This document shows, one piece after another, positions 1-64,000 of a stretch of 64,000 bases of DNA (position 1 is its first letter; each line of letters opens with the position of its first letter). Source of the stretch: Hydractinia symbiolongicarpus (lineage: Eukaryota > Cnidaria > Hydrozoa > Anthoathecata > Hydractiniidae); assembly GCF_029227915.1 (NCBI RefSeq), contig NC_079878.1, positions 25,879,501 through 25,943,500 on the forward strand. The letters run 5' to 3'. A program made the translations under genes and the position numbers. The notes under the pieces are model-generated. The model did no database searches. It was not told the DNA's origin and saw only the letters and a program-made list of their open reading frames with translations.

Positions 1-926
1 TTAGAAAATAACTGTATGCATTGTCGGGTTCTTTCTAATTTTTTTTTTCTTCAGAAAATTACCTAACCCCCTCCCCCCCCCCCCCCCCACAATTAATGAT
101 TTTTGTAAGTCGATGTAATAATATTTTTTGTTCCAAATCGAAAGTTCTTTTCAATAGTTTAATTAGTTTTCGAATTTACCAGCTTTCGTTTTCTGAAAAA
201 TTTGGAAATCCACCATTTTTAAAAATGGCGCATATCTCATTTTCTACAAATGCTATCGATGGGGCTTTTTTTTCTGGTAATCTACATATAAAATGGAGTA
301 AGTGTGCCAAGTTTCAGCTCTATATCATTTTTTTCCAGGTCAAAACACTTAACGACTGGACTATTATGCTGATTTTTTACTTTAGATCGCGACTATAGAA
401 TGTCGTAAATACCGTTTTATGTTTATTCTCTTTTTCCTTTCTTTGTTTATGTTTTCCTGCGTTCTCATGGGCAAATGTGACCATCCTGTGTCAGACTTTT
501 AAAATAAAAATTGCGCATGCGTATGTTGCTTGCGTTTGCGCTTGCGTAAATGCAAATTTATAGCTACCTGAAAAAAAAATTAAATTTTATATTTAAATAA
601 TCTCATAGACACTTTGATTCGATTTTGGAATCAATGAAAAAATTTGTAAAAGAAACTCAGAACTTTTGAGAAATATCGTATCTTCGTATTTTTCTATGCA
701 ATTTTATGCGGTTGCTTCTATCAAAGGCAGGAATAATTAAAAAAATTTTTGATGAAATAGACAACACTTTTGAGTAAAAAGTAAGGCCTAAAAAAGGCAA
801 AGGAAACAAACAATAAAAGATCAACGAGAAAAACATTCGGACAAAATGCATAATTCGGGCAAGTATTTTTAACAAACAACCATTTGTTGAAAACGAATAT
901 ACCTTTTCAATGAGAATATAATTAAC

Positions 927-1034
927 TAGTCGTTAGCCCGTGGAAAAATCCACGGGTTCACCCATCGCAGCTAAGCTACCTATTTGCGTGACAGACAGAC
1001 GGACGGACAGACGTATACGGGTATTATAATATAG
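927..1034. repeat. Interspersed repeat with CCGTGG/CCACGG palindrome
   Basis: The core reads as a short palindrome (AGCCCGTGG, then a few A/T, then CCACGGGTTC), followed by a run of GACAGACGGACG-type units. Two related but diverged copies of the core plus TCGCCTGTC lie in UBA5 intron 10 near 20800-20835 and 20945-20985. The shared core at three sites supports a dispersed repeat family. Its class is not known from the sequence. Confidence 0.5.
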
Positions 1035-1364
1035 ATGAAAGAAAAGAAGGAGGAAAAGCAAGATTTTGCGCATAATTGACGATTCTTACAATGATTGTAC
1101 ACAAATTTTGTTGCTTTTCAAATATATAATTTCTAAATTTTTGAAAAAAAATTAATGGAAAAATATGCGAAAGTTTTTCTGTCTGAAAAAATGGTTTAAT
1201 AATGCATCCAGCTTTCCCAGCCTTTTTGACCAGCCCAGTAGCAGTAGTAGTAGCAGAAGTGAAGAACATACTAAAAAGTGTTCCTTAAAGTTTGTAAAAT
1301 ATACTGTGTATACTGTCTCTTTTTTTATATATCCTATGAAGTTCTTCACAGCACACTACTGCTA

Positions 1365-1560
1365 ACATGAGTCTACCGACTTACCTGGAGAGGTCTTGGG
1401 TTTGATTCCCACCTAAGGCTATTGTCTAATTGGGCAGAAATTTCTGCAACTAAAATTGGAGCTTTAAACACTCCAGAACCACCTTTGGAGTCCATCACCA
1501 CCAATTAGGACGGTATATCCCTCGAAACTAGTGAGGTAAACCACATAACATATAAACCAC
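1365..1560 (+). repeat. SINE-like element with tRNA-type B-box
   Basis: A GGGTTTGATTCCC stretch at about 1398-1410 resembles the RNA polymerase III B-box of tRNA-derived SINEs. It is preceded by GGTCTTG, as in the copy near 32783. The downstream body contains GGAGCTTTAAA, also present in the copy at 6606. The A-box is poor and a tRNA cloverleaf is not convincing, so this is a diverged SINE rather than a tRNA gene. Confidence 0.4.
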
Positions 1561-2190
1561 TATTAGTACCAGCCACATTTTTCTAAAAATCAAACTGCAT
1601 GCATAGAATATATATCTTCTGTATCCTTTGAATTCATGCAATTATCAATCTTATAACACTTATGAAGATGTAAATGTTAAAATATGTAAAAATAAAATAA
1701 TTAAATTTCATGTCACATACTTAGATGTGAGTCCTTTTTTATGTGATCCCTAAAATACCTAAAGCATGTTAATTAAAAAAAATTACACCTCATTCTCAAA
1801 TCTTATTGTTGCAAAACAACTCAAAAAGTACCCAATCCTAAGGTTTAGAAGTAAGAGGATTGTAAAACCACAATCTGTGAGATCCAGCTAATAAGAAATT
1901 TTTTAATTAGGTCTTTAGTCTAACTCATTCTCCCATTTATATATGTACACTTTTTTACCAAAGGCTAAATATAGTTTTATTAATTCTTTATGGGTCACAG
2001 AAGCGAATCCCTTTGTTCAAAATCTGTTCAAAATCATCAATAAAAAACTGCTTGACAAGAGCACTTTTGACTTGAGTCCTAAATTTTTTTCCAAGGTGCT
2101 TTTTGCTAAATTGTAGGGCTTTTTTCCCTTTTTTCCAAAATAACAACAAGGGTAAAAGTTTTTCCACAAGTATGTTACTTAAGCAAAAAA

Positions 2191-2299
2191 GAACTAACTT
2201 ATGTAAAAATTATTAAATCTATAAAAATAACTTCCAGTTGTGGGTTAGATCTCCAGTGCTGCAGATCTAACCCACAAACCTTGGAACATAAGTTAGTTC
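2191..2299. repeat. Small fold-back element
   Basis: The 13-base outer arms GAACTAACTTATG (2191-2203) and CATAAGTTAGTTC (2287-2299) are perfect inverted repeats. Inside them lies a perfect 15-bp stem, TTGTGGGTTAGATCT (2238-2252) with its complement at 2263-2277, around a 10-base loop. The nested symmetry looks like a short MITE or fold-back element. No open frame is present. Confidence 0.6.
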
Positions 2300-2859
2300 A
2301 GCCTTCGAAATTAGCGACGGCAATCGGCAATTGCTGGCGCGGTTTCATTTCGCAACCGCAAAAAACTGCAGAGGCTGCTCAGATCCACTTGCTTAATGTG
2401 TTATCTGACTTTCTGAATAAGCAGCATACTAATGTTAAATAGTTTATTGTGATAAGTTTTTTAGGTTGATGCTTGCAACTTTAAAGCACTGCCTTCCACA
2501 GACATAATGCGAGCGTTAAAAACAATCAATTTAATATGGTACCCGAAATCATTAAATAAAAAATTTATTTTGTTCTGTTTATTTTTAGTTTCTTTTTCTA
2601 ACAATTTATCCAATTTATTCTTTTGTGTGAAAATAATTCACAAGTTTCGCTCAGTTACCATGGTTGAAGTAAAAAAATAATTACGCTAGATACTGTTAAT
2701 ATTTAAATTATATTTTCAAAATTGCCTACGCTTCACTTTATCGCATCAGCAAATTATTGCTCAGGGATTGCTGCTGCGAACTACTATGTTGTTAGCAATA
2801 GCTTAGCACATAGCTTAGTTACTTATTGCCTAAAAAGACGTACATGGCTAGCCTCACAA

Positions 2860-3150
2860 ATATCGAGGGGTATACCCTGTCTATTATTTTCAGGAGGGGC
2901 TATGGCTTAGATGGAGGGTCCTGGAGTACTTAATGCTCATTTTGAGCTATGCTGACCTAATTAGTAGGGCCCACGCTCCACTAGACAACTCCCAGCAACA
3001 TCCAACGGCCCACACAGTGTGCCATCTCCACAATTTCCCTCACATGGCTTGGGTTAACCCAGGGCTATGGTGATTAGTACCAATTGTTGAAATTAAGCCG
3101 GTCTGCTCAGAGAGACGAGGTTGAGTGATAAAATTGCCACTAACAATAAA
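2860..3150. repeat. Probable interspersed repeat, class unknown
   Basis: This stretch is more GC-rich than its surroundings and contains a palindromic TTGGGTTAACCCAGGG near 3050, a CCAACGGCCCACAC segment and a terminal AATAAAAAA-like tail near 3145. Composition and tail suggest an inserted retroposon. No second copy was found in the window and no coding capacity is visible. Confidence 0.25.
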
Positions 3151-4189
3151 AAAACTCACAAAACTTTTTTAGCTATGCAGAAAGAGCATGGAACTAAATT
3201 AGAAGATACAATAACAACATCATCACTGCTTTAGCCTGCTGCGCAGAAGAAGTACGCCAGATGCTGGTAAGAGCATCACTCTTGACCCTAGCATGCACAT
3301 GTAAAGGAAGACCACAAAAGAGTATTGCAAAAGTAAGATAACATATGATTTGATCATCTGATCCATAACCACATAACAACCAAATCAATAGAATCTTTTA
3401 TTTATAGCTACCAACTTGTGGTTTCATAATCCAAACAAGAAAAGCACAAATATATAATGCAAGTTTGACATTTTACCCTAAACTGAAAAAATACAAGAAA
3501 TTATACGTCTACTGGACTTCATGGGCTCTACATTTGACACACACAAAACACACAATATTTTGTAACAAAAAACAATCAAAAAAAGCAAAAGGGTAGAAAG
3601 TTCGCATAGCATACATTAACAACTTGCTAGGTCTGCCACGTAAAAATATTGATCTCCAGAGTATAAACAAATACCAATAAGAAGAAAAGTTTTAAAAACT
3701 AATTTTAAAATTTTGGCAACAAAAAAGTTTAATCCTACATGTTATATAGAAGCTTAACACATGTATTGCTGGGCTAGCTTTTAGTCGTTTCAGGCTAGCT
3801 TAGCTAGCAGTCGAATTCTGAGAAAAAAATAAAAACTTGATACTTTACGGAACATAGGTCTTTTTAATAGTATGAGAGTGTTGAGCGTTATTTATTTTTG
3901 AAATGTAAATTTTCAGTTTTTCTTGCAAAACACTAATATTAGGCAGTTTATTTTGTTTACAGAATATATTTGGTTAGCTTCAAAATAGAACAAAAAGTCA
4001 GCATTCCTGGTCTGCAAAATAGCAGCCACCGTCTTTAAATTACTCCGTGGACCCGTGGACACTAGGAGAAATATAACGTGCTATTTTAATTTTATTTATG
4101 GGTGTGTAACCACGAGAAGTGGAATCGTGTTGTTCTTTGTTAAAAACATTGATCGAGAAAAACGTAAACATTCCAAAATTTAAAGCGAC

Positions 4190-11163
<6,974 letters not shown>

Positions 11164-11456
11164 TTGTTTTTCTTCTCAAAATGAAGTATTATGAATATGG
11201 AGATAACTAAGTTTTATTATGTTTATGTACGATTACGTACGATTATTATGTACGATGGAGAAGAAAATATTTTTAGGTAGACAGAGAGTAGAAAATATAA
11301 AAAAATTAGAAGGAATATAACAACGGTTGCATTCAGCTTTGTTTTAAACGTATTTAGAATTTTTATAGCGAAACACACGTTATTTCATAAACAACATCTT
11401 AAGGCTCATTTTCTTTAAAAACAAAGCGACTTGTAACAGCCAACCTGAAGCGAGTA

Positions 11457-11462
11457 AATAAA
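11457..11462 (+). terminator. Likely UGDH polyadenylation signal
   Basis: AATAAA about 290 bases after the UGDH stop codon, followed by a second AATAAA-like motif. Position fits a 3' UTR end. Usage is inferred. Confidence 0.45.
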
Positions 11463-13262
11463 AGAAATAAACAACAAAAAATATAATTGTAGAAATAGAT
11501 TTATAGACTTTCCTTGTTGTAAAAGTGCTTTAAGTTTCGTGCAAAAAGCTTGTTCAAAACAGCAAGACAACACGTGGTAAGAAGTAAACAACAGTTAAGG
11601 ATGTAAAATACAGAACATAAGCAATATTAAGCCTCAGCCGAAATCTTGTGTTGCTTTTATAAACGAGTGTGTATGTTGTTTTTGTGTACAAGATGTTGAT
11701 ACAAATGATTGTGAATATCTTTAACATTACTTTGTTTGTGACAGAGTTTCTACAAGTGTCCAGTCTTTTTAAATCTCTCTCATTTTAATTTTTATTTTCA
11801 CTCTAAACTTCTATTTGTTTCTAGCAATATTATTTTTATTTTTCATCATAATAAATCTATGTTTTTTAGGTACAAGGGTTATAATTTTTTACTCAACAGT
11901 AAATTTTACGCAGCACAGTATTTAATAGTCCCCATCCCTTTAATTTTTACTTCCGACAAATCATTGACAATTGTACGGTTTTCATTATTGCACAACGAGT
12001 ACAAAAATGTTCGGAAAAAAGTCGAGAGCAATTGATCGAAGCTAAAAGGGTAGGACTAGATCGAAGGCAGAACTAAGCAAGAAACATGGAAATTTTTTTA
12101 CTCGTAAGTTTAATTAAAATGTTTCAGATATTACCTAGGAAATGTCTCGCTATGGACTACTGTGATAACGTTTTTTTTCTTTTTCTTTTGGAACATAAAT
12201 TAGTGTAGGCTACTTTTCATAGATTTTTTAATTTGTTAGTAAATTTCTGATGACTAGGCAAAAATATTTATTTATTAAAAATATGTATTTTATTGGAATA
12301 TTTATAGTATTAAATTTAAAAGGAATATATTTTTAGTAGTATAAGTTATATTGGTATTTTTATGTAATTATTTAGTTCATTAAATCTACAGAGTGTGGAA
12401 CTTTGAAAACTGAAATCAGACTAGAAGACCTTATGTACATTAAATATTCATTATTTTGTTGAGAAAAACCTTAAAAAGTTTGAAATGTGAATAGCTATTT
12501 CCAAAGACAATACTTTCTTTGAAACTCGTAACAAGGTGTTGTTTAAATGTCCAGTACTGCTATTTTTGGACTATTTTAAACCATTATTTTCATAACCATA
12601 ACCTTACAATATCGCAAAAATATAATAAAAAAACACTGAGAAACGTCTCAAAAGAGGCAAAAAAGTTGAAAAGGTTAAAACTGTTAGACAAAATATTTAT
12701 CAGGCACGCTGTTGTAATGTATTTCTATCTCCAACTCTATCAAGCTTATGATCATTTTTTTCTGAGCAGTACCTTCGTATGAAGTCAGTCTCTTCCATAT
12801 TTAACAATTTTTTATCATTGTTTCAAACTACTCAAGTGGAGCACAAATCGTGACAACAAAGGCGGTAAATTTTAGTACGGTTTGTGAATGTTTCCATGCA
12901 TAAGAATTTTTTAAATTTTTTTACAAAAATTTTAAAAACCCTAACCTTTGGAGCAATTTAACAAACAAAGTTATTTCTCATCTCTTTCATTCAGGGTAAA
13001 TAACATGGTCTTGCCACTTGGGAACACACCAAATGGTTCCAGCCCCAACAACCCCTTACGAACATGTCTTGCCGTCACAATATTAAAAATAAACAACAGG
13101 AACTCGAAATGATATTGAAGAAGGTTAACATGCTGCCTATGAAAAAGGTGTTTCACAACTTATTTTTTCAAAAAAAGAGATTTTTCGACTTGTCATGGTA
13201 AAAATACCGCGTTTATTTATTGACCAAACAATGGTAATTTGTCTCATTGATTTGCTAGTTAA

Positions 13263-13344
13263 AAAACTCTCAACAGAATACGACTGTTGTTAAATACGGC
13301 AATAAAACTCTCAACAGAATACGACTGTTGTTAAATACGGCAAT
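13263..13344. repeat. 41-bp perfect tandem duplication
   Basis: Two identical 41-base copies in a row (13263-13303 and 13304-13344). Each contains a small inverted repeat, CAACAG then seven bases then CTGTTG. The perfect identity points to a recent duplication. Confidence 0.85.
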
Positions 13345-14142
13345 AATCGATGTTAAAAAAGGGTAAATTAAAAAAATGTTTAAAAATCGAGCAAAAGCTT
13401 TTCAATATAAATCAAAATCAGTGCTAAAAGTGATATGGCTGATCTTTCTGCACAACAAACAAGAAATTCTACTGACCCGCGAGCTCTTCTGGGAAGTTTG
13501 ATCAATTTCTTTTAATGGCTTAGAAATGAAATGAGTACGTGTTGATAATGAGGATACAGAATATAATCGGTGGGTTAAAACTACAGAAAGATAGGTGTGT
13601 TTAGTAAAATGGTTTCAGTTCCACTTCTTGACAAGAATTCCGAGAATTGTCAAAATTCCGTAAAATAGCCATCGAACGATATGCAATGTGTCTTCTGTCT
13701 CGATTAACCAAACTATCTTTATTACGGTTATTACATAAACCGGTATAGAAACAAGGCAAATCGAAAGGAAGAAAAACGCAAAACACAAACTAGTTAAGGA
13801 AAGGAGTAAAGTTAAATTTCCCAATAATTTTATCAATAGAATAAGATCTTACTTGTTTGCGGATTTTACATTTTGACACTAATTTTTTTAGGTGAGAGAA
13901 AAACATTGGGAAAATAAGGCTTTTCCCAACGAGGTTTAGCTAGTTTTAGCTAGCTATAGCTACACGTTTTTTTAATAAGAAACATGTTTATAAGAAACCT
14001 ACATGTAGAATCTTCAAAAATTAAGAAACTTTTACTACTACATTCTATGTCTATTTCTGAAATAAGAAACCTTTTTTCTAATTAATTCTTACAATTAATT
14101 AAAGATGTTACAATCGTATTGTGTTGTTGAGAAACAAAAAAT

Positions 14143-14166
14143 GCTAGCTAGCTAGCTAGCTAGCTA
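14143..14166. repeat. (GCTA)n microsatellite
   Basis: Six uninterrupted GCTA units. GCTA/TAGC motifs are also scattered on both sides (13930-14335), so the tract sits in a simple-sequence-prone area. Confidence 0.9.
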
Positions 14167-14903
14167 TATTTTTTATTTTTAAACGAAGTAGTCCGAAAAT
14201 TAAAGGAACTTTTAGAACTAGCTATTTATTTGATATAAAAACTAACTAGGAAAATTAAGAAACTTCTTAAGAAATCTTTGGAACTAAATCCATGGAATTT
14301 TAGCCTACAAATAAAAAACTTTTAGAACTAGCTAGGCCTTTCGCCAGATTTCTTATAAAAGAAATGTGTAGTGGCCACTTGCAAATCAATTTTGAACGGA
14401 AAGCGTCATGGTGACGTTTAATCTCGACCCACCCACCCCTAAAGAAGGTCAAGCTAAAATTTTGATTTAAGCTTTTTACATAAATTTTATAAACCATTTG
14501 TGTGGGATTTCCCTTGGCGGTGACTCAATATGGGTGAGTGAATATGGCCTAGCCAAATATGCACATCTATCCATCCATCCATCTATCTTTGATTGGACAG
14601 AAAAAAAAAGTATTTAAAAAAATTGTTTCAGTTAATTTTTAAAAATATTCAAAGGAATGATACATTAAAAAGTAACAGAAATGCAAAACTTTCACTTCAT
14701 TTGATTAATTTTGCTATTACAAATCCACCTAAATTTTGACAGATACTACAATTGCCGAATCCTGTGTTCAGCGTTTGTATGGGATTTGGTCTCTTTCTTG
14801 TTTCTTATAAGCAGGTGACACAAATCGAGAAAAGTCAGGGAATTGAGGTTGCTTGTAGAACAATAGTTACCACAATTTTATTCTCGTTGAGAAAGAAATG
14901 GCG

Positions 14904-15376
14904 TAGTAGTGTTGCAGGAAAGGGGTTGGTAGTAACTCAATTTTTTGGAAGTGCAGTAGTATCAATGGAAGGTTAAAAGCTGACATCCAGTTTGTATGCA
15001 AGCGTTGCAAAGGTGAGATTATAGAGAATGAAGTATTTCCAGCTTCAATGATGTACAACAGTGGCTCGTTAGAGATAGTTGAGAACTTCTGTTACTTAGG
15101 TGATATGTTGGGCAGTGAAGGGTGTGTTGGAAGAAGTGTTACTTGCAGGATGGGTTCTGCTAGGAAAAAGTTCAGAGAGTTACTTCCTTTGTTGACTAGC
15201 AGAGTCTTGTCAATTGAGTTAAAAGGTAGGTTGTATGAAGCCTGTGTAAGAAGTGTTATGTTGTACGGTAGTGAGACATAGGCAGTGAAGCAGGAAGATC
15301 TTGACCGTTTAGAAAGGAATGATATGAGAATGATTAGGTGGATGTGTAACGCCAGTCTGAGAGTTTCTGATATTTA
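14904..15376 (+). pseudogene. Decayed non-LTR retrotransposon, 3' end of reverse-transcriptase ORF
   Basis: One reading frame gives a cysteine-patterned stretch (CCRKGVGSNSIF, then KCSS, then VCKRCKG) followed from 15048 by a segment with NFCYLGDMLGSEG, ARKKFRELLPLL, and RLYEACVRSVMLYGSET. This is the typical C-terminal thumb region of LINE reverse transcriptases. The tryptophan after GSET is replaced by a TAG stop at 15280, and the frame continues with LERNDMRMIRWMCNASLR to about 15360. TAG codons also lie at 14904 and 14907. No catalytic FADD core, endonuclease or intact ends are visible. It is a dead 5'-truncated copy. Confidence 0.8.
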
Positions 15377-15949
15377 AGAAAAATGTTTTTAAAAAGCTCT
15401 TTTGTCAGCATATGTTCAATTTATATTTGAATTTCATATTTATCATCAGCAAAAAGAGTATGAAAAGATATCTAATATAAAGAAAGTACAAATAAACTTC
15501 CACTAGGTGTGCAACATAAAAGAATTAAAATTAGTTCTTTTTTGCCTATTTAAGGCCTTTACATTTAGGTTTATACACACTTCTAAGGATTCTTACCTAA
15601 CATGAAAAAACAAGTTTCTTTCATATAAAAGAGCTAGGTGTTTTTTAAATCTGTTTATCTTTTGGTAAAATCTTTATTAGTTTATGTGATATAGGCCATG
15701 AAACTTAATTATGTGGAATTATGACATCATAAGTTGATGCTAAAATGCAACTGCTGGTATGAATGATAATCAGGATAACTAAATATTCATATTTATACAA
15801 ATATGTTCAAAATATTAAACTGGATAATAAAAACATAATTTACATCACCCCATACCTTGATAAACCTTTAAAACAACACTCCATTTATATACAGTCATGC
15901 ATTAATTAGAATAATTATCACAATTTTTTTTAAATCAAAAATCTTAAAG

Positions 15950-16400
15950 GGAACTCAAGGTATAAAATGATGTTGGACTTATGTTGCAGAGCTAAAAAAG
16001 TTGGTTACCAAGTCTTTTTAAATTTTTTAAAAATCTCTTTTCGTTCAAGATACTTACATTTAAAGAATTTCAGATTTAATTATGCTGCATATATTATGAT
16101 GCCATATTTAAATAATAGCAAATTTTGACATTTTCTGTCATCAGTAATTTTATACCTGAAAAGAAGGTGCATTTAAATTTTATCAATGCATAGATATTAT
16201 AAATTTTTTTGTCAAAATGACACTCGTTTACTTCTCCCAGGCCTCTCATTTTTTTTGTAATGACACAATAGCTTGGAATCTGCAATTTGGTTTGCAATAC
16301 AATTTTCTGAGTAACCTTGTACAAGCCTACATGTTTACTCACAAAATATGTAAGCTTTTATAAAGCCTAAGAAGTCTGGTTTTAAAAAATGGTAATACTT
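15950..16400 (-). repeat. Interspersed repeat copy, inverted relative to 57985-58440
   Basis: The reverse complement of this stretch lines up with 57985-58440: ATAATATCTATGCAT, GTGTCATTTT, AGAGGCCTGG, TAAAATTACTGAT, TTTGCTATTA and AGTCCAACATCATTTT occur in the same order in both. A block of about 55 bases (TTTTCTGAGTA with flanking CTTGTA and CTCACAAA) has the opposite orientation relative to the rest. No coding capacity is seen. Confidence 0.7.
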
Positions 16401-17144
16401 TTAATCGGGCACTGAGGTATAAAGCAATTTAATCACCAGAAACTGAAAATAAGCCATTTCCACGTTTTGCAGGTCCATGCAACGTAATATTTAGTGCTTC
16501 AGCACTTGGTGGCATATTTTTAAATTGCCAAAGCAAGAACTTGCCTTACACTGTGATATTGTTCCATAATCTGTGTCTGCAATAGAGAAACCAGTTTTAG
16601 CGATAATGTAAATTGGGACAACATCTGTTATTAAGAGGTATCAGACAGAAACTGTTAGTTACATAGAGGTTTTTGTTATGAGATTTGAAACATCAGCTTC
16701 TCTGTTCCTGAGAAAAGGATCCTTTGTAGAGAGTTGTATCTGGAGGTTTCACTGTTGGTGGGAAAACAGAAATCTTTGTTACTTAAGTTTTAAAGTTGGT
16801 ATCAATTACTATATGGTATTGATTCTTCGGGACTTATTTTCGGTGATGATGGTTTTTATACTTTTTTATCTGACTTTGTTATCTTTGTTATCTATAAATG
16901 TATTTAAAATAGGTGAAGTTTTTTGTAACTTTTAGATTTCTGTCATTGGGATTGTCCATAACAGTAAGGTTGATAAAACATTTAATTTCACTATATATAC
17001 TTTAAAGGGAAAGTTTGATTTTAGTCTAGTTTTTATTTTCTCTATAAATGCAGTAACCAGTGATGAAATCTTCTTTACAATTTCCTACTCACTGTGTAGT
17101 AACAATTTCTACTTTTCTTTCTGTTAGTATATATAAAAAATAAA

Positions 17145-20100
17145 ATGTCAGCATCAATAGAGATGGAAAAACTAAAGGCTAAAATAATTGAGCTTGAAAA
17201 CTTGCTAGAACGACAAAATAATGAAAGCATGAAAACAAGAACTAAAATAAAAGAAATGAGTTCAGAAGTGGTTGATAGCAACCCTTATAGGTATGCATGT
17301 TTGTTTGTTTTGTAACAAAAATGTATTTTTAATTATGTGCATCATATTTTCCCAAAGACCAAGCATTCATATATATTTATATTTCTTAGTCGTCTTATGG
17401 CTCTGAAGAGGATGGGCATTGTTGACAATTATGAGGTATTGTTGACAATTATGTTTAGAAAAATGTAAATGATGTGACAATTAAAACTTTATTTTATTTG
17501 CATTCGTTTATTAATTTTTGCTATTAACAGAAAATCAGAGATTACAGCATAGCTATTGTTGGTATTGGGGGCGTTGGAAGTGTCACAGCAGAAATGTTGA
17601 CCCGGTGTGGGATTGGAAAGGTTGGTAATTCAACATCATTCTTGGTTTAACATCCATTTTGATTTTGATTTTAACGTTGTTGGTGAAAAGCAGTATACTC
17701 AGTGATACTTAAAATATGATTTAACTTGTATGCTTGTATGTTTTAGTTGATATTATTTGATTATGACAAGGTAGAGCTGGCTAACATGAATAGGTACGTA
17801 CGTGATACAATAGGGTATCAGGCTTTTTTTGTCTGCTGGAAGGACAACTCTAAATTGAAAATACTAATTGACTTCCTAAATCAAGTATCTATTTCTTTAA
17901 TGAATTTTTCCCTGTTATTTCTAATTTTTCATGTTACTTTAAAGCCTACCTGACAAATTCAGCCAGAGATTCTTTTTTGCCTTATGTAATTTTTATTTTT
18001 TATTTGTCAAGCAAGCAACAATGAAATTATTCGAATTTAATGATTTATCGATCTTTGATTGAATTTACAGTGAATTAGTGTTAGGAGATTTGTTTCAGAC
18101 ATCTGGGACCATAGAATTTAAAAACTTTTGCTCTGCGAGACAGGAAATTCTCAGTTTTAGTTAACTACCTGTGACAGTTTCTTCATTAACCCTTTCTCAT
18201 GTGATGTTTTTTGGTACATGTTAAATATCTGGTTGTATTAATTTCTATTCATAGATTATTTTTTCGACCTGATCAATCTGGAATGAGTAAAGTTGATGCT
18301 GCTGTGAATACGTTAAAGTAAGATATTTCGTGGTTCAGTTTTTGCTATTCTTCTTAATAATATGTGATTTATTTAACGTACAATGATGGGACTATAGTAG
18401 AGAGTTGATTTACGGATTTAAGCAAATTTTAAATTTAATAGACAATTAGAACTATTTTCATTTTTCCACAATTGGCAGGTATTAAATTTCCAATTTGTCC
18501 TTAAAGAAGGTATTTGTCCCAGAAATATCTGAAAATACAAAAAAAAGTATCAGAAATTTGAGTGAAATGTCAAAAATATCAGAAGAATTAACATTGTGTA
18601 GACACCCTTTTTGTATATTATAGTACTAACTTTTTTGTGCTAAACATTTCTATAGATTGTTTGTGATCTTCTTTTTCTAACAGAAGCAAACCTTTAATTT
18701 ATAGAGATATAAATCCCGATGTTGAATTTGAAGCTTACAATTATGACATAACAAAAGTTGATAATTTCACACATTTTATGGAAAGAATAAGGTATGATGA
18801 CATTTTCTTGGCATTTAAATTGCCATCAACTTCTATTTTACACTAAATGTTAATTAAAACTTTCCACTTGTGGTAGTCGTAATAAAAAATACATTTTTGC
18901 ATGATGTTCTTACGCATATGTGTTTCATTCTTAATATTTTAACTAGAAACTTTTGGTAGTATACTTCTAAATGATTTGTATTGCAATACATATTTTGTGA
19001 ACAATTTGTTGGATAGCAAAAGAAATGTTAAACTTGTGCAACTTTATTTTTTAGCAAAGGAAGTCTAACCAACTGTGCTGTTGAATTAGTTCTTAGTTGT
19101 GTTGATAACTTCGAAGCAAGAATGGCAATAAATACTGTAAGATACTTTTATGATTTTCGAGTATGTAATATATTTTTTGTATAAAATAATCCATGAAATT
19201 CGTAAAAATCTTTTTACCTGTTTAAAATGCGAGTTTTTCTTTATTTCAGGCTTGTAATGAGCTTGGTCAGCCGTGGTTTGAATCTGGTGTCAGCGAAAAT
19301 GCAGTATCTGGTCATATTCAAGTTATTCTACCTGGCGAGACAGCATGCTTTGCAGTAAGTCGTTAAATTCTTTTTTGTGTAAAAAAAATATTTTAATGAT
19401 ATGTCAAAAGATGACAGCTGCAAGTACCGAAAAGGGGATTACTGTAGATGTTTTTGGCAGGTAAATTGAATTTCCCACGGACATACAACTAGTCTTATGT
19501 AATACCAACACGGAGCCTAGACAGGCTTGGTATTGATGTGCAATACAAGAAGTGTGAGTAAAAGTAAATGCATTTCACTTTTGTAGTGTGCACCTCCACT
19601 TGTTGTAGCGTCTAACATCGACGAAAAGACATTAAAAAGAGAGGGTGTGTGTGCAGCATCTTTACCGACTACAATGGGAATTGTGTCAGGATTCTTAGTA
19701 CAAAATACGTTGAAGTAAGTATTATCGAATCATTCCCTTGAGTAAAAGGTGAAGCATCAATACCTACCACTGTTGGAATATCAAACATTTTTTAAGCATT
19801 TGAAAAATGTAAAAAATAGATTTTACATTTTGCCATTTCCTTTAATTACAGAATTTTCAACAGAAAAAAATTTAAAAACAATTGCTAGCCTTAAATTTGT
19901 GAACGTGTAAAGGCTTTTACTTTCATGTGTGTATTTTACAGACCAGAGTAATAAAAAAAATTAAAATTGAAAGGTCTTAAGTCAACCTATTTAAAAACTA
20001 CTTACTAAATTGAGAATGATAAAAAGGGTTTTACATGTCCAATGTACTTGATCCATTATCAAAGTATGGCTGGCTAAATGACGAAAAAAGGGCTAAATTT

Positions 20101-22694
20101 TATATTTTTATGTATCATTACTGTTATAAATTTGTTAAAAAAATAAAGGCAGTTAAATCCGTGTTAAAGCATGGTCGCTTGTCCTCCATATGTGCTACTT
20201 CGGCAAAATTTCAACGTTGTTATTTTTTTCCCTGTTAATAGTTGAGTTTTAACATTCGACATAAATAAATGCATGGAAAAATAAGGTTTTATATAATCAT
20301 TTAATTTTTCTGTTTTTAGATATTTATTAAAATTTGGAACTGTGACGTATTACTTGGGATACAATGCCATGCAAGATTTCTTTCCAACAATGACAATGAA
20401 ACCAAATCCACAATGCGATGATCGTTTTTGCGTGAAACAACAAAAAATATACCAGGTTAGTTTTTTATAACGATTACATAATATTTTTACTGTACGTAGA
20501 TTTTATTGTGGCAGAATTGTACCCAACTAACCTTAAAATCTCACACAAAGACAAAGCTTGAATTCTTGCTGTGTGTATCCCAAGTTTTAATTTTAATACC
20601 TTTAAGTAATCATTTTTCGCGAGAACTAATTTTCGCGAAGTTGACAAGTCCTGGTATTTCGCGAGAATTAAATTTCTCGACTGTTGGGAAGACAGTATTG
20701 ATGATATTCTGTTTTTCAATTTATAGTTTTTCAGCAGCGTTTATGGAGGAGACATAAAATAGAGACTGCTGAAGTTAAAATTTACATTAAAGTTAAGTCA
20801 GCCCGTTGAAAATTCCACCGTGGATCGCCTGTCGTAGTTTTTCAAGCAACGAAATTTATGCGATTATAATGACGTTTTTGATTACAATCCCCCTGGTTTT
20901 TAAATTTGCTCACTGACAGACAAAGTATTCTAATACAGACTAATCAGTCACCCGTAAAAATATCTGCAGGGTCGCCTGTCTTTTATAAATCGCATTTCGT
21001 GTTCCCACAAAACAACGTTTTTCTTGCGATCAAAAAGACAGAATACGGCTGAGAGATGTGGTTCCAGGTAAATCAGAAAAATTAACAGTCGCGAAATTCG
21101 CGAAAATTAATTCCCGCGAAAATTAATTTCCTTATGGTAATTAAGCTAATGGATAAGGTAATATGTATTCTTAACAAATAACAAGACTTTGCTCAATTTT
21201 TTGACTTTTCGCATAACTGAAAACAAGGAAAGGATTCAAATAATTAAGTGAATTTACCCAACAATCTCATCAGCCTGCTAGTTTGTTATGCGAAGTTTGA
21301 GTTAGAATTGCCATTGAAATTTGTAGCATTTTGTTCCAAGGATAAGCTGGCTTCTGCGCCTAAAGAAATTGAAGAGACGAAAGAAGAAGAAGTTGTTCAC
21401 GAAAATAACGAGTGGGGTATGTTCGTATGTAGAAGTTGTTTTATTCACATTGAAAATTTTTGTCATGTCAAATGTGCAAATTATTACCAGAATAAAAATA
21501 AGGTTTCAGTTGATGTGTAACAATATTTAATATCATGTTCGTCAAGCTTTTTATGTTCATTGCGTCAATTTTAGCCGGGGACAAAAACGATTTAAATTTT
21601 AACCTAAAATTATATTGAGGTAATAAAAAATTGACAATTTGATAATTTGATTACATATAGCGGACTTTTTTGTTCACTGCGCCATTTTTGTTGAAAATTG
21701 AACTTTACAAGGTGTTTTCGTCAAAATTGACATACGCCATTTTAACAATGTCGTTTGAATAAGATTTCAATCTAAAACAAAAGGAGAGGAAATCCCTTCG
21801 TTTATTCCATTGATGTTATAGCATAAAATAAAAAATAGATTTTATACAGCAATAAAAAATGCGATAATCCCGAATGTAATCCAGTTTCATGAAATCTAAT
21901 CTACTGAAAATGTTTAGGCAATCTAGTCGAACCTATGCAAAAATAGAATTAACGTGGGGGCGCAAGAATTACTGCTATGTCAGATCTCGCAGTAGCTACG
22001 CCATAGACCTGCCCAATTGTATTAATAAATGGATTACAGCGATAAAAAGTTCTTCGAATGTCGGCTTTTTCTGTGGTGGGTATTGTCCATACGCAAAATA
22101 CTCGCAAAATACACGCAAAATACTCGCAAAACCTATCCTAAAAGCTACGGAAAAAATTAAACGCCAGAAAACTCACTGGCAATGAGGATCGCCAAAACCT
22201 TCATGTAACTGTGCTGATTTGAGTGCTGTTGATTATGTCAGTAATGCTTAATATTCTTTCCAGGCATTTCATTGGTGGAAGAGTCTGCAGATTTAAGAGA
22301 AGATACGAAACTGCAAGATTTAACTCAAGGTTTACAATATGCATACACCAAGCCTGCTGTAAGTCAGATCACTTCGCAATATGCATACACCAAGCTTACT
22401 GCAAGTCATGTCACTTTACAATATGTTTACACCAAGCTACCTGCAAGTCAAATCACTTTACAATGTGCTTACATGAACTCTGTTGTGAAATCACCTAACA
22501 TTACCCTGATACAAGGACTGTTGTAAGTCAAACAACATCTATCATCTTTCATTAGTTATCTATTTTTATTTTTCAACAATTTTTAGGAAACGGCTGATGC
22601 GCCCTCCGCCACAGATGCAAAAACAGCTTCAGAGGAGCATAACACAGGCGAACAGAGTTTAGAAGAATTAATGAACGCGTTGAAGAGCGTATGA
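17145..22694 (+). CDS. UBA5: UFM1-activating enzyme E1, ubiquitin-like modifier-activating enzyme 5 (13 exons)
   Basis: UBA5 adenylates UFM1, holds it as a thioester and passes it to UFC1. Coding exons: 17145-17290, 17390-17435, 17531-17620, 17747-17793, 18255-18317, 18705-18791, 19055-19136, 19250-19354, 19587-19714, 20320-20455, 21341-21416, 22264-22358 and 22587-22694. All phases agree; the product is 402 aa against 404 in human. Visible: an N-terminal charged helix, nucleotide-binding [25 protein letters not shown], zinc ligands in CFACAPP and CDDRFC, the catalytic cysteine in [13 protein letters not shown], a C-terminal UFM1/LC3-interacting motif EWGISLVEE, and a UFC1-binding tail [12 protein letters not shown]. 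The ATG at 17145 opens the only long upstream frame. At the exon-12 end a 42-bp unit is tandemly repeated across the splice donor (22335-22499). AATAAA signals lie at 22696 and 22756. Confidence 0.97.
20800..21030. repeat. Two diverged copies of the CCGTGG/TCGCCTGTC repeat in UBA5 intron 10
   Basis: Near 20800 (TCAGCCCGTTGAAAATTCC, then GGATCGCCTGTCG) and near 20945 (AGTCACCCGTAAAAAT, then GGGTCGCCTGTC) the same motif order recurs, related to 927-1034. GACAGAC follows in part. TTCGCGA-rich stretches flank it at 20616-20690 and 21085-21135. Confidence 0.45.
22335..22499 (+). repeat. 42-bp tandem repeat across the UBA5 exon-12 donor
   Basis: Units start at 22335, 22377, 22419 and 22461 (the last diverged). 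Each begins CAATATGCATACACCAAGC or close to it. Unit 1 contains the normal donor (GCT|GTAAGT at 22358/22359). Units 2 and 3 carry GCAAGT at the equivalent place, a form usable by GC-AG introns. The period is a multiple of three and the frame stays open to about 22524, so use of later donors or read-through would add 14-residue units of type QYAYTK. Which donors are used cannot be told from DNA. Confidence 0.9.
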
Positions 22695-23552
22695 AAATAA
22701 ATGTATTTAATAGCTTATTTTAATTTGTAGGGTGATAAAAATGTATCTATGATAAAATAAAAGCGTCCATCTTGATTTCACTTTAAAGTACACCCTTTCT
22801 GATGAAAAGTCAACATTTAAAACAAACCCCTAAAAATTCTAATTCATACGCAATCATGAAACAATCTGGTTGGGATAAATTTATTGTCAAAACATAACTA
22901 AACCATAAAATCCAAGCTAAAGGCAATTGTAATAGCTAAAATAAGCTTAAGGCTTTGTTTTTAATGAGTTTATCGTGTTTGTAGTTGCTATGGACGAAGC
23001 GATGCAGTTTCATCGCCTTTTTGTGTAGGAAAGATCTTTAGTTGGATGCAAAAGACTCGCGACCGGAAATAAGTTTTCTTAAAATTGATTTGGGAATTAT
23101 CACCTTGTTACCTGGAGCGTTTATATTCCCCTGTTCTTATCGCTATTATTTTTTAGTGGTGTTGGAAAACTTGAGATAAGGAATTTACATACAACTCCAG
23201 CAACTATAAAAATTATTATATTCTTCTGATATAGTTTTTATATCCCTCAGGGTGCCTTTCTTTAACAAAACTGCAAGCTGTTTATGTCTTGAATTTTTAA
23301 TAAGTACAAACAAAACATTCACGTCAGTATAACTCAAGAAAAAGATCCAAGAGAGATAACAGTAAAATAAACCTTAAAATAAGTAGTAGAACTCCGTCAG
23401 TAAGTTTGATAAAAACAAATCCTATTTTTGTTTCAGCATGTTTAAAAATGTAGAACAGTTAGGCCAGGAACGGAATACTTTTGCATAAAGTCACCTAGCA
23501 CAGTATGTCTGCGTGAGTCTTGTAAAATAATTGAAAAAGAGAACAAGTCACC
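22695..23552. other. Intergenic region between UBA5 and the PAN gene cluster
   Basis: About 860 bases, AT-rich. It holds the UBA5 polyadenylation signals (22696-22701 and 22756-22761) and, at its end, the presumed promoter and 5' UTR of the first PAN gene. No further coding or repeat structure is visible. Confidence 0.55.
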
Positions 23553-25718
23553 ATGACAGATTTGGTAGATTTATTATTTCGTTATTTTATGTTCTTGTTT
23601 ATATTAAACACAAACGTGTCAGCTGAAAAATTGCGCACAAAGCTATTTGAGGTGTCGTTTTTTAATGAAAATATAAAAGATTTGGCAGTCGTTAAGACGG
23701 TGGAGGATGTAACAGAGATTCAATGTTTACATCGTTGCAACCTTCACGCAGATTGTGATTCTGTAGGATTTGAGTTGTATGATCAAGAAAGAGTTGGAAA
23801 ATGCTTGCTATTCGGTAAAAAAGATCAGGATCAGTCAAATCAAAGTTTTGTCTTGCCAGAGATGGAAGGCCTGAAAATTATACATAAATCGAATGTAAAA
23901 CGTAAGTTACAAAAAAAATTTGTATTTCTTGTAAAGAATTAAGGGGATTTAAGTTTCTTGATGCTTACCTCCCACTCTCATATTCAAAAATTGTTCATAA
24001 CATTTAGCATTGAACAAAAAAGTATTCGCTTCGTAAATACATATTGCAAAACCCAGAAATTTAACCTTAAAGATTCTGTCTTCCCCAGTTCGGTCAAGCA
24101 GTGACGCGCCATATGGAATAGTTTTTTGTTCAAACTTAATTTGGATCAAATTCGGTTTTGACGTCATTACGCTGCTCAGGGGTGCGCTAGCTATATAAGA
24201 GGGCCGAGCGATAGGGGTTTTACAGTAGCTTTACCCCGTTTGTACTTCTAGCGACTTAATTTCGGATGGAGCAAATAATCCAACGTCAAAATTTTAATTT
24301 TTTCGACTTTGTTGATATATTTAAAAATTTCTCCTATTAAAATTTCAATCATCTTGCCTTTGAACCACGTAGTGATGTCAAAACAAATGCAAATCAGACA
24401 AAAAGGAACAGTTTTCCTTATACTAATGTCGTGTGAACATTTTGAGATTGAGTCTGTCTGTACCCAAGAAGGATGTCGTACCACGCATGCACAAAATAAC
24501 AAATTCGATACATTTTTATCCACTTTATTTTAACAGACGAATTCCAATGGAAATTTAAGGAAGGACTAACAATTAGACGTATAACAATAACCAGATTTAA
24601 ACAGCATTGAAAGTATGTTAATTTTCTAAATTTAATTCAGCAGTTTTTTTAAGTGACCATTCTAACACAAAACATTAGAATTTGTTTCAGAGAATCTAAG
24701 AGCCTGATTTATGAGCCGAGCTTACTCGGTGTTGGCTCGAGCACAGCATAATAAAATTAAACAGCTCGGTATAATGAGAGATCACTTGACATAACAAACT
24801 ATTGGCGACCAAAATACTTAATGATAATTTTGATTTAATTTCGCTTGTTTGTTTACATCTTGCATCCGCCATTTTAAAAAAATTACGCGCATTGTTTTTT
24901 CCAACCCGGCAGCAGTGTACGTCTTGATCCGGGTTAACTTTTCCCATATAATATGTAATTTTTTCAAACGGTTTCAAACCGCCAACCAGGTCAACATTGA
25001 GCCAACTCGCCTCATATAATCAGGCTCTAAAAGTCTTAAATTCTGGACATTTTCTAGCGCAGCCTCAACCATGTTTGTACCTTCTTAGACACTATTGATC
25101 CCTCCACTCTCAAAACCAATTCTTCAGGATTTACACTGCTTTTCTTTCTTGATTACGATTTGCTAGCTGAACGTACTCATGCAAGCAAACAAAAGTGAAA
25201 TAACAGCTGATGTTTTGCTTTCTCGCACACAAAATATTTCAGTATCCCGCTGTTCTAAAAAACAATACATATATCGAGTATTCTTTACTCGTCTTCATCG
25301 ATATTTTAGTAAGAGAATAATTATAAAAGACAAAATTATCCACTTTGATTGTTATTGTGCTTATTTTAATTACTCTTGGTTAGAAACTTGAGATTGTCCA
25401 AATTTTTTCCACTAATTAGTGTAAAAATTTTTCTGCAATTTAGATTACAATAGTTGCAAGGCAGCCTATATTAATTGGGAAAGAAAAAGTCGTGTATATT
25501 ATCTTAAAGATCTCGGATGGCATTACTGTAATATGGATGATTTGGAGAAATGTGGATCAGGAGGATGGACATTAGCTCTTAATGCAGATGGTCAAAAGGT
25601 GGGAACCTACTATTCTGGATACAACTTTTTATGGCAAATTTGAATTTGGAAATAAATAACTTGTCGTATTTTTTTGTCGTGTATTATGTATTTCTCTTAC
25701 CTGTTTTATGTCATATTG

Positions 25719-25771
<53 letters not shown>

Positions 25772-26453
25772 TTAACAACAACAACAACAACAACAATCAG
25801 CAGTATACAATACCGGATTTTTTAACTCATTTCAGACTTAATAAATACTCCCACATAGTTGTTTCAATTTTTACACAGTTCTGCCTTGTCTTTATATTTC
25901 ATCAAATGTTTAGGGTACATTTGAGTATTATTCAGACTACTGGATAAACTCGAAAACTTACAACGTCAACGAGGCAATAAATGATCCGCTTCGCAAAGAA
26001 GCAAAATACAAAGCATTTCTGAATCTTCCTTTCACCTATATCTGCTTGGGAATGCGTGTTGGATCTAATACCAAGTACATCAAACTTGAAAAACCGTACT
26101 CGTCGTTGTCACAACTTTTCACTGAAATCGGACAAGATGAAAAAGATACACACGTCGAAGAGAAATATTGGCGGGAATTCATTCCGGGCGGCACTCTCCA
26201 AACAGGATGTGTAAAGCAGGGCTTTAACATTGAAGCTAAAATTGTCAGTCTTCGGCTTGGTGCGATTGCAGGGAAGAATCATACTGATTGTGGGAAGAAA
26301 GCGACAGACACATGGATAGGAATTGGTGGAGAAGTAGGATGGTGTCTGGACTCGTTACCATTCTCAGCTGGCAACTCCTGCTGTTTGAAAACGACCTGTA
26401 AAGCAGGACCGAATGCACATATTGCAGGTGTTGCTTCTTTGTATCTACAGTAA
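23553..26453 (+). CDS. Secreted PAN/apple plus fibrinogen-like domain protein, paralogue A
   Basis: Three coding exons: 23553-23901, 25444-25598, 25914-26453, giving 347 aa. Residues 1-24 form a hydrophobic signal peptide (cleavage likely after NVSA). A PAN-like core follows (about residues 49-90: EDVTEIQCLHRCNLHADCDS, then ECLL-type ending), with spaced cysteines. Exon 2 encodes YNSCKAAY, GWHYCNM and CGSGGWTLALNADG, the last typical of fibrinogen-related C-terminal domains. Exon 3 encodes EYYSDYWINS, FTYICLGMRVGS, KQGFNIEAK, DTWIGIGGEVGWC and a terminal ASLYLQ. Similar architectures occur in cnidarian extracellular or skeletal-matrix-like proteins; role here is inferred as an extracellular binding protein. 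Intron phases (1, 0) match paralogues B and C. Intron 1 carries a MITE, intron 2 a CAA microsatellite. The ligand is unknown. Confidence 0.86.
24699..25028. mobile_element. MITE-like element in paralogue A intron 1
   Basis: The left end AGAGCCTGATTTATGAGCCG is the near-inverted copy of the right end, where the complement of 25007-25028 reads TTAGAGCCTGATTATATGAG. Both arms continue with a CGAG and GGCTC motif. About 330 bases long, non-coding, no clear target-site duplication. It fits a non-autonomous DNA transposon. The family is not identified. Confidence 0.65.
25719..25797. repeat. (CAA)n microsatellite in paralogue A intron 2
   Basis: About 25 CAA/ACA units with one ATT interruption. Apparent poly-Thr or poly-Asn frames here are artefacts of the repeat. 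Confidence 0.95.
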
Positions 26454-26682
26454 AGCGATACTGCAAATGTGAGTTTAGGATAAACTGAACAGAAGAAAAC
26501 CTTATACAAAAATATATTTTTTGACTTATGCTAACTTTGAACTTTCGTTCCGTCGCACTGAACTGAAGTGAAATTTTTTTGCAAGTTTGTGAAACATAAG
26601 TCTGACATTATAAAGGAACTTTTCAGTAAATTTTGTCGTGCTTAATGCAACGCACATTGGATATGACTTGATGCCGTCGTTG

Positions 26683-26762
26683 TTTAGCCGTGTAATTTAG
26701 CCGTGTAATTTAGCTGCGTAATTTAGCCGTGTAATTTAGCCGTGTAACTTAGCCGTATAATT
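26683..26762. repeat. 13-bp minisatellite, about six units
   Basis: Units of TTAGCCGTGTAAT with single-base variants (TTAGCTGCGTAAT, TTAGCCGTATAAT), starting about 230 bases after the paralogue A stop codon. Confidence 0.9.
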
Positions 26763-27010
26763 TGAGTATTCTTATAACAAGATCACCAATTTTACTTCAC
26801 GCATGCGTGGCTTGTTTGTGTTTGATTTTTTTAGCGCGATTTTTTTAGTTTTTTACTGACACTTGTGAACACAGTAAGAAAGGCTTCTCTTTAAATGTTG
26901 ACATAAAAAGCATTATCATCATCTTCTTTCGTTCATGGCAGCCATGATTGTTTTCCTTTACTATTAACCTTGGTTGTTCATTCCTACATAATTAGATACA
27001 CATTATGTAA

Positions 27011-27057
27011 AAGTGCACGTGTGGCCACAAATAATTATAAGTGCACGTGTGGCCACA
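27011..27057. repeat. Duplicated AAGTGCACGTGTGGCCACA motif
   Basis: The 19-base motif occurs at 27011-27029 and again at 27039-27057. Each copy contains CACGTG, an E-box core for bHLH factors, and a TGGCCA palindrome. It lies about 2.2 kb upstream of paralogue B, so regulation of that gene is only a possibility. Confidence 0.6.
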
Positions 27058-29219
27058 TATGAATGCTGTTCGACTGTATAAAGATTTTTGCTAAAATAGT
27101 GCCACATTTATCAATTTCTAATCTACATTTAAAAGATCTTTTTTTTCCAAATATGCTAATTTTTATATCGAAAATGCATCTAAATCTTCAGAAGCAATTA
27201 ACCTTTTCTAAAAAACATAGTGTCTATAGTTATAAACTTCGTTTATAATTTCAGTACTGCGCATGTTTGGTCAAGTTATCAAGTGAGCTTTTAAGGATGA
27301 AACCTCCCCTCAAAAAAGTTCAGAATTTCAAAAGATTTTTTAGCATTACAAACAAAATTTATCCGAAAATACGATGGAACCGAGTATTTTTGCTCAAAAT
27401 GGATTAAAACTCTGCATTGTGACTATTTCAACGACGAACCGCAAATTTAAATACATAGCAACGCTCGTAGCAACCATTTAACAGTTTTTAGTTGGTTTTA
27501 ATTGGTTACCATAAGATTCTAAGCACGGAATTATCAAATTAAACCAAGCCACGAGTACTCACAAAACAGACACTACGACGTATCCTGAAAAGTAAGCAAG
27601 TCAATTTAGCGGGCTTGAGACTTCAAGAAACTTACGAACAGAGATGCTGCAGAAGTCAAATTGACAGTTTCGAAGTTGTACATTTGCGCGTAACAACTCG
27701 TTCGATCCAAAGTAAAATTAATGATCACATAAAAAAATTGCCTCTTTGTTCCTATATCGTATCGTACGTATCCTATAGTCAGTTAAAGTCAGTTAAAGGG
27801 AACTAAATTTTGTCTCACCGACTAACATTTTCACATTGAACAAAAATTGACTTAATGACTTTTGCTGACTAAATTTGCTACCGGATTATGGCTCCTTTTC
27901 CTTTTTAAACTTCATTAAGAACAAAAATTTCTCAAATTTAAGAGAATACAATTTTTGTATATTTTTAGCTTACATTTTGAATTCATTATAAAAACGAGGA
28001 TTTTCAAATCTCCTTCGCATGCATGATTGTTTATTGCTTCTCGTCTCAAAAGAGAGTGAGTCATTAAGAGTGGCTTCTGCGGTCTTGGTAAGACCACTTT
28101 TTAGAAATATGCCTAAGCCTTGTTTCTTTTGTAGCATGTTCCCTGGGTAGTTCCATTGACATAAGTTTGTTTTCGTTTTCGAAAAAATTAGGCATAGTAA
28201 AAAAGCATGTTGAAAATAGTGGTGATATATAAATCTCGTTTTTTGACAATATTTTTTGGAGCAAAATTAGACTAAAAATTGAGCAGACTTCGTAAAGCAT
28301 GTTTTAAATAAAATTTGCATCAAAATGTTAATTTTTGCCATCTTTGTGGCCAAAATTGGTCCAGAAATAAAAAGATTTCCGTTCGATAAAGCTTGGCACA
28401 GTGAACATGATAATAGCACCAACATATTGTTTTTGCCACCAGGTCCAGAATTGGTCCAAATATTAAAAGTACTTCATTCTGACAATATTAGTAGTAAACA
28501 AAAAAGTAGAAACAAAACAAAATGCTAATAATGACATCAAAATCTTGATTTTATGTCACTTAAGAAAATACCATTTTGTGTCATATTTGGTGATAGTTGT
28601 ACACTCAAAACTAATATCAGGCCAGAAATTAAAGTTAAATTGTTTTAACATTTGAACTTCTGCTGCAGATACAACAATATACATTAACTCTCTCGCAATT
28701 TTATCTTTATAAGAGTCAGAAGAAAAACATTTAAATATTTACTTTCGCACTTTTGTTGTTGTATTTGTCTATATTCCGGTTGAGTTCGATCTGATGACAA
28801 TTTGAACTAAATCTGTGTATCTAATATGCGAATGTTGGCTTCTCACAGTAAAAATTGCTTTCTGTTTTCGCTATTTTCTGCTTAATTAGTAAGATTTGTA
28901 AAATTTGAAAATTAGAATATGATACTTTTTCATCGGTAAATCTATATCAGTTGGTGCAAAGATGCATTATATATATATTCCCACCAATAAGTTTGATGAA
29001 AAGAATTTCTATTCAAGTTATCACCTTTACTTTTCATATGCTGTCGCTGCATTAATAATACATAATTATCATTTCCATGTGGTTCCCAAGTCTCTTGTAT
29101 CGTTTGTCCAGAAAGGTAGGACGTGGGTCTTAGTACCAAACATGTGGACATGAAGCTAACTGGTACAGTATATATAGGTTACCTTGTTTCAGAAAATTGG
29201 TAAAAGGGATCAAGTCGCC

Positions 29220-31626
29220 ATGGTAGATTTGTTCCATTTATTCTTCTGTTGTTTTGTCTTTTTTTGTAATTTAAACACAAACACATCAGCTGAAGAATTG
29301 CGTACAAAATCATTCGAAGTATCGTCTTCTAAAGAAAATCCAAAAGATTTGGTCGTCGTTAACACGGTGGAGGATGTTACAGAGATTCAATGTTTACATC
29401 GTTGCAACCTTCACGCAGATTGTGATTCTGTAGGATTTGAGTTGTATGATCAAGAAAGAATTGGGGAATGCTTGCTATTAAGCAAACAAGGCCAGGAAAA
29501 GTTGGGTCCAAATTTTATCTTTTCAGAGCATGAAGTTAATGACTTGAAACTTATACACCAGACGAACTATAAAAGTAAGTTTAAAAATTTTTCTTTTGAG
29601 CCTTTCAATGAGTACGTGGATTATTGCGTGTTATACATTTTTATTTTGCCTGCGTTAGCGCGAGAAAAATGCCCAACAAAATGGCAAATAGGCGCGAAAA
29701 ATCCAGGTACTTGATCCTTTTGAAAATAGTACTTGATACTTTGGAAGGTAGTACTTAATACGTTGGAGGATAGTACTTAATACGTTGGAAGATAGTACTT
29801 AATACGTTGGAAGATAGTACTTGATACATTGGAAGATAGCACTTGGAAGAATATCGGTGCGTAACACATTAAGTTGTAAAATATTAGCCAAGTGGGAAGT
29901 GTGCTTCTTATTTTTGTACAGTTCTTTTCCTAGTTATTTCAGGCGGAGGAATTACTCACTTACCCAGTTTTTAGTAATTAAGAAAGAAGTTTTTCCATTT
30001 TCAATTTCTATTAATCCTGGTAAGCTTTAGTGGAGTCAGCGATAAAAATAACTATAGTAAATTCAAAATGGCAGTCTACTATTCTGTTCTGTGGCTGTAC
30101 AAAATAGTGGAGCACGGAATGTGTGCTAGGGGACAGGAAACAACAAAACATTTTTTATGATGTCAGTTGAATATTGAGATTCTAAAAGAATACAAATTCT
30201 TTTAATTATTTCGTTTTGTTGCCAATTATTTCTTCTCTGTTTCAAGTTCCTAATCCCGATATTGCGACGTCATGCCACAATTTTTCTTTAAAGTGCTCAA
30301 TAAAGTTTCTTCTGCAATTTAGATTACAATAGTTGCAAGGCAGCCTATATTAATGGGGAAAGAAAAAGTCGTGTATATTATCTTAAAGATCTCGGATGGC
30401 ATTTCTGTAATATGGATGATCTGAAGAAATGTGGATCCGGAGGATGGACATTAGCTCTCAATGCGGATGGTCAAAAGGTTGTGTTTTAGCTAAATCGAAG
30501 TTTGATCCCAAAATCCAAGGAAAAGCTTAAAAGAACTTTCCATGCCTGTACATTATAGAGCAAAAGAATGATTATCTAAAATCTAATGTGATGTACATTT
30601 TAATAAGAACAAAAAAATAGCAGGATGTACATTTCATATTCCCAGGTTTTTTGCAACAATGATTCAAAATGGTGGTCACTTTCATATTTAGCATTTTGTT
30701 TTTAATGGCGACGCTCAATCTTGTCAAAAAAACAAAGCAATCTTGTTTTTAAAACGAATTTTTAACCCTAATTAAGGTTGTCCTTAAAATAGTTTTGAGA
30801 CAGCACAGATAATTTCAAGCATAGAGTGCTTGGGTTGATAATGTTTATTTTGTTCTATGGTTCAAAGTTTAATTTTTTCAGCTTAAACACTTTTTTTTGT
30901 AAAAAATTAGCATTATTATTGTTATTATTGTTTCGTTATTATTCTAAACAATAAAGGTTGTTATTGTTTTTAACCTGAAATCCAGTCTAAAATTCTGATA
31001 AAGTATAGGTAACTCTTTTGTCGTATTATGTCAAGGTATAATAATGATCAATATTGTTTAACGAAACCACTTTTTCAATTTAGGCTACATTTGAGTATTA
31101 TTCAGACTACTGGACAAACTCGAAAACTTACAACGTCAACGAGGCAATAAATGATCCGCTCCGCAAAGAAGCAAAGTACAAAGCATTTCTGAATCTTCCT
31201 TTCACCTATATCTGCTTGGGAATGCGTATCGGATCTAATACCAAGTACATCAAACTTGAAAAACCGTACTCGTCATTGTTTCAGCTATTCGCTAATATCG
31301 GAAAAGACGAAAAAAGAACAAATATTGAAGAGAAATATTGGCGAGAACTCGTTCCAGATGGTAGCCTCCAAAGTAAGTGTTTTGAGCAAGGTTTCAACAT
31401 TGAAGCTACAGCAGTGAGTCTTCGGCTTGGTGCGATTGCAGGTAAAGATGATGGCGACTGCGCTAATGATGGTTGGACAGACTCATGGGTAGGAATAGGA
31501 GGAGAAGCAGGATGGTGTACCGATTTATCAGCATTCTCAGCAGGTAGCGGGTGTTGTATGGAGACATTATGTAAAACAGGACCAAATGCACACATTGCAG
31601 GCATTGCCTCTTTGTATATACAGTAA
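29220..31626 (+). CDS. Secreted PAN/apple plus fibrinogen-like domain protein, paralogue B
   Basis: Coding exons 29220-29574, 30323-30477 and 31084-31626 give 350 aa. The start at 29220 aligns with paralogue A and gives a signal peptide (MVDLFHLFFCCFVFFCNLN, cleavage likely after NTSA). An upstream in-frame ATG at 29184 would put charged residues ahead of it. The PAN core (from EDVTEIQCLHRC) is almost identical to A and C. Exon 2 is nearly identical to that of A, including the last bases of intron 1, which indicates a recent duplication or conversion. Exon 3 keeps EYYSDYWTNS, YICLGMRIGS, FNIEATAVSLRLG, DSWVGIGGEAGWC and ASLYIQ. Cysteines in the C-terminal half (GSGCCMETLC) suggest disulphides. 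Intron 1 carries a 22-bp minisatellite (29710-29850). Function inferred as extracellular; ligand unknown. Confidence 0.86.
29710..29850. repeat. 22-23-bp minisatellite in paralogue B intron 1
   Basis: Five to six units of TAGTACTTAATACGTTGGAAGA with small variants, starting just after the exon-1 donor region. Confidence 0.9.
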
Positions 31627-32458
31627 AGCAAAGAAAAAAAATGATTTTATGATACGATGTTTATGTAGAAAGCAAAGAACAATAAAATAGTAATCAAATC
31701 TTCTAATAACATTTCTCGATAAAGTTCTGTATTTACAATTGTACAAAAACAATTAGGAAATAAGAAATGACTTTTAATACAAACACCGCCTAAAAGGTTA
31801 TACGTATAGTTACAGACGAACCATATACGACCTCGTTGTTTGTGAATTAACGACCTTAATTCCCAGGGTTTATATTAATATAAAAATTAAAATACAGTTT
31901 CTTGTATTTTTAGTTGAGTTTCAAAAAAAAAGTTCTAATATAATTACTAGGGATGGGGGTGGGTGTAAGTGGAGAAGTGGTAGAGGACAGGACAAATAAA
32001 AGGGTGAAAGGACACCCTCACCCCTCACTGGATAATTTTTTTTACGTGTTTAATTTCCACTACTAACTTCTTTGGATACTTTTCCTCTGGAAAATTACCA
32101 CATAATATAAATGCCTCTAACATAGTCCCGAATCTATTTACTGCTTACAAATTCTGCGCATAAATATTCCTAAGACTTTTTTAGAAACAGCAGAACAAAA
32201 AATATCTTTCCTAATTACAGCTACATAATACATTGTACCATCCTTGCTTCTTTTAAAAAAATATTATTGGGCATGAGTCTTGATGTAGTTACACACCACT
32301 GTTCCATTCATGCGGAGAATATGTTTCACAACAAACCACATAATTTCCGAATTAACTTAACACGGAAGCTACATGTATAAGTTTTTTCTTTCATAAGAAT
32401 ATACTTTGTAAAAATATTTAAGAATTAGACAAAAAGAGGTTAAGAATATCCTAAGAAA

Positions 32459-32670
32459 ATGTTCATCTTGAAATTTTGGTTACATCTTAAGTTGTGTGAT
32501 TTTTGTTTCTTTATTTGTGTATCCTACCATGGTTTTATTTGAAGTATTTTCTCGCACAAAGTCAAGTTGTCTGTGTGTCAGTTGAATCTCCTAGGTTAAA
32601 TTAGGCTACTTAAATAACAGCTCCTTAGGGATGATTTTTGCCCAAATGTTAAGAAATTTAATTTGAAACA
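32459..32670 (+). repeat. Sequence shared with paralogue C intron 2
   Basis: In order, TGTTCATCTTGAAATTTTG, GTATCCTA, GTATTTTCTC, CTGTGT.TCAGTTG and TTTTTGCCCAAA.GTTAAGAA occur both here and at 37483-37710 inside the second intron of paralogue C. It is either a shared dispersed repeat or the remains of a duplicated, lost PAN gene. Confidence 0.55.
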
Positions 32671-32782
32671 AAATGCATACGGGATTTTAATTTAATAATC
32701 GCTTATACATTCCTCGGTCCTAAGAAAACGTATCACTTCGCATTTATTATAAGAACATTGAACTTTGAACTTTACGTTTTGA

Positions 32783-33080
32783 GACTAATTGGTGGTCTTG
32801 TGGTTAGAGTGTTTACCTCCTTTACGGAAGGTCTTGGGTTCAAAACACGACCGAGTTATGCCTGAGACTATAAGTGTAAATTGATCCTTTTTAGTTAACG
32901 TTCAGCGCATGAGAGATTGACATTTTAGGCATCTGTCTCATTGAGCGATGTGTACCTGCATGCCTTTCGTAGCTCAAACAGGAGCTTTCAATGGAATAGT
33001 AACCCCTTGGCAGAATCTTCATATACCAGTACCATTAGGTACAGAAGAAGCTATCCTGGGTAAATAATAATAATAACCCT
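32783..33080 (+). repeat. tRNA-derived SINE
   Basis: The head TGGTGGTCTTGTGGTTAGAG and the B-box-like GGGTTCAAAAC match the copy at 6606-6785, and CCTGAGACTATAAGTGTAAA, GTTCAGC.CATGAGA and GACATTTTAGGCA follow in the same order. It ends in an AATAATAATAA tail near 33066-33076, as expected for a SINE. This is the longest copy of the family in the window. Confidence 0.75.
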
Positions 33081-35700
33081 AAATAGTTGCGTGAAAAATT
33101 GTAACAAAACTAATCTTACAATACACTACACGCTCTTAAGTAACGCTAATTTTCAGTCGAGCCTCGCTCTTTTCTTTCACCATGTGGAACCTTACATTAC
33201 AGAACCTCATGTTTAATTTGTTGTTGTTATTGTTGTTGTTATTGTTGTTTAAAGTTTAATTTTGTTTATTTGAGGCTAGCTGGTTTCTTTTTTCATAAAT
33301 TTCAGCTTCGTTTTGCTTCTAAAGTGTTGCTTATAAAATAATACAAACTTTGTTCTTTATAAGAACGTGTAAAGATCCTGGAATTTTATTACCCTTAAGG
33401 AAGAAACTTTTACGGGAAGATATTAACCAGAATTTAATTATAATTTCATATTTTTAACGTTTTTTTTTAAATACAAGCTGCTTATTGAGACTGATTGGAC
33501 AGTCTAAAATCTGCACATGTTCTCTTTAAATCATCAAGGGATCTGATCAAAATTCAGACGTCTCATACAATAAATAGAATATCATTCTATCAAAATCCGA
33601 CTATAGATAAGAAGCACTATGGATAAGACTTATCACGGCGCCATCTACATTAATACAGTAAACAGAGTGGGAGAGAGAGGTTTGCTCTTCTAATTTATCA
33701 AATACGATATCTGAGTCACAGCATATCGCAAAGGTGGGACGCGAGACTATGACCAGCAAGCACGATGCAGGGCGTGAAAAATTTACCGCGCCGGACATTT
33801 ATTCATTTCTGTTGGTAAAAATGAATATTATTGTAAACTGGATAATAACATCATATCGTTTACTTTCTTAAAAGAGAGACTCAAGAAATTTGTAAAACAC
33901 AGGTGAGGCGATAGAAATATAATAGAAAGTCTTCTGATCACAACGATAACTGTGTAAAACAACATATACACTTTGAGACCTGAAAATATAAATAGATCAC
34001 CAGCTCATATAAAACCAAAGGCAGATAGGTGGTAGAATTATTTTTCAAAAAGAATCCATAAAAATAGTTAGGCAATGTCAGTGTATTCCTTATGTATATA
34101 TTTAAAACACAGGACACACATTGATAACAGTGTTTCCAACATTGGAGGGCCTATTTCTTGTATAAATATTCGAAATTAATGAAATTATAATAACGAAAGC
34201 TGGACTGTTATTAATACATAGATGCGTATTTGCTTCGTCAGCTTATTGAAGTTAGATTCATGCGCACTGCATGTAAACACGCCGCTCCACTTAATTCAGG
34301 AGAAATGCCATCATAATGTATCTCTTTTATGCCCACATAGAACAATAAGATCTCGATGGAATGAACAATAAATTTTAATAAATAACCTAAAAGTAGCATC
34401 TACTAACGGGGTGGTTACATGAGAGAAAATCATCCCTGCCCGACTGTTATACAAAAAGTTTTCAACACTGCTTAAAATCCACCTTATGATGCCACTACAA
34501 CTGATTTCTCTATTTTGTATAAGAATTTAATGAAAAAGAAAATGTCGATGCTATTTTAGAAACATGACGTACTCAGCCTAAATTCCGTTAAGAACAAAAT
34601 GCAATTCTATAGCTTTAATACTAAGAAAGAATCATATTGAATGCAAAAAAATTCGGAGAAAATAAATTTTAGATATTCTAAATGTTCCAAATGGCCTCAA
34701 ATGAAATTGTTTTTTTTTCTTTAAAAATGCATTATAAAGAATTTAAAGCATTTTGTTTTATCACATAAGGCAAAGCGAGATTGGCGATTGCCGCTCTGGT
34801 GTCAGAAAAATACAAAATGTCCTGGAGTAATAAGCATAATGTAAGCACACTCTAAGCATATCCCAGCCCTGATTTTAAATTTAAACTTGCTTATGAAATA
34901 AAAACCATGTATAACGCCATCTTGTTTTTCTTCTTTTATAGATTTTAAACCTCCACACAAAAAAACAAATACGAGTGATAACCTCTAAATCTCTATCCTT
35001 ATGTGTTCGGTTTTCCCTTGTTTCATAAATTTCAAGACTTTGATAAATGATAAACGTCCGAGGTAAACGTCCGAAGATTAGATTAAAAAAACGTCAATAA
35101 TATTTTGTCCAAAAACACTTTGTCCGGAAAGTTTAGGTTCAAACTGTTTTCACTTATTGTATTTCCGAACAGTTTTCTTTTCCTTTTACTAAATAATCGA
35201 ACGATTTGATAATAAGATAATTCCAAACACCGTTATTTCTTACAGTCCCATAATCGTCTTCACCATCTGTAGTGACTATGGTAAAACTGACCACTCCTTA
35301 TTTTCGGAAAAACAGAAATTATGAAAAAGGCTAAACAAAATCAACAACACAACGTTCTCAACTTCGTTCCCAGGGCATTTTGCTTTTTAATGAATTTCAT
35401 AGCAGAGAAATTATTGGCGACTTCGGGCCATAACCGCTCAGGGGCCACAAGTCCTTGGGGGCGAGGTTAAACGTTCTTGTAAGAAGACGTGTAAGGTGTA
35501 TGTAAAAAAACACGTAAAATTTGAAAAATTCCAGATGATGCACGAGATCATACGTGCTCACGCGACATTTTAAATGAAGTAAACAGACGCAGAGTTATGT
35601 ATTAATTATTAGTTCAGAGATAAAACGCATTATCGTCGCCTGCCTCGATGATATTCAAATAAAAAAGACTCTTTAAATTATTTTTTAATATTTATTATTA

Positions 35701-35850
35701 TTTGATTTCTTTTAAAGAACATAAAATTAATATTTAAAGCACCAAAACTTTCCCGTTGTAATGAAAACTAATTTTATTTGATTTCTTTAAAATATGTGTA
35801 ATAAATAATTTAAACATCACAACTTTATCCTGTTTAAGGAGAATTAATTT
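35701..35850. repeat. 75-bp imperfect tandem duplication upstream of paralogue C
   Basis: The halves 35701-35776 and 35777-35850 both begin TTTGATTTCTTT and share TAAT..TTTAAA.CA, ACTTT.CC.GTT and AA.TAATTTT. The second half ends about 80 bases before the paralogue C start, so it may duplicate promoter sequence. Confidence 0.6.
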
Positions 35851-35928
35851 CATGATGTACAGAACTTGCTGTTGTCAATGAAGCGGTCACATGCACCTAA
35901 AAATAATCAATTTCAACATTGCTTCAAA

Positions 35929-38439
35929 ATGTCTGTGCTTATTATTTTAGTCAGCTGTTTCGCTCTGGCTAATGCAGCCGAAAAAAATGTTCATGAGAAG
36001 AGACACACAGGCAACTTTCGCAGGTCCATTTCACAAAAAGGGCGCGAAAATTTAGTGATTCTAAAGACGGTGGAGGATGTTACAGAGATTCAATGTTTAC
36101 ATCGTTGCAATCTTCATACAGATTGTGATTCTGTAGGATTTGAGTTGTATGATCAAGAAAGAATTGGGGAATGCTTGCTATTAGGAAAGCATGCTAAGAA
36201 AGAAGATGACAAGGGGTTTGTGATGAAAGAGCAAAATGAAGGAAATATGGAATTTCTTGACAAAATTAGCGTTTATCGTGAGTATTTTAAATGAAGAAAC
36301 TTTCGCGAGTAAAATTTCACGATATCAAGGGAAAAAACTTTCGCGAATAGCTACTTTAAAATTTATAATTTTAATGAAGAAATAACTTTCGAGAATTATC
36401 ATTTCATGTTTTTTTGCGAGAAAGGCGTTAACAATTATTTATTCAAAGAAGTTTTGAGAGCTGATTGACAATTACTAAGCAAAACCTTAATCAATAAAGA
36501 TAAATTCAGAATAAATAAAAATTCGCGAAAAGCCTATTTTAATATATTTTCAGAGAATAAATTGTGAAAGTAATTTTTTATTTAGGCAAATTTCCCATTA
36601 CTTAAAAATCCTAAATCTTGCTCTTGGCATGCTATTCTCGTCTCTAAAAATTCATTCCGCGAAATCTTCTTCTCATAAAAAGCATTTGCAATTTTCTTCT
36701 CTTTTATTTCAGCATACCACAGCTGCAAAGAAGCATATTCTAATGGCGAAACAAAAAGTGCTGTGTATTTTTTGGTAGATATTGGATGGCATTACTGCAA
36801 CATGGAAAGTTTGGGAAAATGTGGATCTGGAGGATGGACATTAGCAATGAATGTCGATGGCGAACAGGTGAGCAACTCGTTTGAATTATAAGCAACTGAA
36901 CTGGATTTAAAAAATTATAAAGCAATTTTAATTTTGGAAAAATATAGGCACAGGCAACAAAAAATTTATTTGTTACGAAAATAGACAAAACAAAAGAAAT
37001 GAAAATCCAAAAAATAAAACTTACAATATCTAGATTTTGAGTGAGTTGTTAATGAAAAAAATATTTATTCGCCCATATTTATTTTCACAAAAAGGAGAGA
37101 ATTATCATTTTCTTTTAACAGTGTTGTGTTTCCAGTATTTGAAAGTAGCAAAGCAAATTTTTTTCATTCGCGAAAAATTCTAATGTGATGACATTTTAGA
37201 AAAAAAGGTGTTTGCATTAAGCACGTGACAAACGAACCATGGGAGGAAAGAATACGTAATAAATAATTTTTGAAGAGCGAAAATAATAAATTACCTCTTA
37301 ATTGCAATATCTTAACTCACTTTTATCTTTTCCCAGTCTCCTTTGCAATTCTTTTGTAAATTTAGCATAATATTCATTTTCTTTCATAAAGAATAAGCGA
37401 AGTAATAGCCGTATGATGTCAGTATTCGCAATCTAACCCACGCTTTTTGTAAAAATATATTCTAATTCAAGATGAAAAATATGTTCATCTTGAAATTTTG
37501 CATTCTATATGGAATATAAAAAACAGCATAGATAAACTTGTATCCTATCATTGTTGTAAAGTGTATTTTCTCCTGTTTCGTTTGTAGTATTTTTCTCACA
37601 GAATCTAGTTTTCTGTGTCTCAGTTGCTTAAACAGCGGCTTATAGGTGATGTTTACACCAGTTTGCATTCGCAGATCTTTTAGGATAATTTTTGCCCAAA
37701 GTTAAGAATATTCATGTTGAAACGAGAAAACACTATATTCTTCCAAACAAAACATGTAAAAATTTTCTCCCCATTTTTGCACATTTCTCGAGGTCTTATT
37801 AGCAAATCCAAATTCCTCAATATTTTTTTGACAAATAATTTCTTTCCCTGAGGCATTTTATTTAGCTAGAACGAAAGAAATGTTTTCCAACATTATTTTT
37901 AGGCGACATTCGAATACTACTCGCTGTTTTGGACAAACGACGCCGTGTATAATATGAAACAAAGTTTATCCAATCCTCTCGAAACTGAAGCAAAGTTTAA
38001 AGCATTTTCAACCATGCCCTTCTCCTCGATTTGCTTGGGTATGACCGTCGAATCACGGACAAACTACATTAAATTTGACGAGGAATTTGACTCCTTGCAG
38101 CAGCTTTTCACAACAGTAAACAAAACTAACGTAAAAAGAACAACGGCTAAAGAAAAAGACTGGAGGGAGTTAATCCCAAATTCTTTCCTTCAATCTAAAA
38201 TCGTAGTTCAAGGTTTTAATATTGAAGGGGAAGTTACGAGCGTTCGTCTTGGTGTACTGGCCAACAATATCGGTAAAGGGTGGACACAGGACACTTGGAC
38301 AGATACTTGGCTTGGTGTTGGGTGTGAACCAGCAGTGTGTACAGAGTTGCCAATATTTACTGCTGGAAATGGATGCTGCTTAAAAAGTTTTTGTAACAAT
38401 ACACACATCCCTGCGAGAGCACTTTTATACATCCAATGA
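35929..38439 (+). CDS. Secreted PAN/apple plus fibrinogen-like domain protein, paralogue C
   Basis: Coding exons 35929-36277, 36713-36867 and 37903-38439 give 346 aa. I chose the ATG at 35929 because it opens a clean signal peptide (MSVLIILVSCFALANA, cleavage before AEKN). In-frame ATGs at 35866 and 35878 would add a polar leader. A basic stretch after the signal (EKRHTGNFRRS) could be a processing site, absent from A and B. The PAN core is nearly identical to A and B, while the rest is much more diverged: exon 2 keeps YHSCKEAY, GWHYCNM and CGSGGWTLAMNVDG, and exon 3 keeps EYYSLFWTN, ICLGMTVES, VVQGFNIEGE, DTWLGVGCEPAVC and LLYIQ. Intron phases (1, 0) match. Same inferred extracellular role. 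Confidence 0.85.
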
Positions 38440-39423
38440 AACGTTCTACATCAACAAGTGTAAAATAATGACTGCTTAAATACTGTCTGAGCGTGATTAG
38501 GCGTTGCTTCGAGATTTAATTTTTTTAAAAAAGTAATCATAGGTTTTTTTTGATGAAGAAAGTTTCGCAAGAATTAATTCGCGATTAATGGTTTATGTCG
38601 GCAAAAAAATGTTGGGTGATAAAAATTTAAGTCACCGAGCCAGAATTTTTACCAGTGAGGTAAGCAATAGAAAAAGCAAACGTAAGATCACTTTTGACGA
38701 AATATTATTTATCTTTTACACCAAACTCGAGTTTTCAAAAGCGCATATTTTAGCCTCAGGTCAACCTTGTCCCCGGGAATAATTTTCACTTTTTCATATT
38801 GGAAGGGCGTTTAAGAAAGAAGCACTGGTTGGAGCTAATGAAAATAACCATTTCTCATGGTTATGTTTGAAAAAGGTCTTACCTATCCAAACATTTACTA
38901 CACAACACTTGTAGATTATCGAGAAGCAGCGTTTTACTGCCGCGTGTAAGAAAAATGCTGCGTTGATTCTTACGTTTTAAACTTAAAAGACATAAACAAC
39001 TTACCTTGAACAAGAATAAAATGTGCTAAAATGTGAATGATATAATTAATGGGTTCAATGCTCTTGTTGTCTTGACTACTTGATATGGAAAGTTTATGTT
39101 ATATCAGTTGCTAATATTGTAATTGTGGTTAGCCCCCTTAATTTAACCATTGAGGACCAAAAAAATGTTTTACTGGAAAGGTTGACATATGAAAAGAAAG
39201 AGGAGCATAGGAAATTATTTCAACATTGACAACAATGTTGACCGTGAGGATTTTACTGAAAAAATATTGTGCAGAAAGATGACATTCATCTGTCTGCATG
39301 TCATCCAGAAGTTCTTTTGTAGAAGGAACATTATTAAAATCTTTACATCCACTTTATACAATAAGATCCAGCTAGGTAACTAAGGTTGAACCAACTACAC
39401 TTTCCTAAAAAACATTTGGTTAC

Positions 39424-39545
39424 TTTAGGGGAAGAAACTTTCGCGAACAGAAACTTTCGTGATTTTTAGCCTAAGTTGCGAAAGTTTATGTTTGCAAAAA
39501 TTTGTTATTTTCTTTCAATTCGCAAAAGTTTTAGGTAACCGGAAA
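39424..39545. repeat. AACTTTCGCGAA-type repeat unit
   Basis: GAAACTTTCGCGAA and a second AACTTTCG at the left are mirrored by TTGCGAAAGTTT and CGCAAAAGTTT at the right, making an imperfect inverted structure. Similar motifs recur at 20616-20690, 21085-21135, 36297-36400 and 38552-38590. Confidence 0.5.
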
Positions 39546-40061
39546 AATTAGGCTTGAGGGTGGGAATTAAAAACTTATGTAACAATCTTTTTTTTCTTTT
39601 CACAAAATATTTTACATACTTTCCTTGAAAAATTTACATGAAAGAATGAAAGCCCGTTTTAATCTATTTATAAGTAATTTTTTCATTCTGTCCTTGATTT
39701 TAGCTTGAGCTTATTTTACTAAAAACATCTAGCATCATTCTTATGTCATTTTTTTTAGTCTGCTTGTTTTGATGAACAACTTTTCTTTTTTCTGCCTTTT
39801 GCCCTCGATTAAAGCCTTTCGGGAGACGGATAGATTCTGAGTCAATATTTGTTACAAAGCAGTCCAGTATTTCCTCATCTTTTAGCTCGGTATATTTTTT
39901 CTTGACGAGGTCCAGGTATTTTCCTGCCAGCTTAAGATTTATCAAAGTAACTCAATTTTAAATATAACATTGCAAGCAATCTCCAACCTATTTGAGATGG
40001 CTTGCAATGTTTGTACAGAGTAAGCGAGGCTGTGTGACGCGGTGCTACATCAGTGACAATC

Positions 40062-40740
40062 GAAGGGAGTAATGATCAGAGGATGATTACCGGAACTTTT
40101 GCCTTTAGCTGGTATGTTCTTGACTATCCCACTTATGTATGCCGATTCCAAAAGTTTCCTTTCCAAAATCCTACAGGTTGAGCGCCAATCTTAGTCACTA
40201 TTTAAATACCGAAGATAATTTGAAGTTCCTTGATGAGATTATTATTCCATACGTTGTTAACGAAAGAAGCAAATTGCATTACCAAAAGAGCAAAAAACAT
40301 TTATGGTAATGGATGTATTCACTTTTCAAATGACTTAAGATATTGTCAAGAAATATCACAACATTTTAATCGTGAACGTTCGGAAGATTATGGCAAAATA
40401 TTCCAGCCATCGGACCTTATTGTCAACGGATATTGCGGAAAATTTCGAAGCGGAAGCTCAGCGAATGGTATTCAGGAGAGGTCACAAAACAATTAGCTGA
40501 TAAAGTTGCATCAGAGCAGCAGAGATAACGCTGAGGTTGAAAACCCTAAAGCCATTGCAATTGGATTGGATTATCAAGTTTTTCAATGAGATGACAACAA
40601 AAAAAGGAAGCGAAGTTAATGAAAAAGGTTGATTGTCCTCAGGAAAAATAGATGCTATAAAACTTGGTTTAGAAACTCTCCTAAATTGAATCCAATGATG
40701 CATGAGTGCTATTGCTTGCTTATCGATGGAGGAGCTTACT
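40062..40740 (+). pseudogene. Decayed DDE_1 (pogo/jerky-type) transposase fragment
   Basis: Pieces in shifting frames match the DDE superfamily endonuclease layout. They are GSNDQRMITGTFAF (about 40065), FLDEIIIPYVVNERSKLHYQ (about 40225), DLIVNGYCGKF, EWYSGEVTKQLADK (about 40450-40500), NPKAIAIGLDYQVFQ-DD, and LNPMMHECYCLL. Several stops and frameshifts separate them. The catalytic middle is not continuous. No terminal repeats were found. The order and direction are those of a single decayed transposase gene. Confidence 0.65.
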
Positions 40741-40759
40741 TGACCTGAGAGTAAAAAGA

Positions 40760-41532
40760 CTATCCTCACAATTGTGGTACTGAATGCTATAAAGAAATGC
40801 TTAGACGAAATGCCAAAAAATTACAGAAATTATTAAGAGCTTCTTATCCGTTAACAATTATATACTTGGTCAGAAATATTTGGGTACTCATATTAGCTAT
40901 TTAAAAAAATAGTTGAAAAAACCATATTATGAAAATAAAATAATTCTAAGAACCAAACTATATGCTCAATTTCATCCCTTAACAACAGAAACTATAAAAG
41001 TGATAATTTAGAAGAAATAGAGTTTCCACAATCCTGTCTAAGAGTTATTTTTGCAACTACTGCCCTGGCAATGGGTGTTGGTGTCCCTGATATAAGAAAT
41101 ATCATATATGTTGGACCACCATCAAGTTTAAAGATTTAAATTCAAGAAATCGGCAGAGCAGGTCGCAATGGTATCCTGTATATAGAAACCGGTTACCGTA
41201 TTTTTATATTATATGTTTGAAGTTGCACGTTGTAGATTACAAGACAAAGATCTATTCTGTTCTTAATGTGTTAAATATCCGTGTGAATCGAGGTGATCCA
41301 ACATACTTGGCGACGAATGGTATCCGACGTTAATTGATCGATCAGTTAAAGACTACTGTGGAGGTCTGGCTGTCTCAAAAAGGTTTTGTTAAGACAATTT
41401 GGTTTTAAATACGAGAAACAAAAGACTTGTTGCAAAAATTGTCACCCTGCCCAACAAATGGCTATTCGCACTGCTTCTTTGGTTTACATGTCAGACGCTA
41501 ATTTTAAATCTGTCAAAAAGAACTATTTTTAA
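40760..41532 (+). pseudogene. Decayed RecQ-family helicase fragment
   Basis: The frame around 41040-41165 reads CLRVIFATTALAMGVGVPDI, then RNIIYVGPPSSLK, a stop, then IQEIGRAGRNG, which are helicase motifs V and VI of RecQ enzymes. Upstream LRASYPLTIIYL and LYAQFHPLTTETIK fit the preceding part, and downstream VLLRQFGFKYEKQKTCCKNC fits the RecQ C-terminal zinc-binding region, ending at a stop at 41530-41532. Multiple stops and frameshifts make it non-functional. The Walker A and DEAH parts are absent. Confidence 0.75.
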
Positions 41533-42559
41533 TTCAGGTTAAAAACAGCTAAATATTCTGATTTGCTACCATTTGTGTTTGTTATCAAAGTATGTTATTT
41601 ATAACATTGCAAAAAAAATTGCTTAAAAATTGTTTTGATTCGAACAACGTTAAACTCTGTAGATTTTTTGTTTTCGTGTTAAAAGTTTCCCTTGAGTTTT
41701 CAAACTTTATTGCAGCAGATTCCGTGGCTTTTTTTATGTAGAAAGAATACTGCTTCGTTGGTTTTCTGTTTTGTGAAACGAAATGTCATAAGGTCATCTC
41801 TGAAATCGTTAACGCGAGTGTTTGTCGGATTCCCTTGCTTTTTTCCGTTTATCCTCTTGAAAAGACGCCCAAAAAAAATTCAAAAATTTTAATATTGCCC
41901 AAGGGCGTGTATTTGAAGCATGACGGTATTCTATTATTTTGTCACAAATACATGCAATGATTACCTGAGTTATAGGCAGAATTACTATATGGGATAGTAT
42001 CCGGGTTTGCCGTATTTAGCAAATTGAACGAATCAGATTTGATCAAACTATAAATCGAACAACATACAAGTGAATATAATCATGCTTTCACTGCATTTTT
42101 AGTTACAAATAAATCTGCTGGGTAGTAACTACTTTTGGAATTGTTTGTTTACATTTCATGCTGCCATATTTAAACGAACGCAGAATACTATGACGTAAGT
42201 CCCAGCCACTCAGATTGCGCGATTTTTGAAAGATACAAGCCGCCTATTCGGGTAATTTTAGATGATAGTAAACGGTGATAAAAAAGATAGAGGGTAGAGC
42301 AGAAGAGATAGCCGTCAAAACGTAGTGTCCACATATTAAAAAAAACAAAAAAAAATAAAACAGTAAAAGATTAAAATCAAGTATTTCTTTTAATAACTTC
42401 AAACATCACCTCGGTATATATGGGAGGACAATTCATTACTCTTTAAAAAATATGTACATCAGCTTTGCCTCTCTCAATTTAATACGTAACATCCCCATCG
42501 AAGTTCTGGATGTAAATTTATGTGCACATTTGTTGACTGTGTTGTTACGTTCAAAAATG

Positions 42560-45500
42560 TTAACTATCTCGGCAGTACCAGAATCGTGCACGGTAATCTT
42601 CACTACACGAAAGAAATGCAGGTGCACAGGTAGAGTGGACCAAGTGACGAATCGCATTGTTGTGACCTAAAAAAATTTTTTTTCGTTAAGATGGTTTAAA
42701 GTGGAGGTAAATACAAAGAGAGAGAGGAAAAAACTCTTTCCACGTGCTTGTGTGTTGCATAAGGCTGATGCAGATGTAGTGTTTCCGTCGTTAAATAAGT
42801 TACAAAAGTCTAAATGTTATGTGGAACAAATGGGTTTTATTGTTAGGATGGCTAATGTGTTAGTGACACACTATCACATACGCACGTTTTCTCTAGGTTT
42901 AACTTGTCTGATTTAAAGATCCGGCAGACATTCCCGTTCAAAATCCTTACAGGACAATAGCAAATTCAAAAACATCAAAGGTTGTTACTAAACATTTTTT
43001 GACAATAAACAGTGCGAACGTACATTTTCGTCAATCTCAAAAATTAAGTGAAAGAGTTTTCGTTTGACGCATGTTGTACGCTGTCTGTACAAATGAAACA
43101 AGGATTATACCTGAGGATAAACTTGACAATTTTTCAGCTGTTCTGCTGTCCCAACAACCAATAGCCATGTTCTTCTCATCAGGAAACATCACTAAAAACA
43201 CAGCTAATAGTAACAAAAGAGAACAATTCTTCCGCACACTACATATAAAGCAAAAATGACGGGAGACTAGTCAGACGGTATTAATGGGAAACCAATTTTA
43301 ACTTCAGCTGTCAAACCTAAAAGCATTACCAGGAGAATATTTACATTATTAGATACGTACCATAATCTTCAGTATAATTAAAAATGGCTGGTGCGTGGTT
43401 ATTGTTGTGTATCACCGCTCCACCGTAGGTGTTGATTGCTCTACCTAAAATGTAAACACTGACAAATTTAGTAGCAATTTAAAATTTATGTGTCTTATTA
43501 TTCTAGCAAACGGCAGACTTTATACATGTAGTAAACATAACGCTTATAAACATATTCAGGTTTAGATAAGGAATTTTTAAATACGAAGAATATTGGTCAG
43601 CCTTGGTGAATCTAACTGATGTTTTTGTTATGCCATGGGTATTTTAATTAGATGCAGTCTGTCAACTGCTACAACATATTAGCCCAACTTGGCCTTGTGT
43701 AATTATAGTTTTTCGGTTGTTTTTTAAGCTAAAAACAGGACCGTTTTATGTTCCCTATATAGCTAATAAAGAAACGTATATCTCCCATATATATGCGTAC
43801 TGTAAGCATTCTTTAAGCCTAATTGTGTTTTTGCAAAAACAAATCCCAGCTAAAAAATACAACAACACCATACACGTTAACGAACCAGCTTCTTAAGAAA
43901 TACAATACACTGAAGTGAGGTAACTTCTTTACTTTTAGCATTTCTTTACCTGTAGAAAGTTCCCATAGTTTTGCAGTCGAATCTCTGCCAGAGGTGAGAA
44001 CAAACTAAAATGAGAATAAAAGCAGCATCTGATAAATGTTTTGCGTAGAAAAGAATACCTAATACGAGGAAGGATTATGAAATATCGTTACGTCTGCGTA
44101 CCTTGGAATTCTTTGTGAATCGGACGGAATGTATCTAAACGTAATAATATAAGCGTGAAAAATTACAGCAAGATATAATATAATATGCAACACCATACAC
44201 GTCAACGACTCAGGAAACATCTCACTCTTTCCAAGCCCATCGCCTGTCATAAGACCATTAAAAAAATGGTTAATTATTACCAAAGCTGCCATATAAAGCG
44301 AAGATAACAAATAAAATACCTCTGCTCCATCGTGAGCGTTTCGGTATGTTTGTACACAACGATTACTGACACCATCCCATAACTAAATAAATACAGTGAT
44401 ACAAATGCAATTACATTTAAAGATTATTTCTTTGTTGTGTGAGAGGCTTTTGGGTCAAAGTTTTACCAAAATAGCAAACACACTTCAAATAAACGTAATC
44501 AATCTGATCTATACTAAATTTAAGACAAAGATGGGTTAAATCAGTCTTTCAAGCATAACAGCTGAGGCTTTAAAAACATCACCCAATCAGGTGAGCATAC
44601 TCTGTACCTCAGACATACAAGTAACCAATTATTTAGAATCTACGTCATCTAACCTTCCATGAGCCATCTTTACTTGCAGTAACATATAAATTCGCTGCAG
44701 GACAATATCTCACCTAAGGGAAAACAAGCAGACAAAAAAGGTTAACAACTGACAAAAAAACAAACAAACAAACAAACAGTAAGAAAACAAGAGGGTGAGC
44801 AACATTTCTTACTGAGGTTAATGATGCAGTATGTTGATCTTCTGGATTAGCAGATACATAACATTGTAATGTTGTGAGATCGTACAAACGAACTAAAATG
44901 ACAAACGCTGGTGAAAATAAACACAGTATGAATATTACAAGGACAAAAAAAGAAAGAAATGTTCACAAATAAAAAGACTACGATGAACATTCAAACTAGT
45001 TGCGTTAATATCCTAAATATTTCTAATTATCAATCAAACATTTTTAATTTTATACGGCAGTCATTTTAATATGACGATTCTTAATAACAATTCACCGTTC
45101 CCATAAATAGTGAGATGCGCAATGCATTGTGGTACTTGAAGTCAAGAAAAAAAGCCGAAATTAAAAAAAATTGCTTGCGTATAACAATTAAATAACCGTA
45201 GCAATATATTGTGGAGAATAATCATGTTTTGTTACAAAAGCTCTTTGTAAAAACTTTATCTCTGTAATAGATTAATCAAGTGTTTAACAAAACAAAGTAG
45301 AAAAAGGCTTATTTGAGGGAAGGATAGTGAAACGACAACTTATAATGGATATTAATGAAGATTTAAGTATATTTTTTACGGATAATGATACTGCCCCTGA
45401 GCCTAGCTTTTTTCAAAGCTCTAGCACGGTATCAAGGCCAGTTTTGAGAGAAATTTCAAATCAGGAAATTGAAAGAGACGAAGAAGAGGAACTGACCTGT

Positions 45501-48500
45501 AGTATAAAAGAATGGTCCAAAGACTTATCTCTTTTGCCTGCCATTTCTCATAAAAAACTACAAAAGTATATGGTAGAAGATACTTTAGAAGTGGATAATA
45601 AATCTAGAGGTGCAATTAAGCACAAAATTCTGGGAAGCAGCTTAGTGGGAACTTATTAAAACTTAAACAAGGAGTAACAATGGCTACTTTGCTACAAGGA
45701 AATGACTATGAGCCTTGCTCTTTTTTCACAACATCTGTGACAAACTGTGAGATGGAAGCAGAGGAAAATGCACCAGTTAGAAAACATATTAATGAACTCA
45801 TTGAAAACTTTAATTTTGATATTGAAAGTACCCTGCTGACAGAGCTTAATCTTAATTTCGTGAAAAATCATTTGAGTGTAACATGCAAAGAAATTAAGAC
45901 TATTGAAGAGAAAACGATAAAGCAATCTAATAGCAAAGCGTGGTTTGCAGAACGAAAAAAAAGGTTAACTGCATCTAATTTTGGAAGTGTAATAAACAGG
46001 CGTAAAGGGGTCTTTCCAACGTCATTGTTGAAAAAGATTTTGTGTCAAAATAAGTCTTTTTTTTCAGAAGCCTGTAATTATGGAATTTCTACGGAAAGTA
46101 TTGCAGTAAAAAAAAATGAATTAGCAAAAGAAGTTACTGTGGAAAAATATGTTTTTTTTTATAAATCCTAAATGGCCTTGGTTGGGTTGCAGTCCAGATG
46201 GAATTGTTAGCGAAACAAAAGCAATTGAAGTTAAATGCCCTTTTTCAAAAAAAAATTTGACGATCGAAGAAGCATGTGGCGACAAAAGTTTTTTTTTGCA
46301 AATGTGTGATGAAGAACCCAAACTTAAACGGAGTCACATATATTATTTTCAGTGCCAAGGTGTCATGGCAGTAACTGGAATTAGTGAATTGGATTTTATA
46401 GTTTATACTGAAAAATTTATGCACATTGAAACTTTAAAGTTTGAGAGTGAAAAATGGAACACGAATTGGTTACCATGTCTGACAAAATTTTATTTTGACT
46501 TTATGTCCAACGAAAGATTTAAAGATACATAGCATATATATTTTTATATAAATTTTATATTCGTATATATATATTGTTTATTCCTCATTCTGTGCTATAA
46601 GTGTTGGAAGAAAATTGACTAAATAACAGCAAATTACCCAGACTTTATATAAATCAGGTGCCATTGACAATGGAAATATTGATTGTAAAATTCTAAAGTT
46701 TTTAACTCGATTAATTGCTCTCTCCACATGAACTCTTACAGAAGCAATTCTTTTAGTTTCAAGTTCTTCTCCCAAATCTAGTTGTGTTTTACCTTTTAGA
46801 AACGCAGGTATACTAAGAGTTACTCCATCAGGTAAATCCTCTTCAATATCGAATCCTCGATCAGCCATTAACGAGTCACCATGTTCTAATAAATTTAAAA
46901 TTCCACTGTGTCGAGTAATTTTTTGGTCACTACTTCTTCCAGCATATAAATCAGATACGAATGTAACTGCTCCACTTGGTGCAATCCCTACCAATCCTTT
47001 AGCAGTGTTGTGATGTTTATAGCTGGAAAAAGTAGCTGATTGGCTGCGGTATGAAGAAGGCATCTCTGTAAATATTTCTGTACAGTCTATTATAACACGT
47101 GTTGTGGGATATAAATCTTTAAAACATTTTGGCATTGTCTCTGCTACTGTTTTTTTTGAAGCCCATATAGGAAGTACTCTCAGTTGAGTGTGCAAAAAGT
47201 CTATCCAAGTAATGAATATTCGACTTACATTACTAGTCGACATGTTAAATCGTATTGCCATATCTTCAATAGGAAATCCACAGCGAAGTCTAATAAGAAT
47301 CATAAAAAATTCTGTTTCAGCTGTTGTAGCTCTGGATCGCCCACGTTTACCATTATAGGTTTTTTTGTTTTTAATGTTAGTATTTGATCCCCAGTATATT
47401 AGAGAGTCAGCAGCTGGTTGTAAATATTCAAGTACAAGTTTAAACATTTCGTAGCTTTCAAAACCAGTGTAAAATTTAAAATGTGCAGTGTTGTGTTTAA
47501 ATCTGTCCACTGTAAATTTATTTTCATCAACTTCTGTTTGTAAAGAATTTATCTCTGCTAATAATGAGTTTTCTTTTTTTGTTATTTCAACTTTCATATT
47601 AGCTATGGTGGCTTCCAATTTTTGAATCTCTTGCTGTAATGCCTCTTCTACAGTCAGCTCAGGATCTTTAGGTTTTTCAGGGGAAGGTAGCTTTCTTTTT
47701 AAACCAAGACTAGTCATGGTGTTTCTTTTTTTAACCGGTGTAGGTGCTATAGTTTTTGGTACAATCGTTGGAATATTGTTCATGTACGTTTTTTTACCAC
47801 CTTCAAAATGAGCAGAGCATACTCTATGGCCTGCTGTTGGTTTAAAGTTTTTTCTACTTATTTTTGAAAGCCAAGTCTTTCTTAAACCTTCATCTTTTGG
47901 AATGACGTAAAACGACAATTCTCTGTTTCTTTTTGAGTTGTTGTAACATAAAGGTACACAACATGTAAATCCTCCCCCAGCTGCAGCGTTTGTTGTTGAA
48001 GTTCCTGGCAAATTCCCAATGTTTGTTTCCCAACGGTGAAATCTGTAGATAAATTGTCTAAGGAAACTTCGATGTTGTTTGGTGAAGTAAAGCTTTAAAA
48101 AAAGCTGTTTTTAGGTGTTGAACAAGCTGATAAAATATCTGTATTAAGTGTTTTTTCTCCTGACGCCTCCATGATTGTTTATGTTTTTGACTACATTTAC
48201 CACAATGCATTGCGAAAACTCTCTTTTACGGGAACGGTGAATTTACATATATTTGTATTTGCAATTTTTTGAGTGTTACGTACACAGAAAGGGAGATAGA
48301 AATAATTTACCTGTTGGATGGTCGGTTGCAACAAGTAAAAAATCGCCACTTGGATGGATAGAAATATCACGCACAGATTCCACTTCCTAAACCAATCAAA
48401 TACCTTAGAAAGACCACCGCCGAAAAACAGGTAATAAAATAAATAAAAAATACTAAAAAATAAAAAAAGCTAGCCACAAGAGAGGGGAAAACCCACAAGA

Positions 48501-51500
48501 ATCTGCCTGTCACCATCTTTAGCTCAAACGGACAGCTACTAAGCATAAACTAGCCATGAATAAATTTACAGAAATCATATTATTGTTATAAAGATGTCTG
48601 CTATGTATACACAAACTTGGAACGTTCTTGACAACAAGCTTGTACCTGATAAGCTACACATTTATCTGGGTTTCGCCAATAAACATATCACACAATACTT
48701 AAGTGTGAATGCCCGCAAAACAAAACCGTAACAAAAAATAATTGAAAACAATTAATTTGTTCAAGTGACAGTGCATTAAACTAGGACTGATTTGAATGTA
48801 TAACTCGAGGTCATATGTCTAGCAATAGACTTTAAGACTACACTTCCAAACAGTTATGCACTTATCACAGCAATTTAATTCTATTAAAGTCTAGTCTAAA
48901 CCACATTACCAAAACGTAGCCTAAACAACATTACAAAAATAAAGTCCAGAAACATTTAAGAGTTTTACAAGCAAAAAAATTAGTTTAGATTGACAAATTG
49001 CTATTTCAAATTGTTAAATATTCGACTATAACAGCACAAACACAACTTTTATAGATAGTGGTTAATTGACTAAGTGTCATAACAAAAACATCTATTTGCA
49101 ATTGTTAAACTACAACGACAAAACAAAATAAAAAAGTTAAATTAAAAAGACGTAATTAACTAGATAAATAAATATAAGAACAAGTACAAGAAAAAAAGGG
49201 ATATATGAGGTAAGTTAAATGACATAGATATAAAATAAAACCAACTAATTTACTATCCACATACAAGTAGCTCACATGCACACGCACATACACGCACTGC
49301 AGTAACTGAACACCTTACAAAACATATAAAACAGAAGATCCTAATGGACAATTAAACAAATAATTAAAAAGTAACACAATAGAACAATACAATGTGACAT
49401 CATAACATAGAAACTAATGCTCACATGGACACTGACTGGACACACTTATGCTAACACCATTAACAACATAAAAATAAACTTAATATACAAGGTGTGGTCC
49501 AACGTACTCAGTAGCCGTTAAACGGCTATTTCGCAATTTATTAGAGCAACTAATTATATTCACTACAAAATAAGAGACTTATAGCCCATTTTATGCAAGT
49601 TGTGAAGGAATTAGATTTCATTAATACGTAAGACCACATTGATGATGAAATTTCCTTTTGTGATTTAGCAAGCCAATTTTTACATTTCTGGATTACACCC
49701 AGATATAATAATAACTGGTTAATGTGCATAATTCATGAATTTATCACAATCTGCATAACATATGTAACAAACTGTTTAGGAATTTAGTAATAGATTTAGC
49801 CAATAATAATGATATTTTCTCTTCTGATCACAACAGGCAAACCCAAACTTAACGCAAGTATTTTTTATGGAAAATTGATTTGTATAACTAAATGAAGGTT
49901 AAATTTCGCAAGGCTCCGCCTGAAAAACAGATTGCAAAAGACATAATTGTAAGCAGAAAGAAAACATTATTCATAGAAGACAAAAAAAGAAAGAAAATAT
50001 GATTTTAGAATTCTCAGCATTTTTACAGAGCATTTATTCAAACCCAAATTCTGACTTTTCTATTTTCTAGATCATTTAGTGTTAAAAGGTACATTTCACT
50101 TGTTTGAACCAAAAAAGATTCACAAGTAAAAAATTATATTGGCCTACGTTTTAAATAAAAGTATCAATGGAGGTATATAATATAAAAATAAAAATAAGTA
50201 TTGAAATAGTAATAAAAAAACCCTAAAAGTATTGAAATAGTAATAAAAAAACCCTAAAATATTCAACCTTTCAGACTCACTTAACTAAGTAGCTATTTTC
50301 CAAACAGGATAATCCAAATTTAAAACATTTAGAAAAATAAAAGAAGGTAATGTTTACTCACACCAATACATTTGTAAGCTTTCTTCACTGTCGATTTCGT
50401 ATAATCGAACAAATTCACTTTTCTATCTTCTCCACCAGACACAAGCACTGATGTAGTTGGATGAAATGCAATTACATTCACTGCCTATGGCATAAGTTAC
50501 AAAAAGTTCAAATGTGGAATTCTAGTAAGCTCTACTCATTTAAATTTGAGACAAAGTTAGTGACACCATTTTCACAAAACTTTTGAGCAAATTCTATACC
50601 TTAAAATAATTTGGCTAGTTCTGCAAACTTTTTAATACCGAGAATTTTTTATCAACTTACAGAAATGCATCCCAAAACAATACACTGCGATTTCAGTGTT
50701 CGCACTACTGATGTAAAGAGATAGAATTACAATACATCGTGTAGAAATAAATGAACTCACACATTATTCAATATTAATCTTCATGCGAACTAATGTTGAT
50801 GCATCCTAATTTTCGTGCAAAAATGTTTTGCAAAAATTACATGTAAAATGAATAATTTATACCCACGGAATGAAATTCTGTAGTGTTTATAAGGTATATT
50901 TTCTTAGTTTACTGCTTTTCCTTGGTGATTGAAAGAAATTTAAATTTATCACAAAATTTAATATCACAGAAATACCAAAAAAAAAAAAAAATCAATTTTT
51001 TTGCTAAGCCAAAAATATCAACAATGCGAAGTCAAACATACCAAGTCATGGTCGTACATGGTCCTTACAACAGGATGGTTCTTCATACCGCCACCATCAT
51101 CAGCATCTCGTTCAGCCTGCCTTTCTGCTTGAGATTGGGCTGCCTTTGCTAACATACGACTGATATCAATAATCTAAAAAATACAAATACATTTTTAGTA
51201 TCAACAGCGATAAAAAATTGAAGGCAGGCTAGAACGTACAGTGTGATCTATATAATTCCACCCTCCTGGTGATGAAAATATAATTGAAAAAGTCTATTGA
51301 AGATCAATCTTCTGAACTAATCTGGACTAATGTTCTATCGATCGTCAGGGTTGATTATTGACAATATAAAAAAGGCTATGTCAAATGCCTCACCTTAAGC
51401 AAAACCAAAACAAACAAAAAATAAAAAAATTATAATAGCAAGTTAGTAAATTTAAAAAGTGAAAAATAGCTGTGACTAATAACATAACTTTTAAAATACT

Positions 51501-54500
51501 ACCTTAATAGAGGTGTCAACTGACCCTGTCGCACACAATCGTCCTGCAAGAAAAAATTAATTAGGATAATTCTGTTTCATTCTGTAAGGAAAAGTACAGA
51601 CTTTCTAATTCACGTTGGCACTCGAAAGTCTTGATTCATACAAGCAAATTTTATGTACAGGGGAGAACAGAATATGTATTATCAACGTAAAATAAATTGA
51701 ATAAGGAAATCTGCTGTTTTTTACTACTCCTTACCAATTATGTCCTCGCAGCAAATTGTTACCATTTGCTTAACATTTTGGCAAACTTTTTTAACATTCA
51801 TAATCACAGACAGCATACATACCATCTGGAGTGAATGCTGCTGAAGTCACAGGTCCTTTGTGTGCAGTTACATAATGTGTTTCGTACTGAGCAACTGGTG
51901 GACTGGTACCATATCCTATATAAAAAAATTAAACAAAAAATAGATGTATTTCAAATTAAAAATAAGAACCACGTGTACTTTAACTCAAGAGATTTCCATG
52001 CTGTGCGCAAAATATAAACATTTGTTGAACATATGTTAAATTAACATAATGGAATTAAGTATTGGAGTCAGTTTAAATGTCAACTTTGTGTTTATACACA
52101 TACATTTTTTGGATGAGTTACATGCATTTCTTATTCCTTTGTTTCTTGTTCTTGTAGAAAATTTTAGCCACACCAAAACTTATTTGCAGTTTTGTTGCAA
52201 TGTATTGAATATCTTGTCGATTAAGCTTTCCACTTTTCTGAAAGAAATACTCTGTCAAAATTTTCTTTGTCTCAGGAGTTAATACTGTCCTCTGCTGTTT
52301 TCGCTTCACAAGTGATTTTACATCCCCACTCATACATGCTTCATAAATTCTTTTGCGTTCTGTTTTAGATTTCTTGAAAAATTTCATGATGTTCTCAATA
52401 TTCACATTCGCTCTACTCAGTGTTTCACTACTGGAATAATGTTTGTTTTTATTTAAAAGCTCAGATAAGTAACCTTGTGTTTTTCCAATGCTCGCCTTTG
52501 CAAATATAGTTTGATTGATTTGTTGGGAGTAAATTTCTTTCATTACAAGTGCATGCAAATCAGTCATTTGCTCATCCTTTAAACTAACTTTTGACAAATT
52601 TGAAATACAAACGTTTTGACAGGTGCTGACAGAGTTTAGATCAAGTTTCAGTGAAAATTTTGTAGGATAACTTTGAGTGTTAATAAAACATGAGTTTCTG
52701 GCTGTATTAATCTGGTCTTTGTGATCAAAACCTTCTGGATAGGACATCAACAAACTAGAATTGCCAACTTCTGTAATATTTTGCTGCGGCAGTGTTTCTG
52801 ATGTCGCTAAAACTGTGTCAGTATTGCTCACAATTATACTACTTTCATAAGAAACATGCTTCAGAGGATAAAAAGATTGGTTTAGCTTTGTGGTTGGAGA
52901 TTTTATAATATCGTTGGAGCTTAGGGAAGAAACATCCCTATTCCACATTGTTGTACTTAAATCATCAATGTTTACAAAATCAATTTTATTATGGTATTGC
53001 TCATAAGAGAACTTAGAGTTTATTCCGGTTGTATTTATGTCATAATTTGGAGTAGAAGAAGCATTTTGTAGCCATTGCTTCGTAGCATTAGGACAATTCT
53101 TAACCAGTACTGAAGGAATAAGATCCAAACTGCACAAGAAGTCCAGTTTTGTTTCAGGCATGTAATGATGACTGTCATCAGATTGATTTTTTAAACAGGA
53201 GTTTTCACTAACGCCAGCAGAAATTTGTGAAAGAAGATCTAGATTTCCAAACAAGTCCTCTGCTTGTATATTAACGTGGACATTATCTGTACAATCAGTT
53301 TTCTCCACTCTATGCTCTTGTAGCACATCTACAAACAGAATGAAATAAGAGCTTCAAATTAAAACTTTATCCTTGCAAAACAATGTGATAATTCATAAAA
53401 AGTTATCAAAAATTTACGGGATTATTTCATTCTGTCAAATAGATGTTCTACGGTTCAGGAAAATATTTAAACGTACCTTCTTTTTCGTATTCGAGATCTA
53501 ATCCAGTTTTGATATTAGTTTCCAAACCTGTTGCTTCAGGTTGTATCGTCGGGGTTAGACCTGGTAATTTTCTCTGTTCTGGTTCTTTTCCTAAGAGATA
53601 TCAAAATGTTAGATTATATTATTATAATTGAAGATTCAAACAGTATTGTCACCTCTGCAAAAACCTGGCACACTTTTGTTAATAAACTCAGAACCATAAA
53701 TAGGATGATGCTTAAACTCTTAGTAGCAAGTTATTATCATTTTGGCTCAGAAATATGAAAAAAAAATAACTCCAAAAATTTTCATAGACCATGGCCTTTT
53801 TGAAAGACACTGTTTTATTGTTTCTTAACGATTTGACATATGAATAACATGATGTACTGAAATTGTTATCTTTTATATTTATATATTTAAAATACTTTAC
53901 AGAGCTTGTGTACTTGGGTCTTTTATCCCCTTTCTACATTTGAACTTTATAACTAAGAGTTCTATATATGCGAAGGCCCACATAAATCTATTATGAAATA
54001 AATAAAAAAACAAGCAATAAGTTCAATAATATGATTTCAAAATAATAATTGGCACCTCAAAAAGCTTTAAATTAGGCAAACTAAGTGTTAAAAAATGTTA
54101 TTTTTTCAATAATCTTTTAGAAAGCTAAAACTAGTCAAAAACTAAAAAAATATGCTGACATTAGCAAAAAATTTTGTTATTGGGGTAGGACATTTTTATA
54201 TTATTGCTCTGCTGTTACAGCATTTTTATGTATTTTGCAAATAAAACATGCGAGTAAGTTAAGTAAGCCTTAAAAAAAATCTACTTTTTGAGGAGAATAG
54301 AGGAGTTTTGAGTTGTGACAACCCTATTATAAACACTTTTTTATAACTACTTGAAAAGTAAGTAAGTAACGGGAAGATTTTTTACATACAATGCATTTTA
54401 TAAACGAGTGTAGAATTACACAGTTGAAAACAAACCTGCTTTTTCCTCCTGCAAGCCAAGTTTCAAAACTTCCAACAATCTAGATGAAGGTGCAAGTGCA

Positions 54501-55707
54501 AGGTCTTCTAAACCCACACATTTTGCTAAACTTGATGCAATCAGGTCAAGTGCATCATAACGTAGTTGACTAAAATAGGAAACAGAAATTAGACTCTCAA
54601 AAATATTTTAAAATACTTGCCGTCCATTAGGCACTTAAAAACTGGGGGCTTTGTAATTAAAAACAACATTATAAACGCACCTTTGATCATGGTTACCCCT
54701 GTCCAAGTAATTTTTTTTGAGTTAACATGTAGGCAAGGATGCACGAAATGGCAATGTGGGAAATATGTACGATGGGCGAACCACAGTGAAATTTTTTGTA
54801 GGCTAATGACTAGTGCTACAAGAATACGTGTAGGTAGTTTTTTACTTAAATAAAGTTGGTTTAATCGATAACATTGAATGCAAAAGTAGGATAGCTTTCT
54901 TCTTGTTCGATTCAACGAATTTCATCTAGATGGAAACCCACCTTTAATTTATTTATCCTTGGTAAAGATAATATCAGGAAAAACAGTGATCATCTCTTCC
55001 ATACTTATAGATCTTTACGTTTTATCAATTTGGTATCTCTGAATATGATCAAATGACCAATATGCAAAGAATGTTTGAATTTTTAAAACAACAAGGTTTT
55101 CTTTAGTTTTAAAAAGGCATATTTTTTCTTAAAAAGCCCAAATTTTATGGGGGCTGGCATATAGCATGCCTAATATTTTATACGAAGCATGCTATACCAG
55201 AAACAAGTTTTAGATAAATGACAAGTAAAAATTTGTAAATAGAACCAATGTTTCAAATGTATATATATTTAAAATTTTGTTAGTTAGGCATGATAGCAAT
55301 TCAATTAGAATATAGCAACTTAAGCAAAAATAAAGACTGTCTTGAGGGCCTTTTATTTTTGCTTTAGCTAATAATGCATGCCAAAAAAAATTGGTAACAC
55401 CCCTTAATGTGTATATAATACCTTAGATCAGTTACAAAAATTCATGGGGTTTTTTAAAAACAGCCCAGAAGTGACTATTTCGGATCATCTTTTAAAAAAT
55501 CAACGAAATAGAACACAAACCATACATCAAGAAAGTTTTCAAAAATAACTTTTCAGGTTTTACAGTATTTTCTGATATTGTTAAAATGTGACAAACTTTT
55601 ATGTTCTCCAGCAAGGCCAATGACAATAAAGATTAGCTGTAAAAATTTTCAGCATACCTAATTATCAATTTATACATAGTTTCCTGATCTTCGACAGCTT
55701 CAGCCAT
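42560..55707 (-). CDS. CSTF1: Cleavage stimulation factor subunit 1, CstF-50 (16 coding exons)
   Basis: CstF-50 is the WD40 subunit of the nuclear complex that directs pre-mRNA 3'-end cleavage. Coding exons from the start: 55658-55707, 54436-54569, 53477-53590, 51823-51915, 51503-51543, 51042-51173, 50362-50484, 48311-48386, 44813-44892, 44654-44713, 44320-44382, 44102-44134, 43950-44004, 43361-43444, 43111-43191 and 42560-42666. All phases agree; the product is 441 aa against 431 in human. The N-terminal dimerisation segment (MYKLIISQLRYDALD) is followed by YETHYVTAHKGPV, ATGSVDTSIK, MLAKAAQSQ, VIAFHP, SIHPSGDFLL, RLYDLTTLQCYVSANPEDQH, YVTASKDGSWKLWDG, TSGRDSTAKLWELS, FPDEKNMAIGCWDSRTAE and a final SEDYRARFWYCRDS. 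Introns 3 and 8 host other genes (52118-53328; 45089-48243). An acceptor-like site just upstream of the ATG suggests a 5' UTR intron. Confidence 0.97.
45327..46532 (+). pseudogene. YqaJ-type recombinase/exonuclease of the transposon, frameshifted
   Basis: Three consecutive open frames. 45327-45659 encodes an acidic N-terminal part ending near AIKHKILG. 45680-46171 contains AWFAERKKRLTASNFGSV, a hallmark of YqaJ domains. 46149-46532 contains NPKWPWLGCSPDGIV, AIEVKCPF and HIYYFQCQGVMAVTGI, the catalytic D..E.K-type core. The second and third are one domain split by a single-base change in a run of nine T (46152-46160). The first and second are also in different frames around 45630-45680. No SWIM-type zinc-binding cysteines are seen between them. 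The catalytic residues survive, so decay or assembly error is recent. In the living element this would be the partner nuclease of the transposase. Confidence 0.82.
46578..48011 (-). CDS. THAP-domain DDE transposase
   Basis: An uninterrupted 477-codon frame. Residues 15-90 form a THAP zinc finger (CCVPLCYNN, then RVCSAHF, then NNIPTIVPKT; C2CH pattern). A coiled coil of about 45 residues follows (near 120-165). A helix-turn-helix is near 230-270 (IRLRCGFPIEDMAIRFNMS). The DDE nuclease has VIIDCTEIF, SYKHHNTAKGLVGIAPSG, SLMADRGFDIEEDLPDG and VHVERAINRVKNFRIL, so all three acidic residues are present. The frame is open upstream to TTG 48011 but the first in-frame ATG is only near residue 77, after the THAP zinc ligands. 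A small upstream exon (an ATG at 48171 opens a short frame) or a frameshift is therefore likely. Convergent with the YqaJ gene. It may still be active if the start is intact. Confidence 0.88.
   Translation of the reverse strand: MPGTSTTNAAAGGGFTCCVPLCYNNSKRNRELSFYVIPKDEGLRKTWLSKISRKNFKPTAGHRVCSAHFEGGKKTYMNNIPTIVPKTIAPTPVKKRNTMTSLGLKRKLPSPEKPKDPELTVEEALQQEIQKLEATIANMKVEITKKENSLLAEINSLQTEVDENKFTVDRFKHNTAHFKFYTGFESYEMFKLVLEYLQPAADSLIYWGSNTNIKNKKTYNGKRGRSRATTAETEFFMILIRLRCGFPIEDMAIRFNMSTSNVSRIFITWIDFLHTQLRVLPIWASKKTVAETMPKCFKDLYPTTRVIIDCTEIFTEMPSSYRSQSATFSSYKHHNTAKGLVGIAPSGAVTFVSDLYAGRSSDQKITRHSGILNLLEHGDSLMADRGFDIEEDLPDGVTLSIPAFLKGKTQLDLGEELETKRIASVRVHVERAINRVKNFRILQSIFPLSMAPDLYKVWVICCYLVNFLPTLIAQNEE
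50196..50257. repeat. 31-bp tandem duplication in CSTF1 intron 7
   Basis: Two copies (50196-50226 and 50227-50257) of AAGTATTGAAATAGTAATAA followed by an A-run and CCCTA. Non-coding. Confidence 0.8.
52118..53328 (-). CDS. CUT-homeodomain protein or alternative CSTF1 terminal exon
   Basis: A 402-codon open frame on the CSTF1 strand within CSTF1 intron 3. Residues about 256-340 match a CUT domain (LVMKEIYSQQINQTIFAKAS, then IGKTQGYLSELLNKNK, then RIYEACMSG). Residues 341-402 are a homeodomain (QQRTVLTPETKKILTEYF, helix 3 with KIFYKNKKQR; N51 kept, F48 as in ONECUT proteins, K50). The protein would bind DNA in the nucleus. The first 250 residues are Ser/Asn-rich and unrecognised. The frame begins at an acceptor (polypyrimidine then TAG, exon from 53328). 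No in-frame ATG exists before codon 56 (53161). The acceptor is phase 1, the phase CSTF1 exon 3 donates, and lies 148 bases from it. So it is either an alternative last exon of CSTF1 or a nested gene starting at 53161. Confidence 0.85.
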
Positions 55708-56500
55708 TTTTTTTACTGTAATACTAAAAATTAATAAAAGAAAGAGACAGCATCATTAATTTTGAAATATTACAATGTTGGTGTGTATTTTTCTTTAATT
55801 CTTAAAGCAACAAATATTTCAGAAATTGTGTATTAACATTGTAAAATTGACCATCACAACAGTACCAATAATTATATCTAGCTACAAGTAGCTGTGGAAC
55901 AAAAAATCAGAAAAAATGATCAGAAAGTTTGTTAAAACTCTTAACTTAAACGGTGTGGCTACAAAAAATTTTCTAAGAAAAAGAGGATTTTTTGAGGATC
56001 AAATTTTTATTTCTTAGGCTTATAATCTATTATCAGTGTATCTAAAAATAAGGGAGCAGTTAAAGGGGAGATTTGGTCACATGTTCAACTTTTTAGAGGA
56101 CAATAGAAGACTTTAGAGGCTTAAAAAACTCTTGATCCTGTAGTAAAATTGGACCATAAAAAAACATACAAGGTTTCCAAATCTAGGTAAGCTTTAAAAT
56201 ACTCAAAATAAAGAACGCAAGGTATATAATCTACAATTTTATTTAACAATTAAAACATAAAAATATGAGACTGGGAAAAGTTACAGCAATAAATAAAATT
56301 AAACTTCATACAAAGAGCAGACATTACTCTGAAAAGTTAAGCTTATATACGGAATTCAATTTTACTGTGTTGCATTCACACAATGCAAAAATGAAGGAAT
56401 CCTGGGGTCAGAGTTTGTCATTTATGTGGACCAACCTAAAAAAGGGTTCAAAAATCAAGCAAGACATATATTTATAAATTCTCTTACAACCCATGTTGAA

Positions 56501-56667
56501 GAGAGAGAGAGGGAGGGAAAGAGAGAGGGGGGAGGGAAGAGAGAGGGGGAGAGAGAGAGAGGAAGAGAGAGGGGGAGAGAGAGAGAGGGAGGGAAAGAGA
56601 GAGGGGGGGAGGGAAGAGAGAGGGGGAAAGAGAGAGAGGAAGAGAGAGAGAGAGAGGGAGAGAGAGT
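56501..56667. repeat. GA/GGGA-rich microsatellite
   Basis: About 165 bases of almost pure purine on the + strand, GAGAGAGGGAGGGAAAGAGA-type units with a higher-order repeat of roughly 70 bases. The Ser/Pro/Leu- and Glu/Arg-rich frames in all directions are artefacts. Confidence 0.95.
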
Positions 56668-56703
56668 GATACAAATATCATTCAACTACATATAACAAAT
56701 CTT

Positions 56704-56709
56704 TTTATT
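56704..56709 (-). terminator. Likely polyadenylation signal of the EF-hand gene
   Basis: AATAAA on the minus strand about 370 bases beyond the stop codon. Usage is inferred. Confidence 0.35.
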
Positions 56710-57075
56710 TTTTTACCAATTCAAATTTTAAAAAAAAGCAGAAGAAATTCAATTACAAATTTTGATGGAAAAAATATATATATTTTTAAAAAATTACATG
56801 CATAAAGTACCGATTTTCATTAAAAAAAGGAAAACATGCAAATTTCCACAAGAAGTAAGCATCATTTGCGCAAAATAGAAGGATGTTTGTCTCCTACACA
56901 AAACTTCTTAAATTAGTGTCATATCTTTTTTTAAAGAGTTTAAATAAAATCTATTCACATAGGACTTTTTCAGCAATGTACTAAATCAAATAAAACCACA
57001 GTGGTTGAACATGAAAATATATCTATTTTGCTATACAAATTCAAAACAATTATGATGAAATGTCTTTTGTGGCAG

Positions 57076-60000
57076 TTATAAATTCTCAAACGATTTCGCC
57101 TTATCTTGGAACGCTTTCTTTCTAATTCTAGCTTCCTCCATTTGTTTTTTCCTTTCCTCTTGCTCTTGTCGAATTTCTTCTTCAAATTTACTTGAAGAAT
57201 TCAATTGTTTGACTTTTGCCTCAAAGAAATCTTTAGCACCTAAAAACAGTCAATTATAAGCCACTTCTTCAAAACATTTAAATTTTGGCCTACCACATAC
57301 TTTAATTGTGATTGTACACACAAAAAATAGGTATGTAAAAGTTTAGTTTTTTTTTTTGCATTATAGGCGATTACTAATAAGAATTACTTGGCACTGGGAA
57401 TTAATAGTATTGAAACAGTTTTATTGACAAATCATTATGTTTAATCTAGTGGTGTTCTATCAGGCTGTCAAATCGGACGCGAATCCGTGTATCTGATTTG
57501 TGTGTCGACTCTTGTGACCTCTGATACTGCGAATTTAATCACATTTGCGCAATTAATAACATCAGTCACCATATTTCTACTCTTCCAATATTGGTGAATC
57601 TATGAACAAGCACTTCGTTCCCTGCCAAGGTCCACCATTCCCTGCCAATGTTTACCATTTTATTTTTCCCTTTATTAAAGTTGAATACTTTACAGAATGG
57701 TTATTGATCATTAAGCATCAAGCTCTTGCCCGTAGCAACATGATTAGAGAAGGAAACTATAAAAATTTGATTAGCATATTGAATTTATGAGAATGAAATT
57801 GGATTCGCGAGAGGTAAGAATCAAAAGAATCCAACTAGATTTAGTGGATTCATGAGATCGTAGTTGCGAGAATCCAAATGGATTCGCGATAGCTAAGGTC
57901 GGATTTGTTAGCCTGTCAATTGTGTTGTATTGGATGGATTGGGTCATTGGGATTCATTGGGTGTTGCGCTATACACAGAGAAAAAAATGTGTTGTGAAGA
58001 TAACCTGCGAGTTAGTTTTTTGCAATAAAATTTTCTGAGTAGGCTTGTATAGGCCCTATATATTTGCTCACAAAGTTTGATTTCAAGAAGACGTGCAGAT
58101 CCAAAAGTTATGGGGTCGTGAGCAAAAAATTAAGAGGCCTGGAGCAAACAAACAAGTGTCATTTTAGCAAAAAAATTTATGTTAATTAATTCACCTTTAT
58201 AATATCTATGCATGGATAAAGTTTGAATGTACATCCCTTATCAGGTCTAAAATTACTGATAAATGTAAAAATTTGCTATTACTTAAGTAAGACATCATAA
58301 TTTATGCAGCATAATTTATTTTTAAAATGTGAATACCTTGAGACCAAAAAGAGTTTTTAAAAAATTAAAAAAAAAACCAACTTTTTTAAAAGTCCAACAT
58401 CATTTTTTTTCAAACGTTCACCTAAACTATACCTTTAGATGTGCTTTTACACAAAGCACAATGAACTTCAAAGCAACACCAGAGTTTAAATCAAGGATAC
58501 TGTAATGGTATAAATATAATTTTTTTACAAAAGTTTGATATTCTCTTATTCTATAAAATGTTGATTGGAAGTAGGATAAAAAAAGGATGTACTTCTTTTG
58601 GTCTGCAAATTTCAAACACAGTTTCTATTGAAAAGTGAACAAGGAAACATGTGTGAATCTCACTTTGAACATTCTGTAAGTTCTAACATACACGCTGTGC
58701 ATATTATTATCTAAACAAGCTAAATTATTCAGCATAATAGTTTTTAAACTTTCTTCGAGATGGGTAGATTTAATGTCGCAAAAAAACCTTTTAAGAGAAA
58801 AAAAAAAGAAATCTAAGGAATTGAAATATCAGCTTTGAAGTTTGTTTGTTTTTTTATACCAACTGACATTCAGCACAACAGATTTTTCTTTTAATAGGGT
58901 ATAAATATTTAATGAGTTGTCCGTAGTTCGCTTAACACATTCTGCACATTTTTGTAAAGGTCAGGTTGTGAAAAACTCTTTTACGATGAATTTTAGATGT
59001 TCGTTTTTCACAATGTATCCATGATTTAAAATGTCCGAAACTCCCCTCCACAATGAAGAAACTCAACAAAACTTTGCACACATGCTCATTGATACATGCT
59101 GCAAACGACTATCATTTTTACGTATATTTTGATTATTTAAAGAAAAAGACAGGTTAAACACAAAAGAGCGAGCAAAAATTCATTTTTCGCAAATTTTTAA
59201 ATAAAAAACGAATGACACAATTTTTCAAAAAATGTGACAAAGTATTGTTGCTATGGTAATGATAGTGATTAATAAATATGGCGCAGAAAAAAATAAAACT
59301 AATAAATATGGCGCAGAAAACAAAGGGGAGTTTCAGACGTTTTAGTGAAAAACAAAGGTGTGATTTATGGCTATCTGGAAAAAAAATTTTTTCAATTTGC
59401 TTTTATATTTAATAAATAATTTTGAGGAAAGAGATATAATTTTTGAGAAATAATGATACACTGAATGTGTCTATACCTTAAATTTATGGAAACTTATCAA
59501 AATGTATTGAAACGTTTTTTCTTCCCGAGTCTGGGACCTTTGTGTAGAACACCTAGTTAAATCTTCACACCTGGTTTCTACATACCTGAAACACCTGTCT
59601 CATCCACATCAATCTCAGTTAGTTTCGCCAACTGCATCAAGCCAGAACCCAACTCTAATTCACCAAGAGCAGCTTTTCGAAAAATCAGAAGAAACTACAT
59701 GGAAGCAAAACAAAGAATATATTATGCAGTGAAAAAATAACTGTTACAAACTCAACCACTTTTAAGCATTTTGTCTGTAAATAAGGTACTAAATCAACTT
59801 GCAAAAAAATCACCTCTCGAAAGCTAATTTGGTTATCCTGGTCCTCATCAACCTCTTTTATCATAGCTTTTAATCCAAGAAAGGTTTGTGGTGCTTCAAG
59901 TTTTTCCATCATAACCTGAAGTTCAGTCTGGTCAATAAATTGGCTGTTGTCCGTGTCATACCTGAATGTAACAATTAGACTAATTATATAACTATTTTTA

Positions 60001-63000
60001 ACTAAATAATCAGGGTTACCATCATATTTTACATATTCGGACATTTTTAACAAACTTAAAACTGCCTGAACATTTTTTCAAAAACCTTAACATTATTTTT
60101 GTGACAGAAGTTTCTAGGATCACTGGAATGCAAAGAGACTTAATTTAGCAAAACTTTTTTCAGAACTCCAAATTCACTCTTTTTTGTTGTATTATGGTGA
60201 GTCAGCACCACAACCCTTTACTTCAAGTATTTTTCTTTTATTGTGAACAAAAAAAAAAGAAATGAAAAAGTGCAGTTTTAAAACATATATAAATAATTTT
60301 AGTGAGTTTGGGATCAATGAAAATCTCAAAATTTAATTTGACAAATAGCCTAAGCTCACCCTTGCATACACCATTTTTGGCAAAGTCGCTATGAGGGCGG
60401 CATCATACGTTTTTTCGCCTGTAACTGCCTGAAAAAGCATAGGCCTGTCCAAAACCGCCAGAAATGCAACATGCGCGAGCTTATTGTTCTTATTTAAATT
60501 TTGTGGAGAAGAAGGAAGGTACTATTTTTATTACAGCCATTATCTTCCATTTCTACATTTTTTAGAATTCTTAAAACTAAATGCAGGTTCTTTTTTGCAT
60601 GTTTTTTTTTTTGTAAATGTGAAACATGCCTGAAAGAAGCATTTTAAATGAGTCAGCCATCGCATTGTAATCATCACCGTCATTACAAGGAGGGTGCTGA
60701 TAAGCCGCATGTCGTAAAAACCGCGGGCGTTTTTGGGGGAGTTTAGCGTTTTAACCCTTCCCGCCCCAGGCATTTTTTAACACATTATGTCCCTGATCCC
60801 AGGCGTTTTTAGCAAAAAAACACATTTTTCGTAACTTTTATAATATTAGTCTAAAATAAACCTTAACAACTAATTTAAAGCATATACTATGTTTAAAATG
60901 CATGCAAGGTATTTCTCTTTTTTTAAAAATGGCCATAAAGCATTATCTAAGTCCCGGTTCGACTCCGGTAATAGACAATTCAGTAAGAATTGTAAGTATA
61001 TAAAAGGAAAGTTGGCAATCCGTCTATTAACCATGCTTAGATTGTGCTTATTGGACCACAACCTATGCTTAGTTAGTGCTTTAGACCAGCAAATAATAGG
61101 AATGTAAGAGGAACTTCTTATCAAATATATAAAACATAATTTTGAGATATATAAATCATAATGTATATACTAAACGTTATCGGTTTCTCAGTTCTCTATT
61201 CGGACATCATTTGAATATATTTACCAATAAAATCTTTATAATTATGATAAAGTTGTCACACTCATAAGATGATTCTCTTCCCGGTCGTTTTCTCTTAGGA
61301 GTATTATTTCGCTGATCCATTTCCCTTCTGTCGGGAACACATACAAAAACTCGGGTTTTTTTTCCTTCTTGAGGTATTTTTCTGGGGAAATGTCTACCAG
61401 AAAGTCTGTGTATTTCTAAAGAATTAGAATTAAAATTGACAGGAGCACAAGGTGGAGTAAGAGCATTAGTAGATTCTTCCACTAATTTACGTATCACAAT
61501 TATTCGAAAGTCTGTTTGGGAAATTCGTTTTCTAATTACATTATTATCACTTGCCATTTTCCATTCACGGTATAAGATGAATGCATTCACCATGGCTAAA
61601 TTAATTAGGCGAAAAAAGACTTTCTTCCACCATTTGAGGCTTCGGCGTGAAAATGCAGAATACTGTAGCAGTTGATCGCAACAAGCTTGTTATCATATGT
61701 CATTGCAATTGACTCGCCTTTCTTTTTAAATTTTGCTGTTTTTATTTGAACAGGCAAGCCTTTACGAGGTTGACTGGTACCACATGCTGCTGTTTGGTGT
61801 TGCATACGAAGGTTATAAAATAAGGAAGGAGAGGAATAGAAATTATCCATATACAGAATATAACCTTTACCAAGATGATTGTGCAAAAGATGCATGACTA
61901 AGTCATAGGTTTTACCATACTGAGAAATGGGCGGAGCATCGTCAACTTGGCCAACATAAATATCAAAGTTGATACAATATCCATTATCTGAATCACACAA
62001 TTTGTATGTTTTAATACCATATTTATCTGGTTTGTTAGGGTTGTAAACCTTGAATGAAATATTTCCTTTGAATGGGATAGTCCCTTCATCAATGGACAAA
62101 TGAAGGTTTGGTGTCCACACTTCTGCAAATGTTTGTTGCAACATTGGCACTAAAATTCCAAGTTTTTTCTTTGGATTGTAACCCGGTTCACCTTTTGCTG
62201 GATAATCATCATTGTTACAGCAATGAAGGAAAGACATGATGTTATAAAAATCCATTCTTGACATGACAGTTCTTGGAAATGGAGTAGAAATAGTAGTGTC
62301 TGTTGACCAATAAGACTTTAGTAACTCTTTTTTTACTATGCCACAGCATGCGCTAAATCCAGTCGCCATCTTTGTTTTAATTTTGAAATGCAAATCTGCA
62401 TAACTTACGGTACCCAAATTTAAAAATTGTCAGATCGGGCGCAAATGAGAGCTAAATTATTCTAGTGTTAAAAAATTAGTTTCAAAGATACCGGCCGGCC
62501 GTGAGGGCCGTTCAAAGTGGTCCTAGTAAAATCCCGGACAGGTCCGGGATCGCGATTATTTTAGCGTAGCAATATCCCGGACTAGTCCGGGAACGGGACG
62601 GGAAGGGTTAAAAAAAATTCAAATATTCCCAGAAAAAACCAGCATAGGCCCAAACAATGCCCCCAAAAAAGAAAACGGACACTAATATATGATAAAGAAC
62701 TATAAAAATTAAAATAAGCTTACTATGTGGTAGCGAAGTTCTTAAAAGAAATGTTTTTGATGGTTTTTGACAAATTTTACTTTATAAATATAATATAAGC
62801 ATATAGCTATAAACTTTATTAACTCATTTCTTTTCAAGCGACTTTTTCCCAACTATAGTCCGCATGGCATGTTACAACAAATTGCATTTCGGGAATGTTT
62901 CGGGGAGTGCGGAAAAGTGCGGGCAGTTTTGGACAACAACTGCCAATTTAATTTGAAAAGTTGCCAGAACTCGCCCTTATATGCGGGCGTTTGCGGCTTA

Positions 63001-63275
63001 TCGATACCCTCTTTCTTTACAAACCAACCCTAAGCTATAGCTAACTATATTTACAGAGAATATATTAGAAAATAATAGTCTTTAATCCTTGAGTGTATAG
63101 CTATAGCTACCTACTTTTTGAAAATGGCCTCATATTCTTTAATTTGCTTCCTGGTGAATTCTGGAAATTCAGTGTAAACATTTTTAGGGGTACTTCTAAA
63201 CTTAGCTTCTTCTTCTCCTTCATTTACTGCATTTCTATGAGCCAGTTTTTTCGCTAACTCATCTGTTTCACTCAT
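57076..63275 (-). CDS. EFHD2: EF-hand protein of the EFHD1/EFHD2 (swiprosin) family (4 exons)
   Basis: Calcium-binding adaptor linked in vertebrates to actin and signalling. Coding exons from the start: 63115-63275, 59814-59961, 59586-59694 and 57076-57239; phases agree, giving 193 aa (human EFHD2 is 240 aa, with a longer low-complexity N-terminus). The ATG at 63275 opens MSETDELAKKLAHRN, matching the family start. The upstream frame is open but has no ATG. VYTEFPEFTRKQIKEYEAIF leads into EF-hand 1 (YDTDNSQFIDQTEL) and MMEKLEAPQTFLGLKAMIKE precedes EF-hand 2 (DEDQDNQISFRE). Both loops keep the calcium ligands. LLIFRKAALGEL follows, then a C-terminal coiled coil (FEEEIRQEQEERKKQMEEAR, then KKAF). 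Intron 1 hosts a piggyBac element and intron 3 an interspersed repeat. EFHD1 and EFHD2 cannot be told apart here, so the symbol marks the family. Confidence 0.93.
57985..58440 (+). repeat. Interspersed repeat copy in EF-hand gene intron 3
   Basis: Shares an ordered set of motifs with the reverse complement of 15950-16400 (see that entry), including AGAGGCCTGG, GTGTCATTTT and AGTCCAACATCATTTT. The two copies differ by the orientation of a block of about 55 bases at the left. Confidence 0.7.
60751..62611. mobile_element. piggyBac-like element, internally deleted, in EF-hand gene intron 1
   Basis: TTAA (60751-60754) is followed by CCCTTCCCGCCCC. The right end reads GGGACGGGAAGGG followed by TTAA (62608-62611). 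TTAA duplications and CCCT-type ends are diagnostic of piggyBac elements. Element length is about 1.85 kb between the TTAA sites. Near the right end are two palindromes of the form CCCGGAC..GTCCGGG (62532-62549 and about 62574-62591). A transposase remnant fills the middle on the minus strand. Confidence 0.9.
61207..62400 (-). pseudogene. piggyBac transposase with internal deletion
   Basis: The first frame (from about 62400 to 61605) contains SYWSTD, TPFPRTVMSRMDFYNIMSFL, LSIDEGTIPFKGN and KGYILYMDNFYSSPSL, the first two conserved Asp regions of DDE_Tnp_1_7. The second frame, joined at about 61668-61675, begins DQLLQYSAFSRRSLKWWKKV and runs through LINLAMVNAFILYREW to a C-terminal RHFPRKIP and GRESSYECD, ending at 61207. 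At the junction (near GTTGC/GATCAACTGC) roughly 50 codons are missing, including the region with the third catalytic Asp, and the frame is shifted. The N-terminal third of the usual protein is also absent and no good ATG starts the frame. Non-functional; mobilisable only in trans. Confidence 0.85.
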
Positions 63276-64000
63276 TGTGAAGGTAAAGGTAAAATTAAAG
63301 TGGTTAGCTGCAACTGCTTGTTCGTCTTGTAAACCTGGGTTCAAAAGTTTGTGAACAACCAACGCGCTTTGTTTCCGTAATTGGAGTTCGGTGGAAATGT
63401 AGCTGGCAACTTAAACTAAAAAAAGGCACGTCGCAGTTGCATCTGTTTAAATTTTCATCGTTCATCCAAACAATTAATAAATTGATCACATTGGATTAAA
63501 ATATTTAAACATTCATCTTACAAATATGTACCTATTGTTGTAAAACGCAAACAATGTTTAAGGGGGGGATTAGGAATGGATTCTTACCTATGTTAATTAA
63601 ATTTGGAATGGTTGCCAACGTTGTGGTCACTTGATATTGATACGGTAACGAGGAAAGTACGATTCGAAACCACCGACATGAGGAGCCCGGTCTATTATCC
63701 ACTTAAAGTGTGCATCTATACGAGGTACGGGTTTTGTTTATATAACTTCGCAGGCGGTGGTTTATTCCGTATAGGTAACTGACTAACATTCTCAAATTCC
63801 TAAAGCGTCCACTAGTCCTGAAACATTAGAACCTACACTCAAGTCATTTAATAATATTTTTTCAAAAGAGCTTTCTATTTTATTTTTTAATTTCGCAATT
63901 TGTCTAAAATTCTCTAAATGTGCGAAAATTACACAATTAGTTTAGTGCCAAAAACTTCTTTGATAAACTCTGCACAGGTATTCCGAACTCTACACAGCAA
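63276..64000. other. Upstream region of the EF-hand gene
   Basis: Presumed 5' UTR and promoter of the EF-hand gene, on the minus strand. The frame upstream of the start stays open to about 63370 without an ATG. No clear TATA box, repeat or further gene is visible before the window ends. Confidence 0.5.

Follow-up and report, generated by a model that had tools for sequence, protein, structure and literature searches.

The DNA analyzed, hereafter called the window, is a stretch of 64,000 nucleotides from the genome of Hydractinia symbiolongicarpus (480.9 Mb; the contig carrying the window is C4 of that genome set). The gene CSTF1 lies on its minus strand. All 441 residues of the protein P0010, named "cleavage stimulation factor subunit 1-like" from H. 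symbiolongicarpus at NCBI with no isoform tag in the name, were mapped exactly onto 16 exons separated by GT-AG introns. Among 19 CSTF1-family matches across the genome, 12 are at this locus, and the other seven reach at most 43.8 bits and 42% identity. Because these seven are all weak, CSTF1 appears to be single-copy. Intron 3 of CSTF1 (53476-51916, phase 1) contains an exon for a CUT domain and a homeodomain, here called the CUT exon, which leaves 148 bases of the intron on its 5' side and 202 bases on its 3' side. The features of this part of the locus are as follows.

55658..55707, minus strand: coding part of CSTF1 exon 1 with the start codon, from the exact spliced map to P0010
54436..54569, minus strand: CSTF1 exon 2, with a phase 1 donor; exons 1 and 2 encode the dimerisation domain (residues 4-59)
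53477..53590, minus strand: CSTF1 exon 3, phase 1, with the top-scoring donor of the 15 in CSTF1 (leave-one-out)
53329..53476, minus strand: mini-intron of 148 bases between CSTF1 exon 3 and the CUT exon
52118..53328, minus strand: CUT-homeodomain exon, a predicted alternative terminal exon of CSTF1, with its stop codon at 52120-52118
51823..51915, minus strand: CSTF1 exon 4, which carries the competing acceptor

A first-pass annotation had placed a CUT-homeodomain frame inside CSTF1 intron 3 on the same strand, and the open frame, the Pfam domains and the exact map of CSTF1 agree with this placement. The minus strand is free of stop codons from 53353 to the end of the frame at 52118, which gives an open frame of 411 aa. 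The longest stop-free run by chance was 168 aa in 40 dinucleotide shuffles of the whole window, and chance as the source of the 411-codon frame was rejected. The following elements are recognized within the exon.

53219..53245, minus strand: NLDLLSQIS motif, kept as NLxLLS in homologs, 5' of the first in-frame ATG
53159..53161, minus strand: earliest in-frame ATG, whose Met is the 56th complete codon past the acceptor
53015..53149, minus strand: conserved KLDFLC...TGIN block
52343..52561, minus strand: CUT domain (Pfam PF02376), with five predicted helices at a block pLDDT of 63-91 and the SATB1 and ONECUT2 folds
52127..52300, minus strand: homeodomain (Pfam PF00046), with FYKN at positions 48-51

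Both domains exceed the curated Pfam cut-offs (CUT, E-value 4.4e-9; homeodomain, 1.2e-7), and the Pfam matches, the predicted model and Foldseek all place the CUT domain upstream of the homeodomain, which is the arrangement of the CUT class. A Pfam scan of the entire frame gave no match at the KLDFLC...TGIN block. The AlphaFold2 model (mean pLDDT 52) is confident only at the CUT helices (residues 257-333) and the homeodomain (351-400), with pLDDT by block of 63-92, and its N-terminal part is disordered or unsolved. Foldseek with this model returned four matches at E <= 0.001, the DNA-binding domains of ONECUT2, SATB1, HNF6, and SATB2.

The architecture resembles that of the ONECUT proteins HNF6 and ONECUT2, in which a single CUT domain is followed by a homeodomain with Phe at position 48 and Asn at position 51. 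Only one CUT stretch was found in the exon with Pfam. A profile search of PDB gave ONECUT2 (3.5e-17) and HNF6 (7.6e-17) as the best matches, with a Cux-2 chain (4.5e-4) among the matches listed. A single-sequence search of PDB gave SATB2 and SATB1 as the best, and no ONECUT chain was among its six matches. Position 50 of the homeodomain is Met in ONECUT (FFMN; PMC4901127), while it is Lys in 11 of the 12 rows of the CUT-homeodomain alignment and Arg in P0017. Assignment to ONECUT was considered and rejected: the architecture and residue 48 fit, but residue 50 does not and the single-sequence search favored SATB. The hosting of the CUT exon by CSTF1 is another difference from ONECUT.

Joining of exon 3 (donor at 53477) to the acceptor at 53328 is in frame and gives a product of 502 aa. 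The first-pass annotation had pointed to the phase 1 of the CUT frame, the spacing of 148 bases and this in-frame join, and all three are confirmed. One correction applies: intron 2 is likewise phase 1, so an in-frame join of exon 2 (54436) to the CUT exon is also possible. The only mapped upstream exons on the strand of the CUT exon are those of CSTF1, and exons 2 and 3 both donate the phase 1 that is needed. It was also correctly proposed that the dimerisation segment of CSTF1 lies within the joined part, since exons 1 and 2 encode it.

Eleven database proteins share the CUT-homeodomain region: P0001-P0009 were found in a first search, and P0017 and P0018 in a second one that scored 7993 candidates sharing most words. 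A protein search with the alignment A2 yielded seven proteins, all already known, among 7992 candidates sharing most words. The 11 homologs are presumably of cnidarian origin. Searches for related DNA gave 13 pattern matches in the genome contigs and 72 in the viral contigs, and no relative was found among either with tblastn. P0001 is the closest homolog, with 371 of 403 residues identical to the window exon from the acceptor on and no indels. Its identity is 58/61 in the stretch before the KLDFLC...TGIN block, 45/45 in the block, 71/73 in the CUT domain, 130/147 in the linker, and 50/58 in the homeodomain; the homeodomain is therefore not better kept than the linker. The remaining ten homologs show 22-38% identity. 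In a tree of the 12 CUT-homeodomain rows, two of nine inner branches were well supported and P0017 could not be placed.

The conservation bears on two alternatives in which the encoded protein is of little or no importance. One is a decaying or silent insertion without function. It is consistent with the equal conservation of homeodomain and linker against P0001 and with the fact that no annotated isoform was found in protein clusters at 90% identity, but the 411-codon open frame, its alignability to 11 homologs, ten of them at just 22-38% identity, and the confident prediction of both domains argue against decay, and this explanation is the most improbable of those considered. The other is a regulatory terminal exon, which would divert CSTF1 transcripts and lower the CSTF1 level by feedback, with the protein being secondary. 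The precedent is CstF-77, in which a conserved poly(A) site in intron 3 attenuates its own gene according to the level of the polyadenylation factor, and the short isoforms are without detectable protein (PMC3708835). An exon with a regulatory role only should have no reason to retain an indel-free frame with the identities to P0001 given above for the CUT domain, the KLDFLC-TGIN block, and the homeodomain, and this alternative is also very unlikely.

A terminal exon needs a poly(A) site before exon 4, and a hexamer scan from the stop codon of the CUT frame to exon 4 detected neither AATAAA nor ATTAAA. One related hexamer is present.

52091..52096, minus strand: TATAAA, the sole AATAAA/ATTAAA/TATAAA hexamer between the CUT stop and exon 4, beginning at the 22nd base past the stop

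That TATAAA is the only near-canonical poly(A) hexamer would suit the decaying insertion as well. The roughly 560 bases that follow the stop codon of CSTF1 also lack AATAAA and offer only ATTAAA.

The 5' part of the exon is informative about translation. The first-pass annotation had stated that there is no in-frame ATG before codon 56, and this holds. The window has NLDLLSQIS at codon 28, ahead of any in-frame Met, and NLxLLS is seen in 7 of 11 homologs. These seven carriers represent four lineages, because P0005, P0007, P0008, and P0009 are near relatives. Six of the seven have no Met between the NLxLLS and KLxFLC motifs. Among the homologs without NLxLLS, P0003, P0004, and P0006 are predicted to begin past that point, just before KLxFLC, and P0017 lacks the motif. 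The KLDFLC...TGIN block is strongly kept across the family, with the exception of P0017. P0005 and P0008 read through apparently the same acceptor in the same frame (LFLFVG-LQE, compared with FILFVD-VLQE). Immediately 5' of the acceptor, the translations of the window and P0001 diverge over a short stretch (SSYFILFVD vs MQALYFILFVD), as expected if a coding boundary is located there. The conservation 5' of the first ATG suggests that the start codon is in an upstream exon, unless translation begins at a non-AUG codon.

The chief rival explanation is a nested separate gene, in which a CUT mRNA of its own, made by spliced-leader trans-splicing at 53328 or from an internal CSTF1 promoter, is translated from the ATG at 53161. 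Spliced leaders are present on some Hydractinia transcripts (PMC11067881), and the CUX product of the CASP/CUX locus of C. elegans begins at its own internal codon (PMC11789633). The first ATG sits right before the strongly conserved KLDFLC block, where the starts of P0003, P0004, and P0006 are also predicted. In P0002, P0007, P0009, and P0018 the predicted start Met is 5' of NLxLLS and may lie in the exon, so that translation of the exon alone would be possible in these proteins. Conservation in the window nevertheless extends 5' of this ATG, with NLxLLS in the homologs and mostly no Met between the two motifs; the 148 bases between exon 3 and the acceptor offer scant room for a promoter and a first exon; and one homolog, P0017, is joined to CSTF1. 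A separate CUT mRNA is regarded as rather unlikely.

P0017 is an EukProt gene model of 450 aa that contains a CSTF1_dimer domain (E-value 3.5e-19), a CUT domain (2.2e-10), and a homeodomain (1.1e-4) whose score is just below the cut-off (22.4 vs 22.9 bits). The join in P0017 follows LEYETE and that in the window would follow LEYEKE, so the two agree within one residue of the predicted place. Lys follows the join in P0017, and the G of a phase-1 junction would not encode Lys, so the phase in P0017 may differ from that in the window. The CUT-homeodomain part of P0017 is very divergent, with an end branch of 4.77 in the tree of 12 rows. Because of this divergence, its orthology to the window exon rests mainly on the common host and place, and P0017 is a single gene model that could be falsely joined. 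A search for Hydractinia proteins with the CUT exon in NCBI and UniRef, covering clusters at 90% identity and in part about 8000 candidates sharing most words, found none. The fusion of CSTF1 with the CUT domain and homeodomain that the first-pass annotation had proposed is partly supported, by the joined model and by the conservation 5' of any in-frame ATG of the window's exon.

The acceptor at 53328 had been described as good in the first-pass annotation. It is middling instead, with a log-odds score of 4.0 in the range of 2.6-8.6 for the 15 CSTF1 acceptors (leave-one-out), only 3 of which score lower. Four of the 90 AGs scored in intron 3 outrank it, and of all 6729 AGs in the window, 8.6% have a score at least as high. 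The top AG of the intron is the acceptor of exon 4, under a model trained on the CSTF1 acceptors including that of exon 4. An alternative acceptor at 53109 has a higher score (5.96) but was rejected since its use would cut the conserved KLDFLC...TGIN block. AGs at 52919 and 52237, inside the CUT exon, also outscore 53328.

The mini-intron contains a perfect 14-bp inverted repeat, in which 53435-53422 pairs with 53348-53335.

53422..53435, minus strand: 5' arm of the inverted repeat, whose complement lies in the polypyrimidine tract of the CUT acceptor
53335..53348, minus strand: 3' arm of the inverted repeat, inside the polypyrimidine tract of the CUT acceptor

The fold of the 148-base mini-intron, to which the repeat contributes, beats 199 of 200 shuffles (z -3.0). 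A perfect 14-bp repeat arose in 2 of 5000 shuffles of the mini-intron. At a limit of 160 bases, the 64-kb window contains three perfect 14-bp repeats, of which two are neighbors near 2.2 kb, compared with 0-2 in 20 shuffles. The repeat was spotted post hoc during folding, and the statistics on the hairpin are uncorrected for this. The last 20 bases 5' of the CUT acceptor have a mean predicted unpaired probability of 0.12, the lowest of 16 acceptors; the 15 of CSTF1 span 0.29-0.86. The folding energy of the 148 upstream bases is -29.5 kcal/mol for the CUT acceptor, and one CSTF1 acceptor is lower (-31.5). The predicted pairing and low accessibility suggest that the hairpin could keep the CUT acceptor off by default and serve as a possible switch.

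Taken from the DNA and protein sequences, the CUT exon is probably a functional, conserved single-exon CUT-homeodomain gene in CSTF1 intron 3 that serves as an alternative 3'-terminal exon and gives a CSTF1-CUT-homeodomain fusion. Default splicing of exon 3 to exon 4 would yield CSTF1, with the 14-bp hairpin putatively masking the CUT acceptor. The predicted join of exon 3 to 53328, combined with use of a candidate poly(A) site before exon 4, would yield the fusion. Exons 1 and 2 would supply the dimerisation domain in full (residues 4-59, with 2xz2 and 32pv as solved relatives), and the fusion may therefore dimerise via the CSTF1 segment while binding DNA. A comparative survey (PMC3287031) describes the dimerisation domain of CSTF1 as binding the polymerase II tail as well. 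Being without the WD40 propeller, the fusion might pair with CSTF1 and not bind CSTF3 normally. Since a single unbroken exon holds both DNA-binding domains, its source may be an old ONECUT-like gene, retroposed or without introns for another reason, that CSTF1 captured. If the fusion is real, a transcription factor in this laboratory animal would depend on how a polyadenylation-factor gene is spliced and where its transcript is polyadenylated.

A bolder version of the fusion reading can be formulated, in which the CSTF1 fusion is the sole form of an ancient cnidarian transcription factor. The N-terminus of CSTF1 would let this factor dimerise and perhaps contact the polymerase II tail, while the CUT domain and the homeodomain would bind DNA; melting of the RNA hairpin that masks the acceptor would turn it on, and each cell would pick which to make from one pre-mRNA, the polyadenylation factor or the transcription factor. 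In this complete form the proposal is a speculative one and rather doubtful.

Two known systems, CUX1/CASP and CSB-PGBD3, each show half of the arrangement. At CUX1/CASP (ceh-44/cone-1 in C. elegans), one locus yields, through common 5' exons and alternative splicing, both a CUT homeobox protein and a housekeeping protein unrelated to it, and the CUX link is described for protostomes and deuterostomes (PMC11789633). For the CUT exon, common 5' exons are a prediction that draws on the in-phase acceptor in the window and on one joined gene model elsewhere. The host differs: CASP is a golgin, whereas CSTF1, identified by its exact map of 441 residues, is a polyadenylation factor. CUX also has several CUT domains over several specific exons, in contrast to the one CUT domain and homeodomain in one exon here. 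If the fusion is true, CUX1/CASP would have a counterpart, a second CUT homeobox gene linked by common 5' exons to a host unrelated to it, and the pair would offer a test of why such links persist.

In CSB-PGBD3 of primates, an intron of the host holds an unbroken reading frame that is used as an alternative 3'-terminal exon, giving a fusion to the N-terminal part of the host (PMC3902484). Intron 3 of CSTF1 likewise holds an unbroken frame whose 3' splice site is in phase. The cargo in PGBD3 is a piggyBac transposase, and in CSTF1 a homeobox gene. The relatives of the CUT exon are so divergent as to suggest that this exon is far older than the PGBD3 case. CSTF3 (CstF-77), a gene of the same complex, shares an early intronic choice of the 3' end, in intron 3, with feedback (PMC3708835). 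It differs in that no protein was detected from its short isoform, for which the available text of that report mentions no DNA-binding domain. By analogy with this precedent, feedback of the fusion on CSTF1 or on polyadenylation is possible.

A CUT-family search of the whole genome gave one match, the exon in CSTF1 intron 3. The search was six-frame, its loose first pass let through one candidate, and the same method recovered CSTF1 exon by exon. A very divergent second CUT domain may be present elsewhere in the genome. The report of the Hydra viridissima genome (PMC7642931) states that CUT class genes were not found in medusozoan genomes. Its Pfam table gives one CUT domain each for H. viridissima, Hydra vulgaris (v2), Aurelia, and Morbakka, three for Clytia, and none for an older H. 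vulgaris set, so that five of the six medusozoan sets contain CUT domains. If these domains belong to the same gene, the text and the table would be reconciled by an exon in CSTF1 with a divergent homeodomain. The main text of the Hydractinia genome report (PMC11067881) counts 71 homeodomain genes in H. symbiolongicarpus, with seven classes resolved, CUT not among them, and seven genes unclassified. The CSTF1-hosted gene may be one of these seven or may be missing from that set, and concealment of a CUT-homeodomain gene within CSTF1 would account for the absence of the CUT class from such Hydractinia and medusozoan surveys. A homeobox survey of Nematostella (PMC1779571) includes one putative CUT gene, nearest to ONECUT. 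The CUT class is not mentioned in the available text of two other cnidarian genome papers (PMC9444052 and PMC13137736), and a limited literature search by title or opening of the abstract found no report of a CSTF1-CUT fusion.

Several other coding frames are present in the window. Intron 8 of CSTF1 contains an open 510-aa frame of a THAP and DDE_Tnp_4 transposase on the CSTF1 strand (46581-48110, minus strand), and adjoining it on the opposite strand are two overlapping frames with matches to a viral alkaline exonuclease and YqaJ (45620-46532, plus strand). The region 23535-38439 (plus strand) probably contains three related tandem genes in which an exon of 178-180 aa (TFEYYS...) recurs; Pfam at E 0.001 matched neither the first copy of this exon nor the first copy of an exon upstream of it. 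A transposase frame of the piggyBac kind (DDE_Tnp_1_7) is located at 61608-62429 on the minus strand.
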